Source of the DNA: Ectothiorhodospira shaposhnikovii
GTDB lineage: Bacteria; Pseudomonadota; Gammaproteobacteria; Ectothiorhodospirales; Ectothiorhodospiraceae
Direction of reading: 5' to 3'
NCBI RefSeq assembly: GCF_022227765.1
Contig: NZ_JAJMLZ010000001.1
Location: forward strand, 186,001 to 250,000
Length of the DNA: 64,000 bases
Positions 1 to 64,000 of the stretch are shown piece after piece; the first letter of the stretch is position 1, and each line of letters begins with the position of its first letter. The notes under the pieces are model-generated. The model searched no databases. It saw nothing but the letters and a program-made list of their open reading frames with translations, and was not told where the DNA came from. The position numbers were made by a program, and so were the translations under genes.

Positions 1-875
1 CTTCAGATGAACAGGCCAATGCATGTGGTCAAGTGATCGAGAAGATCTTTATCAAGGAGGAAAAAAAGGCTAAAGGCAAGAAGAAGGAGCAAGAGGTTGA
101 GGAAGTAGCCGCCACTGACGACGACAATGACACCCTGTTGTTCCTGAGCCCCCGAGAAGTTGAAATCATTGCCGGTGCGTTTCACGAGAATGGTTTTTCT
201 TCTGAGGGTGTAATTACTGCAAAGGAGCAGAAGAAGCAGGCTGCAGAGCTAGCCAAACTCATTGGTAAGCCCGATGAGGTGGTGAATGCGGTTGACATCG
301 CTCTGTTCGGCCGCATGGTCGCCAAGGCCGCTGACATGAACGTCGAGGCAGCAGCGTCATTCGCTCATGCCATCTCCACCCATCGGGTCAGTAACGAGGT
401 GGAGTTTTTTACGGCGCTGGACGACCTGCAGATCGAACCGGGGTCGGCACACATGGGTAGCCTGGAGTTCAATTCGGCGACTTACTACCGTTATGTCAGC
501 CTTGATCTTGGCCAACTGGCGCAAACCCTTGGCGAAGAAAATTTGAAGAAGGCAATCGCTGCCTTCTCTCAGGCGCTGTTTGTCGCCGTGCCCAATGCCC
601 GGCAGACCACCCAATCCGGTGCCAGTCCTTGGGAGTTTGCCCGTGTGCTGGTACGCAAGGGCCAGCGTCTGCAGGTGCCTTTTGAGAAGCCAGTACAGAA
701 AGGCCGTGACGGCGGGTATCTGCAGCCAAGTATAGAGGAGCTGAAAAAGTATCTGGATACAAAGGAAAAACTCTTTGGTTCGCTGTTTGGCAAGCTGGGG
801 AGTTACGACTGGGGTGAGGACAAATCGTTCAGTATTGATGCGCTGATCGCCAAGCTGCAAAGCCATGTGCAGTGA
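1..875 (+). CDS. cas7e: Type I-E Cascade backbone subunit Cas7e (CasC/Cse4), 5' end outside window
   Basis: The reading frame is open from base 3, so the start lies upstream and about 290 C-terminal residues are present; E. coli CasC has 363. Cas7e forms the six-subunit backbone that wraps the crRNA spacer in Cascade. Visible family landmarks are VDIALFGRM, SFAHAISTHRV, FFTALDDLQ and GSAHMGSLEF, which line up in order with CasC (VDIALSGRM, SIAHAITTHQV, WFTAVDDLQ, GSAHLGTQEF). A lysine/glutamate-rich stretch near the left edge (KEEKKAKGKKKEQEVEE) is followed by a long helical insert region. The stop at 873-875 lies just before the cas5e ribosome-binding site, so the genes are one operon. The ATG-like codon at 33 is internal and is not a start. 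Confidence 0.93.
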   Translation, partial: SDEQANACGQVIEKIFIKEEKKAKGKKKEQEVEEVAATDDDNDTLLFLSPREVEIIAGAFHENGFSSEGVITAKEQKKQAAELAKLIGKPDEVVNAVDIALFGRMVAKAADMNVEAAASFAHAISTHRVSNEVEFFTALDDLQIEPGSAHMGSLEFNSATYYRYVSLDLGQLAQTLGEENLKKAIAAFSQALFVAVPNARQTTQSGASPWEFARVLVRKGQRLQVPFEKPVQKGRDGGYLQPSIEELKKYLDTKEKLFGSLFGKLGSYDWGEDKSFSIDALIAKLQSHVQ

Positions 876-883
876 GGTGCGCG

Positions 884-1597
884 ATGAGCGAATCCTATCT
901 GTTGCTATGGCTGGAGGCGCCACTGCAGTCTTGGGGACATGACTCCCGCTTTGGCCGGCGCGATAGTCTCGACTTTCCTACCAAGTCCGGTGTGATGGGG
1001 CTGCTGTGCTGCGCCCGTGGTGCCGGCGGCGAGGAATGCGACTGGCTGGCTGAATGGGCCGATCTGGACATGCAGTTGGTGGGTTATGTACCGCAGGATC
1101 GTCACGGTATGCCGCTCCCGCGTCAGCCGCTACTGCGCGACTTCCACATGGTTGGCAGCGGTTACGATGATCAGGATCCTTGGCAGACCCTGCTGATCCC
1201 GAAGACCAGTGAAGGCAAAAAGGCTGTCGGTGGCGGTACCAAGATGACCTATCGCTACTACCTGCAGGACATGGCCTATGCCGTGATCCTGCAGGCGCCG
1301 GTCGGGCAGGTCGAGGCGGTAACCGAAGCGCTGATCAATCCAGTCTGGGACTTGTATCTGGGCCGTAAGAACTGCGTGCCTACCGAGTTCGTTTACCAGG
1401 GGTGCTACGCAGAGGCAGAACTGGCTGCAAAGGCTGGCGCGGCACTGGCGGCCGAGAAGAAACGCGTCTTCGCGTTTCGGGTGCTTCAGGGCGAGCACGA
1501 AGGTGAGGTGCTGACCCTCAACGATGTGCCTTTGCAATTCGGCCCGCACAAGAAATACCGGGATCGTCAGGTGACCGTGCAGAAGTGGGAGGAATGA
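884..1597 (+). CDS. cas5e: Type I-E Cascade subunit Cas5e (CasD)
   Basis: The 237-residue product matches Cas5e from its first residues: LLLWLEAPLQSWGHDSRF and FPTKSGVMGLL correspond to the N-terminal beta strand and P-T-x-S-G motif of E. coli CasD. Cas5e caps the 5' handle of the crRNA in Cascade. I chose ATG 884 because GAGGT lies at 875-879; the in-frame GTG at 872 overlaps the cas7e stop and has no ribosome-binding site of its own. The gene ends one base before cas1. In E. coli-type loci cas6e sits in that gap, so its absence here is notable. Confidence 0.93.
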   Translation: MSESYLLLWLEAPLQSWGHDSRFGRRDSLDFPTKSGVMGLLCCARGAGGEECDWLAEWADLDMQLVGYVPQDRHGMPLPRQPLLRDFHMVGSGYDDQDPWQTLLIPKTSEGKKAVGGGTKMTYRYYLQDMAYAVILQAPVGQVEAVTEALINPVWDLYLGRKNCVPTEFVYQGCYAEAELAAKAGAALAAEKKRVFAFRVLQGEHEGEVLTLNDVPLQFGPHKKYRDRQVTVQKWEE

Positions 1598-1598
1598 G

Positions 1599-2474
1599 AT
1601 GACTGCCGGGCAACGTCTGTTCGTTAAGGTCACCCGCGACTCCCTGCCCCAAGTGAAGGATAAGTACCCATTCTTGTATCTGGAACGCGGCCGTCTGGAG
1701 ATCGACGACAGCAGCATCAAGTGGATCGATGCCGACAAAAACGTGGTGCCCCTGCCAGTGGCGACCCTCAATGCGTTGCTACTGGGGCCGGGTACCACGG
1801 TCACCCATGATGCGGTCAAGACTGCGGTATCAGCCAATTGCTCGATCTGCTGGGTGGGGGAGGATAGCCTGCTGTTCTATGCGGCAGGGTTTCTACCGAC
1901 GGCCGATACCCGGAATCTGAAGCAGCAGATCGAACTGGCCTCGGATACACAAAAATCGCTGGAAGTGGCCCGGAGAATGTTTGCCCGGCGTTTTCCAGAG
2001 GCCGAGTTGCAGGGCAAGACCCTGAAGGAAATGATGGGCATGGAGGGCTATCGGGTACGTGCTCTGTACCAACAGAAGGCTGAGGAGTATCAGGTCGGCT
2101 GGAAGGGGCGCCAATTCACGCCGGGAAAATTCGAACTGGGCGATGTGACCAACCAGATCTTGACCGCCACCAATGCGGCTCTGTACGGCATCCTTTGCTC
2201 GGCGGTACACAGCATGGGCTACTCGCCGCATATCGGTTTCATCCATTCCGGCAGTCCGCTGCCATTCATTTACGATCTGGCCGATCTCTACAAGGAGTCA
2301 CTGTGTATCGACCTGGCTTTTTCGCTCACCCGTGATCTGGCCGGTCGCTACGACAAGCACAAGGTTTCGGCCGCATTCCGTCAGCGGGTGATCGAGATGG
2401 ATTTGTTGGCCAGGATTGGAGAAGACATCCAGGATACGTTCGGAGGAGGCAATGCTCGTCGTCGTCGCAAATGA
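1599..2474 (+). CDS. cas1: Type I-E CRISPR integrase Cas1
   Basis: The 291-residue protein is Cas1 of the I-E branch. Cas1 and Cas2 form the integrase that inserts new spacers at the leader end. The metal-binding residues are visible: a Glu in MGMEGYRVRALY, a His in HIGFIHSGSPLPF and the paired Asp residues of IYDLADLYK, equivalent to E141, H208, D218 and D221 of E. coli Cas1. The C-terminus is a basic tail ending RRRRK. A strong ribosome-binding site (GGGAGG, 1587-1592) precedes ATG 1599, one base after the cas5e stop. The gene overlaps cas2 by 23 bp, which suggests coupled translation. Confidence 0.95.
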   Translation: MTAGQRLFVKVTRDSLPQVKDKYPFLYLERGRLEIDDSSIKWIDADKNVVPLPVATLNALLLGPGTTVTHDAVKTAVSANCSICWVGEDSLLFYAAGFLPTADTRNLKQQIELASDTQKSLEVARRMFARRFPEAELQGKTLKEMMGMEGYRVRALYQQKAEEYQVGWKGRQFTPGKFELGDVTNQILTATNAALYGILCSAVHSMGYSPHIGFIHSGSPLPFIYDLADLYKESLCIDLAFSLTRDLAGRYDKHKVSAAFRQRVIEMDLLARIGEDIQDTFGGGNARRRRK

Positions 2475-2739
2475 CCTGCCGCCCGCCGTGCGGGGACGGA
2501 TGAAGCTTTGGTTTATCGAACCAAGGCCCAATGTTTTCGTCTCTGGAGTCAAGGACTCGGTGGCTTCCACGGTTATCGAGTACCTTTACAAGCATTGCCC
2601 ACCCGAGTCAGGGTTGATGATGTTCCGCTCCCTGCCACAGCCTCCCGGCTACGAGATCAGAATCATCGGCCCGCCCCGAAAGCCGATGACAAACATCTCG
2701 GGTTTACAGCTGGTGATCGAAACCCTTGTATCGAGTTGA
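2452..2739 (+). CDS. cas2: Type I-E CRISPR adaptation protein Cas2
   Basis: This 95-residue protein is Cas2e, the dimeric structural core of the spacer integrase. It begins MLVVVANDLPPAVRGRMKLW and contains NVFVSGVKDSV and MMFRSLPQPPGYEIR, typical of the I-E branch, whose members lack the nuclease residues of other Cas2 families. I placed the start at ATG 2452 inside the end of cas1; an upstream in-frame ATG at 2416 would add a tail unlike any Cas2. The stop lies 47 bp before the first CRISPR repeat. Confidence 0.94.
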   Translation: MLVVVANDLPPAVRGRMKLWFIEPRPNVFVSGVKDSVASTVIEYLYKHCPPESGLMMFRSLPQPPGYEIRIIGPPRKPMTNISGLQLVIETLVSS

Positions 2740-2786
2740 TTGGCACATATTGTGTGTTCATGTACGCTCTTTAACAATTTGTTGCT
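2740..2786 (+). promoter_or_regulatory. Short CRISPR leader between cas2 and the first repeat
   Basis: This AT-rich 47-bp stretch separates the cas2 stop from repeat 1. It is the leader because repeats decay at the opposite end of the array. A weak promoter may straddle the cas2 end: TTGTAT at 2726-2731 and TATTGT at 2748-2753 with a 16-bp spacer. On the minus strand, 2729-2741 reads AATCAACTCGATA, one mismatch from the IHF consensus WATCAANNNNTTR; IHF bends the leader in E. coli I-E adaptation. The promoter and IHF assignments are tentative. Confidence 0.7.
2766..2777 (+). promoter_or_regulatory. boxA-like antitermination element in the CRISPR leader
   Basis: The sequence GCTCTTTAACAA is identical to the core of the E. 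coli ribosomal RNA boxA (TGCTCTTTAACA). It starts 21 bp before the first repeat, on the strand that would be transcribed into pre-crRNA. boxA RNA recruits NusB/S10 and protects untranslated transcripts from Rho; boxA-dependent antitermination of CRISPR arrays has been reported in enterobacteria. A 6.4-kb untranslated array would need such protection. Confidence 0.7.
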
Positions 2787-5700
2787 GTCTTCCCCACGCC
2801 CGTGGGGGTGTTTCCTGATGCAGGCCGCCCTCTGGTCCGATCGCCGCGTCTTCCCCACGCCCGTGGGGGTGTTTCCATCAGCGTGTCAGATGGAACCATC
2901 TTCATGCAGTCTTCCCCACGCCCGTGGGGGTGTTTCCGACTACACCGCAGATGAGGACAGCTGGGAAGAGTCTTCCCCACGCCCGTGGGGGTGTTTCTGG
3001 GGTGGGTGACGGTCTTTTCTTCCAGGATGAGTCTTCCCCACGCCCGTGGGGGTGTTTCCATGAAGCTGCACGCTCACCTGCTGGGCCGTCAGTCTTCCCC
3101 ACGCCCGTGGGGGTGTTTCTGGCGGCGTTGTAGGTGCGGGTGTGGTCGAGGGGTCTTCCCCACGCCCGTGGGGGTGTTTCTACCGTATTCATCCGCTGCG
3201 GCCTGCGCCGCTCGTCTTCCCCACGCCCGTGGGGGTGTTTCCCCGGCGATATCATTCCAGTGGTCAGGGTACGTGTCTTCCCCACGCCCGTGGGGGTGTT
3301 TCTACCGTATTCATCCGCTGCGGCCTGCGCCGCTCGTCTTCCCCACGCCCGTGGGGGTGTTTCCATCATCACCGAGAGAGTGGGGGGAAGCTCTGTGTCT
3401 TCCCCACGCCCGTGGGGGTGTTTCCATTGTGGCCCTGCGCTACCTGCCCCTGGAAGCGTCTTCCCCACGCCCGTGGGGGTGTTTCCCATCGGTGCCGGGG
3501 GCAACCGCTGGGCCAGGGGTCTTCCCCACGCCCGTGGGGGTGTTTCTTTCATCCAGGACGCGATCCGGGAAATGAACTGGTCTTCCCCACGCCCGTGGGG
3601 GTGTTTCCCAGTAGCGCCCCTCGCTTGCGGGCCTGATGCTGTCTTCCCCACGCCCGTGGGGGTGTTTCTTCACCTGCTTCCGGGTGCTATATAGCTAGAG
3701 GGTCTTCCCCACGCCCGTGGGGGTGTTTCTACACCGGCCAGATCCTCACCAACGTCACCATCGTCTTCCCCACGCCCGTGGGGGTGTTTCCTGGATCGTG
3801 TGAGGCCCGTGCAGCCTAATACCGTCTTCCCCACGCCCGTGGGGGTGTTTCTGCGGGCTTGTCTCCAGAGGTGCGCATTGAGACGTCTTCCCCACGCCCG
3901 TGGGGGTGTTTCTCCGCGTCCGACGGTCGTGTCTGCACGGTGATCGTCTTCCCCACGCCCGTGGGGGTGTTTCTTTTCCAGTTAATGGGTCAGGGTATTG
4001 GATGCCGTCTTCCCCACGCCCGTGGGGGTGTTTCCGTATGAGAGGCACATGGTGCCTGTAGTGGTTCGTCTTCCCCACGCCCGTGGGGGTGTTTCTGACG
4101 AAGTACGGCACGCCAGTGTTCGGGTTGAGTCTTCCCCACGCCCGTGGGGGTGTTTCTCGCCCGCGATTTTCACCGCCAGTCCGGCGATGGTCTTCCCCAC
4201 GCCCGTGGGGGTGTTTCTCGCGCCCGGTGACGATCACATATCCCGCCGTGGTCTTCCCCACGCCCGTGGGGGTGTTTCCAATGCAGTAACAGGCAACCCC
4301 GCTTCCCAAGTGTCTTCCCCACGCCCGTGGGGGTGTTTCCTCACGTCCGGCGTCAAAGATGCCACCCAGCCGGTCTTCCCCACGCCCGTGGGGGTGTTTC
4401 TGACGAACCGCCCATTGCGGCGCTCGTCGATCAGTCTTCCCCACGCCCGTGGGGGTGTTTCCGACGCCGGGCATTTCCCGGGGGATCGCACGCTGTCTTC
4501 CCCACGCCCGTGGGGGTGTTTCCGACGCGTCGGGATTAAAGTGTACGCGCCAAGCGTCTTCCCCACGCCCGTGGGGGTGTTTCTCCCGCCGCCGGCCTGG
4601 AGGTGGCCATGGCAGCGTCTTCCCCACGCCCGTGGGGGTGTTTCTTCGGCGCCTTCCGAAGCAGCGAGGCCAATGAGGTCTTCCCCACGCCCGTGGGGGT
4701 GTTTCTTCATCTGCCATCAAGTTGGCCGCACACGCTGGGTCTTCCCCACGCCCGTGGGGGTGTTTCCCTGCGACAAGTTTGTGACCGCAGCATAACTGGG
4801 TCTTCCCCACGCCCGTGGGGGTGTTTCCGGCAGATGACCCACCGACTGATTCAGTACATCGTCTTCCCCACGCCCGTGGGGGTGTTTCCGGACGATCCAC
4901 GGCGGGATATGTGATCGTCACGTCTTCCCCACGCCCGTGGGGGTGTTTCTGTGGGTGAGGATCAGGATGGCGGTCATGCTCGGTCTTCCCCACGCCCGTG
5001 GGGGTGTTTCCCATTTGGGCGTGAAAGGATCGCCACACATGCGGTCTTCCCCACGCCCGTGGGGGTGTTTCCGGGGCGCACGGCAGGCGGCCGCGTACTG
5101 CCCAGTCTTCCCCACGCCCGTGGGGGTGTTTCCCGCGGCGCCCAGGACTCGAAAACCATCAGGGAGTCTTCCCCACGCCCGTGGGGGTGTTTCCAAGATC
5201 CTGTCATTGACCGGTGAGGGTGCGGAGTCTTCCCCACGCCCGTGGGGGTGTTTCTCGCTCGCCTGAAGGACTCGGGCATGAGCTTGAGTCTTCCCCACGC
5301 CCGTGGGGGTGTTTCTGCTAGCGCATTGGCCTCAAAAGGCTTCGCTGGGTCTTCCCCACGCCCGTGGGGGTGTTTCCAGCGCGCCGTACAGCCACTCGCC
5401 GATGCGATCGTCTTCCCCACGCCCGTGGGGGTGTTTCCTCTTCGCGAACTGATGTCTGCCGCCCTCGACCGTCTTCCCCACGCCCGTGGGGGTGTTTCTT
5501 CCAGGCATCCGGTTCGTTAGCACCAAAAGCCGTCTTCCCCACGCCCGTGGGGGTGTTTCTGACGACTTACTACATCGACCTGAATGACCCGGGTCTTCCC
5601 CACGCCCGTGGGGGTGTTTCTCTCGGCCAGGGCGCATGTTGAGGCTGAGTTTTGTCTTCCCCACGCCCGTGGGGGTGTTTCTACACGCGCCCACCATTCG

Positions 5701-8700
5701 ACCAGGCTGACGCGGTCTTCCCCACGCCCGTGGGGGTGTTTCTATCCTCTCTTCATCCGTGGCCGCCGACCAAGCGTCTTCCCCACGCCCGTGGGGGTGT
5801 TTCTCAGTCCGTGGGCGGCCATCCACGCAGTCTGCAGTCTTCCCCACGCCCGTGGGGGTGTTTCCATGTGATGCAGCACCGTGCCGGTGAGCAGGGCGTC
5901 TTCCCCACGCCCGTGGGGGTGTTTCTGTGACCGTCTGCCACGGCTTCCTTGAGGAGGTGTCTTCCCCACGCCCGTGGGGGTGTTTCTATGAGTCGGCAAT
6001 CTGCTGCGTCCGAGGAGATGTCTTCCCCACGCCCGTGGGGGTGTTTCCAAGGCTGGCGATGGAGAAGCTGCTGATCGTGCGTCTTCCCCACGCCCGTGGG
6101 GGTGTTTCTGGTGGTGGCGGTCGTAAGCGTGATGTGGTCGTGTCTTCCCCACGCCCGTGGGGGTGTTTCTGGGACTGCCCCTGCCGCTACTGCCCCTGCC
6201 ACGTCTTCCCCACGCCCGTGGGGGTGTTTCCCACCGCCACAGCCGCACCCGCCGTCATGGCACGTCTTCCCCACGCCCGTGGGGGTGTTTCCCCGGAGCG
6301 GGACGGCAGCGCCACCGATCAGCGGTCTTCCCCACGCCCGTGGGGGTGTTTCCGCCCGCCTGCAGCAGCTCACGCTCACCGAAAAGTCTTCCCCACGCCC
6401 GTGGGGGTGTTTCTGGTCGCGCCCCGCCTGGCCTGATTTTTCGAAGGTCTTCCCCACGCCCGTGGGGGTGTTTCTCAGACCCGGACTTACAAGTACCCCG
6501 TCTCCGTGTCTTCCCCACGCCCGTGGGGGTGTTTCCACCTGCACCCGCTGCCCGTGGTAGGCCGCCAGGTCTTCCCCACGCCCGTGGGGGTGTTTCTGCG
6601 GCCTAGTGGGCTCACCCCCGGAGAAGTACGTCTTCCCCACGCCCGTGGGGGTGTTTCCCGCCTGGCCGTTGGCGGCGTGACGGGCATCACGTCTTCCCCA
6701 CGCCCGTGGGGGTGTTTCCTCGGCGGCCTGGATGGCCTCGCTGACCGCTTGGTCTTCCCCACGCCCGTGGGGGTGTTTCCTCCCTGAAGTTGGCGGGTCT
6801 GAGGCCCTTGAGGTCTTCCCCACGCCCGTGGGGGTGTTTCTCCATCACCGGCTGATTACAGCCCTTGCCTTGCGTCTTCCCCACGCCCGTGGGGGTGTTT
6901 CCGGCAAAGGATTTGAGATTCTCATGCCCGGCATGTCTTCCCCACGCCCGTGGGGGTGTTTCCGAGTCCGGAGAGTTGCACATCCGCCCCGGCGAGTCTT
7001 CCCCACGCCCGTGGGGGTGTTTCTAACCTTCAGCGCCGGGTGCTGGACGATGACCAGTCTTCCCCACGCCCGTGGGGGTGTTTCTGAGCTGGCCGGGCAG
7101 GATGATGCCGGTCTCGGGTCTTCCCCACGCCCGTGGGGGTGTTTCCCACGCTGGGCCTGGGGGTGTACCCTGAAGTCTGTCTTCCCCACGCCCGTGGGGG
7201 TGTTTCTGGGGACCGGCACAGCACGGACCTGGGCCGTCGGTCTTCCCCACGCCCGTGGGGGTGTTTCCCCAGCCCTATTCTCTTGCAGGAGAACTAGACC
7301 GTCTTCCCCACGCCCGTGGGGGTGTTTCGATTACCCCACCAATCAAAGAAAACGATTGGCCGTCTTCCCCACGCCCGTGGGGGTGTTTCCAGCGTCTCGT
7401 CCTGGCTGTCCACGGCCAGCCCGTCTTCCCCACGCCCGTGGGGGTGTTTCTCCGCGTTCATGCGCGTGCGGTGAGCCAGGACGGTCTTCCCCACGCCCGT
7501 GGGGGTGTTTCTCACGCGAGGTCAACCGGGCCGACCGTGGGTGTGTCTTCCCCACGCCCGTGGGGGTGTTTCTACCAGATGGGTCTGGGAGGCTCTCCGG
7601 GGGTGGTCTTCCCCACGCCCGTGGGGGTGTTTCCCAGCGGCTCGTCGCTGGCTCTCGGGGTGTAGCGTCTTCCCCACGCCCGTGGGGGTGTTTCCCCTGT
7701 CGGTGCTGTTGTCGGACTGGTATTGACGTCTTCCCCACGCCCGTGGGGGTGTTTCTGAGTAGCGGCGTGTTGAAGATCCGGCTGGCGAGTCTTCCCCACG
7801 CCCGTGGGGGTGTTTCCGACGCCCCGGCATTGAGAGCGGCCAGCCCAGCGTCTTCCCCACGCCCGTGGGGGTGTTTCTTTCTTCCTCGTCGATGGGGATT
7901 ACGACCTGGAGTCTTCCCCACGCCCGTGGGGGTGTTTCCACCAACTCGCCGCCGAAGCGGCATAAGGAGAGGTCTTCCCCACGCCCGTGGGGGTGTTTCC
8001 GCAAGGCGCGGGAGAAGGCTGAGGCCGAGCAGGTCTTCCCCACGCCCGTGGGGGTGTTTCCCCCGCAGAGATAGGTCAAGCCCCTAGCGGGTGGTCTTCC
8101 CCACGCCCGTGGGGGTGTTTCCCCCGCAGAGATAGGTCAAGCCCCTAGCGGGTGGTCTTCCCCACGCCCGTGGGGGTGTTTCCGAGTAGCCCCGGCCCAG
8201 CCGGTTCATCACACGGTCTTCCCCACGCCCGTGGGGGTGTTTCTATCTGAGTCAGGCGCGGGAAGCGGACCAGTGAGTCTTCCCCACGCCCGTGGGGGTG
8301 TTTCCCAGCGCGAAGGTGCAGACGGCAATGAGGGGTCGTCTTCCCCACGCCCGTGGGGGTGTTTCCGCTGCCGGGTTCGACAGAAGCAGGGCGACGGGGT
8401 CTTCCCCACGCCCGTGGGGGTGTTTCCTGCTCCGACGACGGCAGAACGGGCTTGCGGCCGTCTTCCCCACGCCCGTGGGGGTGTTTCCGCCCTGGGTGAG
8501 CTGGTAGGGCACGGTCCGGTGTCTTCCCCACGCCCGTGGGGGTGTTTCCAGGTCGCGGCAATGGGCTACCCGGGCGCGGAAGTCTTCCCCACGCCCGTGG
8601 GGGTGTTTCCGACGACATGCCTCTAAAGCGGCGATGGAAGGCGTCTTCCCCACGCCCGTGGGGGTGTTTCTCGTCTATCGAGCGCATGAAAGCCCGATGG

Positions 8701-9159
8701 CAGGTCTTCCCCACGCCCGTGGGGGTGTTTCCGCGGCCTTGAGCTGGGGCATGTTCTCCCGGTAGTCTTCCCCACGCCCGTGGGGGTGTTTCTGACTTGT
8801 GACCAGACGAGCCAAGCCGCGCCCCGTCTTCCCCACGCCCGTGGGGGTGTTTCTTCACCTCGGACAGGTCTCCGGTCAGGGTTTCGGTCTTCCCCACGCC
8901 CGTGGGGGTGTTTCCCTGGCCCGGGCCGGCCTCTCGGTCAACGAGACGTCTTCCCCACATCCGTGGGGGTGTTTCCTCGGGCCATGAATTTGAGGCTGCC
9001 GTCCGGGGGTCTTCCCCACGTCCGTGGGGGTGTTTCCCTCACCGAGGATTAGGCGCCCTTTTGAAGGTGGTCTTCCCCACGCCCGTGGGGGTGTTTCCAG
9101 ATGGGGGTGGCGGAACTGACCGGCGTCGATGTCTTCCCCACGCTCGTGGGGATATTTCT
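2787..9159 (+). CRISPR. Type I-E CRISPR array, 105 repeats and 104 spacers
   Basis: A 28-bp conserved repeat (begins GTCTTCCCCACG, ends GGGGTGTTTC) plus a 29th base, mostly C or T, alternates with 32-bp spacers at a constant 61-bp period; every repeat start I checked from 2787 to 9131 falls on that grid. Positions 6-11 (CCCCAC) and 16-21 (GTGGGG) form a stem with a GCCC loop, a Cas6e-type hairpin. Cleavage after the stem would leave an 8-nt handle GUGUUUC(C/U). Repeats at 8948, 9009 and 9131 are mutated, so the leader is at the cas2 end. Two spacers are duplicated (3182-3213 with 3304-3335; 8062-8093 with 8123-8154). Open frames across this region in all frames come from the 61-bp periodicity and are not genes. 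Confidence 0.99.
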
Positions 9160-9326
9160 ACGAAGGGGGTTATTTTTTCGGGTAACTACTCACACCCCCT
9201 GCCTGTCACTGTGTTTAGCGCACTCAAGAAGCGCCGGATGCTGCTGGCGTTGGAAACGACTTTATATTGGCAGGAAAAAACAGGAGTGACTTGGCCGCCC
9301 AAGGGCCCACGTCCGAAACGGATCCA

Positions 9327-9378
9327 TGGTATGAGCACAACGGCCCCATGCCCGGCCAAGTCGTCACAGGTGTATAGC
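9327..9378 (+). repeat. Imperfect direct repeat, copy 1
   Basis: The copy begins TGGTATGAGCAC and ends GTATAGC. The second copy starts 107 bp downstream with the same first 12 bases, a shared GCCAAGTC core and the same end. In one frame both copies read Trp-Tyr-Glu-His-(Asn/Asp)-Gly and end at TAG, so they may be two diverged copies of the same coding tail. Confidence 0.5.
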
Positions 9379-9433
9379 CGAAGGAAATGAAATGACCTGA
9401 CGGCACCCCTGCCGCAACGTCCGCAACGTTTCG

Positions 9434-9485
9434 TGGTATGAGCACGACGGTTCGATGCGCTCGCCAAGTCCAACACGAGTATAGC
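9434..9485 (+). repeat. Imperfect direct repeat, copy 2
   Basis: This is the second copy of the element at 9327-9378. It starts TGGTATGAGCAC and its frame reads WYEHDGSMRSPSPTRV then stop. The central part has diverged by several substitutions and a one-base shift. It ends 2 bp before the phage-gene remnant. Confidence 0.5.
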
Positions 9486-9487
9486 AA

Positions 9488-9586
9488 GTGATCGAAGTGC
9501 AGATCGACGCCAGCGAGGTGACCGCCGCGCTGGAGCGCCTGGGTCAGGCGACCGGAGTCCTGAAAACCCATGATATGTTGGGATAA
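9488..9586 (+). pseudogene. N-terminal remnant resembling a Mu-like phage virion morphogenesis protein
   Basis: From GTG 9488 the frame reads VIEVQIDASEVTAALERLGQ and stops after 32 codons. The opening (M/V-I-E-V-x-I-D-x-x-E-V-x-A-A-L-x-R-L) resembles the start of Mu gpG-like virion morphogenesis proteins, which are normally about 150 residues or longer. The rest is lost, so it is a fragment if the assignment is right. The match is short and rests on recall of the family. Confidence 0.4.
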
Positions 9587-9696
9587 ACCGTTCGGCTGGA
9601 TGAGCCGCCTCGCCGACATCATGCGCTCCCCGCAGGTGACCTCGCCCATGTCGGTGGTTATCCTTACTACTACTTGCTTCCGGAGCGGGGTGATTC

Positions 9697-9837
9697 GTGA
9701 AATTAGTGGTTCAGGGCGCTCTGCTCATGCTGGCCGCCATAGGGTTGGCTGCAGCCTCGGTGGATCTGGCGGTGATGGTTTTGTTCGCTGCCCTGGGCGT
9801 GATCGTTACGGGCTTGGTCCGGGCGTTTTTGACATAA
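9697..9837 (+). CDS. Possible small hydrophobic protein (46 residues)
   Basis: From GTG 9697 the frame reads MKLVVQGALLMLAAIGLAAA and continues as a second hydrophobic stretch to TAA at 9835-9837. It would form one or two membrane helices with a short basic end. A GGAG lies 11 bp upstream, a little far for a good ribosome-binding site. Small membrane proteins are common in phage modules, which fits its neighbour, but it could be chance open frame in decaying DNA. Confidence 0.3.
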   Translation: MKLVVQGALLMLAAIGLAAASVDLAVMVLFAALGVIVTGLVRAFLT

Positions 9838-9965
9838 GCGGGTTCGGTGGTACACGGGTTCGAACTGGGTCCCGCGCAGAACCTCCATTTGCAGGATCAA
9901 ATCCTTTCCATAGCGCCCATACCCCTCCCTCGATCTGCTGACGGATAACGACCTATAATTGCGGA

Positions 9966-11519
9966 ATGTGGCTGCAAGAGATCCAACAGTTTGCCGCCGG
10001 GGCCGCCACGGCACCAGGCGTGGCGGCGACCATCCAACCTCTGCTGGGGATCCTCCAGCGGGTCACGGGTCTGGAGTCGGTGTTCCTCACCCGGATTTCC
10101 AGGGGCACTCAGACGGTCCTGTTCTCCCATAACACCGACCAGTTGCAGATCCTTGCAGGTATGTCGGCTCCCTGGGAAGACACCCTCTGCAGCCGTGCCT
10201 TGGCTGATGAGCGCCTGTTGGTCAATGATGTGGATGAACGCTGGCCGGATTCACAGGCCGGTAATGCCCTGGGCGTGAAGACTTACCTCACGTTCCCCAT
10301 CCGTGGTGCCGACGGTACGGTTCAGGGCACCCTCTGTGGTGCCAGTTGTCAGCCGGTGGATGTGACGCCCGAGGCCATGGCCATCGTCGGCATGTTTGCC
10401 GAAGTCATCTCCGCACAGTTGCTGCGAGAGATCAATCTTGATACCGCTTACCATCGGGCGGAGCGGGCCGAGGCGCTGGTGCACAAGATGGCCATCGCCT
10501 CGGAGATCGGCAATCTGTGTCTTGAGGCCCGCGATCTTCATCAGACCCTGAAGCAGGTGGCCCGGCGTCTGGAGGCCGTCCCGGTCTGGCGGCATGTCGT
10601 TTGTTTTCGCATGCAGGCCGGCCGCCCCGTGGTGGACGAGGGGCAGCAACCGGGCGATTACGAGCAGCTTATCAGGGTGGTGCTGGAGCAGTTGGGCGAT
10701 TCGGTGCAATACATGCACTCCAGAGACAATCCCCCCTTGCTGCAGGGGGCCGAGCAAGTGGAGGTCACTGCCGAGTTGCGGGCCAGGCTGGGTCTTGGCG
10801 GCAGGGGAGCGGTGGGTGTGCTCACCGCGGCCACCCATAAGGATCTGGAGGGCGGCATCCTGATCCTGGCGGATGAGCCGGTGGCTCCGACCGGGGGGGA
10901 TGGTCTGTTGCTGATTGCCGTATCCAACTATCTTTCCCTGCTGGCGATCCGGCTCAGGGATTACGAACAGCTCCAGGCCGCCAATCGTGAGCTGACTCGT
11001 TTTGCGCTGAATGATCCCCTGACGGGGCTGCCCAATCGCCGTTATCTGTTCGAGACGGTCCAGCGCCTGGTGTCGCAGGCTGCCCGGCTGGGGGAGTCGG
11101 TGGTGGTGCTGTTCATCGATCTGGACGGTTTCAAGCAGATCAACGATCGTTTCGGGCATCGTAGCGGTGATTATTTTCTGGTGCAGTTCGGCCGGCGTCT
11201 GAGCGCGGCCTTGCGGGAGGGTGACTTTGCCGCCCGCTATGGAGGTGATGAGTTCGTCGTTCTGGCGGTGACGCCGGGTTCGGGTGAGGATGCGGTGTCC
11301 CAACAGCAAGCAAGGCAATTTGCGGACCGTATCGGTCTTGCCCTCATGGGAACATTCGACTTGGAGGGGGCGGTCATCGACTACAGGGGACCCAGTATCG
11401 GTGTGGTGATCTGGGACTCGGACGAGGACATCGAGGCCTTGCTGCATCGAGCGGACAAGGCCATGTATGTGGAGAAGATCCGGCGCCGCGGACCGCCGCC
11501 GTTCACCGGCCCTCGGTAA
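9966..11519 (+). CDS. GAF-domain diguanylate cyclase
   Basis: The 517-residue cytoplasmic protein makes cyclic di-GMP in response to a signal bound by N-terminal sensor domains. Residues about 15-160 form a GAF domain (LFSHNTDQLQILAGMSAPWEDTLC, then YLTFPIRGADGTVQGTLCG). A second GAF-like region follows to about 330, and the GGDEF domain occupies about 345-510 (NDPLTGLPNRRYLF). The active site is intact (GGDEF, residues 426-430), and an allosteric inhibitory I-site (R-E-G-D) lies five residues before it, so product inhibition is expected. No membrane segment is seen. A TATAAT at 9954-9959 lies so close to ATG 9966 that the mRNA may be nearly leaderless, or translation may begin further in. 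Confidence 0.88.
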   Translation: MWLQEIQQFAAGAATAPGVAATIQPLLGILQRVTGLESVFLTRISRGTQTVLFSHNTDQLQILAGMSAPWEDTLCSRALADERLLVNDVDERWPDSQAGNALGVKTYLTFPIRGADGTVQGTLCGASCQPVDVTPEAMAIVGMFAEVISAQLLREINLDTAYHRAERAEALVHKMAIASEIGNLCLEARDLHQTLKQVARRLEAVPVWRHVVCFRMQAGRPVVDEGQQPGDYEQLIRVVLEQLGDSVQYMHSRDNPPLLQGAEQVEVTAELRARLGLGGRGAVGVLTAATHKDLEGGILILADEPVAPTGGDGLLLIAVSNYLSLLAIRLRDYEQLQAANRELTRFALNDPLTGLPNRRYLFETVQRLVSQAARLGESVVVLFIDLDGFKQINDRFGHRSGDYFLVQFGRRLSAALREGDFAARYGGDEFVVLAVTPGSGEDAVSQQQARQFADRIGLALMGTFDLEGAVIDYRGPSIGVVIWDSDEDIEALLHRADKAMYVEKIRRRGPPPFTGPR

Positions 11520-11636
11520 ATCGGGTCAATGTCCTGCGAAACGCCCATGATTCGCAAGGATGGCGGCTGCCCAACATCGTACCTGCCGTAATGGGGCATC
11601 ACGGACGATGCCCTGCCTCGGTGTGATCCGGGATCT

Positions 11637-12080
11637 CTATGGTCGAGACATCAGTTCCGCTTCGGCAAGGCGGAAATAGAGGATCGCCAGGGCCGCGGCG
11701 AAGATCAGGTCGAATAGCGCAAACCATAGCAGCCCACGCAGGGCGGCGCCGCCGAACAGTGCCATGAGAAGAAACAGCGTCCCCATGCCGAATCGTCCCA
11801 GTATCCCCACCATGTTGGGCCATCGGGTTTTCAGGGGGGATAGCCAGCCGGGCAGGTAGAGCATCACCGCCAGCAGCAGCATGCCGCCCCAGGCACGGAA
11901 CATGTGCATCGTCTCTTCCAGTGGCAGGCCGGCGGCCCGTGCCAGAGTGGTGGGGGACAGGATTGCCCATAGGCCGACCAGGACCAGTAGGAGCAGGTTG
12001 ATGCCCAGTACCTGACGGTAGCGCTTTTCCAGGGTGCGGGCCTGTCCCCGGGTCCAGCCCAGATTCAAGGTGTGATCCAT
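11637..12080 (-). CDS. Small four-helix membrane protein, last gene of the oxygenase operon
   Basis: The 147-residue protein has about four hydrophobic helices (around residues 24-46, 62-80, 90-108, 112-137) and short polar ends. I recognise no conserved catalytic motif; the size and layout resemble DUF4345/DoxX-like membrane proteins, but this is only a resemblance. It lies 17 bp after the dihaem cytochrome and is the final gene of the minus-strand operon. It may anchor or support the cytochrome or act in the membrane lipid environment; the function is unknown. Confidence 0.65.
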   Translation of the reverse strand: MDHTLNLGWTRGQARTLEKRYRQVLGINLLLLVLVGLWAILSPTTLARAAGLPLEETMHMFRAWGGMLLLAVMLYLPGWLSPLKTRWPNMVGILGRFGMGTLFLLMALFGGAALRGLLWFALFDLIFAAALAILYFRLAEAELMSRP

Positions 12081-12097
12081 GATTGCAGCCCTCCGCG

Positions 12098-13708
12098 TCA
12101 GAAGGTTCTCAGGTAGGCCAGCACCGCTGACCGCTGGGCGGCGGTGAGACTGGCGGTGGCGTAGTCATGACCGCCATTGCCGTTACCCGGCAGGCGTGTA
12201 TCGAAGCAGAAAAATCCCGTCGGAACCGGCTCTTCCGGATCACAGGGCGGGGAGACGAATCCCACCCGTTCCGGGTCCAGGATGTCGCTTCCCCGCAGGA
12301 ACGTGGTGGGTCGTTGTTCCGGGGGCAGTAGCAGGTGATACAGGGTGGGAACCGAACCGTTATGCAGAAACGGTCCGCGCAGCCAGAGGCCATCCAGGGG
12401 ATGGTTGGCATATCCCTGGGTTTTCACGAACGCCCTGAAGCCCAGGTATTCCCGCTGGGCCTGCCGGAAGGATTCCGTGTAGGAGTCCAGGCGGGCACGA
12501 TCGGTCCCTATCGTCTCAATGGGCTCCACCTGGCCGAGACGGTCTCCTTCAAACACATAACCCCGGTCGCCCTGATGGCCGTGACAGGCGGCGCAGTGTT
12601 CCATGTACAGTGACTTGCCATGCTCCAGTACCTGTGGGGGCACGGGCTCGGGCATCAGTCCGGGGAGGGGGCTTGGAGGAGGAGCCAGATCCTTGAGCCA
12701 GTTGGCCACGCGTTGGATGGCCCGGTGGTCCGCCTCGGTGGCGGTGGCCAGATCCAGTCCGGCGCCCACTGCGGCGGAGAGGTTGCGTTCACGCAGGCTG
12801 GGGTTGTTGCCATCCCAGTGCAGATGCATGCCTTCCCGGGGGCCTTGGTGAAAGATGGAGGGGAAATCGGCTGCGCCGATGCGCTCTTCGGGGCTCAGTT
12901 CGGCCCAGGTCTGGCGCAGTTGAATGAGCTTGTAGGGGTTGAAGGTATCGACCCGGCCCGGACCCCAGGCCGGTTGTCCGGCCATCATGGGTCCCAGTCG
13001 CTGGGCCTGCATGATGAGTCCTTCCCGCAACCGGGGCAGGACCACCCAGCGCCAAATCCGTCGTTCCAGCCTGCCCAGTGGCCCGGTGTTCTCTTCCAGC
13101 ACGGGTAGCAGTTGATCCGGTGCCAGGCGTTCATCAGTGGCGATGTGGCCGAGAAAGCCGATGAACCGGTGCAGATCCAGGTTGTTGGAGGGCATGCCGC
13201 TGACCCGGTGTCTTTCTCCGGTCGGTGCGAAGATGTCCGGGGTGTCGGAGCCGGGGGCACGCCAGGTGCCGGTGTGGCAGACCGAGCAGTTGAACCAGAC
13301 CAGATCCACGCCGTTGACGCGACGCTGGGAGAGGCCGATGGGCAGGTCCGCCGGGCGGCCACGCCGATCGTATTCATAGAGAAAGCCGAACGCGGCGTAG
13401 GCCCCGTCTCCTTGCGACAGGGCGGTTTCGAAGGTGTCGGGAAACAGGGCCGGCAGTGTCTTCCAGACCCGCGCGGGAATCCCGCTGCTGCGTTCGGCAC
13501 CGATGGAGCCGTGGTGAAAGTGTGCCAGGTCCGAGCGGTAGTGGGGGGTGGATTCGCCGGTATAGCGTATCAGCGCCACGGTGCCCACCAGCAGGATGAT
13601 CAGGCCGATCACCAGGGCGATGATGAGGATCACGGCCAGCGGCAGGGTCCACCAGCGCCGGCGTGCGCGGGCCGCTTCGACGGCCGTGAGATGGGTATCC
13701 GCAGCCAT
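12098..13708 (-). CDS. Membrane-anchored dihaem c-type cytochrome, RoxA / fatty-acid dioxygenase / cytochrome c peroxidase-like
   Basis: The 536-residue protein has an N-terminal membrane anchor (about 21-47) that would place the rest in the periplasm, and two haem c sites: CSVCH at 141-145 and CAACH at 372-376. The arrangement and the segment HWDGNNPSLRERNLSAA (about 297-313) recall the broad dihaem family that includes cytochrome c peroxidases, rubber oxygenase RoxA and the Pseudomonas oleate 10S-dioxygenase/diol synthase pair. Members either relay electrons or oxygenate lipids directly. The start overlaps the end of the Old Yellow Enzyme gene region (1-bp gap). Its link to an alpha-dioxygenase-like enzyme favours lipid oxygenation or peroxide reduction, which is inference. 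Confidence 0.75.
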   Translation of the reverse strand: MAADTHLTAVEAARARRRWWTLPLAVILIIALVIGLIILLVGTVALIRYTGESTPHYRSDLAHFHHGSIGAERSSGIPARVWKTLPALFPDTFETALSQGDGAYAAFGFLYEYDRRGRPADLPIGLSQRRVNGVDLVWFNCSVCHTGTWRAPGSDTPDIFAPTGERHRVSGMPSNNLDLHRFIGFLGHIATDERLAPDQLLPVLEENTGPLGRLERRIWRWVVLPRLREGLIMQAQRLGPMMAGQPAWGPGRVDTFNPYKLIQLRQTWAELSPEERIGAADFPSIFHQGPREGMHLHWDGNNPSLRERNLSAAVGAGLDLATATEADHRAIQRVANWLKDLAPPPSPLPGLMPEPVPPQVLEHGKSLYMEHCAACHGHQGDRGYVFEGDRLGQVEPIETIGTDRARLDSYTESFRQAQREYLGFRAFVKTQGYANHPLDGLWLRGPFLHNGSVPTLYHLLLPPEQRPTTFLRGSDILDPERVGFVSPPCDPEEPVPTGFFCFDTRLPGNGNGGHDYATASLTAAQRSAVLAYLRTF

Positions 13709-13709
13709 G

Positions 13710-15059
13710 TCAGTGACCCTCCGGTTCGGGGATGCGCAACTCGGCCCGGGTGCGATAGATGCTCATGATGTCTTCGATCATGGCCTCACGGCTGGGATAC
13801 CGTGCCTGCTCATAGCAACCCATGGGGTTCTTGGGGGCGTTGGTGAGGCATTTGTTGCAGTAGGTACAGGGGCGTTCCGGTAGATTCCGGCCGGCCCGCC
13901 ATTGCTGCACCAGATCGGGATTGGCCACCAGGGAGCGGGCGATGGCGACACCGTCGCAGGCACCTTCGCTCAGGGCGGCGCGGACGAAATCGGCGCTCTG
14001 GTAACCGCCGGTGGTGATGACGGGGATGTTCACGGCCCGTTTGATGGCCCGGCATTCGTCCAGACTCACGCCCTCGATGGGCAGGCCCCGCTGCATGCGG
14101 TGCCACAGCCAGCGGAACAGGGGGCGCAGCAGCGGGTAGCGGAACAGCAGGTAGTTGCGAAATCCGTTGACGCCGGCGGAGATCATGGCGTCGTAGGTCA
14201 CCGCCAGTGTTTCCAGGGGGAGTTCGCCGGGTGGGTTCAGCGGGTGCGGGAACATGGCCCCGGTGGACACGTGAATGGCATCCGCGCCGGTGGCCTCGCA
14301 CCATCGGGCCACCTGTATCGTGTCGGCCAGGGTATTGCCGGGTTTCTCCCAGGGCAGCACCTGATTGCGGTCGATGGCGCTCAATTTGACCTGCAGATGG
14401 AAGTCGCGCCCCACGCGCCGACGGATCGCCTCGATCACTTCGAGCAGGAATCTTGCCCGGTTGGTGAGCGAGCCGCCGTAACGGTCGGTGCGGTCATTGA
14501 TGGCCGAGCTCAGGAACTGGGTGAAGAGATAGCCGTTGGCGGCGTGCAGTTCGACACCGTCCAGCCCCGCCTCCCGGGCGCGCCAGGCCCCCTGGGCGAA
14601 GGCATTCACCAGGCGTTCGATCTCACCCTCGCCCATGGCGCGGCAGAGAAAACCGTGCAGGGGTTCCTTGCGGTGGGTGGGGCTGGGGGCGGGGCGATGC
14701 TGGTTGTGAATGCCGGGGAGGTCCATCTGTCGCCCCGAATGGCTCAGCTGGAGAATGAATCGGCAGTCGTGACGATGCACCGCTTCCCCCAGGCGGGCCC
14801 ACAGGGGAATGAAGTCGTTGCGGTGGATGGTGGCATATCCGGCGATGATTCTGCCGTGCATGGCCACCGGCACATAGGATGACAGGATGGCACCCACGCC
14901 GCCTTGGGCGAAGCGACATTCCCAGTTGATCCGGGTCTGGGTCAGGGAGCCGTCTTCATTGTCGAAGCGTCCCGAGATATTGGAACGTAGAATCCGGTTT
15001 TTCAGTGTCAGGTTGCGAAAGACCAGCGGGGTGAAGATCGGGTCCTGATCCGGGCTCAT
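13710..15059 (-). CDS. Old Yellow Enzyme family NADH:flavin oxidoreductase
   Basis: The 449-residue protein is an FMN-dependent TIM-barrel ene-reductase. It has the family opening (FTPLVFRNLTLKNRILRSNISG), the flavin and substrate segment HSGRQ, the barrel motif GVELHAANGYLFTQFLSSAINDRTDRYGG (split: GVELHAANGYLF and DRYGGSLTNRARF) and the C-terminal PVITTGGYQ. A cysteine-rich tail (CTYCNKCL) lies near 410, as in the branch with 2,4-dienoyl-CoA reductase-like features. I chose ATG 15059 for its GGAGGA ribosome-binding site; the open frame extends far upstream but overlaps the next gene. Old Yellow Enzymes reduce activated double bonds; plant members reduce oxylipins such as 12-oxophytodienoate. 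Confidence 0.85.
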   Translation of the reverse strand: MSPDQDPIFTPLVFRNLTLKNRILRSNISGRFDNEDGSLTQTRINWECRFAQGGVGAILSSYVPVAMHGRIIAGYATIHRNDFIPLWARLGEAVHRHDCRFILQLSHSGRQMDLPGIHNQHRPAPSPTHRKEPLHGFLCRAMGEGEIERLVNAFAQGAWRAREAGLDGVELHAANGYLFTQFLSSAINDRTDRYGGSLTNRARFLLEVIEAIRRRVGRDFHLQVKLSAIDRNQVLPWEKPGNTLADTIQVARWCEATGADAIHVSTGAMFPHPLNPPGELPLETLAVTYDAMISAGVNGFRNYLLFRYPLLRPLFRWLWHRMQRGLPIEGVSLDECRAIKRAVNIPVITTGGYQSADFVRAALSEGACDGVAIARSLVANPDLVQQWRAGRNLPERPCTYCNKCLTNAPKNPMGCYEQARYPSREAMIEDIMSIYRTRAELRIPEPEGH

Positions 15060-15063
15060 GCCT

Positions 15064-15954
15064 TCATCCTCCCTGCGCGGGTCTCTCCCCCGCCTTGCGC
15101 CAGGCTTCGGAGAGTAGTCGGGGCACCCAGGCCGCCGCGGGGCAGTGGCTCCAGGTGTGGGTGAGGAAGGCGATGTCATGGCGCAGGCTGCGCGCTCTGG
15201 CCGTTTCGAGTCGAAACAGGGCCAGGGTGCCGGGGGCGAAGGAGCCTGCCCCGTGGTTGCCGTGCGTTCTGGCCTGACGCAGCACCGTTTCCGGCGCCAC
15301 CAGACAACGGGAGGCCGCGGCGGCGGGTGTGATGCGCGCGAGGGCGTGGGGGTGTTCCACAACCAGCTGACGCATCCGTTCCAGGGCCGCGACCAGGTTA
15401 TGCAGCGCAATGGCGGTGGCATGTAGTGCGGTGGCGTCCCTTTGCACCTTTTCCGCCAGTCGGGCACGTGCCTGATCCACGTCGCCGCTCCGCCGCCAGC
15501 GCCATTGGCGCCAGGGGTTGAGGGTGCGGGCCGCCCTGTCCAGCAGGCAGGCATCCTGGTAGCTCTGCGGGTTTGCCCGGTAATCGCCGTTGAACCGCCG
15601 TCCGATGATTCCCTGTACCAGTACCCCGGGTCCGTCCGGGGCATCGCCCCGGGCAAGATAGGCTGCCAGTGCCTCCAGGTCGGCCTGGGAGCATGGCGGT
15701 CCTTCCAGGTGCCGGGCCAGGGTGGTCTGGGTGGCATTGGGACGCTCATCGCCGATGGGCGCCACCGGGGGCAGAGGGTGGCCGTCCAACTGCAGATGTC
15801 GCCGAATGCCCCTTGCAAGCCATCGATTGAGCCAGGGACCGCTGGAAAGGAATTCACGGTCCAGACGCTGATCCCGAGCCAGTTCCAGGATTTCCCCGGG
15901 TTGTTCCACCCAGAGCAGGTCGATCAGGCCTGCCAGCTTCAAGCGTCGGGCCAT
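15064..15954 (-). CDS. Unknown protein between the dioxygenase-like and Old Yellow Enzyme genes
   Basis: The 296-residue protein matches no family I recognise. It is soluble, rich in arginine, alanine and leucine, and mostly helical by composition, without cysteine clusters, signal peptide or membrane helix. Notable segments are SGPWLNRWLARGIRRHLQL, a central AYLARGDAPDGPGVLVQGI and a C-terminal FLTHTWSHCPAAAW. Its ATG lies 3 bp after the dioxygenase stop, so translation is coupled and the two proteins may interact. It might be an accessory, substrate-delivery or second catalytic partner; none of these is shown by the sequence. Confidence 0.7.
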   Translation of the reverse strand: MARRLKLAGLIDLLWVEQPGEILELARDQRLDREFLSSGPWLNRWLARGIRRHLQLDGHPLPPVAPIGDERPNATQTTLARHLEGPPCSQADLEALAAYLARGDAPDGPGVLVQGIIGRRFNGDYRANPQSYQDACLLDRAARTLNPWRQWRWRRSGDVDQARARLAEKVQRDATALHATAIALHNLVAALERMRQLVVEHPHALARITPAAAASRCLVAPETVLRQARTHGNHGAGSFAPGTLALFRLETARARSLRHDIAFLTHTWSHCPAAAWVPRLLSEAWRKAGERPAQGG

Positions 15955-15957
15955 GGC

Positions 15958-17829
15958 TCAATCCTCCGTCCTGGCCCAGGGGAAGAACACGTTGCGTACA
16001 TCGGCAAAATGGCCCTTGAGTTGGGGGCAGTGGCGGGCGATGACGGTGCGCAGGGAGTTGTCCCTGATCCAGTCGAAACCTGCGGGCGTGTAGATCTCCG
16101 GGCGAAAATCATCGGTGAAGAAACGGTCACTCTTGAGCCGTCGCGAGGCCATGAGGATGAAGATGCGAAAGGCGGTGTCGGAGAAGCCGAAGCCCGGTGG
16201 CGTGCCGTGTGCCTTGCATTGACTCTCCGCCAGGGTGCCTACCAACAGATCCACGTCTTCCACGCTGGCATAGACTTCCTGGAGTTCCCGTTGCCAGTGG
16301 GGGTTGTCCGTCAGTTCCTGAAAGTTGCGCGGGGCATGGCATTCGATATGGCGCCGGAATTCGCAATAGCGCGGTACTCCGTGTTCCCGGTCCCGCAACA
16401 CGTCGATGGCCGCCAGGTCCAGAAACACGCCCTTGGTTCCCATGCGGTCGATGCGGCGCAGCCCGTTGGGGAAGTTGTGCAGGACCAGTGCGCCGGGATG
16501 ACTGGTGCACAGGGAATACACCACGTCGTCAAATCCCACTTGGCGGTAGATCCGGGTGACCTCGCCGGCGGAAACTCCCGTCAGGTCCAGGTGAAGCAAT
16601 TCCTGGTCGTCTTCACGGCGGCGAAACGAGTATTCATCCGGCATCAGTGAGTGAAGTCGGTAGACGGCGGCGAATTCCTCGGTCATGGCGTAGGCGGCGC
16701 CGTGGTGGTCGGCGGGGGAGCCGGGAATTCCGGACAGGATCTCTCCCTGGCCCACGCGTCCGAAGGCGCGATGGTACTGTTCGCCCAGCAGACCCCAGAA
16801 GTTGCCCCGCATGGCCATGCGGCCTTCCGGGGAGTTCATCAGTGCCGGTGTCCATTCCACGGTGTGGATCTTGGCCAGCAGGGCGGCGTTGACCAGCCGG
16901 GCCTTCTGGAACAGCCATTCGCCGGTGGCGTCCGGGTGATCAATGCGCAGCCGGTCCACGATGGCGTTGTGTTCGTGCACAAACAGGCGGTGCAGGACCG
17001 ACAGGCCGACCCACCAGTTGCCGTTGACGCCGGCCAGTTCCAGATCCTTGGTCGGTTTGCCATGTTGGGTCTTGCCTTCGATCGGCAGGGCACCGTCGGG
17101 CTGCACGCCCAGCTTGCCATCTTCCAGAAAGGCACCGGTGGTGGGGTCGGTGCGAACCAGACGCTGGCGCTCCAGGGAGGAGCCGTAGATCTGGGAGGCG
17201 TCCCACCAGCTTGTCTCCACGTTGGTATAGGCGTCGGGTAGCCCCTGATCCTGGGGATGTCGCGTGTCGGCGTGGGCGCGCAGTACCGTCATCTTTCCTT
17301 CCGGCCAGTCATCTCCCTCGGGAAGGGGAATATCGTGAGGGGGTTCGTTCTTGTTGTTGGGGCCGTGGCTGAGCCAGTCGTGGACCATGAACTGAATCCA
17401 GGCGGCGGCCAGCACGTTGAGGTGGGGCACCGGAATGAACTCGCGCCGGGCCAGTAGCGCGTTGCTGATCAGTCGCGGACTGGGTTCGTAAAGACGGGGC
17501 GGCACTTCGCCGAAAGCGGCTTCGGGGGGCATGTTGCGGGCGAATCGGGTGCCGGTCATGCCCATCCACGGCTCGCTCATGTCGTTGTAGCTGCCGTCCG
17601 CCGTTCGCATCCCGCGTACATCGAAATCCTGGTTGGGGGGCACCGGGGGAGGGACGGTCTGGGTGTCGGTGAGGTTGTGTCGGCGGAGATTGACTCGATG
17701 ACCCACGATCATCGCCATGGCGATGAAGAACGGCCACTGAAACCAGGGACGACGGCGGGCCAGGCGGGTGGTCAGCGTGCCCAGCAACCGCTCGTACCAG
17801 GAAGCCTGAAATGATGATCCTCGGCGCAT
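15958..17829 (-). CDS. Alpha-dioxygenase-like haem oxygenase (animal haem peroxidase superfamily)
   Basis: The 623-residue protein matches plant and bacterial fatty-acid alpha-dioxygenases in size (about 640) and motifs. The distal histidine is in FMVHDWLSHG (His150); the catalytic tyrosine and proximal histidine are in EEFAAVYRLHSLMPDEY (Tyr390, His393), with the same Y-x-x-H spacing as prostaglandin synthase Tyr385/His388; HEHNAIVDRL is also conserved. Alpha-dioxygenases use the tyrosyl radical to convert fatty acids to 2-hydroperoxides. A hydrophobic segment near residues 31-43 may bind membrane. GGAGGG lies 6 bp before ATG 17829. It is the first gene of a five-gene operon and has a sigma-54-like promoter. 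Substrate is inferred from family only. Confidence 0.85.
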   Translation of the reverse strand: MRRGSSFQASWYERLLGTLTTRLARRRPWFQWPFFIAMAMIVGHRVNLRRHNLTDTQTVPPPVPPNQDFDVRGMRTADGSYNDMSEPWMGMTGTRFARNMPPEAAFGEVPPRLYEPSPRLISNALLARREFIPVPHLNVLAAAWIQFMVHDWLSHGPNNKNEPPHDIPLPEGDDWPEGKMTVLRAHADTRHPQDQGLPDAYTNVETSWWDASQIYGSSLERQRLVRTDPTTGAFLEDGKLGVQPDGALPIEGKTQHGKPTKDLELAGVNGNWWVGLSVLHRLFVHEHNAIVDRLRIDHPDATGEWLFQKARLVNAALLAKIHTVEWTPALMNSPEGRMAMRGNFWGLLGEQYHRAFGRVGQGEILSGIPGSPADHHGAAYAMTEEFAAVYRLHSLMPDEYSFRRREDDQELLHLDLTGVSAGEVTRIYRQVGFDDVVYSLCTSHPGALVLHNFPNGLRRIDRMGTKGVFLDLAAIDVLRDREHGVPRYCEFRRHIECHAPRNFQELTDNPHWQRELQEVYASVEDVDLLVGTLAESQCKAHGTPPGFGFSDTAFRIFILMASRRLKSDRFFTDDFRPEIYTPAGFDWIRDNSLRTVIARHCPQLKGHFADVRNVFFPWARTED

Positions 17830-17893
17830 CGCTCGCCCTCCATAGTTGGGGGATGATCAGGACGGGTTCGGTGTCTCCTTCAAAAAGGGTGGG

Positions 17894-17908
17894 GCAAGTT
17901 TCAGGCCG
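17894..17908 (-). promoter_or_regulatory. Sigma-54-type -24/-12 promoter candidate for the oxygenase operon
   Basis: Read on the minus strand the site is CGGCCTGAAACTTGC. It keeps the invariant GG and GC with exactly 10 bases between them and the TTGC of the -12 element (consensus TGGCACG-N4-TTGC). It lies about 65 bp upstream of the dioxygenase start. An enhancer-binding activator gene two genes upstream supports it. Matches at other consensus positions are partial. Confidence 0.5.
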
Positions 17909-18034
17909 TGATTTGTAAAGCTTTTTTAAATCATGTGGTTGGGATTGATGTGGCGGTGGCGTGCAGGGGGGTGGGGCAATTTTGTCCCGGTGGCCCGATG
18001 GGTGCGGCGGGGTTACGGGAGGGCCGTTGATCCA

Positions 18035-18298
18035 TCAGGAAGCGTCATCTGCCGGGTCTTGAGGCGGTCTGCGAAATACCACCTGCCCGGAGAGATGGGG
18101 CTCGGCCCTGAGAATGTCCCGCTTGCAGAGCATCTCCACGGCGTGTTCCGCCACCTCCGGGGAGACATGACGATACTCCGGTGGCAGCCAGCAGCTGATG
18201 ATGCCCTGAAGGTTGTCGGCGGCCCCCGGATGGGCTTCCAGGTAGTCTTCTATGACTTTTGCAATGCGCTGGGGTGAGACACGGCTTGACGGGTTCAA
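18035..18298 (-). CDS. Small unknown protein upstream of the oxygenase operon
   Basis: The frame encodes about 87 residues if translation starts at TTG 18298, which has an AGAGGA ribosome-binding site; a GTG at 18349 would give 104 residues but lacks one. The product is helical (RIAKVIEDYLEAHP, EVAEHAVEMLCKRDILRA), similar in layout to a small winged-helix or partner protein, but I recognise no family. It lies between the activator gene and the promoter of the operon, in the same direction as both. Confidence 0.5.
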   Translation of the reverse strand: MNPSSRVSPQRIAKVIEDYLEAHPGAADNLQGIISCWLPPEYRHVSPEVAEHAVEMLCKRDILRAEPHLSGQVVFRRPPQDPADDAS

Positions 18299-18435
18299 GG
18301 GGGCTGTCCTCTTGGGTGCATGGGCTTTGAAAGCAAGCAACAGCCACACCAGTTTCGTTGCGGCCCTGACTCCCCGGGGGAGTGGCGCACCGTGAGTGTA
18401 CAGGCCGGTTCACCGTCATTTCCCTTGGGTCGAAC

Positions 18436-19473
18436 TCAACCCTCTGGGGCGATCTTGACCCGGTCGCCACGGATACCGTGTTTCTTGAGCAGCTTGCCAA
18501 ATGCCCTTCGCTCCTTGCCGGCCATCCGTGCCGCCAGGGTGACGTTCCCCCCTGCCCGTCGCAGCATCACCTGCAGATAGCCTTTTTCAAAGCGATCGAT
18601 CGCCTGCTTTTTGGCCTGGGTGAAGGGTATCGGGCTGTCATGGCTTGTGGCCGGGGTTGCGGCACCGGTGGGCAGTGCCGTCGGGTTGCTGAAGCAGAGG
18701 GCTTCAAGGTGAATCGGGCCTTCAAGACACAGCAGGCTGGCACGATGCATGGCATTTTCCAGTTCCCGTACGTTGCCGGGCCATGCATGATTCTTGAGCC
18801 ACTCGATCCCCTCGGAGGTAATGCCGCGGCTGCCTCGATCGTACTGGGCATCGAAATGGGCCAGGAAATAGTTTGCCAGAAGCAGGATGTCGTCACCTCG
18901 TTCGCGCAGGGGGGGAACGCACAGGGTGAGCAGGTTGAGCCGGTAATAAAGGTCCTCCCTGAACTGATTATCCTGGATCTGGCCACTCAGAGAACGGTTG
19001 CTGGCAGCGATGATCCTGACATCCGCATGGCGAAACTCCCGTCCGCCCACCAGCCGGTATTCCTGGTTTTGCAGAAAGCGCAGCAGACTGACCTGTGCGC
19101 GCAAGTCCAGGGCGTCGACCTCGTCCAGGAACAGGGTCCCGTGGCGAGCCAGTTCCACCAGCCCCGGCCGGCGTTGATGTGCGCCGGTGAAAGCGCCCCG
19201 TTCGTGGCCGAAGAGTTCGGATTCCACTAGATCGGTCGGCAGGGCGCCGCAATTCATGGGGATGAATCCAGCGCCTCTGCGTGGCCCAAGGTAATGCAGG
19301 GCTCGGGCGACCAGTTCCTTGCCGGTCCCTGTCTCCCCTTGGATCAGGACCGGTATGTCCGAATGCATGACCTGCTCTATCGCCTTCAGCAAAGTGCGAA
19401 AGGGCGGCGAGTCTCCCACCAGATGAAGGCGCCGGAACCGGTCGGCCAGATCGACGTGGCATGCAGCCGTCAT
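18436..19473 (-). CDS. Sigma-54-dependent transcriptional activator (NtrC-type AAA+)
   Basis: The 345-residue protein has a short N-terminus without receiver or sensor domain, a central AAA+ domain and a Fis-type DNA-binding end, like PspF. Walker A is GETGTGKE, the sigma-54 contact loop is GAFTGA (in FGHERGAFTGAHQ), Walker B is TLFLDEVDAL, and the helix-turn-helix is near GGNVTLAARMAGKERRAF. ATG 19473 has a GAGGT ribosome-binding site. With no sensor domain, it is probably controlled by an anti-activator or constitutively active. The nearest sigma-54-like promoter is that of the minus-strand oxygenase operon. It is divergent from the BLUF protein gene. Confidence 0.88.
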   Translation of the reverse strand: MTAACHVDLADRFRRLHLVGDSPPFRTLLKAIEQVMHSDIPVLIQGETGTGKELVARALHYLGPRRGAGFIPMNCGALPTDLVESELFGHERGAFTGAHQRRPGLVELARHGTLFLDEVDALDLRAQVSLLRFLQNQEYRLVGGREFRHADVRIIAASNRSLSGQIQDNQFREDLYYRLNLLTLCVPPLRERGDDILLLANYFLAHFDAQYDRGSRGITSEGIEWLKNHAWPGNVRELENAMHRASLLCLEGPIHLEALCFSNPTALPTGAATPATSHDSPIPFTQAKKQAIDRFEKGYLQVMLRRAGGNVTLAARMAGKERRAFGKLLKKHGIRGDRVKIAPEG

Positions 19474-19622
19474 GACCCACCTCGGAGCTTGACCTTTTAC
19501 CGAGTGTAGGTTCTGACCCGGGGGAGTCAAGGTCGAGCCGGGGCTGGGGCGGGTAATGTCGGCAGAATCAGTTATCATTGACGTGCTGATGCCTTGATGG
19601 CGCGTTACCTGGTATATCCGCC

Positions 19623-22600
19623 ATGTCCCTATCTGTCTCTGGTCCCATCCGTCTAGGTCTGATGGCCCCTCTGACCGGGATTGCCGGTCTTTATGGCGAG
19701 GAAATCTGCCGGGCCGCCCGAATGGCCGTGGACGAGGTCAACGAAAGCGGCGGCCTTCTGGGGCGTCCCCTGGCGCTGGTGGTCGAGGATGACGGCAGTC
19801 AGCCCGAAACGGCGGTGCCCGCAGCCCAGCGCCTGGTGGACGAGCATGGCTGCGCGGCCATGATCGGTAATCTCCTGTCCAATTCCCGCATTGCCGTGGC
19901 CACCCAGGTGGCCACGGCCCGGCGCGTGCCCCTGCTGAATTTTTCCTTCTATGAGGGCAGCATTCACGAGCCCTTCTTCTTCAGTTTTTCCGCCCTACCC
20001 AATCAGCAGATCGAGCCCATGATTCCATTCATGGCCCGGCGTCATGGCGTGAAGATGTTTTTTGCCGGCAATAACTACGAATGGCCCCGGGGTTCCATCG
20101 ATGCCGCCAAGCGGTCTTTGCTCGCCCTGGGGGGAGACGTGGTGGGGGAGGAGTACTTGCCCTTTGAGGCGAGTGAACAGGATCTGGCGATCCTGCTGGA
20201 GCAGGTCGGTCGATCCGGTGCCGATGTGTTCGTACCCTATTTTTCCGGTTGGGATCAGGTCAGGGTGTTCCGCCGCTGTGCCGCCCTCGGGCTGAACCGG
20301 CGCATGGCCCTGGCTACCAGCCATTTCGATGAGGTCATGGCCGGTCAGTTGTCCCGGGAAGCGCGCCAGGGAATCCATGTCGTCAACAGTTATTTCATGT
20401 CGGTGGATACCCTGGCCAACCGCGACGTTCTCCGGCGTCTGTCCGGGCTGCCGGGCATGACCGGTATCTGGCCTCGGGGTAATGGTGTCCTCACCCATTT
20501 CGGCGAAGGCACCCATGTCTGTGTGCAGGCGTTTGCCCAGGCCGTCCGGCAAGCCGGCACGTGCGCGACGGATGCATTGTGTTCAGCCCTTGCCCGTGTG
20601 CGGGTATCGGCACCTCAGGGGCAAGTGAGTATGGACCCGGTACTGCGACATGCCGAGATCAACGCCTATCTGGCACGCAGCAATGGTAACGGTGGTTTCA
20701 GCATCATTGAAAGCTTCGGTCCCATTCCCCCGGAGATTCCTGAACGCTATCGGTCCTCTTCCCCGGTACCCGGTTTGCCGCCGCGGACTCCGCTCGGTGC
20801 GTTCAAGACCACCGAGACGGTTGATCGGGCAGTGGGCGGGTTGGCCCGGCACATCCTGGCCTGGGCGGATATCGCGATCCTGACGGCGGATGCGCAGGGA
20901 ATCCTGACCCACGTCAACCGGCGGGCCTGTGAACTGTTCGGCTATGAGGACGGCGAACTGATCGGGCAGTCCGTGCATCTGCTGGTGCCGCCGCACCTGC
21001 GGGAACGTCATGCGCTGTTTTACCGGCGATTCCTCGAAGGCCCGGAAGATGAGCGGCGGATGGCGGAGCGGTCGGAAATCACCGGATATCACAAGGATGG
21101 CAGTTTCCTGTCCCTGGAGGCTTCCATTGCCAAGTTCCATCAGCAAGGCGCCTGGAATCTGGTGGTGACCGTGCTGGATATCTCGGCGCGCAAGCAGGCG
21201 GAGAAGGAACTGCTCTGGCGCGCCACCCATGACGTCCTCACCGGCTTGCCCAACCGTGCCCTGATGCATGAGCGCCTGAGTAACGCCCTGGCACGCTCCC
21301 GCCGCCATGGTCTGAACGTCGCCCTGCTGCATCTGGGGCTGGATGGGTTCAAGCTGATCAATGACAGTCATGACCGGCAGACCGGTGATGCGTTGCTGAT
21401 GGCGGTGACTCGACGTTTGCTGGAACAGGTCCGTCCCGGCGATACGGTGGCCCGCCTGGCCGGAGATGAGTTTGCGATCCTGGCGGAGCAGGTGGGTCAG
21501 CCGGCGGCCATCGCCGGTCTTGCCGAGCGCCTCAACGAGGCCATGCGCCAGCCGTTCGAGGTCAACGGAGTGCCGGTGATCGTGACCGCCAGCATCGGGG
21601 TGGCGACGGGGCAGGGCAGCACTCACAGTGCCGATGATGTCATGCGCTGCGCGGAGACGGCGTTGCATGCCCTCAAGCAGAAAGGGCGCGACGGTTGGCA
21701 ATTTTTCAATGACTATCAGCATCACCAGGCCTTGCAGCGGCTGAACGTGACCCTGGGGTTGCGGGGTGCCATCGAGAATCAGGAATTGCAGGCCCGCTTC
21801 CAGCCCATCCTGTCTTCGGATCGCGGGCGGATTGTCGGGGCTGAACTGCTGCTGCGCTGGTTTCCTCCCCAGGGGGAAGTGTCTCCGGCCGTCTTCATCC
21901 CCATCGCCGAGATGAGCGGTGCCATTTTGCCCATCGGCCTTTGGGTGTTTCGGGCCGGATGCCTGGCCGAAGTGGAGTGGCGCCGTCGTTGGGGAACGCA
22001 CGCACCGTATGTCTCGGTCAACCTCTCCGCCCGCCAGTTGAGTGACGAGTCTCTGGTGGATGACATGTCTCGCGTGCTGCGGGAAACCGAGGCCGATCCG
22101 TCCCGTATTGTGCTGGAGGTGACGGAGACGGCATTGATGGCGGATATCGACGCCAATCTTCTGGTGCTTCGCCGGCTGGCGGATCTGGGGCTGCGCCTGG
22201 CCGTGGATGATTTCGGCACGGGGTATTCCTCTTTGGCTCAGCTGACGCGTCTGCCGGTCAGCATTCTGAAGATTGACCGTGCCTTCGTGGATGGGATCGA
22301 AACCCGTCATGAGAGCCGCGCGGTGGTCAGGGCCGTCATCGGCCTGGGACGGTCGCTGGGGTTGACCCTGGTGGCGGAAGGGGTGGAGACCCAGGGGCAG
22401 CATCTGGAACTGCTCAACGGGGGATGCGGGTTGTTTCAGGGATATCTGTTTCACGCCCCCATGAAGCCGGAGGATTTCGTGCGCCTGATGGATGCACAGT
22501 CTGATTTTGATCATGGGGAGGATCAGGGCGAGGAAAGTTTCGTGCTGTATGTCAGTCGTACCGTCGAGCCGCTGGATGGCGATTCCCTGCAGGCGATTTT

Positions 22601-22982
22601 GCGAACCGCGCGCACCGCCAATGCCCGCTCCGGCGTGACCGGATTTCTGATTTATCAGGATGGCCAGTTCATGCAGATGTTGGAGGGGCCCAGGGCGCAG
22701 GTGGATGCGACGATGGCACGGATCCGTCTGGATCCCCGGCATGAGGATGTTCGCATCGTGGCGGAGGGGGAGATACGTTCAAGGGTGTTTTCGGACTGGA
22801 GCATGGGCTTCCAGGACATGTCCCGATCCGCGGGGGAACTGGATTTCAGCCAGTGGCAGCGCCGCACCATCAGCCTGCTGGAACTGGCCGAGGACGCCCA
22901 TACCTGCTATGCCTATATTTCAGCGTTTGCCGGCAAGGCCGATACAGGTTTGGAAAGGGCTTATCCGACGGATGCGGAATAA
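19623..22982 (+). CDS. Five-domain signalling protein: substrate-binding, PAS, GGDEF, EAL and BLUF
   Basis: The 1119-residue protein probably senses a small ligand and blue light and controls cyclic di-GMP. Residues about 10-360 resemble the amide/urea-type periplasmic-binding fold (AmiC/FmdD-like: RLGLMAPLTGIAGLYGEE) but carry no signal peptide. PAS is about 410-530, GGDEF 535-700, EAL 715-965, BLUF 970-1065. The GGDEF site is AGDEF (613-617) with an intact I-site (R-P-G-D). The EAL domain keeps E-x-L-x-R (ELLLR, Glu741), DDFGTGYSS and EGVET, so phosphodiesterase activity is likely. BLUF has Tyr976, Asn1000, Gln1018, Trp1059 and Met1061, spaced exactly as AppA Y21, N45, Q63, W104 and M106. 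No membrane helix is seen. Confidence 0.85.
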   Translation: MSLSVSGPIRLGLMAPLTGIAGLYGEEICRAARMAVDEVNESGGLLGRPLALVVEDDGSQPETAVPAAQRLVDEHGCAAMIGNLLSNSRIAVATQVATARRVPLLNFSFYEGSIHEPFFFSFSALPNQQIEPMIPFMARRHGVKMFFAGNNYEWPRGSIDAAKRSLLALGGDVVGEEYLPFEASEQDLAILLEQVGRSGADVFVPYFSGWDQVRVFRRCAALGLNRRMALATSHFDEVMAGQLSREARQGIHVVNSYFMSVDTLANRDVLRRLSGLPGMTGIWPRGNGVLTHFGEGTHVCVQAFAQAVRQAGTCATDALCSALARVRVSAPQGQVSMDPVLRHAEINAYLARSNGNGGFSIIESFGPIPPEIPERYRSSSPVPGLPPRTPLGAFKTTETVDRAVGGLARHILAWADIAILTADAQGILTHVNRRACELFGYEDGELIGQSVHLLVPPHLRERHALFYRRFLEGPEDERRMAERSEITGYHKDGSFLSLEASIAKFHQQGAWNLVVTVLDISARKQAEKELLWRATHDVLTGLPNRALMHERLSNALARSRRHGLNVALLHLGLDGFKLINDSHDRQTGDALLMAVTRRLLEQVRPGDTVARLAGDEFAILAEQVGQPAAIAGLAERLNEAMRQPFEVNGVPVIVTASIGVATGQGSTHSADDVMRCAETALHALKQKGRDGWQFFNDYQHHQALQRLNVTLGLRGAIENQELQARFQPILSSDRGRIVGAELLLRWFPPQGEVSPAVFIPIAEMSGAILPIGLWVFRAGCLAEVEWRRRWGTHAPYVSVNLSARQLSDESLVDDMSRVLRETEADPSRIVLEVTETALMADIDANLLVLRRLADLGLRLAVDDFGTGYSSLAQLTRLPVSILKIDRAFVDGIETRHESRAVVRAVIGLGRSLGLTLVAEGVETQGQHLELLNGGCGLFQGYLFHAPMKPEDFVRLMDAQSDFDHGEDQGEESFVLYVSRTVEPLDGDSLQAILRTARTANARSGVTGFLIYQDGQFMQMLEGPRAQVDATMARIRLDPRHEDVRIVAEGEIRSRVFSDWSMGFQDMSRSAGELDFSQWQRRTISLLELAEDAHTCYAYISAFAGKADTGLERAYPTDAE

Positions 22983-23298
22983 TCACCACCAAGCGGCATT
23001 GTACGCGCGGAAACCGGGTGTAAAATTTAGAATCATTATTAAAGTGGTGGATCAGGGATCTTTGGTTTGAAATCTCAACTCATTGATTTTAATTGTTATT
23101 AAAAGAATCATGCTCATTCAGATACCGGCTTAATGTTGGGAGTGCCGGTCTCGGAATGGTGGCTGTGCGCGTGTACTGACGGTGGTACGCGGTTTACCGC
23201 ACCGGGATGGGATGCCTGTGAATGCATCGTTCCCACGCAAGTGGGAATCCAGTGACAGTCTGAATCTTCCTGACTCTCGCCTTTCAAGGGCCGACACC
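22983..23298. other. AT-rich intergenic region with a small hairpin element
   Basis: This 316-bp gap lies between the BLUF protein gene and the chemoreceptor gene. The first half is AT-rich (GAATCAT occurs twice, each beside an ATTAAA run) and may hold the chemoreceptor promoter, but I see no clear -35/-10 pair. The hairpin at 23230-23247 is listed separately. Confidence 0.5.
23230..23256 (+). repeat. REP-like hairpin element, single copy
   Basis: TTCCCACGCAAGTGGGAATC forms a 7-bp stem with a GCAA loop and is followed by CAGTGAC. The same pattern (hairpin then ATCCAGTGAC) recurs at 30011-30080. It is in the upstream part of an open frame before the chemoreceptor gene, and is not part of the gene. 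Confidence 0.5.
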
Positions 23299-24954
23299 AT
23301 GTGGAATCACCTGACCATCCGCACGCGCTTGATCGCCGTCACCGTGACCCTGCTGATCCTGATCGGTGTGGCCAGCTTGCTCATCGCCAGTCAGGGGGCT
23401 GGACGCATGGGCCACGTATTGGTGGACCATACCTTGAGGATGAAGATCGAAGGTGACATCTGGTCGGCGGGAAATTACGTCGCCGGCGAGTGGGGCACGC
23501 TGCGACTGGTGGACGGGAAACTGGTGGATGCCCAGGGCAGGCCGATCAATGACCGTTTCGAGGTGGTGGACAGGCTGGGGCAGGAGCTGGGTGTGCTGGC
23601 AACGGTATTTGCCCGGGACGGCAGGGACTTCACTCGGGTGACCACCAGTATCCGCCTGCCCGATGGGCGTCGCGCCGTGGGCACCCAATTGGGAGAGGCC
23701 AGTTCGGCCTTTGTGCCTGTTTCGGCAGGGCAGCGCTACATCGGTGAGGCCCAGATCCTCGGCGTATCCCATCTCACGGTCTATGAGCCGATCAAGGACG
23801 CCTCCAATCAGGTCATCGGCATCCTGTTCCTGGGCATTCCGCGACAGCAGATCGATGCCATCGTCAGTCAGGGCGTGAACCAGATGGTGACCCGCCTGGT
23901 GATGGGTATCTTGTTGCTGGTGGCGGTCGGAGTGGTCGTGGCCATTCTTCTGGCCCGGGTTATTGTCGGTCCCATCCTCCAGTTGTCCAATGCCCTCCAC
24001 GACATTTCCCGGGGGGAGGGAGATCTGACGCGACAACTGGATGCCCGAGGGCGGGATGAGCTGTCCGAGTTGGCCAGGGCCTTCAACGAATTTGTCGGCA
24101 AGATCCGCGAACTGGTCCGGCAGGCAAGCGCGGCGTCCAGCCAGCTGGCGGCGGCGGCCGAGGAGTTATCCAGTACCACGGAGGCCACCCGCGAGCAGGT
24201 TCGGCGCCAGCACTCCGAAACCGATCAGGTGGCCACGGCCATGAACCAGATGACGGCCACGGTGCACGAGGTCTCCCGCAACGCTTCCGAGGCGGCGCAT
24301 GCGGCGGCTTCCACGCGTCGGGAAGCCGCCGAGGGTGAGAAGGAGGTCAAGGAGACGATCCGTGCCATCGAGGCGCTGGCCAGGGAGGTGGAGAATGCCT
24401 CCCAGGTGATTACCCGGCTGTCCGAGGACAGTGACGATATCGGCAAGGTGCTGGAAGTGATTCGGGGCATTGCCGAACAGACCAATCTGCTGGCCCTGAA
24501 TGCCGCCATCGAGGCCGCCCGGGCCGGTGAGCAGGGCAGGGGATTTGCGGTGGTGGCCGATGAAGTGAGAACCCTGGCCAGCCGGACCCAGACCTCCACC
24601 ACGGAGATCCAGGCCATGATCGAGCGACTGCAGTCGGGCGCCTCCGGCGCGGTGAAAGCCATGGAGGAAGGCCGGGGCAGGGCGCGTCAGAGCGTGACCC
24701 AGGCCGCCCGTGCCGGTGAGTCGCTCAAGGTCATCAGCGGCGCCGTCAACAATATCAATGACATGAATGCCCAGATCGCCAGTGCCGCCGAGGAGCAGTC
24801 GGCCGTGACCGAGGAGATCAACCGCAATATCACCAATATTGCCCAGGCCGTGGAGCAGACTTCATCCGGTTCCGATCAGATTGCCCTGGCCAGCGACGAG
24901 CTGGCCAGGCTGGCGGCGGATTTGCAGAACCTGGTGGGGCGATTCAAGGTTTGA
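23299..24954 (+). CDS. Methyl-accepting chemotaxis protein with single-Cache sensor
   Basis: The 551-residue protein is a transmembrane chemoreceptor. An N-terminal helix (about 7-30) and a second (about 205-230) flank a periplasmic Cache-type domain ([44 protein letters not shown] in two parts). A HAMP domain follows (about 230-285), then the signalling domain with the hairpin tip [21 protein letters not shown] chose ATG 23299 because the membrane helix starts there; the longer upstream frame only translates the hairpin repeat. No CheB/CheR docking pentapeptide is visible at the C-terminus. The stop is 4 bp from the converging soxB stop. Confidence 0.9.
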
Positions 24955-24958
24955 TGTT

Positions 24959-26746
24959 TTACGCGGCAATACCGGGATTGCCGTCCACGCCCTTGAGCAC
25001 CGGCTCGTTGAGGTCGGTGATGCGTACGGTTTGGTGGTCCCGCAGATAATCGGCTACCACGTCCCAGATCTTGCGGCCGGTGTCTCCCATCGGCTGTTCC
25101 TGCACGCTGGCCCAGCCCGCCACCACATAGGTGCCGTTCGGGTCGATGGGCTTGCCGTCCAGTTCCATGGCCGTGATGCGTTCGCCGATGTCCCGGGTGG
25201 GGTCGATGGCATAGCGCAGTCCGCCCACGCGCACCATGTCGCCGCCCTGCTGGTAGAACGGATCCTTGTTGAACAGGTTGTCGGCTACGTCTTCAAGGAT
25301 GGTCTTGATCATCTCGCCGCGCATTTCATTGCGGGTCACCGCCGGGTAGGTGAGTCCGGTCTGGTCCATCACATGCTCGAAGGTGATGGGCATGCCCGGC
25401 AGGACGGTGGTGCCCCAGCGGAAGCCGGGAGAAAACGAGATCTGGGCGTCCACCTGTTCCATCAGGGCATCGCAGATGAGTTGGTCGAAGGTGCCGTTGA
25501 AGTTGCCGCGGCGGTAGAGCAGGTCGTCGCTGACCGCCAGCGCCTCGCCCAGCTTGTCCGCCATGCGGAAGGTCTCGCCGTCGAAGGTGACGGTGCGATG
25601 GCGCAGGTCTTCGATGTATCGGCTCATCTCCGGGTCGGGGTCGATCAGGTTGGCGAACACCGGCAGCAGATGGTAACGGTATCCCTCGATCCGGCCGTTG
25701 GCGAAGTTCAGGTCCAGGACGGCGAGGAATTTGCCGTTGGAGCCGCCATTGGTGACCAGGCAGGTGCCGCCGGCGGGGGTTCTGACTTCCAGGGGGGCCG
25801 GGACCGCATCATGGGTGTGACCGCCCATGATGGCATCGATGCCGTTGACCAGTCCGGCCATCTTGATGTCCACGTCCATGCCGTTGTGGGACAGCACCAC
25901 CACCACCTCGGCGCCTTCGGCACGGGCCTGATCGACACTTTCCTGCATCTCCCGATGCCGGATGCCGAAGGACCACTCCGGCATCAAGTGCCTGGGATTG
26001 GCGATGGGGGTGTAGGGGAAGGCCTGGCCGATCACTGCCACGTTGACGCCGTTGATCTCGCGGATCACATAGGGCTTGAAGACTCGCTCCTCCCAGTCCA
26101 CGTCCACCACGTTCTGGGCCACGAAGTCGATGCGTCCGGCAAAGTCGTTCCGCAGGATTTCCTGTACCCGGTCGGCGCCGAAGGTGTATTCCCAGTGACC
26201 GGTCATGATGTCCACGCCCAGCAGTAGTTGGGCGTCCACCATGTCCTGGGCATGGGTCCAGACGCCGGTGCCGGAACCGCCACCCCAGGTGTCACCGCCG
26301 TCCAGGAGCAGGGCACCGGGGCGCTGGGCGCGGATGTGCTTGACCAGGGTGGCCAGGTGGGCAAATCCGCCCACGCGGCCGTACTGCTCCGCCAGGTGGA
26401 CAAAATCCAGGTGAGTATAGGCATGGGACCAGAGGTTGGGGTGTTCCAGGCCGTAGTGGTTCAGCAGATGCCGGCCCACCAGGTGAGGTGGGCGGCCCTG
26501 CATTTCGCCGATGCCCAGGTTGACGTGGGGCTCGCGAAAGTACACGGGCAGCAACTGGCCGTGGCAGTCGGTGTAGTGCAGCAGCGAGACATTGCCGTAG
26601 GGGCGCAGCTCATAGGGACTGCCGGTGGCATCCGGGCGGGGCAGGGTAGCGCCGTTGCCGTTGCCACGACCGCAGGCGGACAGGGCGAATCCGGCCATGC
26701 CGGCGGCACTCAGTACCTGGAGAAATTCTCTGCGGGTCAGGTTCAT
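24959..26746 (-). CDS. soxB: SoxB, dimanganese thiosulfohydrolase
   Basis: The 595-residue periplasmic enzyme hydrolyses the sulfate group from SoxY-bound thiosulfate intermediates. A Tat signal (TRREFLQVLSAAGMAGFAL) is followed by a lipobox-like SACG. Metallophosphatase motifs appear in order: LLHYTDCHGQLLP, LLDGGDTWGGGSGTG, MTGHWEYTFG, LSHNGMDVD and MGGHTHDAVP. These supply the dimanganese ligands. It is transcribed after soxY and soxZ on the minus strand, but separated by 240 bp and a terminator-like hairpin. soxXA and soxCD are not in the window. Confidence 0.96.
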   Translation of the reverse strand: MNLTRREFLQVLSAAGMAGFALSACGRGNGNGATLPRPDATGSPYELRPYGNVSLLHYTDCHGQLLPVYFREPHVNLGIGEMQGRPPHLVGRHLLNHYGLEHPNLWSHAYTHLDFVHLAEQYGRVGGFAHLATLVKHIRAQRPGALLLDGGDTWGGGSGTGVWTHAQDMVDAQLLLGVDIMTGHWEYTFGADRVQEILRNDFAGRIDFVAQNVVDVDWEERVFKPYVIREINGVNVAVIGQAFPYTPIANPRHLMPEWSFGIRHREMQESVDQARAEGAEVVVVLSHNGMDVDIKMAGLVNGIDAIMGGHTHDAVPAPLEVRTPAGGTCLVTNGGSNGKFLAVLDLNFANGRIEGYRYHLLPVFANLIDPDPEMSRYIEDLRHRTVTFDGETFRMADKLGEALAVSDDLLYRRGNFNGTFDQLICDALMEQVDAQISFSPGFRWGTTVLPGMPITFEHVMDQTGLTYPAVTRNEMRGEMIKTILEDVADNLFNKDPFYQQGGDMVRVGGLRYAIDPTRDIGERITAMELDGKPIDPNGTYVVAGWASVQEQPMGDTGRKIWDVVADYLRDHQTVRITDLNEPVLKGVDGNPGIAA

Positions 26747-26791
26747 GCCTTCTCCTCACACGATGATTGAACGCGGGCCGGCGGATCCCGG

Positions 26792-26821
26792 CCAAAAGAA
26801 AGCCCGGCTTTTACCGGGCTT
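26792..26821 (-). terminator. Terminator or attenuator between soxZ and soxB
   Basis: AAGCCCGG and CCGGGCTT form an 8-bp stem with a 6-base loop; on the minus strand it is followed by TTTCTTTT. This would stop or reduce transcripts from soxYZ before soxB. Confidence 0.6.
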
Positions 26822-26988
26822 GCTGAATCTGGCAGGTGTCGTTTTATGTGTTCCTGCCTGGACCTGTGCCGGTCACCCGGGTCTGGTCTCTGTATTCCTC
26901 TTTGGTGGTGGTCACGGTCTAACCGGGACCCTTGGCGCGACAAACCTCCTGCGTACTTCCGTTCTACTGATGACTGATCTTCTTTGGA

Positions 26989-27297
26989 TCAGCTGATGCG
27001 GACTTCGGTGGTGTCCGAATCACCCTTGTTGTCCACCCAGGAAAGCTTCAGGGTGTCGCCGGCGGCGGCCCCTTCGAACTGGAAGGACAGATAAGGGTTA
27101 CGGGAAATGGCGGGACCCCAGTTGGCGGTCAGTACATGCTTGCCGTTGCACTCGGCCTTGACCTCGGTGATGAAATGGGCGGGAATGGTGTTGCCGCCCT
27201 GGTCCCGGCGCTGGCCGGTTTCCATGGGGTGACTGATGAGGGCACGCACATTGGTGACGCCGCCTTCGATCTGGGCTCGGACTCGGATGCTGGACAT
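26989..27297 (-). CDS. soxZ: SoxZ, sulfur carrier partner of SoxY
   Basis: This 102-residue protein binds SoxY to form the SoxYZ carrier. It opens SSIRVRAQIEGGVTNVRALI and has SHPMETGQRRDQGGNTIPAH, characteristic of SoxZ, and an immunoglobulin-like C-terminus ending EVRIS. No signal peptide is visible, as expected, since SoxZ is exported with SoxY. It lies 56 bp after soxY. Confidence 0.95.
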   Translation of the reverse strand: MSSIRVRAQIEGGVTNVRALISHPMETGQRRDQGGNTIPAHFITEVKAECNGKHVLTANWGPAISRNPYLSFQFEGAAAGDTLKLSWVDNKGDSDTTEVRIS

Positions 27298-27353
27298 GGT
27301 GCTTTCTCCTGCGAATTCGCCTTGATGCCTCGGTTGCCGGGGGCTTGCCTTGC

Positions 27354-27821
27354 TTAGCCGCCGCAGCCGCCGATGGTGACCTTGACCTCCTTGGTGCCGC
27401 TGTAGAGCTGGCCGTTGGCCTTGAGTACCGCGACGATATCGGAGGTTTCACCCATCTTGATGCGGGTGGCAACGAAGGCCTTGGTGCCTTCGCCCAGCTT
27501 GTAGCTGGAGGTCAGGGGCGCGTTGTTGGCAACCGCCAGGATGGCAATGTCAGTAACGCCGGACAGCGTGGATTCCACGGTGATCGGGACCACGGCGCCG
27601 TTTTCGGCGATATCCGGTGCCCGGATGGTGATGTCGCCGCTGCTGTGGCTGTCCGAACCCAGGGCGGACTTGAGCGCATCACTCAGGGAATTGGCTTGGA
27701 AAGCGGCCTTGGGCCAGTCGGCGAGGACGGTACTGGGGGTCAGCAGGCTGGCACCCACGGCGACACCCACGGTGCCTGCCGCGAGGGTGCCCTTGAGAAA
27801 CACTCGACGCTTGCTGTTCAT
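27354..27821 (-). CDS. soxY: SoxY, covalent sulfur carrier
   Basis: The 155-residue precursor has a Tat-type signal (KRRVFLKGTLAAGTVGVAVG) and ends in the swinging arm GGCGG, whose cysteine (about 153) carries the thiosulfate adduct during oxidation. The core PDIAENGAVVPITVESTLSG is typical of SoxY. It is the first gene of the soxYZ-soxB group, with an AT-rich promoter region containing an inverted repeat. SoxY without SoxCD in this neighbourhood fits organisms that pass the sulfane sulfur onward rather than oxidising it fully. Confidence 0.95.
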   Translation of the reverse strand: MNSKRRVFLKGTLAAGTVGVAVGASLLTPSTVLADWPKAAFQANSLSDALKSALGSDSHSSGDITIRAPDIAENGAVVPITVESTLSGVTDIAILAVANNAPLTSSYKLGEGTKAFVATRIKMGETSDIVAVLKANGQLYSGTKEVKVTIGGCGG

Positions 27822-27913
27822 GCGGTCTCCTCCACTCTCTCACGTCTCATGGTTGGAGATGCCCGGTTTCGGCTCGGGGTATGGCCGCGGGCTCTCTGGG
27901 GTTACAGCCTACC

Positions 27914-27947
27914 TAACTAAATCTTTTTTACAAGTAATTTTTAGTTA
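27914..27947 (-). promoter_or_regulatory. Inverted-repeat operator candidate in the soxY promoter region
   Basis: TAACTAAA at 27914-27921 and TTTAGTTA at 27940-27947 are perfect 8-bp inverted copies with an 18-bp spacer, in an AT-rich island in otherwise GC-rich DNA, about 95-125 bp upstream of soxY. This fits a repressor site, for example an ArsR-type SoxR protein, but no regulator gene is nearby. Confidence 0.4.
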
Positions 27948-27985
27948 TATAGGCGGGTTGATGTCGGTCAATACCTGGCTCCGGC

Positions 27986-29524
27986 TCAGCGATCGTCCAA
28001 AAACCGCAACGCGATGGCACGTTTGCTCCTGACCCGCTCCTCCACATGGGGGGTTAGATCCTGGGCGGTCAGGGCCATGTCCAGTTGCCTGACGGTCTCA
28101 CGATACTGGCCGTGATGGAAATAATATTCCGCCATGCTTTCATGACTGACCGCCTGCCGGCCCAGGCGCGAGGCGGCATCGGCCTTGAGACGCAGCAACT
28201 CGGGCGCCTTGGCATCGGCCGACAGCAGGCCGTCGGCCACTTGCATGGCCCGGGTGTGGTCTCCGGCGCCGATCAGTGCCTGCACGTAGGTCTGGGTGAC
28301 CGGCAGGTGTCTGGGGTAGATATCGTTCAGTCTTTCCAGAATCTGAAGGGCCGCCTGGTGGTTGGTGGGCCTGGCCGCCATGTGGGCCTCGGCCCGGGCC
28401 AGTTCCAGATACAGGTCCGCGCCGTCCTGTCCTGAAATACCCTGGAGCGCCTGCAGGGCCTGTTCGGTCTGGCCGCGCTGGATGAGCGCGATGGCGTAGC
28501 CGTAGCGCCTGGCGGCATCCTGCGGGTCGCCGCTCCGGTCACGGGTATGGAGGTCGATGACCCGGGCCGGGTCCTGCAGGGCCTGGACCCGGGCAAGGAT
28601 CATGCGAAAGGCCTGGGAGTCGGTGCGAAAGTCCCCGCTGTATTGATCGGCCCGCAGGCGGCTGTCGGTGATGCGGTTGCTGGTCACCGGGTGGGTGCGC
28701 AGGTACTCGGGCACTGCCTCGCCGGCACCGCCGCTGAGCTGGAGCATGCGTTCGAAGAAGCCGGGCATGGCCTGGGGGTCGTAGTCGGCCGCGGCCAGAA
28801 TGCCGATGCCGATCCGGTCCGCCTCCTGTTCGTTGGCCCGGGTGAAGTTGATCCGGGCCTGGGCACCGCCGGCCATGCCGCCGATGATGGCCGCCTGGCC
28901 CACTTCCGGGGCGTAGGCGCTGGCGATGATGCCGGCCAGGATGGCCAGCCCCGTGGCCAGGTCGATACGGGTGCTGCCTGCATAGGCACGGGCGATGTGA
29001 CGCTGGGTGACGTGGGCGATTTCGTGGGCGATGACCGCGGCCAGCTCGCCTTCATTGCGGGCGGCGTCGATCAGCCCGGTGTTGATGCCGATGATGCCCC
29101 CGGGCATGGCGAAGGCATTGATGCGGGGGTCTTCCACCACCAGGAAGGTGAAGTTGGGGTGGGCGTCCGGGGCGCTGGAGACCAGTCGCTGTCCCAGGGC
29201 TTCCACATAGCCCAGAAGGACCGGGTCCTTGCTCAGGGGCAGGGTGCGGCGCACCTCCCGCAGCAGGGTGCGGCCCAGTTGCTGTTCCTGGGAGGGGGAC
29301 AGCAGGGCGGAGGAGGGATCTCCGATTTCCGGCAGGTTGATGCCTGCCTGGAGCGGGCTGGCGACGGCCAGCAACAGGCAGAGCCCAAGGGTCAGGAATC
29401 CGCGCAGGACACCGGTACCCGGCTGACGGCCGGGTACCGGTCGGTTGGATGCGGGGCTTGCGCCGGCTACTTGCCCAGGCCGGGGGCCGAGGCGTAGGCA
29501 TTCATGGTGGTGCGGTTTTCCCAT
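27986..29524 (-). CDS. M48 family zinc metalloprotease with TPR-like tail (BepA-like)
   Basis: The frame gives up to 512 residues: a hydrophobic export signal (GLCLLLAVASPLQA), an M48 peptidase domain with the zinc motif HEIAH (AAVIAHEIAHVTQRH) and the downstream Glu segment NEQEADRIGIGIL, then a long helical C-terminal part with tetratricopeptide-like repeats. BepA (YfgC) is the related periplasmic protease and chaperone that supports outer-membrane protein assembly. The start is uncertain: ATG 29524 places about 45 residues before the signal and overlaps the next gene by 58 bp; a later non-ATG start may be used. Confidence 0.85.
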   Translation of the reverse strand: MGKPHHHECLRLGPRPGQVAGASPASNRPVPGRQPGTGVLRGFLTLGLCLLLAVASPLQAGINLPEIGDPSSALLSPSQEQQLGRTLLREVRRTLPLSKDPVLLGYVEALGQRLVSSAPDAHPNFTFLVVEDPRINAFAMPGGIIGINTGLIDAARNEGELAAVIAHEIAHVTQRHIARAYAGSTRIDLATGLAILAGIIASAYAPEVGQAAIIGGMAGGAQARINFTRANEQEADRIGIGILAAADYDPQAMPGFFERMLQLSGGAGEAVPEYLRTHPVTSNRITDSRLRADQYSGDFRTDSQAFRMILARVQALQDPARVIDLHTRDRSGDPQDAARRYGYAIALIQRGQTEQALQALQGISGQDGADLYLELARAEAHMAARPTNHQAALQILERLNDIYPRHLPVTQTYVQALIGAGDHTRAMQVADGLLSADAKAPELLRLKADAASRLGRQAVSHESMAEYYFHHGQYRETVRQLDMALTAQDLTPHVEERVRSKRAIALRFLDDR

Positions 29525-29778
29525 AGTTTCGGCATAAGCATGGCCTCCGGCAGCATGAAGCGCCTGGACTGGTCCACCGGGATGGTTCGCGCAATCCGAA
29601 CCACATCCTCGTAGCGGATCTTGAACAACTGCCCTGATTGGGGGCCGTCGGTCCGACGCACGATCATGCTGTCATCGAAGAGCCGATGCACGTAAAGGTT
29701 GGCGGGGCGCAAGCGCCGATGTTCGTCACGCAGCGTGACAGCATACTGGGTATCGGCGGCAAAATGCTTCTTGTCCAC
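29467..29778 (-). CDS. Small unknown protein upstream of the M48 protease
   Basis: The 103-residue protein starts at GTG 29778 behind a GGAGGAA ribosome-binding site. It has no membrane helix or signal. Its sequence (YAVTLRDEHRRLRPANLYVH, then GQLFKIRYEDVVRIARTIPV) looks like a small compact beta-rich domain with a disordered C-terminus. I recognise no family. It overlaps the first part of the protease frame and may be coupled to it. Confidence 0.6.
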   Translation of the reverse strand: MDKKHFAADTQYAVTLRDEHRRLRPANLYVHRLFDDSMIVRRTDGPQSGQLFKIRYEDVVRIARTIPVDQSRRFMLPEAMLMPKLWENRTTMNAYASAPGLGK

Positions 29779-30259
29779 GATGAGGGTTCCTCCGCTTGGG
29801 ACGGCCGGGCCGGTAATGGGAACAGTATCATGCGTGTTCCCGGTGAGACAGCGGCCCTGATTCTTCGTTCATTGGCTGTGGGAATCGTTCTCATATCCTT
29901 CTTTCCGCATAAGCTGGACGTTCAGAAGAATATCGCTATATTGTTATTGAGAATAAGCAAATAAGGAAGACTGGTGCCGGATGTCATGTCAAGGGACCGC
30001 CCGGGCCGGTTATTCCCGTGAAAACGGGAATCCAGTGACGGAGCATAGGTGCTGGACTCCCGCTTTCGCGGGAGTGACGAGGTTGGGTGGGAATGGCGGC
30101 TTCCCCAAGTTGTTCTGGTAGGCGGATAAAAAATACTGAAGTTTCCCCTGTCCGATGACGGGAAATTTCGTGAGATGATCGGGGTGGGCGCCGGCGGGAC
30201 CTCGCGGGTTGCCGGCGAAGATGCCCCCAGACCACTTGATAGACGAGGAGAAAATCGAG
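29779..30259. other. Intergenic region between the unknown gene and tusA
   Basis: This 481-bp gap separates divergent transcription units. It contains an AT-rich stretch (29935-29965), the double-hairpin REP-like element at 30011-30080 and, before tusA, AT-rich DNA that probably holds its promoter. I see no convincing gene. Confidence 0.5.
30011..30080 (+). repeat. REP-like double-hairpin element
   Basis: Two hairpins lie in tandem: TTCCCGTGAAAACGGGAA (30013-30030) and TCCCGCTTTCGCGGGA (30058-30073). The flanks ATCCAG and CTGGAC are inverted copies, so the whole is a small bounded palindromic element. It shares the pattern hairpin-ATCCAGTGAC with 23230-23256. This is the typical look of a dispersed intergenic repeat. 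Confidence 0.6.
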
Positions 30260-30490
30260 ATGTCCGATTTTGACCAGGAACTGGATGCCTCCGGGCTGAA
30301 CTGCCCCCTGCCCATCCTGCGTGCCAAGAAATCCCTGGCCTCCATGGACAGCGGTCAGGTGTTGCGGATCATCGCCACCGACCCGGGCTCCGTGAAGGAC
30401 TTCGAGGCCTTTGCCAAACAGACCGGTAATGAACTGCTGGAACACCGGGAAGAGGGCGGCAAGTTCCTCTTCTTGATGCGCAAATCCTGA
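30260..30490 (+). CDS. tusA: TusA sulfur carrier
   Basis: The 76-residue protein has the TusA signature: Cys15 in LDASGLNCPLPILRAKKSL, then GQVLRIIATDPGS and a C-terminal GKFLFLMRK. The cysteine carries a persulfide. In dissimilatory sulfur oxidisers TusA passes sulfane sulfur from rhodanese or DsrE proteins to the sHdr or rDsr system. A GAGGAG ribosome-binding site precedes ATG 30260, and the neighbouring dsrE2 and shdr genes support the oxidative role over tRNA thiolation. Confidence 0.95.
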   Translation: MSDFDQELDASGLNCPLPILRAKKSLASMDSGQVLRIIATDPGSVKDFEAFAKQTGNELLEHREEGGKFLFLMRKS

Positions 30491-30579
30491 TCCGGGGAGC
30501 CGTCCTGCCGCGCCATGGCCGCGGCAGGACGCACACCCCGGGCAGATCATCGTCAAAGGCATAACGGAGGGGATGCCAC

Positions 30580-31047
30580 GTGTCCGAGAAGAAGCTGGCC
30601 ATCATTGCCACCAAGGGAACCCTGGACTGGGCCTATCCGCCTTTCATCCTGGCTTCCACCGCGGCCGCCCTGGGCTACCAGGTGCAGGTGTTCTTCACCT
30701 TTTACGGCCTGCAACTGCTCAAGAAGAAACCCGATCTGAAAGTGACCTCCCTGGGCAATCCCGGCATGCCCATGCCGATGCCCATGCCGGTCCTGCTGCA
30801 GGCCCTGCCCGGCATGCAGGGCATGATGACCCACATGATGAAGCAGAAGATGAAGTCCAAGGGTGTGGCCAGCGTGGAAGAACTGCGCGAGATGTGCCAG
30901 GAGGCGGAGGTGAAGATGATCGCCTGTCAGATGACGGTGGATCTGTTCGACATGTCGCGGGACGACTTCATCGACGGCGTGGAATACGGCGGTGCCGCCA
31001 CTTTCTTTGAGTTTGCGGGCGAGTCCGACATCTGCCTTTTCATCTAG
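30580..31047 (+). CDS. dsrE2: DsrE2-family sulfur-transfer protein
   Basis: The 155-residue protein belongs to the DsrE2 family (KLAIIATKGTLDWAYPPFIL; GYQVQVFFTFYGLQLLKKK). The methionine-rich central segment PMPMPMPVLLQALPGMQGMM and a candidate persulfide Cys in VKMIACQMTVDLFDM are typical. It lies behind a GGAGG ribosome-binding site at GTG 30580 and 89 bp after tusA. DsrE2 and TusA form a common sulfur-delivery pair in sHdr loci. A membrane association is suggested by the hydrophobic Met-rich loop but not certain. Confidence 0.88.
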   Translation: MSEKKLAIIATKGTLDWAYPPFILASTAAALGYQVQVFFTFYGLQLLKKKPDLKVTSLGNPGMPMPMPMPVLLQALPGMQGMMTHMMKQKMKSKGVASVEELREMCQEAEVKMIACQMTVDLFDMSRDDFIDGVEYGGAATFFEFAGESDICLFI

Positions 31048-31103
31048 CGGCTGCCGGCCTCTCCGTACCCGGAAAATGAACTACACTCGCTGAACGCTAA
31101 TAG

Positions 31104-31132
31104 TTGACAAATTTGCTTGGGTGTAAGGATAT
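31104..31132 (+). promoter_or_regulatory. Promoter candidate for the shdr operon
   Basis: TTGACA at 31104-31109 is a perfect -35 element; GGATAT at 31127-31132, with a 17-bp spacer, is a weak -10. It lies about 30 bp upstream of the shdrC1 start, after the dsrE2 stop. Confidence 0.45.
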
Positions 31133-31162
31133 CTCCCCGGGCAATGAAAGACGAGGTACGCC

Positions 31163-31846
31163 ATGGCAACTTACGCCGAAATGCAGCAGATATACGATGA
31201 TATCCGCAGCGACTTTCGCTATGACCACGAGCTCAACGGGTGTCTGAACTGCGGGATCTGCACCGCCACCTGTCCATCGGCCCAGTTCTACGACTACAGC
31301 CCCCGGGAGATCGTCCAACTCCTGTGGACCGAGAACGTGGAGCAGGTGTACGACGCCATGCAGGAGAAGATCTGGGCCTGTGCCCAGTGCATGACCTGCG
31401 CCGCGCGCTGTCCCTTCAAGAACTCCCCCGGTGGCCTGGTGGCCATCATGCGGGAGGTGGCCATCAAGCATGAGATGCAATCCGCCAAGGACGTGCTGCG
31501 GCCCTTCGGTCGGGTGATGCTCAAGCTCATCACCACCGGCAACCAGCTCTCTCCGGACATGATCCAGCCGGATCACTTCCCCGACTGGGGACCGAACATC
31601 CAGAAGGTGGACGGCGACCTGCGCATCCTGCGCAAGGCCATCCCCATGAAGACCCTGCAAACCACCGATACCGCCTGGGAAATCTCCCTGAAGACCTCGG
31701 TGGAGATGTACACCATCTGGGAGATGACCGGGGTACTCAAATCCCTGGAACTGATGGACGAGAACCTGTTTGACGTGATCGAGGACTTCATCGACGAGAA
31801 GCGGGAGGAATACGAGGAATGGCTCGAAGAACAAGAAGAAGACTGA
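31163..31846 (+). CDS. shdrC1: sHdrC1, iron-sulfur subunit of the sulfur-oxidising heterodisulfide reductase-like complex
   Basis: The 227-residue protein carries two [4Fe-4S] motifs of the HdrC type, CLNCGICTATCP (about 27-38) and CAQCMTCAARCP (about 74-85), and a long acidic helical C-terminus. sHdrC1 passes electrons between sHdrA and sHdrB1 in the cytoplasmic complex that oxidises protein-bound sulfane sulfur toward sulfite. It opens the conserved run C1-B1-A-hyp-C2-B2. A GAGG ribosome-binding site lies before ATG 31163. Confidence 0.93.
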   Translation: MATYAEMQQIYDDIRSDFRYDHELNGCLNCGICTATCPSAQFYDYSPREIVQLLWTENVEQVYDAMQEKIWACAQCMTCAARCPFKNSPGGLVAIMREVAIKHEMQSAKDVLRPFGRVMLKLITTGNQLSPDMIQPDHFPDWGPNIQKVDGDLRILRKAIPMKTLQTTDTAWEISLKTSVEMYTIWEMTGVLKSLELMDENLFDVIEDFIDEKREEYEEWLEEQEED

Positions 31847-31898
31847 GCCGGATCCTTGCCTGAGCACCAAAGCCGAGCGTAGTAGAGGAGTGGCACAC

Positions 31899-33317
31899 AT
31901 GAGTTCCAAGAAGAAAGATCATACCCCCGGCGGGCACAATGCCACCGCCGAAGGGGCCGGCCCCGGGGCCATGAAGCCCGGATTCCACAATACCGATGGC
32001 CAAGGCGTGGCCGGCCACGGCTCCTTCTTCCAGCAGACCCAGCTCTCCCGGGACGAGGCCGTCAAGGCCACCGACTGGGTGCGCAAGCATGTGGATCGCC
32101 GCACCGTCGATCTGGGCGACCGCATGGATGACGTGCGCGAACACATGTACGAACTGGAAAAGGAAGGTCACATCATCATTCATCGGGTGGAGGACCAGCA
32201 TGAGCCCAAGAGGGTGAAGACCCTGTTCGGCTGGGACAAGAAGATCCCCACCCGACAGCTCTGGCATCACAAGTCCTGTGGTCAGTGCGGCAACATCCCC
32301 GGCTATCCCACCTCCCTGCTGTGGTTCATGAACGAGTTCGGCTTCGTGCCCGGCAAGGATTACCTGGACGAGACCGATCAGACCTCCTGTACCGCCTGGA
32401 ACTATCACGGTTCCGGCATTGGCAACGTGGAGTCCCTGGCGGCGGTGTTCCTGAGGAATTTCCACCAGTCCTATGTGTCCGGCAAGCAGCACGGCCACGG
32501 GCTGGGCCACTTCTATCCCCTGGTTCACTGCGGCACCTCCTTCGGCAATTACAAGGAGATCCGCAAGTACCTGATCGAATCCCCCCAGCTGCGGGAGAAG
32601 GTCACGAAGATTCTGGACAAGCTGGGTCGACTGGTGGACGGCAAGCTGGTGATCCCCGAGGAGATCATCCATTACTCGGAATGGGTGCACGTGATGCGCC
32701 ATCGCATCGCCTCGGAGCTGCAGAAGATCGATGTCTCCCACATCCGCACCACTGCCCACGTGGCCTGCCATTACTACAAGATGATCCACGAGGATGCCGT
32801 CTACGACGCCGATGTCCTGGGCGGCAATCGCACCGCCATCATCACTTCCATGGCCCAGGCCCTGGGCGCCCAGGTGATCGATTATTCCACCTGGTATGAC
32901 TGCTGCGGCTTCGGCTTCAGGCACATCATCTCCGAGCGGGAGTTCACCCGTTCCTTCACCATGAACCGCAAGATCCGGGTGGCCCGGGAAGAGGCCAATG
33001 CCGATGTCATGCTGGCCAACGACACCGGCTGCGTCACCACCATGGACAAGAACCAGTGGATCGGCAAGGCCCATGACCAGAACTTCCAGATCCCCATCAT
33101 GGCCGAGGTGCAGTTCGCCGCCCTGGCCTGCGGGGCGGACCCCCTGAAGATCGTGCAGCTCCAGTGGCATGCCTCGCCCTGCGAGGAGTTGGTGGAGAAG
33201 ATGGGGATCTCCTGGTCCGAGGCCAAGAAGAACTTCCAGGCCTATCTGAAGGAAGTCGAGCAGGGCAACATCGAATATCTCTACAAACCCGAACTCGCTT
33301 ATGGGGGGAATGCGTGA
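31899..33317 (+). CDS. shdrB1: sHdrB1, CCG-domain subunit of the sHdr complex
   Basis: The 472-residue protein is longer than methanogen HdrB because of an N-terminal extension (about 1-120). Cysteine motifs include SCGQCGNIPG (about 125), HVACHYYK (about 285) and YDCCGFGFR (about 335), the CCG region that binds a non-cubane cluster. The second half of the canonical CxxC pattern is altered, as in sHdrB1. ATG 31899 has GAGGAG eight bases upstream; a GTG at 31890 is less likely. Its stop overlaps the shdrA start (TGATG). Confidence 0.9.
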   Translation: MSSKKKDHTPGGHNATAEGAGPGAMKPGFHNTDGQGVAGHGSFFQQTQLSRDEAVKATDWVRKHVDRRTVDLGDRMDDVREHMYELEKEGHIIIHRVEDQHEPKRVKTLFGWDKKIPTRQLWHHKSCGQCGNIPGYPTSLLWFMNEFGFVPGKDYLDETDQTSCTAWNYHGSGIGNVESLAAVFLRNFHQSYVSGKQHGHGLGHFYPLVHCGTSFGNYKEIRKYLIESPQLREKVTKILDKLGRLVDGKLVIPEEIIHYSEWVHVMRHRIASELQKIDVSHIRTTAHVACHYYKMIHEDAVYDADVLGGNRTAIITSMAQALGAQVIDYSTWYDCCGFGFRHIISEREFTRSFTMNRKIRVAREEANADVMLANDTGCVTTMDKNQWIGKAHDQNFQIPIMAEVQFAALACGADPLKIVQLQWHASPCEELVEKMGISWSEAKKNFQAYLKEVEQGNIEYLYKPELAYGGNA

Positions 33318-34366
33318 TGCAGGATACCGTTCTGATCGTCGGTGCGGGACCCGCCGGCCTGTCGGCGGCGGCCCAGGTGGCCAGTGCCGGTTACAAGGCC
33401 GTGCTGGTGGAAAAGGAAGACGTGCTGGGCGGTGCCCCGATCATCTCCGGCTATGCCCGTCTGGTGCCCTCCGGCGAATGGGCCAAGGACGCCATCGGGC
33501 GCATGGTCAAGCGGGTGGAGGAAGACGGTAATGTCACCATCCACAAGGGTACCAAGGTGACGCAGCTCAACGGGGAGGCGGGCAAGTTCACCGCCAAGCT
33601 GAGCAACGGCAAGAGCGTCAAGGCCGGTGCCGTGGTGCTGGCCACCGGCTTCACCCACTTTGATTCCGTCAACAAGCCCGAGTGGGGGTTCGGCACCTTC
33701 CCGGACGTGGTCACCACCACCCAGGTGGAGCAGATGGTGACCGCCGGCAAGATCGCCTGTCCCTCCGACGGGCGGACACCGGAGCGGGTAGCCATCCTGC
33801 TGTGCGTGGGCTCCCGCGACCGGCAGATCGGCCGTGAGTGGTGTTCCAAGATCTGCTGTACGGTCTCGGCCAATCTGGCCATGGAGATCAAGGAGCTGTC
33901 GCCCAAGACCCAGGTGTTCATCTATTACATGGACATCCGCACCTTCGGTCTTTATGAGGACCGTTTCTACTGGAAGTCCCAGGAGGAATTCCGCACCAAG
34001 TTCGTCAAGGCCCGTATCGCCGAGGTTACCGCCGCGCCCGACGGCCGCCTGTTGCTCAAGGGGGAGGACACCCTGGTGAAGCGGCCCATCGTCATTCCCT
34101 TCGACATGGTGGTGCATGCGGTGGGCATGGACCCCAACATGGACAATCCGGAGATTTCGAAGGTGTTCGGCGTGGGTCTGGAGCAGCACGGCTTTATCGA
34201 ACGGGGCGAGCATTACACCAATACCTGCGGCACCACCCGTCCCGGCATCTATTCCTGCGGGGCCGCCTATGGGCCGGAGACCATTGATGACTCCATCTCT
34301 CAGGGCATGGCCGCCGGCGCCCGCGCCATTGCCGACCTGCATGGCATGACACGCAAGGCGAGCTGA
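33317..34366 (+). CDS. shdrA: sHdrA, FAD-binding subunit of the sHdr complex
   Basis: The 349-residue flavoprotein begins with the Rossmann FAD motif LIVGAGPAGLSAAAQVASAG and ends with the second FAD contact CGAAYGPETIDDSISQGMAA. It holds a CSKICC segment in the middle (WCSKICCTVSANLAMEIKEL) that matches the HdrA cysteine region. It is much shorter than methanogen HdrA, as is normal for the sulfur-oxidising type. The start at 33317 overlaps the sHdrB1 stop; the upstream in-frame extension lies inside shdrB1. Confidence 0.94.
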   Translation: MQDTVLIVGAGPAGLSAAAQVASAGYKAVLVEKEDVLGGAPIISGYARLVPSGEWAKDAIGRMVKRVEEDGNVTIHKGTKVTQLNGEAGKFTAKLSNGKSVKAGAVVLATGFTHFDSVNKPEWGFGTFPDVVTTTQVEQMVTAGKIACPSDGRTPERVAILLCVGSRDRQIGREWCSKICCTVSANLAMEIKELSPKTQVFIYYMDIRTFGLYEDRFYWKSQEEFRTKFVKARIAEVTAAPDGRLLLKGEDTLVKRPIVIPFDMVVHAVGMDPNMDNPEISKVFGVGLEQHGFIERGEHYTNTCGTTRPGIYSCGAAYGPETIDDSISQGMAAGARAIADLHGMTRKAS

Positions 34367-34367
34367 G

Positions 34368-35174
34368 ATGCCCATGACCCAGCCCATCACCCCGGCGCCC
34401 CTGGCCATCCGCCTGGATGAGAAGGTGGTCGCCGGCAAGCTGGCGGCCCTGTTGGAGGACATGAGCGAGCGGGGGGGAGTGGAGCGCTATCTCACTGCCC
34501 TGGGCGGCAAGCACGCCTTGTTTGCCCGTGTCCTGCCCGAGGCCCGTCCGGCATCCCTGTCCGCGGAAGTGCCCCTGTTGTTGCTGGAATGCGTGTTTCC
34601 CGCCCGGCGACGACTGGGGCCGGTGCTGCGGGAGATGCCGCCGGCGGCCCTGGCCGAGGCCGTGCTGGAACTGGTCTACGGCCCGGGCCGCCTGCTCGGG
34701 CGCATGGAGGCCTTTTGTGACCGTCTGCCGGTGCCGGAGCGCAAGTTGCGGCGGGCGGCCTGGGATCTGGCGGCGGAACTGCTGCATTTTCGGTCACCGG
34801 AGACAATCCCCCTGATGACCCGTTGGGTCTGGGATACCGGGACCATGAGCGGTGCCGTGCGGGAGTTCGTGCCGGGCAGTGACAGTCTGCAGAGCCTGCC
34901 CCTGGCGCTGACACCGGAGGCCCTGGAAGGGGTGCGACAGTGGTTTGCCGAACATCTGACCGCCAGCGGCTTCTACCGGGATCTGCCTTTTATCACGGAT
35001 CTGATCCTGGCCCGGGCCTATGCGGACTATGTGCGTTCCGTCTCCGGGGGATTGGGCATCCTGCAGGGGGATTTCGGCGCCCGACAGGATCCGATGGAGC
35101 TGGTGGTCAAACTGCTGGGTATCGACGAGCGGCGTGGTGCAATGGCCGCCGCGGGTCAAGAGACTTGGCATTAG
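34368..35174 (+). CDS. sHdr-associated protein of unknown function (Hyp)
   Basis: The 268-residue protein lies between shdrA and shdrC2, the standard position of the conserved hypothetical protein of sHdr loci. It is helical, has no cysteine cluster and few distinctive motifs (YLTALGGKHALFARVLPEAR; LRRAAWDLAAELLHFRSPET). ATG 34368 follows the shdrA stop by one base. A role in complex assembly or in docking of the lipoylated carrier is plausible but not shown. Confidence 0.8.
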   Translation: MPMTQPITPAPLAIRLDEKVVAGKLAALLEDMSERGGVERYLTALGGKHALFARVLPEARPASLSAEVPLLLLECVFPARRRLGPVLREMPPAALAEAVLELVYGPGRLLGRMEAFCDRLPVPERKLRRAAWDLAAELLHFRSPETIPLMTRWVWDTGTMSGAVREFVPGSDSLQSLPLALTPEALEGVRQWFAEHLTASGFYRDLPFITDLILARAYADYVRSVSGGLGILQGDFGARQDPMELVVKLLGIDERRGAMAAAGQETWH

Positions 35175-35220
35175 GCAGGCCCGGCCTGACCCTGATGCGC
35201 GATGAGTTGCGGAGAAAAGC

Positions 35221-35937
35221 ATGGCGATACATGAAAAATCCCTGATCGAACCGGAGCGCCTGCTCCGCCACGAAACCCTGGTGGTGGACGGCGTGGATGT
35301 GTCCGGCCACTGGAACACCATGATCACGCCCCGGACCATCACCGATTACGATGATGACTTCGAGGCCGTCATCCAGCGCTATCCCGGCGCGGAGAACGTG
35401 CACCGCTGCTGGCAGTGCGGTTCCTGTACCAATTCCTGCACCATGTATGCCCAGAACGTGCAGTTCAATCCCCGTTACTGGATCTATGCGGTACGCACCG
35501 GGCTCAAGGAGGAAATCATCAAGGACAAGGACATCATCTGGCAGTGCGTCTCGTGCAACAAGTGCACCAGCATCTGCCCCAAGGACGTGCGTCCGGAAGG
35601 GGTGATGAAGGCCCTGGCCCACTGGCTGGAGGACGAGGGTCACATGCCCAAGTCGCCGTCCCGGGTCTTTGACGAGGAGTTCACCGAGCAGATCTATGCC
35701 CGTGGCCGCATCGAGGACAGCCTGGTGCTGCTCAATTTCTTCAGGAAGACCGGTCAGCCCCTGGTGCCCCAGTGGCTGCGGGTGTTCGGCGTGCGTCTGA
35801 TGCAGCATCTGCCGGTAGGCCTGGGGATGCGCTTTGCGCGCAATGTCCTCATTGCCCCCAGAACCCGCTCCTGGGGACGCACCGGCGAGGTGCTCCGGCA
35901 GTATGTGCGTGAACAGAAGGAGGCCACCCATGGCTAA
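35221..35937 (+). CDS. shdrC2: sHdrC2, second iron-sulfur subunit of the sHdr complex
   Basis: The 238-residue protein has two ferredoxin-like motifs, CWQCGSCTNSCTMYA (about 63-77) and CVSCNKCTSICPKDVRP (about 109-125), and a helical tail. It forms the second C-B pair of the sHdr complex with sHdrB2. A GGAGA ribosome-binding site precedes ATG 35221, and it overlaps shdrB2 by 8 bp. Confidence 0.93.
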   Translation: MAIHEKSLIEPERLLRHETLVVDGVDVSGHWNTMITPRTITDYDDDFEAVIQRYPGAENVHRCWQCGSCTNSCTMYAQNVQFNPRYWIYAVRTGLKEEIIKDKDIIWQCVSCNKCTSICPKDVRPEGVMKALAHWLEDEGHMPKSPSRVFDEEFTEQIYARGRIEDSLVLLNFFRKTGQPLVPQWLRVFGVRLMQHLPVGLGMRFARNVLIAPRTRSWGRTGEVLRQYVREQKEATHG

Positions 35938-36841
35938 GGTTGCATACTATCCTGGCTGTGCCCTGGAAGGTTCCGCCGGCCCCTACGACAAGTCCACCCG
36001 GGTGCTGGTGAAGGCCCTGGACATGGAGATGGTCAACCTCAAGGACTACAACTGTTGCGGCGCCATGGAAGTGAAGAACATCCATCCCATGCTGCAGACC
36101 TATCTGTCCGCCCGTAACCTGGCCATTGCCGCCGAACAGATGGGGCTGGACACGGTGATGGCCCCCTGCAATGGCTGTTACCACAACCTGAAGAAGGCCG
36201 AATACGAAACCACCACCTCCGAAAAGACCATGGAAACGGTGCAGGACCTGGCCCGCAAGGCGGGTGACCCGGTGTACAAGGGGAACGTGCGCACGGTGCA
36301 TCTGCTGGAGTGGCTGATGGAGGAGAAGGGACCGGAGGGCATCAAGGCGCGGATGAAGAAGAGCCTGAACGGCATCCGCATCGCCAACTACTACGGCTGC
36401 ATGTACACCCGGCCCCGGCAGATCTTTCCGGAGAAGGATCAGGGCCCCGGCTCCGAGTCCACCTACAAGCCCCACTTCATGGATGATCTGCTGGAGGCCG
36501 CCGGCGCCGAGAACATGGATTTCCCGCTGAAGACGGCCTGTTGCGGCGGTGCCCATACCCTGTCGGATTCCGATACCTCCACCCAGCTGGTGCTGAACCT
36601 GTTGCAGGCGGCGGAGGATTCCGGTGCCCAGGTGATCGCCACTGAATGCCCCACCTGTCACTCGGGATTGGAGATGCATCAGGTGCGCGCGGAGACGGAG
36701 TTTGGTATCAAGACCCATGTGAAGATCGTCTACTTCACCCAGTTGCTGGGCCTGTCCCTGGGGTTGTCGCCGCGCAAGCTGGGAGTGCACGAGAATGTCA
36801 GTGATTCCATCGGTTTTCTGAAGGACAAGGGGGTCATTTAA
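35930..36841 (+). CDS. shdrB2: sHdrB2, CCG-domain subunit of the sHdr complex
   Basis: The 303-residue protein is a standard-size HdrB. Both CCG cluster motifs are present: the first as CALEG...NCCGAME...CNGCYHNL, the second as YYGCMYTRP...ACCGGAHTL...CPTCHSGLEMH. These bind two non-cubane [4Fe-4S] clusters that cleave disulfide bonds in methanogen HdrB, and here are thought to act on LbpA-bound sulfur. It follows shdrC2 with an overlap, and lbpA follows 5 bp later. Confidence 0.94.
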   Translation: MAKVAYYPGCALEGSAGPYDKSTRVLVKALDMEMVNLKDYNCCGAMEVKNIHPMLQTYLSARNLAIAAEQMGLDTVMAPCNGCYHNLKKAEYETTTSEKTMETVQDLARKAGDPVYKGNVRTVHLLEWLMEEKGPEGIKARMKKSLNGIRIANYYGCMYTRPRQIFPEKDQGPGSESTYKPHFMDDLLEAAGAENMDFPLKTACCGGAHTLSDSDTSTQLVLNLLQAAEDSGAQVIATECPTCHSGLEMHQVRAETEFGIKTHVKIVYFTQLLGLSLGLSPRKLGVHENVSDSIGFLKDKGVI

Positions 36842-36846
36842 GGTTC

Positions 36847-37287
36847 ATGGAGTGCAACGGCTGCGAATTTCATCCGGATCTTTACTACGACGACGAGTAT
36901 CAGGTGTGGCTGCGTCGGGAGTCCGGAAACATCCTGACCATCGGGATGACCGACCTGTCCCAGGCCATCGCCGGCAAGATCCTGCATGTGCGCGTGCGCC
37001 GGCCGGGCAGCCGTCGCCCCGCCGGCAAGCCGGTGGCCACCATCGAGAGCGGCAAGTGGGCCGGACCCATCCCCAATTTCGTGGACTGCACCATCGTGGC
37101 GGTGAACGAAGCGGTGATGACGACCCCGGCCTTGCTGAACCAGGACCCTTTCGGTGCCTGGATCGCCAAGGTGGAGGTGCATGAACCCCTGGACCAGGCC
37201 CTGGAGCGATTCGTGACCGGGGAGGCGGCGCGGGCAGGTTACCGTGCCCGCGCCGAGCGGGACGACATCCACTGCGGACGGGGATGA
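36847..37287 (+). CDS. lbpA1: Lipoate-binding protein LbpA, copy 1 (GcvH-like)
   Basis: The 146-residue protein is a GcvH-like biotinyl/lipoyl-carrier domain with the target lysine in TIESGKWAGPIP (Lys70), the ESGKW signature of sulfur-oxidation LbpA rather than of glycine-cleavage GcvH. The lipoamide arm carries sulfur intermediates to the sHdr complex. It has three cysteines near the N-terminus/tail (CNGCEF; IHC) that the second copy does not share. The stop overlaps the start of the DsrE-family gene (ATGA). Confidence 0.9.
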   Translation: MECNGCEFHPDLYYDDEYQVWLRRESGNILTIGMTDLSQAIAGKILHVRVRRPGSRRPAGKPVATIESGKWAGPIPNFVDCTIVAVNEAVMTTPALLNQDPFGAWIAKVEVHEPLDQALERFVTGEAARAGYRARAERDDIHCGRG

Positions 37288-37703
37288 GTGTCATGGGGCA
37301 GGCGCCGTCGGCAACCCTGGAGGACGTGGAGGCGGATCAGACCGTGGTCTTCATCATGACCAGCGGCCCATCCACGCCTGCGCGCTGTGCCACCCCCTTC
37401 TATCTGGGGGCGGTACTGGCCTCCATGGATGCCCGGGTGCATGTCTTCTTCACCATGGAGGGGGTCAGGCTGATGCAGTCGGGGGTGGCGGAGTCACTGC
37501 GCGCCATGGAGGGCGGACGCCTCATCATCGATTTCATCCGCGACGCAAAACGGGCCGGGGTGGTGTTGCATGTCTGTGAGCCGGCCATGCCCGGTTACGA
37601 CATGAATCCGGATACCGACCTGATCCCCGAGGTGGACCATGTGGCCCGTGCCAGCGATCTGGCGGACCTGATCCTGGGCTGCGACAAGCTGATCACCTTC
37701 TGA
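37284..37703 (+). CDS. DsrE-family sulfurtransferase (DsrE3-like)
   Basis: The 139-residue protein has the DsrE/F fold signature: VVFIMTSGPSTPARCATPFY, RVHVFFTMEGVRLM and a candidate active Cys in LHVCEPAMPGYDM. DsrE3-type proteins exchange sulfur with TusA in sHdr organisms. Its place between two lbpA genes, overlapping the first by 4 bp, suggests transfer toward LbpA. It is distinct from dsrE2 upstream and lacks the methionine-rich loop. Confidence 0.82.
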   Translation: MSVMGQAPSATLEDVEADQTVVFIMTSGPSTPARCATPFYLGAVLASMDARVHVFFTMEGVRLMQSGVAESLRAMEGGRLIIDFIRDAKRAGVVLHVCEPAMPGYDMNPDTDLIPEVDHVARASDLADLILGCDKLITF

Positions 37704-37806
37704 CCGTGGCAGGCCTTGACCTGCATCACCCAAGGCCGTCGCCGGTGCCGGGATACTGGATATACTAAAACAGGTAATATTCAAATAATCGAAAAAGGAG
37801 ACCATC

Positions 37807-38247
37807 ATGGGCGCAGTCAAGGGCTGTGATCTGCCGGAAGAACTTCACTACAGCATCGACAACAACGTCTGGGTACGCAGGGAGGATGACGGCAACGTGA
37901 CCGTGGGCATGACCGCCTATGCCTGTTCCCTGGCGGGTCAGGTGGTGTCCTACACCCCGAAGAAGGCCGGCAAGGACGTGAAGAAGGACAAGTCCTGCGC
38001 CACCGTGGAGTCCGGCAAGTGGGTGGGCCCCGCCAAGACCCCGATCAGCGGCGAGGTGGTGGCCGTCAATGACGCCGTTTCCGCCAGTCCGGGTCTGATC
38101 AATCAGGACCCCTACGGTCAGGGCTGGCTGGTGAAGATCAAGCCCGCCGACTGGGATGCCGACGCCGTCGACCTCAAGACCGGCGCCGATGCCCTGGCGG
38201 CCTTCCAGGCCAAGATGGATGCGGACGGCTTCAAGGGCTGTGCCTGA
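37807..38247 (+). CDS. lbpA2: Lipoate-binding protein LbpA, copy 2 (GcvH-like)
   Basis: The second 146-residue LbpA has the lipoylation motif TVESGKWVGPAK (Lys71). It differs from copy 1 in an AYACSLAGQVVSYTPKK segment and an acidic C-terminus (DADAVDLKTGADALAAF). It begins after a 103-bp gap with an AT-rich stretch (TATACT at 37761-37766) and a GGAG ribosome-binding site, so it may have its own promoter. Two LbpA forms may serve different partners of the complex or different steps. Confidence 0.92.
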   Translation: MGAVKGCDLPEELHYSIDNNVWVRREDDGNVTVGMTAYACSLAGQVVSYTPKKAGKDVKKDKSCATVESGKWVGPAKTPISGEVVAVNDAVSASPGLINQDPYGQGWLVKIKPADWDADAVDLKTGADALAAFQAKMDADGFKGCA

Positions 38248-38270
38248 TCGTCGGCGACGGCCGACCCAAG

Positions 38271-38293
38271 CCCCTCTCTCCCTGGGAGAGGGG
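38271..38293 (+). terminator. Hairpin between lbpA2 and lipS1
   Basis: CCCCTCTC and GAGAGGGG form an 8-bp stem around a 7-base loop, with no U-run after it. It may separate a highly expressed lbpA transcript from the lipoate-assembly genes by processing or partial termination. A similar C-rich/G-rich pairing occurs at 39485-39506 before the ligase gene. Confidence 0.4.
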
Positions 38294-38325
38294 TTGGACA
38301 GAACCACCGTCAAGCAAGGATTCCC

Positions 38326-39477
38326 ATGACCGACTGGTACCCGCTGGCCGCCCGTATCGAGGCCCTGGAAGATCTGCCCCTGAATCCCGATCTGGTGCGT
38401 CGTTTCCAGGCCCGGCATCCGGCCGATGGGTTGGCCTCGGATGCCCGGATCGATTTCTACACCCCCAGCTTCAAGTCCTACCAGACCACCGAGATCAGCC
38501 GCTGCGCCGGCCATGCCTGGCCCGCGGTGTCCATCACCGGTGCCGACTGCAAGCTGCAGTGCGATCACTGCAAGGCCAAGTTGCTGGAACCCATGATCCC
38601 CGCCCGTTCTCCCGACGCCCTGTGGGCACTGGTGAACCGGCTGGTGGAGGCGGGAGGGCAGGGCATGCTGCTGACCGGCGGCTCCAACCACCGCAACGAG
38701 GTGGAGTACGGCCCCTATTACGACACCATTCGCCGCATCAAGGATGAATTTCCCCAATTTCGCATCGCGCTGCACACGGCCCTGGTGGACGAGGATGCCG
38801 CCCGCTGCATGGCCGAGTCGGGCATCGATGCCGCCATGATGGATGTGATCGGTGCCCAGGAAACCATCACCCAGGTCTACCACCTGCGACGCAGGGTGGA
38901 GGATTTCGAGGCCACCCTGGAGCACTTGGTGAAGACCCCCATGAAGGTGGTGCCTCATATCGTCATGGGGCTGCATTACGGACGCTTTCTGGGGGAGTGG
39001 CATGCCCTGGACATGCTCCGGCGTCATACCCCCGATGCGGTGGTGCTGGTGGTGGTGATGCCGTTTCATGCCAATCCGAAACGGCCTTTCGAGACGCCGG
39101 ATCCGGATGCGGTGGGTCGATTTTTCCTGGATGCCCGTCAGGCCCTGCCGGGGACACCGCTGCTGCTGGGGTGTGCCCGTCCCCCGGGCGAGGTGAAGGC
39201 CATGATCGACAGTTATGCAGTGATGGCGGGCATCAACGGGCTGGCCCATCCGGCCGAAGGCACCGTGGAGCTGGCGGCCCGCCTGGGATACCGGGTCCGC
39301 GTCATCCCCTCCTGCTGTTCCATGGCCGTGGGCGAGGAGGTGCTGGGGGATGAACGGGCCGGTCTGGAATTGGACCTGGAGGCCATCCTTGAGGATGAGC
39401 GTCGGCGCCGGATGCCCCGCGGGCTGGCCGGCATCCCCGTCGTCGCCCAGGCACCGGCCGCCATGGCGCGCTCATGA
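38326..39477 (+). CDS. lipS1: Radical SAM lipoate synthase component LipS1
   Basis: The 383-residue radical SAM protein has the cluster motif CKLQCDHC (Cys75, Cys79, Cys82). LipS1 and LipS2 together insert two sulfurs into an octanoyl chain, a novel two-protein replacement for LipA found next to shdr and lbpA. An additional conserved CC pair lies near the C-terminus (RVIPSCCSMAVGEE), suited to bind the auxiliary cluster that donates sulfur. It stands next to the lipoate ligase and LipS2 genes. A LipA assignment is disfavoured by its size and the absence of the LipA N-terminal cysteine motif. Confidence 0.88.
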   Translation: MTDWYPLAARIEALEDLPLNPDLVRRFQARHPADGLASDARIDFYTPSFKSYQTTEISRCAGHAWPAVSITGADCKLQCDHCKAKLLEPMIPARSPDALWALVNRLVEAGGQGMLLTGGSNHRNEVEYGPYYDTIRRIKDEFPQFRIALHTALVDEDAARCMAESGIDAAMMDVIGAQETITQVYHLRRRVEDFEATLEHLVKTPMKVVPHIVMGLHYGRFLGEWHALDMLRRHTPDAVVLVVVMPFHANPKRPFETPDPDAVGRFFLDARQALPGTPLLLGCARPPGEVKAMIDSYAVMAGINGLAHPAEGTVELAARLGYRVRVIPSCCSMAVGEEVLGDERAGLELDLEAILEDERRRRMPRGLAGIPVVAQAPAAMARS

Positions 39478-39539
39478 TCCCAAGCCACTCTCCCCGGGGT
39501 GAGGGGGGACATCAAGGTCATGCAATGGGAGTTGGAGTG

Positions 39540-40646
39540 ATGTCGGAAAAGATCAATCTCAGAGTCCTGGACACCGGTCTGCGCCGGGCGGCCGAGAACA
39601 TGGCCTTGAACCGGACCCTGCTGGAATGTCATCAGGCGGGAGACAGTCCCCATACCCTGCGCTTTCTGCGCTTTACGCCCTGCGCCCTGGTGGGGTTCCA
39701 TCAGAACGTGGAGCAGGAGTTGCGGGTCGATCACTGCCGGGTCGAGGGCATCGACATCCAGCGGCGCATCACCGGCGGTGGTGCCATCTATTTCGATCCG
39801 GGTCAGATCGGCTGGGAACTGTACGTGGATCGCCGTTTTCTGGGCACCGCCGACATGGGGGAGATAGCCCGCCACATCTGCGAGGCCGCGGCGGACGGCA
39901 TCCGTCGTCTGGGCGTGGATGCCCGCTACCGTCCCCGCAACGACATCGAGGTGGACGGCCGCAAGATCTCCGGCACCGGCGGGGCCTTCGACGGCAACTC
40001 CATCATGTATCAGGGCACCCTGCTCATCGACTTCGACGTGGAACGCATGCTGAGGGTGTTGCGCATCCCGGCGGAAAAACTCTCCGACAAGGCCATTGCC
40101 TCGGCCCGGGAGCGGGTGACGAACCTGCGGGAGCTGCTGGGCGAGCCGCCGCCCCTGGCGCGGGTCCAGTCCGCCTTGGCCGAAGCCTTTGCCGAGGCCT
40201 TCCAGGTGGATCTGGTACCGGCGGATGACCTGAACCCACGGGAGCAGACCCATTTTGCCCAGGCCCTGGCGGAGATCGACAGCGAAGACTGGGTCTACCA
40301 GCGTCATCGCCCGGCGGGGGGCATGCCCCTGCTGGAGGCGGTGCATCGCTGTCCGGGCGGCCTCATGCGGGCCGGGGTGATGCTGGACGAGGCCCGGGAC
40401 ATCATCCGCCAGGTCTGGATCACCGGTGACTTCTTCATGAATCCCCGCCGCATGCTGGTGGATCTGGAGGCGTCCCTCAAGGAGACGCCGGTGGCGGAGC
40501 TGGAAGCGAACATTCATCGTTTCTTCGACGCCTACCGGGTGGAGATGCTGATGCTCTCCCGGGAGGACTTCCTGCAGGTCCTGCGCAAGGCCCTGGACTC
40601 CCGTGACCCGGCATCGACAAGGGCGGGGACCCATGCCGCCGGTTGA
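39540..40646 (+). CDS. slpl(AB): Lipoate-protein ligase for LbpA, sLpl(AB)
   Basis: The 368-residue protein is a lipoate/octanoate:protein ligase: RRITGGGAIYFDPGQ is the substrate-binding motif and GRKISGTGGAFDGN holds the conserved lysine. The extra C-terminal domain (about 245-368) corresponds to the LplB-like part, so the enzyme is the fused type. It probably attaches octanoate or lipoate to LbpA. ATG 39540 has a GGAG ribosome-binding site; the longer upstream frame translates a hairpin. The end overlaps lipT by 14 bp. Confidence 0.88.
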   Translation: MSEKINLRVLDTGLRRAAENMALNRTLLECHQAGDSPHTLRFLRFTPCALVGFHQNVEQELRVDHCRVEGIDIQRRITGGGAIYFDPGQIGWELYVDRRFLGTADMGEIARHICEAAADGIRRLGVDARYRPRNDIEVDGRKISGTGGAFDGNSIMYQGTLLIDFDVERMLRVLRIPAEKLSDKAIASARERVTNLRELLGEPPPLARVQSALAEAFAEAFQVDLVPADDLNPREQTHFAQALAEIDSEDWVYQRHRPAGGMPLLEAVHRCPGGLMRAGVMLDEARDIIRQVWITGDFFMNPRRMLVDLEASLKETPVAELEANIHRFFDAYRVEMLMLSREDFLQVLRKALDSRDPASTRAGTHAAG

Positions 40647-41745
40647 CGTGCTGGTGGTGGGGCTGGGGCCCGGTGGCGGCAGCGCCGCCCGGATCGCGGC
40701 CGAGGGCGGTGTCCGGGTACTGGCGGTGGACCGTCGGGCCGTGGTGGGGGAGCCGGTGCAGTGTGCCGAGTTCATCCCCCTGCCCATGGGGCGTCATGCC
40801 CGGGATGCGTCGGTGTACTGCCAGCCCATCACCGGCATGACCACCTATCTGCCCTCGGGCATGCGTCACGACAGTGACTTTCCCGGGATCATGATTCACC
40901 GCGCGGCCTTTGACCGGGCCATCGCCCGGCGGGCCGAACAGGCCGGCGCCGGACTCTGGACCGGCGCGACCCTGGTGGGGCTGGACCCGGCGGCGCGGGT
41001 GGCCCGGATCCGGCGCGGGAAGGAAACCCATGGCGTCACTTACCGGGTGCTGGTGGCGGCGGATGGCCCCCATTCTCCGGTGGCGGCCCATCTGGGGCTG
41101 CCGGCCCTGGCCACGGTACAGACCCGGCAGTACACCGTGCCGCTGCTCAAGGCCCATCAGGAGACGGACATCTGGCTGTCCAGGGACTATCCCGGGGGTT
41201 ATGCCTGGCTCTTTCCCAAGGGGACGGAAGCCAATCTGGGCCTGGGGATCGACAAGCGCCTGGCTCCGGATCTCAAGGCGCCCCTGGATGCCCTGCATCG
41301 GACGCTGGTGCGGGAAGGGCGGGTCGGGCCGGAGATACTGCGTCGTACCGGTGGGGCCATTCCCGTGGGCGGCATGCGCGAGGCCCTGGTCCATGGGGCG
41401 GTGCTGTTCGTGGGCGATGCGGCGGGCCTGACCCATCCGATCACCGGCGGCGGCATCGCCCCGGCGGTGATCTCCGGCGAGCGGGCCGGGGCGGCGGCGT
41501 TGGCCTGCCTGCGGGGCGAGGACGGGGCCCTGGCCGAGTATGACGAGGAGATCCGCGACCTCTATCAGCCCGGCCTGGACCGGGCCGTGATCCGGCGGCG
41601 GGAACTGATCGCCGCCTGGCGGGCATCGGCACTGGATCAGGACGCCCCCCACCGTCGTGGCTGGATCGCCTTTCCGGAATATTTGCAGGCCGCGAATCAG
41701 GCACACATACACGCACAGACCTCCGAGGAGCGGACACTCACATGA
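40633..41745 (+). CDS. lipT: LipT, FAD-dependent oxidoreductase of the lipoate-assembly cluster
   Basis: The 370-residue flavoprotein has the FAD motif VLVVGLGPGGGSAARIAAEG, a geranylgeranyl-reductase-like core (VLVAADGPHSPVAAHLGL) and the second FAD contact LFVGDAAGLTHPITGGGIAP. In published sHdr-linked lipoate loci, this protein (LipT) is proposed to supply electrons to LipS1/LipS2, but its exact reaction is not settled. The start ATG 40633 lies inside the end of the ligase gene, and the stop overlaps the lipS2 start (ATGA). Confidence 0.83.
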   Translation: MPPVDVLVVGLGPGGGSAARIAAEGGVRVLAVDRRAVVGEPVQCAEFIPLPMGRHARDASVYCQPITGMTTYLPSGMRHDSDFPGIMIHRAAFDRAIARRAEQAGAGLWTGATLVGLDPAARVARIRRGKETHGVTYRVLVAADGPHSPVAAHLGLPALATVQTRQYTVPLLKAHQETDIWLSRDYPGGYAWLFPKGTEANLGLGIDKRLAPDLKAPLDALHRTLVREGRVGPEILRRTGGAIPVGGMREALVHGAVLFVGDAAGLTHPITGGGIAPAVISGERAGAAALACLRGEDGALAEYDEEIRDLYQPGLDRAVIRRRELIAAWRASALDQDAPHRRGWIAFPEYLQAANQAHIHAQTSEERTLT

Positions 41746-42893
41746 GCACTCTCGCCGATACCCGGGACATCCCGGTCAACTTCTATCGTCCCGATCCCTA
41801 CCTCCGGACGCCCAGGATGCGTTCCCCGGAATACGTGCAGATGTCCACCGCCGCCGCCATCACCCTGGGGCTGGTCAAGGGCTGGATGCACCGTACCGGC
41901 TGTACCCATTGTCTCAATCTGCTGGTGACCTATCCGGAAGGCTGCCGGGCCAATTGCAGTTATTGCGGCCTTGCCCGGCATCGGGAGGAGTCCCGCGACT
42001 ATGCCGACCGCAACTTCATCCGGGTGGACTGGCCCACGGCCCGTTACGATGACGTGATCGAGCGCATCCGCAACGGAGCCGATCAGGGACGCTTCGAACG
42101 CATGTGCATTTCCATGATCACCCACCCGGATTCGGACGAGGACACCGCGATCCTGCTGGAAAAATGGGTGAAGGCGGTGCCCCACATCCCGGCCTCCATC
42201 CTGTCCAATCCCACCACCATGGACCGTACCGATCTGGTGCGGTTGCGGGACATCGGTGCCCAGATCTTCACCGTGGCCCTGGACGCCGTCACGCCCGGGG
42301 TCTTCGAGCGCACCCGGGGCGCCGCGGTGGACAGCCCCCATCGCTGGGACACCTACTGGCGGGCCCTGGAGTGGGCCGCCGAGATCTACGGCCCCGAGCG
42401 TTTCGGTGCCCATCTCATCTGCGGCATGGGGGAGACGGAGCAGGAGATGCTGGCGGTCTGTCAGCGCATCCGTGACATGGGTGGGCACAATCATCTGTTT
42501 GCCTTCTTCCCGGAACAGGGTTCCCTGATGGAGGACTGGTCGCCGGTGCCCCGGGACCAGTGGCGGCGGGTGCAGCTGGCCCGTTTCCTGATCGACTACC
42601 GCGGGGTGCGGGTGCAGGACATGCGCTTCAATGGGCAGGGGCAGGTGACCGATTTCGGCCTGGATCGGCAGGAACTGGAGGCCCTGATTGCTTCCGGACG
42701 CCCGTTCCAGACCTCCGGTTGCCCCGGGCATTCCGACGACGAGATCTCGGCCTGCAACCGTCCCTACGGGGATTCGAGTCCCACGGACATCATGTCCTTC
42801 CCGTTTGCCCTGTCGGATCGGGATGTGGCATTCGTGCGCCGCCAGATGGCCGGCGAGGACATCGGTACCTTTGACCACGACGGCGAGGCTTGA
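41742..42893 (+). CDS. lipS2: Radical SAM lipoate synthase component LipS2
   Basis: The 383-residue radical SAM protein has CRANCSYC (Cys68, Cys72, Cys75). An extra CTHC pair (about 54-57) and a C-terminal cysteine segment (TSGCPGHSDDEISACNRPYG) could bind a second cluster. With LipS1 it completes the two-enzyme lipoate synthase. Overlap with lipT and gene order put it in the same operon. The C-terminal segment is unlike biotin synthase, the nearest general family it might otherwise be called. Confidence 0.88.
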   Translation: MSTLADTRDIPVNFYRPDPYLRTPRMRSPEYVQMSTAAAITLGLVKGWMHRTGCTHCLNLLVTYPEGCRANCSYCGLARHREESRDYADRNFIRVDWPTARYDDVIERIRNGADQGRFERMCISMITHPDSDEDTAILLEKWVKAVPHIPASILSNPTTMDRTDLVRLRDIGAQIFTVALDAVTPGVFERTRGAAVDSPHRWDTYWRALEWAAEIYGPERFGAHLICGMGETEQEMLAVCQRIRDMGGHNHLFAFFPEQGSLMEDWSPVPRDQWRRVQLARFLIDYRGVRVQDMRFNGQGQVTDFGLDRQELEALIASGRPFQTSGCPGHSDDEISACNRPYGDSSPTDIMSFPFALSDRDVAFVRRQMAGEDIGTFDHDGEA

Positions 42894-42925
42894 CCTTTTC
42901 TGGAATAAGTCTAGAGTTAAAGCTT

Positions 42926-43294
42926 ATGAAAGAAGTCAGGATTGACCGGGTCAGTGATATCCGCAACGAGCTCAACCGTTACCGGAAGGGCAAGAAGTTC
43001 GATATCCGCCAGTTCAATCAGGTGGCACGCCTGGCCTGGTTGGGCAAGGTGGTGATGCAACCCCTGGACCCGGACGACAAGGATTGCGAATCCTTCCTGC
43101 TCTATGTGGAAGCGCCCGACCCTCTGACGGCACACTGCCTTGAGCCGGATGAGGATCTGGTGGGGCGGATGCACATCGTCGATGGTCAACAGGCCCTGGC
43201 CCTGGTCCAGATCCTCAAACTGGGGATGGAGGAACGGGTCAGGCTATACGAGGAGCTGGCGCACAGTGATTTCTACTTCAGGCACTTTTCGTGA
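42926..43294 (+). CDS. Unknown small protein downstream of lipS2
   Basis: The 122-residue protein (KEVRIDRVSDIRNELNRYRK; ESFLLYVEAPDPLTAHCLEP) has no signal, membrane helix or recognised motif. It is compact, with a mixed charge and one cysteine. Its start, ATG 42926, is 32 bp after lipS2 with only a weak ribosome-binding site, so the gene may be read from the same transcript. Possibly a partner of lipoate or sulfur metabolism; no function can be assigned. Confidence 0.6.
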   Translation: MKEVRIDRVSDIRNELNRYRKGKKFDIRQFNQVARLAWLGKVVMQPLDPDDKDCESFLLYVEAPDPLTAHCLEPDEDLVGRMHIVDGQQALALVQILKLGMEERVRLYEELAHSDFYFRHFS

Positions 43295-43304
43295 ACAGTC
43301 AGGC

Positions 43305-43694
43305 ATGAACCGACCCACCATTCAATCCCGTCTGGATCGCAGGTTCATCGTCATGACATCCCGGGAGTCACTGCTGTCCGACCTGGACATGGTGGCCCCC
43401 ATCGGCTGGACCCGTGTGGTGGCCACGGATCTGGCGGAACTGGGCGACTGGAACGACATCCTGCTGCACCGCTTTGTGCTGCTGGACCTGGATGAGGACG
43501 GTACGTTCGATCCCCTGGACGTGATCCGGACCCTGCGGATGGAGTATCAGATCAACATCCCGGTATTCTGCTTCGGCGGGAACGAGGACCTGCAGGATCA
43601 GATGCGCCTGGCACGGGCAGACCGTTTCTTTACCCGGGACGAGATGCTGGACATGCTGCCCAGGTTCTTCGAGCAATACGGCTGGGGCGGGTAG
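43305..43694 (+). CDS. Unknown protein with receiver-like fold
   Basis: The 129-residue protein looks like a diverged response-regulator receiver: an acidic strand end VLLDLDEDGTFDPLDV at the phosphorylation position, then INIPVFCFGGNEDLQDQ and ADRFFTRDEM where receivers have their Thr/Ser and Lys residues. The canonical Lys is not evident, so signalling by phosphorylation is doubtful. ATG 43305 lies 10 bp after the previous gene; a second ATG at 43353 is possible. A protein-interaction domain is my best guess. Confidence 0.55.
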   Translation: MNRPTIQSRLDRRFIVMTSRESLLSDLDMVAPIGWTRVVATDLAELGDWNDILLHRFVLLDLDEDGTFDPLDVIRTLRMEYQINIPVFCFGGNEDLQDQMRLARADRFFTRDEMLDMLPRFFEQYGWGG

Positions 43695-43746
43695 GGGTCA
43701 ATCACCCCACTCAGGTGTGCTCCCGTACATCCCCAGACGGAGGTCC

Positions 43747-44907
43747 ATGAACCAGACGCCATTGATCCCGGGGCATGCCACCCAGCCAGGCACGGTTGCG
43801 TATGCCCGGCTTCACGCCCCCGCCGACACGGCGGAGGGGCATTTCAGCGAGTTTCCCCATGAGCGCCTGAGGCTTTCCAGTCTGGGTGTCGGTACGTTCG
43901 GCGGAGCGCCCGATCCGCTGGGAGATGCGGCCATTGCCGCGGTGGTGGCCCGGGCCCTGACCCGCGGCGTCAACGTGATCGACACGGCGGCCCATTACCG
44001 TTACGGCCGTTCCCTGGCCGCCGTCGGTGCCGGGGTGCGCACGGCCCTGGCCGCCGGCGTGCCCCGGGAGGCCCTGTTCCTGATCTCCAAGGGCGGTTTT
44101 CTGACCTGGCGGGGTGGGCCGCCCCGGGACCGGGATGCCTGGTTTGCGGCGGAGATCGAGGCACAGGGGCTGGGTACCCGGGCGCTGCTGGCCAAGGGCG
44201 GGCACTTGCTCACGCCCGAATACCTGAATTATCAGCTGGAGCTGTCCCGTCATCTCATGGGGGTGGCAACCCTGGATGCCTTTTTGGTGGATCAGCCGGA
44301 AGTGCACATCCCCGAGTGCGGCAAGGAGGAAACCCACCGGCGACTGGAGGCGGTCTTTGTCATGCTGGAGCGGGCGGTGGCCGAAGGGCGTATCCGCTGT
44401 TACGGCATCAGTACCTTCGAGGCCTTGCGGGTGGAGACGGATGCGCCGCTGTTTCAGTCCATGACGGCGCTGGTGGGGCTGGCGCAGCGGGCTGCGTCCA
44501 CGGTCACCGGAGATGCCGGGGCCGGCCATCATTTCCGGGTGGTGTCCATGCCCTTCAATCAGGTGATGCCGGAGGGCTTCACCCGTTTCAATACGGCCAC
44601 GGGGCAGGGCAACGTGGCGTCACCGGTGCAGGCGGCCCATCAGCTCAAGGTTTACATGCTGGCCTCTCATGCCCTGCTCAAGGGGCATCTGGCGGGACAG
44701 TCGGTGGCGGTGGTGGCGGAGCGCTTCGGGGATTTGCCCAATCCGGCCCAGCGGGCGCTGCAGTTCTGTCGTTCCACCCCGGGGATCGGCACCACCCTGG
44801 TGGGGATCAGTTCGCCCGGGCATCTGGAGGATGTGCTGGCCGTGGCGTGCCGGCCGGTGATGCCCCGGCAGGCCTATCTGGGGATGTACCAGCGTGCCGA
44901 TGTATGA
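43747..44907 (+). CDS. Aldo/keto reductase family protein
   Basis: The 386-residue protein has aldo/keto reductase features: SLGVGTFGGAPDPLGDAAIA, the catalytic DTAAHYRYGRSLAAVG (Asp/Tyr) and a C-terminal ISSPGHLEDVLA cofactor segment. It is longer than the usual 320-residue enzyme because of an insert near residues 115-160 and a middle region with MTALVGLAQRAAST. A GGAGG ribosome-binding site precedes ATG 43747. Its substrate is unknown; the location after the lipoate genes hints at sulfur or cofactor metabolism but could be chance. Confidence 0.8.
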   Translation: MNQTPLIPGHATQPGTVAYARLHAPADTAEGHFSEFPHERLRLSSLGVGTFGGAPDPLGDAAIAAVVARALTRGVNVIDTAAHYRYGRSLAAVGAGVRTALAAGVPREALFLISKGGFLTWRGGPPRDRDAWFAAEIEAQGLGTRALLAKGGHLLTPEYLNYQLELSRHLMGVATLDAFLVDQPEVHIPECGKEETHRRLEAVFVMLERAVAEGRIRCYGISTFEALRVETDAPLFQSMTALVGLAQRAASTVTGDAGAGHHFRVVSMPFNQVMPEGFTRFNTATGQGNVASPVQAAHQLKVYMLASHALLKGHLAGQSVAVVAERFGDLPNPAQRALQFCRSTPGIGTTLVGISSPGHLEDVLAVACRPVMPRQAYLGMYQRADV

Positions 44908-45059
44908 GGTCCGGGTAATCATGGGGGCCGGCCTGCCGGCGAATAGATGAAATTCATGCCCCGACATATTATGATCGAGCCTTTTCCCCTTCGTTCCGCG
45001 GGCAAACCCCACCTTGGGCTGTTCCGGGACGGAGTCAGCCCATAGCAGGCAAGCTTCTT

Positions 45060-46775
45060 ATGCAGCAGGAGACCAAGACCGTGGAATTGACCGGTGCCGA
45101 AATTTTCGTCCGCTGTCTGCAGGAGGAAGGTGCTGATCTGATATTCGGGTACCCCGGCGGCTCCGTACTTCACATCTACGACGCCCTGTACCGGCAGGAT
45201 AAGGTCAAGCACATCCTCGTGCGACATGAACAAGGGGCGGTGCATGCCGCCGAAGGTTTCGCCAAGTCCACCGGCAAGCCCGGCGTGGTTCTGGTGACTT
45301 CCGGTCCCGGCGCCACCAATGCCGTCACCGGCATTGCCGATGCCTACATGGATTCCGTGCCCATGGTGGTCTTCACCGGCCAGGTGCCCACCAGCCTGAT
45401 CGGCAACGATGCCTTCCAGGAAGTGGATACCGTGGGTATCACCCGTCCCTGCGTGAAGCACAACTTCCTGGTCAAGGATGTCAAGGATCTGGCCACCACC
45501 ATCAAGAAGGCCTTTTACGTGGCCACCACCGGTCGCCCGGGTCCCGTGGTGGTGGACATCCCCAAGGACATCACCGCCGCCCGTTGCGAGTTCAGCTATC
45601 CCAAGAGCATCAAAATGCGCTCCTACAACCCCACGGTGAAGGGGCACTCCGGGCAGATCCGCAAGGCGGTGGACCTGATCCTGTCCGCAAAACAGCCCAT
45701 GCTCTATACCGGCGGCGGCGTGATCCTGGGCAATGCGGCCAAGTCTCTGACCGAACTGACCCGTCTGCTGAACTACCCCATTACCAACACTCTCATGGGT
45801 CTGGGTGGCTATCCGGCCTCCGATCGCCAGTTCCTGGGCATGCTGGGCATGCACGGCACCTACGAGGCCAACATGGCCATGCATCATGCCGACGTGCTCA
45901 TTGCCATCGGCGCCCGCTTCGATGACCGGGTGACCGGCAACATCGAGAAATTCTGCCCCCATGCCCGCATCGTCCATGTGGACGTGGACCCGGCCTCCAT
46001 TTCCAAGAACGTGAAGGTGGACGTGCCCATCGTGGGACAGGTGGACCCGGTACTCAAGGCCATGATCAAGGAGATCAAGGCCGGCGAGGCCCGGCCCGAT
46101 CAGGAGGCCCTGGCCAAGTGGTGGAAGCAGATCGACGAATGGCGGGCCATGGACTGCCTCAAGTACGACAAGACCAGCGAGCTGATCAAGCCCCAGCACG
46201 TGCTGGAGACCCTCTGGCGCCTGACCAAGGGCGATGCCTTCGTCTGTTCCGACGTGGGTCAGCACCAGATGTGGACGGCCCAGTTCTACGGCTTTGACAA
46301 GCCCAATCGCTGGATCAACTCCGGCGGCCTTGGCACCATGGGCTTCGGTCTGCCGGCAGCCATCGGCACCCAGATCGCCCATCCGGACGAGACCGTGGTC
46401 TGCGTCACCGGCGAGGCCAGCATCCAGATGTGCATCCAGGAGCTGTCCACCGCCCTGCAGTACCATCTGCCCATCAAGGTGGTGGCCCTGAACAACCGCT
46501 ACATGGGCATGGTGCGCCAGTGGCAGGAATTCTTCTATCAGGGGCGCTATGCCATGTCCTACATGGATGCGCTACCCGATTTCGTGCAGCTGGCGGAGGC
46601 CTACGGCCACGTGGGCATGCGCATCGAACAGCCGGGTGACGTGGAAGGCGCCATCCAGGAGGCCCTGAAGATGAAGGATCGCCTGGTGTTCATGGACTTC
46701 GTCACCGACCAGAGCGAGAACGTCTATCCCATGGTTCCGGCCGGTGCGGGCCAGAACGAAATGATCCTCCTGTGA
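45060..46775 (+). CDS. ilvI: Acetolactate synthase large subunit
   Basis: The 571-residue thiamine-diphosphate enzyme condenses pyruvate for branched-chain amino-acid synthesis. It has the N-terminal GADLIFGYPGGSVLHIYDAL region with the catalytic Glu in VRHEQGAVHAAEGFA, and the C-terminal TPP-binding segment GEASIQMCIQELSTALQYHL with NN (ALNNRYMGMVRQWQ). The usual GDG is GEA here, with Glu able to take the metal-ligand role. It opens the ilv operon with a regulatory subunit 7 bp downstream. ilvB/ilvI naming is not resolved by sequence. Confidence 0.95.
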   Translation: MQQETKTVELTGAEIFVRCLQEEGADLIFGYPGGSVLHIYDALYRQDKVKHILVRHEQGAVHAAEGFAKSTGKPGVVLVTSGPGATNAVTGIADAYMDSVPMVVFTGQVPTSLIGNDAFQEVDTVGITRPCVKHNFLVKDVKDLATTIKKAFYVATTGRPGPVVVDIPKDITAARCEFSYPKSIKMRSYNPTVKGHSGQIRKAVDLILSAKQPMLYTGGGVILGNAAKSLTELTRLLNYPITNTLMGLGGYPASDRQFLGMLGMHGTYEANMAMHHADVLIAIGARFDDRVTGNIEKFCPHARIVHVDVDPASISKNVKVDVPIVGQVDPVLKAMIKEIKAGEARPDQEALAKWWKQIDEWRAMDCLKYDKTSELIKPQHVLETLWRLTKGDAFVCSDVGQHQMWTAQFYGFDKPNRWINSGGLGTMGFGLPAAIGTQIAHPDETVVCVTGEASIQMCIQELSTALQYHLPIKVVALNNRYMGMVRQWQEFFYQGRYAMSYMDALPDFVQLAEAYGHVGMRIEQPGDVEGAIQEALKMKDRLVFMDFVTDQSENVYPMVPAGAGQNEMILL

Positions 46776-46782
46776 TGCGACC

Positions 46783-47277
46783 ATGAGACACATAATCTCA
46801 ATCCTGATGGAAAACGAGTCCGGCGCCCTCTCCCGGGTGGCCGGACTGTTCTCGGCCCGTGGCTACAATATCGAGTCCCTCACCGTGGCCCCCACCGAGG
46901 ACCCGACCCTGTCCCGTCTCACCCTGGTGACCCGGGGGTCGGACGAGGTGATCGAGCAGATCACCAAGCAGCTCAACAAGCTGGTGGACGTGGTCAAGCT
47001 GCTGGACCTGACCGAGCATCGACACATCGAACGCGAGATGATGATGGTGAAGCTCAAGGTCCAGGACGGTGAACAGCGGGCCGAGGTCGTGCGCATGACC
47101 GAGATCTTTCGCGGCCACATCATCGATGTGAGCAACACCACCTATGTGGTGGAGCTGACCGGCGACAGCCCCAAGCTGGATGCCTTCATCGACGCGGTAC
47201 GCGGTTTCGAGGTGGTTGAAGTGGTACGCTCCGGCGTCATGGGCATTGCCCGCGGCGACGTGGCCCTCAGGCTTTGA
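46783..47277 (+). CDS. ilvH: Acetolactate synthase small (regulatory) subunit
   Basis: The 164-residue protein has an N-terminal ACT domain (RHIISILMENESGALSRVAG; LFSARGYNIESLTVAPTED) and a C-terminal part ending VMGIARGDVALRL, the standard IlvH layout. It binds valine and mediates feedback inhibition of the large subunit. It is cotranscribed with ilvI and followed 57 bp later by ilvC. Confidence 0.96.
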   Translation: MRHIISILMENESGALSRVAGLFSARGYNIESLTVAPTEDPTLSRLTLVTRGSDEVIEQITKQLNKLVDVVKLLDLTEHRHIEREMMMVKLKVQDGEQRAEVVRMTEIFRGHIIDVSNTTYVVELTGDSPKLDAFIDAVRGFEVVEVVRSGVMGIARGDVALRL

Positions 47278-48351
<1,074 letters not shown>

Positions 48352-48371
48352 TCTTTGCCGGTGTTGTGATG

Positions 48372-48400
48372 ACGGGGGCTGCGCCAGGCGCAGCCCCCGT
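48372..48400 (+). terminator. Hairpin terminator after ilvC
   Basis: ACGGGGGCTGCG and CGCAGCCCCCGT form a perfect 12-bp GC-rich stem with a 5-base loop, 20 bp after the ilvC stop. No T-run follows, so termination may need help or the hairpin may act by stabilising the 3' end. Confidence 0.6.
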
Positions 48401-48428
48401 CGTGTGTGTCATCCGGCTCGAGGCGACC

Positions 48429-49097
48429 ATGCCCTTCGAGCCTGTCGTACGGGATACATCCATGCTTCCCATCGCTCCGGAAGGACGTCCCTATCTGGCG
48501 CAGGTCGCCGTCCTGGTGGCTCTTGCACACTTTTTTCTCGGCGTCTGGGCCTTGCCGACCTGGTTGTTGCTGATCGCCGCCCTGGTGATGTTCCGCGACA
48601 TGCCGCGCAAGACCCCGCCCAATCCGTTGGCGGTGGTCAGTCCCGTGGATGCGGTGGTGACCGAGGTGCGGGAATGTCATGATCCGTTCCTGGATCGTCG
48701 GACCACCCGTGTTACCCTGCAGCAGCGCCGTTTCGGCGAGTTCAATGTCCACAGTCCGATAGAGGGCAAGTTCCAGCAGTACTGGGCGGGTGGCGAGGGT
48801 CAGGAAGTGGCGGAGACCGAGGGTCGTTTCGCCATCTGGCTGCAGACCGACGAGAAGGAGGACGTGGTACTGGCCACGGACCGTCGGCGCTGGCCCCATC
48901 GCCTGAGTATCCTGGTGCATGCCGGCGAGCGGCTGGGGCAGGGCAGGCGCTGCGGGTTTCTGGGTTTCTGGCGCCCGGTGGAACTCTATCTGCCCGATAA
49001 TGCCAGAGTGGACGTGAAGCCCGGTCAGACGGTTCTGGCGGGGGTCAATGTCATTGCCACCTTGCTGCACAAGAAAGAGCCGACGGGAGGCTCATGA
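48429..49097 (+). CDS. Phosphatidylserine decarboxylase-like protein lacking the self-processing serine
   Basis: The 222-residue protein follows the small Psd fold: a membrane helix (about 24-55), VVSPVDAVVTEVRE, FNVHSPIEGKFQQYW and the terminal PDNARVDVKPGQTVLAGVNV. Psd becomes active by cleaving itself at a Gly-Ser, forming a pyruvoyl group on the Ser. In small Psd proteins that spot reads RFGSRVDVYLP; here the aligned segment is GFWRPVELYLP, with Trp181-Arg182 in place of Gly-Ser. It is therefore probably inactive as a decarboxylase or acts otherwise. It overlaps pssA by 4 bp, so its link to phospholipid synthesis is clear. A second ATG at 48462 is possible. Confidence 0.75.
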   Translation: MPFEPVVRDTSMLPIAPEGRPYLAQVAVLVALAHFFLGVWALPTWLLLIAALVMFRDMPRKTPPNPLAVVSPVDAVVTEVRECHDPFLDRRTTRVTLQQRRFGEFNVHSPIEGKFQQYWAGGEGQEVAETEGRFAIWLQTDEKEDVVLATDRRRWPHRLSILVHAGERLGQGRRCGFLGFWRPVELYLPDNARVDVKPGQTVLAGVNVIATLLHKKEPTGGS

Positions 49098-49861
49098 TGA
49101 TGGAGTCGCAGCCCGAACATCCCAAGGGGCGCAAGGGGATTTATCTCCTGCCCAACCTGTTCACCACGGCGGCCCTGTTCGCCGGGTTTTTCGCCATCAT
49201 GGCGGCCATCAACGGGGACTTCATCGCGGCAGCGGTGTCGGTCTTCATCGCCATGGTGCTCGATGGCGTGGATGGAAGGGTGGCGCGACTGACCAACACC
49301 CAAAGTGCCTTCGGGGCCGAGTATGACTCCCTGGCGGACATGGTCTCCTTCGGGGTGGCGCCGGCAGTGGTCATGTATCTGTGGGTGTTGAACGGGCTTG
49401 GCCAGCTGGGGCTGGTGGCCGCTTTCTTCTATACCGCCGCCGCGGCCCTGCGCCTGGCCCGTTTCAATACCAAATTGGGGGTGGCGGACAAGCGGTTTTT
49501 CCAGGGCTTGCCCAGTCCCGCCTCCGCCGCCGTCATGATGGGGCTGGTCTGGGTCTGGAACGATCTGGAGTTTTCCGGCGCCGGGATCATGTTGCCCGCG
49601 CTGCTGGTCACCGTCCTGTGCGGGGCGGCCATGGTGAGCAATCTCACCTATTTCAGTTTCAAGGACATGGATTTTCGCCATCGGGTCCCCTTTTTCGTGG
49701 TCATCGCGGTGGTGCTGGCGGTGATGCTCACGGCCATCGATCCGCCGAAGGTGCTGTGGGTCGGGTTTGTGGTCTACGCGCTGTCGGGACCCGCGCTGAT
49801 GCTGTTCCGCTGGCGGCGCAAGCGTCTGCAGCGGACCACTTCCGAGGAGGGGGAGGGCTGA
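49094..49861 (+). CDS. pssA: CDP-diacylglycerol-serine O-phosphatidyltransferase
   Basis: The 255-residue integral membrane enzyme makes phosphatidylserine, the precursor of phosphatidylethanolamine. The CDP-alcohol phosphatidyltransferase motif is intact: DGVDGRVARLTNTQSAFGAE followed by YDSLADMVSFG (D-G-x2-A-R-x8-G-x3-D-x3-D). About eight hydrophobic helices are visible, with a basic C-terminus. It is translationally coupled to the Psd-like gene. Confidence 0.93.
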   Translation: MMMESQPEHPKGRKGIYLLPNLFTTAALFAGFFAIMAAINGDFIAAAVSVFIAMVLDGVDGRVARLTNTQSAFGAEYDSLADMVSFGVAPAVVMYLWVLNGLGQLGLVAAFFYTAAAALRLARFNTKLGVADKRFFQGLPSPASAAVMMGLVWVWNDLEFSGAGIMLPALLVTVLCGAAMVSNLTYFSFKDMDFRHRVPFFVVIAVVLAVMLTAIDPPKVLWVGFVVYALSGPALMLFRWRRKRLQRTTSEEGEG

Positions 49862-49960
49862 CCCGATTCGGGTGAAATATGGGATTGACGATGGTGTCGG
49901 ATATGCGTACTATGTGCGCCTTCGGCATCGCCGTCGACTGCTTGCGATGCTCGGGAAATC

Positions 49961-50037
49961 CGGGGTATAGCGCAGTCTGGTAGCGCGCCTGCTTTGGGAG
50001 CAGGATGTCGGGGGTTCGAATCCCTCTACCCCGACCA
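49961..50037 (+). tRNA. tRNA-Pro(UGG)
   Basis: The cloverleaf folds with acceptor CGGGGTA/TACCCCG, anticodon loop TTTGGGA (anticodon TGG), T-loop GGTTCGAATCC and encoded CCA. Confidence 0.97.
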
Positions 50038-50064
50038 TTTGAACCGCCGGGCGGTGTGATTCAG

Positions 50065-50141
50065 GCGCCTGTAGCTCAACCGGATAGAGCATCGGCCTTC
50101 TAAGCCGAGGGTTGCAGGTTCGAGTCCTGCCGGGCGCGCCA
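50065..50141 (+). tRNA. tRNA-Arg(UCU)
   Basis: The acceptor is GCGCCTG/CGGGCGC with one G-U pair, the anticodon loop is CTTCTAA (anticodon TCT), the T-loop GGTTCGAGTCC is present and CCA is encoded. Confidence 0.96.
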
Positions 50142-50175
50142 ATTTGGTTTGATGTGATAGTAGTGCTGTTTTATG

Positions 50176-50251
50176 GTGGCCGTAGCTCAGATGGTAGAGT
50201 CCCGGATTGTGATTCCGGTTGTCGCGGGTTCGAGCCCCGTCGGCCACCCCA
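50176..50251 (+). tRNA. tRNA-His(GUG)
   Basis: The acceptor GTGGCCG/CGGCCAC, anticodon loop TTGTGAT (anticodon GTG) and encoded CCA are present. A G at 50175 can be the extra G(-1) opposite C73 that is characteristic of tRNA-His. Confidence 0.97.
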
Positions 50252-50326
50252 TTTTGACAGGGAAGATCGTGCAGGCATTCTCAGGATGCCCCGCCAGGGA
50301 GAGTTGAGGCGAGAAGTCGTGTTCCC

Positions 50327-50402
50327 GGGCCGTTAGCTCAATTGGTAGAGCAGTGGACTCTTAATCCATTGGTTGTAGGTTCGATTCCTACACGGCCCAC
50401 CA
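50327..50402 (+). tRNA. tRNA-Lys(CUU)
   Basis: The acceptor GGGCCGT/ACGGCCC, anticodon loop CTCTTAA (anticodon CTT), T-loop GGTTCGATTCC and CCA are present. Confidence 0.96.
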
Positions 50403-50421
50403 ATTTGTCCGGATATGCAGG

Positions 50422-50447
50422 AGGCCCGACGATTGTCGGGCCTTTTT
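50422..50447 (+). terminator. Rho-independent terminator after the tRNA-Pro/Arg/His/Lys cluster
   Basis: AGGCCCGAC and GTCGGGCCT form a 9-bp stem with a GATT loop, followed by a run of five T. Confidence 0.88.
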
Positions 50448-50463
50448 GCATTGTGGGGCAGGG

Positions 50464-50492
50464 TTATGAAGCGGCGGGCGTGCCTGTATAAT
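50464..50492 (+). promoter_or_regulatory. Promoter candidate for tRNA-Leu and tig
   Basis: TATAAT at 50487-50492 is a perfect -10; TTATGA at 50464-50469 with 17-bp spacing is a weak -35. It lies between the terminator and tRNA-Leu. Confidence 0.55.
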
Positions 50493-50523
50493 GCCCTGCT
50501 ACGTCCGGCAATGACGGTGTTTG

Positions 50524-50608
50524 GCGAAAGTGGCGGAACTGGTAGACGCGCTGGATTTAGGTTCCAGTGGGGTAACCCGTGAGAGTTCGAGTCTCTCCTT
50601 TCGCACCA
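50524..50608 (+). tRNA. tRNA-Leu(UAG)
   Basis: The 85-nt gene has a long variable arm, acceptor GCGAAAG/CTTTCGC, anticodon loop TTTAGGT (anticodon TAG) and encoded CCA. Confidence 0.97.
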
Positions 50609-50771
50609 TGTTCAAGCCATCGGCAATGCGTGTCCGGCAGACACACCCTCAGGGATTCGGCGATTGGCCGGGTGGCATGAAGGGCGCACGCACGGTGCCC
50701 TCGGGTCCCGGGTCTTGCCAAGTCCAAGAATTCTGAAATAGACGCGAACGACGCGAAGAGGTTTTCAGTCC

Positions 50772-52082
50772 ATGCAAGTATCAGTGGAGTCCTTGAGCAG
50801 CCTGGAACGGCGCATGACGGTTCAGGTGCCTGCCGAGCGGATTCAGGAAGAAGTGGATCGTCGTCTCAAATCCCTGGTGAAGCGGGTGAAGATTGATGGC
50901 TTCCGCCCCGGCAAGGTGCCGCTCAAGGTGGTCCAGCAGCGCTATGGCGACGGGGTCTACCAGGAAGTTCTGGGTGAACTGATGCAGTCCTCCTACCAGG
51001 ACGCCCTGAACCAGGAAAGCCTGATTCCCGCTGGTCCGCCGGACATCGAACCCAAGTCCGTCGAAGCCGGTCAGGCGCTCGAATACGTGGCCGTGTTCGA
51101 GGTCTTCCCCGACGTGGTGCCCGCCGACATGAGCGGTGTGGAGATCAGCCGTCCCCAGGTGGAGATCACCGATGCCGACGTGGACAAGGTGATCGAGTCC
51201 CTGCGCAAGCAGCGCCGCCAGTGGTCCGACGTGGCGCGTGAGTCGGCCAAGGGCGACCGCATCGTCATCGACTTCATCGGCACCCTGGACGGCGAGGCCT
51301 TTGAGGGCGGTAGCGCCGAGGATGCCAATCTGGAGTTGGGCGAAGGCCGCATGATTCCCGGCTTCGAAGAACAGTTGGAAGGGCTCAAGGCCGGTGATCA
51401 GAAGACCATTTCCGTGACCTTCCCAGAAGATTACCCGGCCGAGCATCTGGCCGGTCGTCCGGCTGAGTTTGCCGTCACGGTCAAGGCCGTGCAGGAATCC
51501 GTGCTGCCCGAGGTCAATGACGAATTCGCCAAGGATTTCGGCGTCGAGGACGGCGGCGTGGAAAAACTGCGCGAAGAAGTGCGCAAGAACATGGGCCGAG
51601 AGATGGAACAGGCGGTCAAGGCCAAGGTCAAAGATCAGGTGATGCAGGCACTGTTCGATCGCAATGCGGTGGATCTGCCCAAGGCGGTGGTGAAGGACGA
51701 GATCGACCGTCTGCGGGAGCAGGCCATTTCCCGCTTCGGTCGCAGTGCCCAGGGCGTGCCGGATCTGGCGGATGAGCTGTTCGAGGAAGAGGCCCGTCGC
51801 CGGGTGGCCCTGGGGCTGGTGATTCGCGAGATCATCCGTCGCGATGAAATCCGCGTGGATCAGGCCCGTGTCACGGCAGAACTGGAAGCCATGTCCGCCG
51901 GTTATGAAGACCCGGAACAGGTGATGAAGTACTATCGTAACAACAAGCAGGCCATGAGCGGCCTGGAAGCCATGGTTCTTGAGCAGCAGGTGGTGGAGCG
52001 GGTGCTGGAACAGTGCCAGGTCAAGGATGAGTCCATCAGCTTCGACCGTCTCATGAACCCGTCGCAGGAGACCGAGGCCTAA
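50772..52082 (+). CDS. tig: Trigger factor, ribosome-associated chaperone
   Basis: The 436-residue protein has the ribosome-binding signature near residue 45 (VKIDGFRPGKVPLKVV), the FKBP-type peptidyl-prolyl isomerase domain (about 150-245, GDRIVIDFIGTLDGEAFEGG) and the helical C-terminal arms. It binds nascent chains at the ribosome exit. Its stop overlaps the clpP start region, giving the usual tig-clpP-clpX-lon order. Confidence 0.97.
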   Translation: MQVSVESLSSLERRMTVQVPAERIQEEVDRRLKSLVKRVKIDGFRPGKVPLKVVQQRYGDGVYQEVLGELMQSSYQDALNQESLIPAGPPDIEPKSVEAGQALEYVAVFEVFPDVVPADMSGVEISRPQVEITDADVDKVIESLRKQRRQWSDVARESAKGDRIVIDFIGTLDGEAFEGGSAEDANLELGEGRMIPGFEEQLEGLKAGDQKTISVTFPEDYPAEHLAGRPAEFAVTVKAVQESVLPEVNDEFAKDFGVEDGGVEKLREEVRKNMGREMEQAVKAKVKDQVMQALFDRNAVDLPKAVVKDEIDRLREQAISRFGRSAQGVPDLADELFEEEARRRVALGLVIREIIRRDEIRVDQARVTAELEAMSAGYEDPEQVMKYYRNNKQAMSGLEAMVLEQQVVERVLEQCQVKDESISFDRLMNPSQETEA

Positions 52083-52733
52083 ATGAGCGATCGTGGGTTT
52101 GCAGCAGCGGGCGGTGCCCTGGATACCCGGGCACTGAATCTGGTCCCCATGGTGGTCGAACAGACCGCCCGGGGGGAGCGTGCATACGACATCTATTCCC
52201 GACTCCTCAAGGAGCGGGTGATCTTCGTCGTGGGTCCGGTGGAGGACTACATGGCGAATGTAATCGTGGCGCAGCTTCTGTTCCTGGAGTCTGAAAACCC
52301 CGACAAGGACATCAGCCTCTACATCAACTCCCCCGGCGGTGTGGTCACCGCCGGGTTGGCCATCTACGACACCATGCAGTTCATCAAACCCGATGTCAGC
52401 ACCCTGTGCATCGGTCAGGCGGCCAGCATGGGTGCCGTTCTGCTGGCCGGTGGGGCCGCGGGCAAGCGCTACTGCCTGCCCCATTCCCGGGTGATGATTC
52501 ATCAGCCCCTGGGTGGTTTCCAGGGTCAGGCGACGGATATCGATATCCATGCCCGTGAGATCCTCAAGGTGCGTGACCAGCTCAACGGCATCCTCTCAAA
52601 GCACACCGGCCAGCCGGTGGAGCGTATCGAGCAGGATACCGAGCGCGACCGCTTCCTGAGCGCCACCGACGCCCAGGAATACGGCATCATCGACAAGGTT
52701 CTGGAGAGCCGGAGTCTGCTCCAGGGTTCCTGA
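52083..52733 (+). CDS. clpP: ATP-dependent Clp protease proteolytic subunit
   Basis: The 216-residue serine protease has the catalytic triad Ser115 ([11 protein letters not shown]), His140 ([11 protein letters not shown]) and an Asp near 189 ([14 protein letters not shown]). Fourteen copies form the chamber that ClpX feeds. The N-terminus carries a short propeptide-like region. An inverted repeat TCCGGAAGGTTCCGGA at 52734-52749 follows the stop. Confidence 0.97.
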
Positions 52734-52837
52734 TCCGGAAGGTTCCGGACGACAGGAAAACCGCGTCCGGTTGCGGCTTGCATCTTGTCCCGAAAAGGGG
52801 CAAGGTGTAACCGAATGGTATTACTTGAGGTCCGCTC

Positions 52838-54112
52838 ATGAGCGACAAGAAAGGCAAGGATTCGGACAGCGGCAAACTGCTTTACTGTTCCTTCTGCGGC
52901 AAGAGCCAGCACGAAGTGCGCAAGCTGATCGCCGGTCCGTCGGTGTTCATCTGCGATGAGTGCGTGGAGCTGTGCAACGACATCATCCGCGAGGAGATGC
53001 AGGAACAGGGCGCCGTGGCAGGCAGCAAGTTGCCTCGTCCTCATGAAATCAAGCAGATCCTGGATGAATACGTCATCGGTCAGGAGCGGGCCAAGAAGAT
53101 CCTGTCCGTGGCGGTGTACAACCACTACAAGCGCCTGGAAGCCCGCGGGGGCAAGGACGACGTGGAACTGGCCAAGAGCAACATCCTGCTCATCGGTCCC
53201 ACCGGTTCCGGCAAGACCCTGCTGGCCGAGACTCTGGCACGCCTGCTGAACGTGCCCTTCACCATCGCCGACGCCACCACCCTCACCGAGGCGGGTTACG
53301 TGGGCGAGGACGTGGAGAACATCATCCAGAAGCTGCTGCAGAAGTGCGACTACGATGTGGAAAAGGCCCAGACCGGCATCGTCTACATTGATGAGATCGA
53401 CAAGATCTCCCGCAAGTCCGACAACCCCTCCATCACCCGGGATGTCTCCGGTGAGGGCGTGCAGCAGGCCCTGCTCAAGCTGATCGAGGGCACGGTTGCC
53501 TCGGTCCCGCCCCAGGGTGGTCGCAAGCATCCCCAGCAGGAATTCCTGCAGGTGGATACCCGCAACATCCTCTTCATCGTGGGGGGTGCCTTTGCCGGCC
53601 TGGAGAAGGTCATCCGGGATCGTACCGAAAAGGGCGGCATCGGTTTCTCCGCCGAGGTCAAGAGCCGGGACAGTGGCCAGTCCTCCACTCAGCTGTTGTT
53701 CGGCGTGGAGCCGGAAGACCTGATCAAGTTCGGTCTGATCCCCGAATTCGTCGGTCGTCTGCCTCTGGTGGCCACCCTGGAGGAACTGGACGAAGCGGCC
53801 TTGGTGCGTATTCTCACCGAGCCCAAGAACGCCCTGACCAAACAGTATCGCAAGCTGTTCGACATGGAAGGCGTGGAGATCGAGTTCCGGGAAGACGCCC
53901 TGCGCGCCGTGGCACGCAAGGCCATGGAACGCAAGACCGGTGCCCGTGGTCTGCGGACCATCCTGGAGCAGGTATTGCTGGACACCATGTACGAGATTCC
54001 TTCGGTGGAAGGCGTTTCCAAGGTGGTGATCGACGACGCCGTGATCATGGGCGACGCCAATCCCTACTTGATTTACGAAAACTCCGATTATCAGAAGGCC
54101 GCTTCGGACTGA
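52838..54112 (+). CDS. clpX: ATP-dependent Clp protease ATP-binding subunit ClpX
   Basis: The 424-residue AAA+ unfoldase has the N-terminal zinc domain (Cys17, Cys20, Cys39, Cys42), Walker A GPTGSGKT, Walker B ([10 protein letters not shown]), and the IGF-like ClpP-docking loop region RFIGF-equivalent [12 protein letters not shown]. It lies 104 bp after clpP, in the same direction. Confidence 0.97.
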
Positions 54113-54177
54113 ATGCCTGCCGCTTGCCGGGATGCGTCCCGACCACGAGGTCGCGGGGCGTGTCACGGATCGTGACG

Positions 54178-54208
54178 CAGTGCCATGCCCGTGACGGGCA
54201 TGGCACTG
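54178..54208 (+). terminator. Hairpin terminator after clpX
   Basis: CAGTGCCATGCCC and GGGCATGGCACTG form a perfect 13-bp stem with a 5-base loop GTGAC. There is only a short T-rich stretch after it (TATTTG). Confidence 0.6.
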
Positions 54209-54280
54209 CGTATTTGCTCACCTGTCCTGACTGTTTATCCCTCCCTTTATCCGATTTGCAGCCTTTTTGTCTCCCGGCGC

Positions 54281-54308
54281 CTTGATTTCCCCGGGAACAT
54301 ACCCATCA
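54281..54308 (+). promoter_or_regulatory. Sigma-32 (heat-shock) promoter candidate for lon
   Basis: CTTGATT at 54281-54287 and ACCCATCA at 54301-54308, with a 13-bp spacer, match the RpoH consensus (CTTGAAA, 13-15 bp, CCCCATNT) at most positions. Transcription would begin about 75 bp before the lon start. Confidence 0.6.
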
Positions 54309-54393
54309 AATAGGTCATGGCGGATTGCCAATCCCGGGCCGGTCCCGGTCTTGGTGGAATCTATCACCAAATCCTTATTGAGAGACGAACACC

Positions 54394-56835
54394 ATGGATA
54401 ATGATCAAAAACCCCAGGCAGCCATGGATGACCCGATCCAGACCGTCCCGGTGCTGCCCCTGCGTGATGTGGTGGTGTATCCCCACATGGTCATCCCTCT
54501 GTTCGTCGGTCGGGAGAAATCCATCCGGGCGCTGGATACGGCCATGGCCAGCAACAAGCAGATCCTGTTGGTGGCCCAGAAGAGCGCCGAGGTGGATGAA
54601 CCTTCCGCGGCGGAAATCCACCGCGTGGGCACCCTGTCTTCCATCCTGCAGTTGCTCAAGCTGCCCGACGGTACCATCAAGGTGCTGGTGGAGGGTTCCG
54701 AGCGCGCCCGTGTGATCGAACTGGTGGATGCCGAGGAACACTTCACCGCCCAGATCACCCGCGTGGCACAGTTGCCGGGCGGGGATGAGCGGGAGATGGA
54801 AGTGCTGACCCGGTCGGTCCTGAACCTGTTCGATCAGTACGTGAAGCTGAACAAGAAGATCCCGCCGGAGATCCTTACCTCCCTGGCCGGCATTGATGAC
54901 GCGGCCCGGCTGGCGGATACCATCGCCGCCCACATGTCCCTGAAGATCGAGGAAAAGCAGAAGATCCTCGAGATCGATGACGTGCGTGCCCGTCTGGAGC
55001 ATCTCATGTCCATGATCGAGGGCGAGATCGACATCCTGCAGATCGAGAAGCGCATCCGCGGCCGCGTGAAGCAGCAGATGGAGAAGAGCCAGCGGGAGTA
55101 TTACCTCAATGAGCAGATGAAGGCGATCCAGAAGGAGCTGGGCGACATGGAGGACGCACCCAACGAGCTGGAGGAGCTGCAGCGGCGCATCGACGGCGCC
55201 GGCATGCCCAAGGAGGCCAAGCAGAAGGCCCAGAACGAGCTCAACAAGCTCAAGATGATGTCCCCCATGTCCGCCGAGGCCACCGTGGTGCGAAACTACG
55301 TGGAATGGCTGGCCAACATGCCCTGGAAGAAGCGCAGCAAGGTGCGCAACGACCTGGCCGAGGCCCAGCGGGTGCTGGACGAGGACCACTACGGTCTGGA
55401 AAAGGTCAAGGAGCGCATTCTGGAATACCTGGCCGTGCAGCAGCGGGTGCGCAAGCTCAAGGGACCGATCCTGTGCCTGGTGGGACCGCCGGGGGTGGGC
55501 AAGACCTCCCTGGGCCGCTCCATCGCCCGGGCCACCAATCGCAAGTTCACCCGCATGTCCCTGGGCGGGGTCCGTGACGAGGCCGAGATCCGGGGCCATC
55601 GTCGGACCTATATCGGGGCGCTCCCCGGCAAGATCGTGCAGAACCTGTCCAAGGTGGGGACGCGCAATCCCCTGTTCCTGCTGGACGAGATCGACAAGAT
55701 GGCCATGGATTTCCGGGGCGATCCCGCCTCGGCCCTGCTGGAGGTGCTGGATCCGGAACAGAACAGTACCTTCGCCGATCATTACCTGGAGGTGGATTTT
55801 GACCTCTCGGATACCATGTTCGTGGCCACGGCCAACAGCCTGAACATCCCCGGACCCTTGCTGGACCGCATGGAGGTCATTCGACTGCCCGGTTATACCG
55901 AGGACGAAAAGACCAGCATCGCCCAGAGCTACCTGCTGCCCAAGCAGATGAAGAACAATGGTCTCAAGGAGGGCGAGCTGGTGGTCACCGAGGCCAGCAT
56001 CCGCGACATCATTCGCTTCTACACCCGGGAGGCGGGGGTGCGTAATCTGGAACGGGAGATTTCCAAGATCTGCCGCAAGGTGGTCAAGGAGCACCTGCTC
56101 AAGGGCACCGAGCGCAAGACCCAGGTCACGCCGAAGAATCTGGACAAGTACCTGGGCGTGCGTCGTTTCCGCTATGGTCTGGCGGAGGAGCACGACCAGG
56201 TGGGGCAGGTGACCGGTCTGGCCTGGACCGAGGTGGGGGGCGAACTCCTGACCATCGAGGCGGCGGTGGTGCCCGGCAAGGGCAAGTGCCTGCATACCGG
56301 CAAGCTGGGCGACGTGATGCAGGAGTCGATTCAGGCGGCCATGACCGTGGTGCGCAGCCGTTGCCGCACCCTGGGCATTGCCGAGGATTTCTACGAGAAG
56401 AAGGATATCCACATCCACGTGCCGGAAGGGGCGACACCCAAGGATGGTCCCAGCGCCGGTATCGGCATGTGCACCGCCATCGTGTCGGCCCTGTCGGGCA
56501 TTCCGGTGCGATCCGATGTGGCCATGACCGGGGAAATCACCCTGCGCGGTGAAGTCCTGCCCATCGGCGGTCTCAAGGAGAAACTGCTGGCGGCTCACCG
56601 GGGGGGGATCGAGACGGTGGTCATTCCCAAGGAAAACGAGAAGGACCTGGTGGATATCCCCAAGAACATCAAGAGCAAGTTGGATATCCGTGCCGTGCGC
56701 TGGATTGACGAGGTCCTGGCCATTGCTCTCAAGGAGCGCCCGGCCGCCGATGAGGCGGGTGACAAGCCGGAAAAGCCCGAGGTGGTCTCCAAGGGATCGG
56801 AGGAGGCCACCCAGCGGGGAGTGCCCCATCACTGA
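54394..56835 (+). CDS. lon: ATP-dependent protease Lon
   Basis: The 813-residue protease has the N-terminal substrate domain ([20 protein letters not shown]), a long coiled coil, the AAA+ domain with Walker A GPPGVGKT, and the Ser-Lys protease domain: [20 protein letters not shown] supplies the serine and [14 protein letters not shown] the lysine. Lon degrades misfolded and short-lived regulatory proteins. The gene stands alone between a heat-shock promoter and hupB. Confidence 0.97.
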
Positions 56836-56978
56836 TGCGCCCTTTCCGATGCTGACGGGCGGGGCAAACGCACCATGAAACGCGGCGGCCGGAAGGGGTG
56901 TTCTTCCGGTCGCCGGTTCGTGCCCGGCCTTGCCGGCAGTGCCGTCCGTCGCCTGTTTCAGCCCCTCATGAAGGCTTG

Positions 56979-57008
56979 TTGACAGGTCTGAAATCCACTT
57001 GGTATAAA
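56979..57008 (+). promoter_or_regulatory. Sigma-70 promoter for hupB
   Basis: TTGACA at 56979-56984 and TATAAA at 57003-57008 are spaced by 18 bp, the strongest housekeeping promoter I see in the window. It lies about 165 bp upstream of hupB, giving a long 5' leader. The 337-bp gap from lon to hupB also holds an imperfect hairpin (CGGCGGCCGGAA with TTCCGGTCGCCG, about 56883-56915) just after lon. Confidence 0.7.
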
Positions 57009-57172
57009 GTCCGCGTTCTTGTCGCAGCACTCATAACTATACCTAGAACCTTTCATTGCCCGAGTCATGGCGCCGACCACGAGAGTCAGGCGCATCCGTA
57101 TGTGTTTTTCTCCAGACTCGCGCGACTCTCACACCACTTCTCCACCCTCTGCCCAAGCGAAGGTAAAACTGA

Positions 57173-57445
57173 ATGAATAAATCCGAACTGATTGACGCCG
57201 TAGCCAGCTCCGCCGATCTTCCCAAGGCAGCGGCTGCGCGCGCGGTGGATTCCATGATCGACGTGATTTCTGCCACCCTGCGTCAGGGTGACCAGGTGAC
57301 GATCGTCGGATTCGGGACCTTCCTGGTGCGCAAGCGTGAAGCCCGTAGCGGCCGCAACCCCCGCACCGGCGAGACCATCGAGATCGCGGCTTCCAATGTT
57401 CCCAGTTTCAAGGCTGGTAAAGCGCTGAAGGATGCTGTAAACTAG
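57173..57445 (+). CDS. hupB: DNA-binding protein HU-beta
   Basis: The 90-residue protein is a standard [22 protein letters not shown] at the N-terminus and the DNA-binding arm [20 protein letters not shown]. It bends and compacts DNA as a dimer. Its place between lon and ppiD is the common gammaproteobacterial arrangement. Confidence 0.97.
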
Positions 57446-57457
57446 CGTGCTTTAGAT

Positions 57458-57533
57458 GGGTGCTTAGCTCAGCTGGTAGAGCGTCGCCCTTACAAGGCGA
57501 ATGTCGGGGGTTCGATCCCCTCAGCACCCACCA
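57458..57533 (+). tRNA. tRNA-Val(UAC)
   Basis: The acceptor GGGTGCT/AGCACCC, anticodon loop CTTACAA (anticodon TAC), T-loop GGTTCGATCCC and CCA are present. The gene starts 13 bp after the hupB stop. Confidence 0.97.
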
Positions 57534-57554
57534 AGGTTCTTTACAGCAGTATCT

Positions 57555-57631
57555 GGAGCGGTAGTTCAGTTGGTTAGAATACCGGCCTGTCACGCCGGGG
57601 GTCGCGGGTTCGAGTCCCGTCCGCTCCGCCA
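57555..57631 (+). tRNA. tRNA-Asp(GUC)
   Basis: The acceptor GGAGCGG/CCGCTCC, anticodon loop CTGTCAC (anticodon GTC), T-loop GGTTCGAGTCC and CCA are present. Confidence 0.97.
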
Positions 57632-57640
57632 TCTATCGAA

Positions 57641-57666
57641 AGGGTGCCCCAGGGCACCCTTTTTTG
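57641..57666 (+). terminator. Rho-independent terminator after tRNA-Asp
   Basis: AGGGTGCC and GGCACCCT pair around CCAG and are followed by a run of at least six T. It ends the hupB-tRNA transcript. Confidence 0.9.
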
Positions 57667-57748
57667 TTGTCCTGTCTTTGCCTGTCCGCCCCGCTTATCC
57701 GGTATCATGACGGTCATTTTCCCAATGGCAGATGGATAGCTTGTTCCC

Positions 57749-59641
57749 ATGCTCCTGAAAATTCGTGATAAAGCCAGCGGCTGGCTGGCCTATGCGATCA
57801 TCATCATGATCGCCATTCCCTTCGCCCTCTGGGGTGTGCATGAATACTTCGGCGGCGGCGCCCGCCTGGTGGCCGTGGAAGTGAACGGGGTGGAGATCAC
57901 CACCCGGGCCTTCCAGCGGGAGGTACAGCAGCAAAGACAGCAGGTGGCCCAGTTCTTCGGTGGACGCCTGCCGCCGGAACTGGTGGATGACGAGCGTCTG
58001 CGTGAAAATGCCCTGCAGACCCTGATTCGCCGTGAACTGATGCAGCAGGCGGTGGATGCCCAGGGCTTTAGGGTCAGTCAGCAGGCCGTGGCCCGTGAAC
58101 TGGCCGGTTTCGAGGCATTCCAGCGGGACGGGGTCTTTGACCCGGTCCGGTATACCCAGCTGCTGGAAGCCCAGCGCATCAGCCGTGGTGCCTTCGAGCA
58201 GGATGTGGCCCTGGGGCTGTTGATGGAGCAGTTCGAGGGTGGGGTCAGGATTTCCGCCTTCGTGACCGATGCCGAGGTGCGCGAATACCTGCGTCTGCGG
58301 GATCAGGAACGGGAGCTGAGCTATTTCGTCATCCCGGCGGCGGAATATGCTGCCGGCGTGGAGATCGGCGACGCAGACATCCAGGCCTACTACGCTGCCC
58401 ATGGGGACCGTTTCCGGACGCCGGAACGGGTGCGACTGGAGTATCTGGTGCTGGATCTGGAGCAGCTGGAATCCCGCATCACCCCCACCGAGTCCGAGTT
58501 GCGTCGCCATTATCAGCAGCAGATCGACCGTTTCACGACCCCCGAGGAGCGCCGTGCCGCCCATATCCTGGTCCGGGTCGGCGCCGATGCCGATGCCGAT
58601 GCCGATGCGGTGGCCGATGCCCGGGCCCGTGCCCAGGCCCTGCGCGCCCGGGTGACCGGTGGCGAGGACTTTGCCCAGGTGGCGGCGGATGCCTCCGAGG
58701 ACCGCCTGACCGCGGAGCGGGGCGGGGATCTGGGTTATGTCCAGCGAGGTGATTTGGGGCCGGCCCTGGACGGGGTGCTGTTCACCCAGTCCGTCGGTGA
58801 CCTGAGTCAGCCGGTGCGAACCAGCGAAGGCTTTCATCTGATTCTGCTGACCGATATCGAGCGGGCCTATGCGGAACCGTTCGAGGATGTGCGTGAGCAG
58901 GTGGCGGAGGAGCTGCGCGCCCGTCAGGTGGAATCCCGTCAGATCGAGTTGATGGAACGCCTGCTCACCGAAAGCTATGAGCACCCCCGCAGCCTGGATG
59001 CCGCGGCCGATGCCACGGGCCTTGAAATCCGCCGCTCCGACTGGATCACCCGTGATCAGGGGCCGGGGCTGGGTAGCTTCCCCATGGTGCGCCGGGCCGC
59101 CTTCAGCCAGGAGGTGCTGCGGGAGGGACGTAATAGTGATGTGATCGATCTGCCCGATGGCCGTTCCGCCGTGGTACGGGTCCTGGAGCATGAACCGGCG
59201 GCCCCGCGTGCCCTGGCCGAGGTCGCGGATGACATCCGCGCGCTGATCCGGCGAGAGCAGTCCGGCCGTTTGGCCCGGGAGGCCGGCGAGGCGGTGCTGG
59301 AGGCCTTGCGTGGCGGCGAGGCATTGGCCGTGGCGGTGGCAGGGTTGCCGGGCAGTCTGGAGCAGCAGCGGACCATTACCCGGGACAGCACCGAGGTGCC
59401 GGGCGGGGTCATCACGGCGGCCTTTGGCCTGTCGGCCTCGGGCTCGGCGGGTGTGGCGCTGGACAGTGGGGATTATGCCCTGGTGAAGCTGCACGGGGTG
59501 AGGGATGTGGAGCCGAGCCGTGTCGAGCTGGCCCGTGCCCGGAGTCACCTGGAAGGGCTCTATGGAGCGCTGGATTTCGAGGCCGTGCTCAATGCCATGG
59601 AGGCCGCGGCCAAGATCAAGATTTATCGCGACAACCTGTAA
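57749..59641 (+). CDS. ppiD: Periplasmic folding chaperone PpiD (membrane-anchored parvulin)
   Basis: The 630-residue protein has an N-terminal membrane anchor (AYAIIIMIAIPFALWGVHEY, about 13-33), a SurA-N-like chaperone region, a parvulin domain (about 265-375; AAHILVRVGADADA and GGDLGYVQRGDLGP) and a helical C-terminus. PpiD helps newly exported proteins leave the Sec channel. A short hexanucleotide repeat encodes ADADADADA near residue 280, at the start of the parvulin domain. Position after hupB is canonical. A hairpin follows the stop. Confidence 0.92.
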   Translation: MLLKIRDKASGWLAYAIIIMIAIPFALWGVHEYFGGGARLVAVEVNGVEITTRAFQREVQQQRQQVAQFFGGRLPPELVDDERLRENALQTLIRRELMQQAVDAQGFRVSQQAVARELAGFEAFQRDGVFDPVRYTQLLEAQRISRGAFEQDVALGLLMEQFEGGVRISAFVTDAEVREYLRLRDQERELSYFVIPAAEYAAGVEIGDADIQAYYAAHGDRFRTPERVRLEYLVLDLEQLESRITPTESELRRHYQQQIDRFTTPEERRAAHILVRVGADADADADAVADARARAQALRARVTGGEDFAQVAADASEDRLTAERGGDLGYVQRGDLGPALDGVLFTQSVGDLSQPVRTSEGFHLILLTDIERAYAEPFEDVREQVAEELRARQVESRQIELMERLLTESYEHPRSLDAAADATGLEIRRSDWITRDQGPGLGSFPMVRRAAFSQEVLREGRNSDVIDLPDGRSAVVRVLEHEPAAPRALAEVADDIRALIRREQSGRLAREAGEAVLEALRGGEALAVAVAGLPGSLEQQRTITRDSTEVPGGVITAAFGLSASGSAGVALDSGDYALVKLHGVRDVEPSRVELARARSHLEGLYGALDFEAVLNAMEAAAKIKIYRDNL

Positions 59642-59651
59642 TGCCTCAATG

Positions 59652-59678
59652 ACGAGGTCCCTGTGGAAGGGACCTCGT
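59652..59678 (+). terminator. Hairpin terminator after ppiD
   Basis: ACGAGGTCCCT and AGGGACCTCGT form a perfect 11-bp stem with a GTGGA loop, 10 bp after the stop. No T-run follows. Confidence 0.6.
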
Positions 59679-59782
59679 GGGAGCGGACCCGCCCGCGTCG
59701 GTTCTGCTCGGGAAACTTGTGGGCCCCGGTGCAATCTCTATACTCTGGACCCGTCACGCACCCCGAGAAGAATCCGCGATCC

Positions 59783-61654
59783 ATGGAAAAGCGCTTCACG
59801 TCCAAAGATGCCGTCCTGATGGTCTTCCTGCTGGGGATCGCCCTGCTGGTGGTACTGCTCATGTACCAGGTGGACCGGCAATGGAACCGGCTGTCCGAGA
59901 TGCAGCGGGCCATGCAGGAGCAGGCCGATGACATGCGGCGCATGCGGGCGGTGATGCAGTCCCTGGATGCACGGCTCAGGGCCGGGGCCATTGCCGCCCA
60001 GGACGGCGGTCCGGATGCCCACGCGGAAGTGCCGCCCGCCTTCGCGCGGGCCTGGGCCGCCACCCGGCAGCCGGACTATGCCCAGGGAGACTGGTTGGTC
60101 AGGGCCTTCGGCACCGGCCTGGCGACGCTGACACCGCTGGTGTCTTCCGACGCCTATTCCTCGGAGGTGCAGAGCTATGTGCTGGAGTCCCTGCTGATCC
60201 GTGACCCGGACACCCTGGAGTGGCAGGGTCTGCTGGCCCGGGACTGGTCCTTCAGCGAGGACGGCCTGACCATCACGTTCCAGCTCCGGGAAGGGGTCGA
60301 GTTCTCCGATGGTGAGCCGCTGACCGCCGCGGACGTGGTGTTCACCTACGACTTCATCATGACCGATGCCATCGCCGCCCCCCGGGCGCGGGCCTTCCTG
60401 GAGAAACTGGAGAAGGTGGAAGCCCTGGGGACCCACGAGGTGGCCTTCACCTTTTCCGAGCCCTACTTCAACAGCCTCTCCCTGGCGGGTGGCATGCAGA
60501 TCATGCCCCGCCATTTCTACGCGCCCTTCCTGGAGAATCCCCAGCAGTTCAACCAGTCCCGTGGCCTGTTGATGGGGTCCGGCCCCTATCGTCTGGCGGA
60601 CCCCAGGGGCTGGACCCCGGACCAGGGTCTGGTGGAACTGGAGCGCAATCCCCGTTACTGGGGGCCGGTGGATCCCCCCTTCAACCGCCTGCTGTGGCGG
60701 GTGATCGAGAACGACAGCGCCCGCCTGACCACCTTCCGCAACCAGGAACTGGACGTCTATGGCGCCCGGCCGCGGGAATACGGGCAGCTCCTTGATGATG
60801 CCCGCCTGCGCCAGCGTACCCATCACTTCGAGTACATGAGCCCGACCGCCGGGTATTCCTATATCGGCTGGAACCAGGAACGGGACGGCCGGCCCACCCG
60901 GTTCGCCGATCGCAGGGTACGCCAGGCCATGAGTCATCTGACGGACATCCAGCGGGTCATCGACGAAATCATGCTGGGTTATGCCGAGCCGGCGGTGAGC
61001 CCCTTCAATCCCCGTAGTCCCCAGCATGACAGCACGCTTGAACCCTATGACTTCAACCTGGAACGGGCCCGCGCCCTGCTGCGGGAGGCGGGCTTCGAGG
61101 ATCGCAACGGCGACGGCATCCTCCAGGATCCGGAAGGCCGCGCCTTCGAGTTCGACCTGGTGTTCTTCCAGGACAACGAGGACACCCGCCGAATGGTGCT
61201 GTTCCTGCGGGATCTCTATGCCCGTGCCGGTATCCTGATGCGTCCCCGCCCCACCGAATGGTCGGTGATGCTGGACCTGCTCAACCGCAAGGACTTCGAT
61301 GCCATCACCCTGGGTTGGACCAGCGGGGTGGAAACGGACATCTACCAGATGTTCCATTCCAGCCAGACCGTATCCGGGGGCGACAATTTCATCAACTACC
61401 GCAACCCGGAACTGGATGCGGTGATCGAGCGGGCCAGGGCCACGGTGGACGACGAGCAGCGGATGGCCATCTGGCACGAGGCGGAGCGTATCCTGCACGA
61501 GGACCAGCCCTACACCTTCCTCATGCGGCGCATGACCCTGGCCTTCATCGACGAGCGCATCACCAACCTGCAGGAGACCCGGCTGGGCCTGAACCTGACC
61601 AGCATCCCGGTGGAGGTCTACGTGCCGGCGATCCAGCAGAAATACGCGCGCTGA
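59783..61654 (+). CDS. Membrane-anchored oligopeptide-type ABC substrate-binding protein
   Basis: The 623-residue protein belongs to family 5 of bacterial solute-binding proteins (dipeptide/oligopeptide): VQSYVLESLLIRDPDTLEWQ, FQLREGVEFSDGEPLTAADV and VRQAMSHLTDIQRVIDEIM. Instead of a cleaved signal it has an uncleavable-looking helix (about 10-28) and a predicted coiled coil (about 30-65; RQWNRLSEMQRAMQEQADDM), so it is tethered in the periplasm. Two permease genes follow, the first 40 bp downstream. The ATP-binding subunits are not in the window. The ligand is unknown. Confidence 0.85.
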   Translation: MEKRFTSKDAVLMVFLLGIALLVVLLMYQVDRQWNRLSEMQRAMQEQADDMRRMRAVMQSLDARLRAGAIAAQDGGPDAHAEVPPAFARAWAATRQPDYAQGDWLVRAFGTGLATLTPLVSSDAYSSEVQSYVLESLLIRDPDTLEWQGLLARDWSFSEDGLTITFQLREGVEFSDGEPLTAADVVFTYDFIMTDAIAAPRARAFLEKLEKVEALGTHEVAFTFSEPYFNSLSLAGGMQIMPRHFYAPFLENPQQFNQSRGLLMGSGPYRLADPRGWTPDQGLVELERNPRYWGPVDPPFNRLLWRVIENDSARLTTFRNQELDVYGARPREYGQLLDDARLRQRTHHFEYMSPTAGYSYIGWNQERDGRPTRFADRRVRQAMSHLTDIQRVIDEIMLGYAEPAVSPFNPRSPQHDSTLEPYDFNLERARALLREAGFEDRNGDGILQDPEGRAFEFDLVFFQDNEDTRRMVLFLRDLYARAGILMRPRPTEWSVMLDLLNRKDFDAITLGWTSGVETDIYQMFHSSQTVSGGDNFINYRNPELDAVIERARATVDDEQRMAIWHEAERILHEDQPYTFLMRRMTLAFIDERITNLQETRLGLNLTSIPVEVYVPAIQQKYAR

Positions 61655-61694
61655 CCATGCCCGGCGGCATCCACGCAGACCCCGGGACCCGGCC

Positions 61695-63077
61695 ATGCTG
61701 ACCTATATCGTCCGTCGCCTGCTGCTCATGTTTCCCACTCTGATCGGGATCACCGTGGTGGTGTTCGTGGTCATGGCCGCCGCCCCCGGTGGCATCAGTG
61801 CCCAGTCCCTGGTGGACGGCATGAATCTGGAGCCCCAGGCCAAGAAGGCGCTGGAGGAGTATTACAACCGCATGTACGGCCTGGATCAGCCGGCGCCGGT
61901 GCAGTATCTGCGCTGGCTCAACAATGTCTCCCCGGCGGGTTTCACCTTCGACCAGGACGGGGCGATCAGCGGCTTTTCCCTGTTCAAGGGCTCCGAACTG
62001 GGCACCAGTTTCCGCTACGGCCGACCGGTGGGGGATCTGATCGCCGAGCGCCTGCCCATCACCCTGTTGCTCAACATCCTGTCCATTCCCCTCATCTACG
62101 TCATCGCCATTGCCGTGGGGGTGCAGGCGGCCACCCGGCGCGGCAGCCGCTTCGATACCGGTTCGGGGATGGTCCTGCTGGGGTTGTGGTCCGTGCCCAC
62201 CATGCTGGCCGGTGTGCTGCTGATCGGGTTCTTTGCCTCGGAGCAGTTCTGGCGTTGGTTCCCCACCGGCGGCATTAACCGGCGCGAGGCCCTGGACATG
62301 CCGTTCCTGCCCCACTGGACCGTGGCCACCGACCTGCTTTTGCTGTTCCTGCTGGCCGGGCTGTGTGCCGCGTTGATGATCTGGGGCGCGCTGAAACTGG
62401 CCCGTCACTGGCGCATCCTGCTTGGGGCGGTCCTGGGCGGCGGGCTGGGGGTGCTGATGGCCAACGGGGTGTCGGTGGTCACCTTCGGTCCGCTGCACGT
62501 GGTCCTGATGCTGCTGGTGGCCGGGGTGGTGGGTCTGGTGGCGGCCTCCACGTTCACCGGCCTGCGGGTCGGCATCCTCGGGCTGCTGGGCATGGGGGTG
62601 GGCATCGCCCTGGCGGCGGGGCTGGCCCAGGGTGAATTCATTCGGGGGTTTGTGCTGGACCGGGCCTGGCACCTGATTCTGCCGGTGTTGTGTCTGTCCT
62701 ACGGCGGGTTCGCCTTCCTGGCCAAGCTGACTCGTTCGGCGGTGCTGGAAAATCTGCTCTCCGACTATGCCCGCACCGCGAGGGCCAAGGGGGTAGGGGA
62801 AAGCGACGTGCTCTGGCGACACGTGTTTCGCAACTCCCTGCTGCCCCTGATCACCGTGTCCGCCACCCTGCTGCCCAGCCTGCTGGCGGGTTCGGTGATC
62901 GTCGAGACCATCTTTTCCATCGATGGCATGGGCAAGCTGGCGGTGGAGGCGGTGCAGACCCGTGACCGGGAGCTGGTGCTGTCGGTCACCCTGATCAGTG
63001 GTGTGCTGACGCTGGTGGGCTACCTGCTGGCGGACCTGTGCTATGCGATTGCGGACCCGCGGGTGAGTTATGACTGA
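61695..63077 (+). CDS. ABC peptide transporter permease, DppB-like with an extended membrane insert
   Basis: The 460-residue permease is longer than the usual 310-360. It has the family start LLLMFPTLIGITVVVFVVMA, LARTARAKGVGES-type EAA loop (YARTARAKGVGESDVLWRHV) and end SIDGMGKLAVEAVQTRD. Between about residues 195 and 325 lies an insert of about four hydrophobic helices (LLLLFLLAGLCAALMIWGAL; VVLMLLVAGVVGLVAASTF; ILGLLGMGVGIALAAGLA). The stop overlaps the next permease gene by 8 bp. Confidence 0.85.
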   Translation: MLTYIVRRLLLMFPTLIGITVVVFVVMAAAPGGISAQSLVDGMNLEPQAKKALEEYYNRMYGLDQPAPVQYLRWLNNVSPAGFTFDQDGAISGFSLFKGSELGTSFRYGRPVGDLIAERLPITLLLNILSIPLIYVIAIAVGVQAATRRGSRFDTGSGMVLLGLWSVPTMLAGVLLIGFFASEQFWRWFPTGGINRREALDMPFLPHWTVATDLLLLFLLAGLCAALMIWGALKLARHWRILLGAVLGGGLGVLMANGVSVVTFGPLHVVLMLLVAGVVGLVAASTFTGLRVGILGLLGMGVGIALAAGLAQGEFIRGFVLDRAWHLILPVLCLSYGGFAFLAKLTRSAVLENLLSDYARTARAKGVGESDVLWRHVFRNSLLPLITVSATLLPSLLAGSVIVETIFSIDGMGKLAVEAVQTRDRELVLSVTLISGVLTLVGYLLADLCYAIADPRVSYD

Positions 63078-64000
63078 CACGGTACAGGCGCCGACACTGA
63101 CCCCACCCACCCGGCGCTCCCGCGGCTATGCGGCCCAGGTGGCCCGGGAGGTACTGCTGCGCTGGGGGGCGCGGGTGGGGTTGGCCTGGATCGGCATTCT
63201 GGCGGCGGTGGCCGTGTTTGCCCCCTTCCTGGCCAGCAGCCATCCGTGGCTGATCCTGGAGGAGGGCAACTGGTCCAGTCCGGTGCTGCGTCACCTGACG
63301 CCCACCGATGTGACCCTGATGGCGGGTTTTTGTACCGGTCTGGTGTTGTTGTTCCTGCGCCTCTCCCTGCCCAGGAAACTGCTGATCCTGCTGGGGGTGC
63401 TGGTGGTGGCCGGCGGGATCAGTGCCGTCACCGTCTCTCCCCCCAAGCTGGTGATTCATGAACAGTATCGGGAGGCGGAAGCGGCCGGCCAGTACGACTG
63501 GGTGCTGCGTGCCCCGATCCCGTATTCCCCCAAGGATTACCTGCGGGACTTCGGCGACACGGGCATGGAGCCGCCCCTGGCCGATGACCTGCGCCGGCAC
63601 TGGCTGGGCACGGAGGAAAACGGCGCCGACGTGTTGTCGCGGATGGTCCATGCCTCCCGCATCGCCCTGGCCATCGGCTTCATCGCCACCGGCATCGCCC
63701 TGGTGATCGGGGTCATCGTCGGCGGGCTGATGGGGTATTTCTCGGGCATCGTGGACATGATCGGCATGCGCATCGTGGAGATCTTCGAGGCCATTCCCAC
63801 CCTGTTCCTGCTGCTCACCTTTGTCGCCTTCTTCGGCCGCAGTCTCTACATGATGATGATCATCATCGGCATCACCTCCTGGTCCGGTTATGCCCGCTAC
63901 GTGCGCGCCGAGTTCCTCAAGCTGCGGGAGCAGGACTATGTGCAGGCGGCGGTGGCCTGCGGCTTGCCGTTGCGTTCCGTGCTGTTCCGCCACATGTTGC
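63070..64000 (+). CDS. ABC peptide transporter permease, DppC-like, 3' end outside window
   Basis: From ATG 63070 the frame stays open to the window edge (310 codons). It has an N-terminal helix (about 37-55), a pair near 75-120, a long periplasmic stretch (SPKDYLRDFGDTGMEPPLAD), the DppC motif HWLGTEENGADVLSRMVHAS and the EAA loop beginning (YVRAEFLKLREQDYVQAAVA). Compared with DppC it also has an enlarged N-terminal half. It pairs with the previous permease. Confidence 0.85.
   Translation, partial: MTDTVQAPTLTPPTRRSRGYAAQVAREVLLRWGARVGLAWIGILAAVAVFAPFLASSHPWLILEEGNWSSPVLRHLTPTDVTLMAGFCTGLVLLFLRLSLPRKLLILLGVLVVAGGISAVTVSPPKLVIHEQYREAEAAGQYDWVLRAPIPYSPKDYLRDFGDTGMEPPLADDLRRHWLGTEENGADVLSRMVHASRIALAIGFIATGIALVIGVIVGGLMGYFSGIVDMIGMRIVEIFEAIPTLFLLLTFVAFFGRSLYMMMIIIGITSWSGYARYVRAEFLKLREQDYVQAAVACGLPLRSVLFRHML

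Follow-up and report, generated by a model that had tools for sequence, protein, structure and literature searches.

Fungal DOX-CYP fusions, such as linoleate diol, allene oxide and epoxy alcohol synthases, combine a peroxidase-COX dioxygenase with a cytochrome P450 that operates without a reductase, as outlined in the available text of PMC13049297. In cyanobacteria, a 10S-dioxygenase (10S-DOX) is accompanied by a catalase-related hydroperoxide lyase, a second haem protein that converts the DOX hydroperoxide (available portions of PMC13049297 and PMC11719350). Five phyla of bacteria are known to have alpha-dioxygenases, and recombinant cyanobacterial enzymes gave aldehydes in E. coli, according to the accessible part of PMC8720084, which reports no alpha-oxidation pathway around the bacterial enzymes. 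The words "operon" and "P450" are absent from the main text of PMC8720084 and PMC9305512, as far as accessible, and among the matches listed in the literature searched, no title or abstract opening describes a bacterial alpha-dioxygenase operon with a P450 or an Old Yellow Enzyme (OYE).

A locus that looks like a bacterial version of these fungal and cyanobacterial enzyme pairs, which make lipid signals, is found in Ectothiorhodospira shaposhnikovii. It occupies positions 11637-17829 of the window, the whole 64,000-nt stretch of DNA that was analysed, and is read, with a probability of roughly 0.55, as a fatty-acid alpha-oxidation unit with a P450-fold hydroperoxide-processing partner. The operon, its protein families, their active-site residues and their conserved linkage are evident from the sequence. 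Five genes, all on the minus strand, encode in order an alpha-dioxygenase (DOX), a protein without a family match (UNK), a flavoenzyme, a dihaem cytochrome and a small putative membrane protein, with intergenic gaps of 3, 4, 1 and 17 bp. An earlier, sequence-only reading had described five same-strand genes with gaps of 1 to 17 bp, and all of these frames are present. Sigma-70 and sigma-54 promoter patterns were not above chance, and no Rfam match was obtained at positions 7000-20000 of the window.

By alignment, the first gene encodes a full-length alpha-dioxygenase homologue with a complete active site. DOX (P0002, 623 aa; 15958..17829, minus strand) matches PF03098 at 359.5 bits (E 3.9e-107) and corresponds nearly over its full length to the rice enzyme (4kvj; 342 bits, E 7e-101, residues 22-618 of 623). 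The plant and cyanobacterial alpha-DOXs (rice OsaDOX, CalDOX, LepDOX) are its nearest known counterparts. H150, Y390 and H393 align with rice H157, Y379 and H382, the distal His, radical Tyr and proximal His in the numbering given in the available text of PMC8720084; the earlier assignment of these three residues is thus confirmed at each place. The carboxylate triad is also shared: H322, T327 and R569 equal rice H311, T316 and R559, described as carboxylate and alpha-carbon residues in the same portion of PMC8720084. In an alignment of 86 rows, which also takes in L010 and L011, both remote homologues, and from L039 a second, truncated copy, H150, Y390 and H393 are kept in 81, 85 and 85 rows, with a distal Arg in 5, and the triad in 83, 80 and 85.

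The second gene, UNK (P0003, 296 aa; 15064..15954, minus strand), has no Pfam or NCBIfam match. In this sense the label "unknown protein" given by the sequence-only reading stands, but the identity that it left blank can now be filled by a prediction, namely that of a short cytochrome-P450-fold protein. The AF2 model is of high confidence (pLDDT 91.9, pTM 0.90), and two modelled members of the family (281-296 aa, 30% identical, AlphaFold pLDDT 92) both adopt the P450 fold. In VIA comparisons with P450s, UNK reached Z 19.4 with an rmsd of 3.4 Å over 269 residues, and the second member Z 17.8 over 252 residues. All 50 Foldseek matches listed were P450s (probability 1.00), and the sole match in a viral structure library at E 0.001 was a phage P450. 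The CYP152 peroxygenases (P450 BS beta, SP alpha and OleT) are among the Foldseek matches listed, where they measure 402-424 residues and are thus longer than UNK. These enzymes use peroxide without a redox partner and carry normal P450 motifs. CYP152 enzymes are absent among the 50 VIA matches listed for UNK, from which no inference is drawn. Two other assignments were set aside: PdxS-type matches, which appeared at E 0.05 together with one ribosomal protein in a PDB profile search, and a CHAD match of one member in 24 (E 0.0016), which was discounted in view of the P450 fold of the models.

A candidate haem-thiolate ligand is Cys271 (codon 15142..15144, minus strand), which lies in the motif W268-S-x-C271-P-A and is invariant in 24 of 24 sequences, as are W268, P272, A273, R226 and P221. 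In the model, it directly precedes the last long helix (276-290). In 17 VIA rows covering five P450s with known haem cysteines, the distance from the match end to the cysteine is the same as for C271 in 12 rows and 1-2 residues off in the other 5. This indirectly places Cys271 at the ligand position before the L helix. The classical signatures are missing: no ExxR column pair in the K helix (210-217) occurs in at least 6 of 24 members (the maximum elsewhere is 7), and neither the haem loop F..G.[HRS].C.[GA] nor [AG]G.[DE]T is found in any of the 24. No member matched a P450 family at E 1, PF00067 has no hit in the window's own genome, and the comparison of the UNK profile with eight P450s by hhalign was not significant (probability 1.3, E 0.04). 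Taken together, the missing motifs and the non-significant profile comparison mean that UNK could have lost haem.

The architecture of the model also bears on electron supply. Only nine residues separate the I helix (174-200) from the K helix, so the model apparently lacks the helices found between I and K in ordinary P450s, close to the redox-partner face. Neither a P450-type ferredoxin nor a reductase was detected by Pfam or NCBIfam among the five genes. It is conceivable, at somewhat short of even odds, that UNK represents a new P450 family that escapes sequence profiles, has been deprived of its redox-partner face and acts as a self-sufficient hydroperoxide-converting partner of the alpha-dioxygenase.

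The third gene encodes an OYE/dienoyl-CoA-reductase-type flavoenzyme (P0001, 449 aa; 13710..15059, minus strand; PF00724 217.5 bits, E 4e-64). Mechanically, its longest frame would start at 15857; the start codon adopted, the ATG at 15059, follows from comparison with relatives. The H-x2-N-x-Y active site (H172, N175, Y177) is kept in 37, 37 and 39 of 39 sequences, and a four-Cys motif, CxxCxxCx10C (C398, C401, C404, C415; 13815..13868, minus strand), in 39, 39, 39 and 38; these rows include OYE paralogues (33-38% identical) in L015 (5690-6715), L016 and L038, which were not counted as linked orthologues. The motif suggests a [4Fe-4S] cluster. The best PDB match by phmmer is E. coli 2,4-dienoyl-CoA reductase (1ps9, E 3e-39), ahead of plant OPR1 (1vji, E 2e-27). 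This reductase, FadH, has the same H/N/Y active site and a Cys-rich stretch that aligns with the four-Cys motif, but at 671 aa it carries a C-terminal FAD/NADPH part that is absent from the flavoenzyme. The OYE superfamily proposed earlier is therefore upheld, while the likeness to ene-reductases acting on plant oxylipins is weak, given the closer dienoyl-CoA reductase and the Fe-S-like motif.

The fourth gene encodes a dihaem c-type cytochrome of the RoxA-like/CytoC_perox group (P0004, 536 aa; 12098..13708, minus strand; NF040606 168.7 bits against a cut-off of 150, PF21419 51.2). It shares with the rubber oxygenases RoxA and RoxB and with PA2077 and PA2078 two CxxCH motifs (at 141 and 372), H449 in the MauG motif, the C-terminal haem ligand H514 and the inter-haem Trp of RoxA (W298). 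It differs from them in apparently retaining an N-terminal hydrophobic segment that by eye resembles a membrane anchor, and in having Ala316 where RoxA (F317), PA2077 and PA2078 have Phe (profile alignment to 4b2n, stretch mean accuracy 0.70). As F317 of RoxA stabilises bound O2 in the available text of PMC6311187, this replacement makes a dioxygenase activity of the dihaem protein doubtful; the superfamily named by the sequence-only reading is sound, but its comparison with dioxygenases is weakened. The last gene (P0005, 147 aa; 11637..12080, minus strand) has no Pfam or NCBIfam match, holds a conserved position at the cassette end and encodes a small hydrophobic protein for which a membrane location is probable. 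By eye, DOX, UNK and the flavoenzyme show no export signal, whereas the dihaem domain is expected on the periplasmic side; a simple linear pathway through all of them would therefore need to cross the membrane.

Conservation of the cassette was followed in 80 DOX loci (24 closest and 56 more distant) out of 343 confirmed relatives. All five genes occur in identical order in 21 of the 24 closest loci, which rules out chance clustering; absence of such linkage had been named by the sequence-only reading as a refutation of its proposal. Two of the loci (L028, L029) carry similar cassettes that are perhaps not independent, L028 being binned as Anaerolineae in a possible binning error, and from L090 no more than a short cytochrome fragment was obtained. 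In the comparison of the window strain with Ectothiorhodospira lacustris, dN/dS of the five genes ranges from 0.06 to 0.21. Mirror-tree correlations among the cassette proteins (r 0.42-0.85, rho 0.17-0.58) are left out of the evidence because kinship was uncontrolled. When mechanical frames in 25 loci were clustered, no gene outside the cassette proved to be widely shared: the most frequent, identified by eye as LysR-like, is present in 7 loci and at varying positions. The remaining clusters were overlapping frames and groups present in 3-4 loci, mostly the three Labrys.

In the genomes and plasmid records searched, UNK was found solely beside DOX. With 45 of 80 loci covered, 23 of 24 cassette genomes have one copy of it and none of the 21 other DOX genomes has any, and the only one of 23 DOX-bearing plasmid records to contain it is that whose DOX most resembles the window's. 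In the plasmid locus L106, UNK is annotated "hypothetical protein". A class sample, in which only a few candidates per genome were scored, yielded two genomes with UNK and DOX (the centre, G154, and G161); since both already belonged to the cassette set, this speaks for rarity, not for independent co-occurrence.

Among the 56 more distant loci, the flavoenzyme is linked to DOX in 13, in several arrangements: in 12 of these it lies no more than 251 bp away, up- or downstream, with both strands represented, and L057 has the two in one open frame. A flavoenzyme orthologue is absent from the examined stretch in 43 of the 56 and UNK in all 56 (11 being cut by contig ends), which indicates that DOX does not need these partners. 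Alternative partners are also seen. In L003, L044 and L064, DOX is part of a fusion with a catalase-related domain, and a separate copy of this domain stands beside or near DOX in L044, L050, L062, L083, L085, L088 and L089. Catalase-related proteins thus do accompany distant relatives of the cassette DOX, as in the cyanobacterial 10S-DOX system, whereas the partner in the cassette has a predicted P450 fold. In L031 and L106, a VAO-type flavoprotein replaces the flavoenzyme. Conversely, G542 carries the flavoenzyme, dihaem protein and membrane protein without DOX, and the substrate of this module may therefore not be a DOX product.

From these data we infer the following scheme of substrates, reactions and reaction order. 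DOX, given its complete active site, would convert a fatty acid and O2 into a 2-hydroperoxy acid. UNK, which probably binds haem through Cys271, would convert or cleave this hydroperoxide without a redox partner, before it decays to the one-carbon-shorter aldehyde. Its role would be that of the P450 half of fungal DOX-P450 fusions and of the catalase-related proteins beside cyanobacterial DOX. The flavoenzyme may next reduce an activated C=C bond or the O-O bond in the product of the UNK step, and the dihaem cytochrome and small membrane protein could form a membrane-side redox or peroxidase module accompanying it. Compared with the fungal systems, the cassette consists of separate genes, its DOX is of the alpha type and not 8/9/10-specific, and its P450-fold protein is only 281-317 aa long and lacks HxCxG and ExxR.

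Several other explanations fit part of this evidence. The cassette might serve to tolerate or repair oxidised lipids, with alpha-oxidation by DOX clearing fatty acids that are damaged or free, and UNK, the Fe-S flavoenzyme and the dihaem protein acting as peroxide sinks. The superfamilies of UNK, the flavoenzyme, the dihaem protein and the catalase-related partners are all known for peroxide chemistry. Genes for photosynthetic reaction centres are overrepresented among cassette genomes, with 9 of 23 having them as against 25 of 385 genomes sampled from Alphaproteobacteria (p 2e-5 by Fisher's test, post hoc and uncorrected for kinship), and phototrophs are exposed to singlet oxygen. However, 14 of the 23 have no reaction-centre match and DOX is present in just 2 of 10 Ectothiorhodospira genomes, and this explanation is considered unlikely. 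The same enrichment could point to catabolism of isoprenoid acids, in which the RoxA-like protein cuts first, the flavoenzyme saturates a branched 2-enal or 2-enoate (for example phytol-derived) and DOX shortens a 3-methyl acid whose beta-oxidation is blocked. OYEs reduce beta-methyl enals, and phytanic acid requires alpha-oxidation. RoxA does cleave isoprenoids (available text of PMC6311187), but the loss of its F317 equivalent, the presence of the cassette in Caulobacter, Labrys and Rhizobium and the lack of an additional catabolic gene widely shared nearby make this proposal highly improbable.

It is also rather unlikely that UNK, despite its predicted P450 fold, lacks haem and serves as a scaffold or binds lipid, with DOX alone making aldehydes as in plants and the other genes having independent redox functions. 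The absent P450 motifs, the occurrence of the flavoenzyme-cytochrome-membrane module without DOX and the aldehydes from recombinant cyanobacterial enzymes (available text of PMC8720084) agree with such a protein, but its six invariant residues, including Cys271, its restriction to DOX loci in the genomes searched and its dN/dS of 0.19, the second highest of the five genes, speak against it. Very unlikely, finally, is the linear route of the sequence-only reading, in which DOX oxygenates, the dihaem protein follows as a second lipid dioxygenase like PA2077 or reduces peroxide, and the last step to an oxylipin falls to an OPR-like ene-reductase. The operon is indeed conserved, and the dihaem protein and PA2077 belong to one RoxA-like superfamily. 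Yet the route leaves out the P450-fold protein and is at odds with Ala316 and with the affinities of the flavoenzyme; of the family assignments behind it, the alpha-dioxygenase and the dihaem and OYE superfamilies persist, while the unknown gene, the OPR likeness and the dioxygenase role had to be corrected.

As a proposed alpha-oxidation unit, the conserved five-gene cassette offers a testable pathway around a bacterial alpha-dioxygenase. If UNK converts the DOX hydroperoxide, dioxygenases in bacteria have P450 partners encoded by genes of their own, and P450-fold proteins of about 290 residues, devoid of the standard motifs, would be hidden among "hypothetical proteins". According to the available text of a 2026 review (PMC13049297), the fungal fusion partners might trace back to a P450 of bacteria that had been joined to a peroxidase-COX protein. 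If UNK is a new, self-sufficient P450 family that converts the hydroperoxide, the cassette would be a split counterpart of the fungal DOX-P450 fusions and a model for the origin of such pairs.

The five genes occupy 17829-11637 on the minus strand of the window (genome G000, contig 1, 186001-250000), with spacings of 3, 4, 1 and 17 bp, as the sequence-only reading had described: a fatty-acid alpha-dioxygenase homologue (DOX), the second-gene protein (UNK), an OYE-type flavoenzyme, a dihaem cytochrome and a small membrane protein. This operon is real and conserved. Conserved linkage, which that reading had set as a check, was found at the 24 closest DOX loci (58-94% identity) among the 80 of 343 confirmed relatives covered by the locus counts: 21 of the 24 hold the complete five-gene set with identical order and orientation. 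At L026 the five stand in a different order along with a second cytochrome, L031 has no flavoenzyme in the stretch examined, and L016 has DOX and the membrane protein only. Ectothiorhodospira lacustris (DOX identity 94%) is the window's nearest named relative among the loci. DOX is sparse: within the genus 2 of 10 genomes carry it, and among 144 relatives a search at E 1e-20 finds it in 5 (weakly in two). The operon is therefore regarded as an accessory unit. No description of the five-gene cassette was found in literature searched by titles and abstract openings.

Several other features lie in the window. A sigma-54 activator is encoded at 18436-19578, on the operon's strand and upstream of it; it has AAA and Fis-type domains, no sensor domain was detected, and its cluster is absent among neighbours common to at least three loci. 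Before the operon (17887-17979), the minus strand carries two copies of TTGCCCCACCC, 82 bases apart, as a possible operator pair. A long CRISPR array with a 61-nt period spans about 2848-9160, one repeat-spacer unit being exactly duplicated at 8049/8110, and cas genes precede it at 33-2474 (Pfam matches Cas_CT1975, Cas_Cas5d and Cas_Cas1). On the plus strand, 19623-22982 encodes a single chain of 1119 aa with periplasmic-binding-protein, PAS, GGDEF, EAL and BLUF blue-light domains.

DOX (P0002, 15958-17829) aligns with rice alpha-dioxygenase from residue 22 to 618 (342 bits), and H150, Y390 and H393 stand where the first reading placed them, the distal His being replaced by Arg in 5 of 86 aligned rows. 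In the rice enzyme, H311, T316 and R559 hold the fatty-acid carboxylate and alpha-carbon, according to PMC8720084. Their equivalents H322, T327 and R569 are kept in 83, 80 and 85 of the 86 rows, and this conservation is taken as strong sequence evidence that DOX would alpha-oxygenate a carboxylic acid.

The second gene (P0003, 15064-15954, 296 aa), previously listed as an unknown protein, is predicted by two models to have a P450 fold. The AlphaFold2 model of P0003 (pLDDT 91.9, pTM 0.90) matched 345 PDB chains in Foldseek at E <=0.001, and the best 50 of 345 are all cytochromes P450, although the titles of TylHI and of a fatty acid decarboxylase do not say so; VIA aligned 269 of its 296 residues at Z 19.4 and rmsd 3.4 A. 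For the Tateyamaria protein of L024, 30% identical to P0003, the model (pLDDT 92.1) gave Z 17.8 with 252 of 281 residues aligned at 3.1 A, and P450s again appeared among the 50 matches listed. The two models are not fully independent, since most alignment rows are common to both predictions. The UNK alignment has 16 invariant columns, including H178, P221, R226, W268 and C271-P272-A273, and C271, the candidate haem ligand, directly precedes the last long helix. The haem Cys is residue 336 in CYP175A1, 442 in CYP17A1, 356 in GcoA, 358 in CYP199A4 and 345 in P450BioI. In the 17 VIA rows for these five P450s, the distance from match end to haem Cys equals that to C271 in 12 and is off by 1-2 in 5; for C260 of the L024 model, 3 of 4 rows give an equal distance. 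In the P0003 model, nine residues that include a short helix turn lie between helices I and K.

P0003 matches no family in Pfam or NCBIfam, and no P450 family was found in 24 members scanned singly (lowest E 0.0016 in Pfam, for CHAD in one member, and 0.12 in NCBIfam). Further sequence results count against P450 membership. Across these 24, no conserved column pair in the K helix forms ExxR, and none contains any of the patterns tried for the haem loop and the I helix; the P450 Pfam model found nothing in genomes G000-G009. Comparison of the UNK profile with eight P450s was insignificant, yet aligned them at the I helix and PGT segment.

Other loci place different proteins beside DOX. A catalase-related domain is fused ahead of DOX at L003 (G108), L044 and L064, all three above the Pfam catalase cut-off. 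Separate copies lie near DOX at L044, L050 (other strand, 2 kb away), L062, L083, L085, L088 and L089; the two tested, L085 and L088, fall below that cut-off, and the L088 protein matches PDB entry 3e4w. At L031 and on the Qingshengfaniella plasmid (L106), a VAO-type flavoprotein, an alpha/beta hydrolase and a weak EthD-type protein take the flavoenzyme's place. PMC13049297 describes a cyanobacterial 10S-DOX that works with a catalase-related lyase and a fungal DOX that works with a fused P450, both on the theme of a dioxygenase beside a second haem protein. Given these systems and the catalase-related partners, the theme recurs, and by analogy the predicted P450 fold of UNK fits it.

The flavoenzyme (P0001) had been likened to ene-reductases acting on plant oxylipins. 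It keeps the OYE active site (H172, N175 and Y177 in 37, 37 and 39 of 39 rows), but the PDB protein it matches best is the 2,4-dienoyl-CoA reductase of E. coli, with YqjM types behind and plant OPR1 well behind. C398, C401, C404 and C415 (39, 39, 39 and 38 of 39 rows) look like an Fe-S site; the motif marks a wider class, as three paralogues among the rows also have it. The 671-aa 2,4-dienoyl-CoA reductase has an FAD/NADPH part that is missing here, so an external electron donor may be needed.

In the dihaem protein (P0004), the two CxxCH sites lie at 141 and 372, H449 belongs to a MauG motif, and H514 is C-terminal. Profile alignment to RoxA (4b2n, numbered along its chain) sets W298 opposite W302 and A316 opposite F317. 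According to PMC6311187, F317 assists O2 binding in RoxA, and a table in PMC4496055 gives Phe at this position in PA2077 and PA2078. The protein keeps the RoxA-like haem motifs and W298 but has A316 in place of this Phe. The gene 5 product (P0005) is hydrophobic, with 147 aa and no conserved His in a 27-row alignment. The earlier family-level interpretation needs correcting at two points, the flavoenzyme class and the dihaem Phe, and gains the predicted P450 fold as an important addition.

At the other 56 DOX loci, a flavoenzyme orthologue (56-62%) is present in 13, within 251 bp of DOX in 12 of them (downstream, upstream or divergent) and 4.3 kb away at L051; misses are partly a contig-end effect, since at 11 of the 56 the contig stops less than 1.5 kb away in one direction. 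One open frame at L057 holds both flavoenzyme and DOX, possibly through assembly error, as the adjoining cytochrome gene is broken in frame. Cytochrome relatives also occur at L045, L051, L057 and L088. Whole-genome searches found UNK once per genome in 23 of the 24 cassette genomes, and in 0 of 21 other DOX genomes; among plasmid records with a DOX match it occurs in 1 of 23, the one with the closest DOX (60%). Of 385 sampled alphaproteobacteria, 2 have UNK, 2 have DOX (E 1e-60) and 3 have a close flavoenzyme (E 1e-90), which shows rarity only, because the UNK/DOX genomes G154 and G161 already belong to the cassette set. The third flavoenzyme genome, G542, has no DOX at E 1e-60; its row (L117, 9066-13979) runs from flavoenzyme through a RoxA-like dihaem protein and a membrane-protein-like frame to a second RoxA-like dihaem protein. 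Next comes a frame for a GMC oxidoreductase, and upstream, on the opposite strand, is a patatin-like gene. These linkage data suggest two modules, one of DOX and UNK, the other of flavoenzyme, cytochrome and membrane protein.

The best reading of the whole, with a probability of about 0.55, is a fatty-acid alpha-oxidation unit in which DOX would form a 2-hydroperoxy acid, UNK would convert it without a reductase, the flavoenzyme would reduce a product, and the dihaem and membrane proteins would serve as a membrane-side redox module. A trypanosome OYE, which reduces a prostaglandin endoperoxide, is a precedent for an O-O alternative at the flavoenzyme step. Reaction-centre genes are about six times commoner in cassette genomes (L012-L034 without L016, plus L068; 9 of 23) than in the alphaproteobacterial sample (25 of 385), where non-alphaproteobacteria are among the 23 and both sets contain G161; Fisher p is 2e-5, or 9e-5 when one of two similar genomes is omitted, in a post hoc comparison whose statistics ignore kinship. 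Because of this enrichment, a photo-oxidative or phytol role for the cassette is kept open. The cassette is read as a dioxygenase with a probable haem-protein partner, a pairing of a kind already known.
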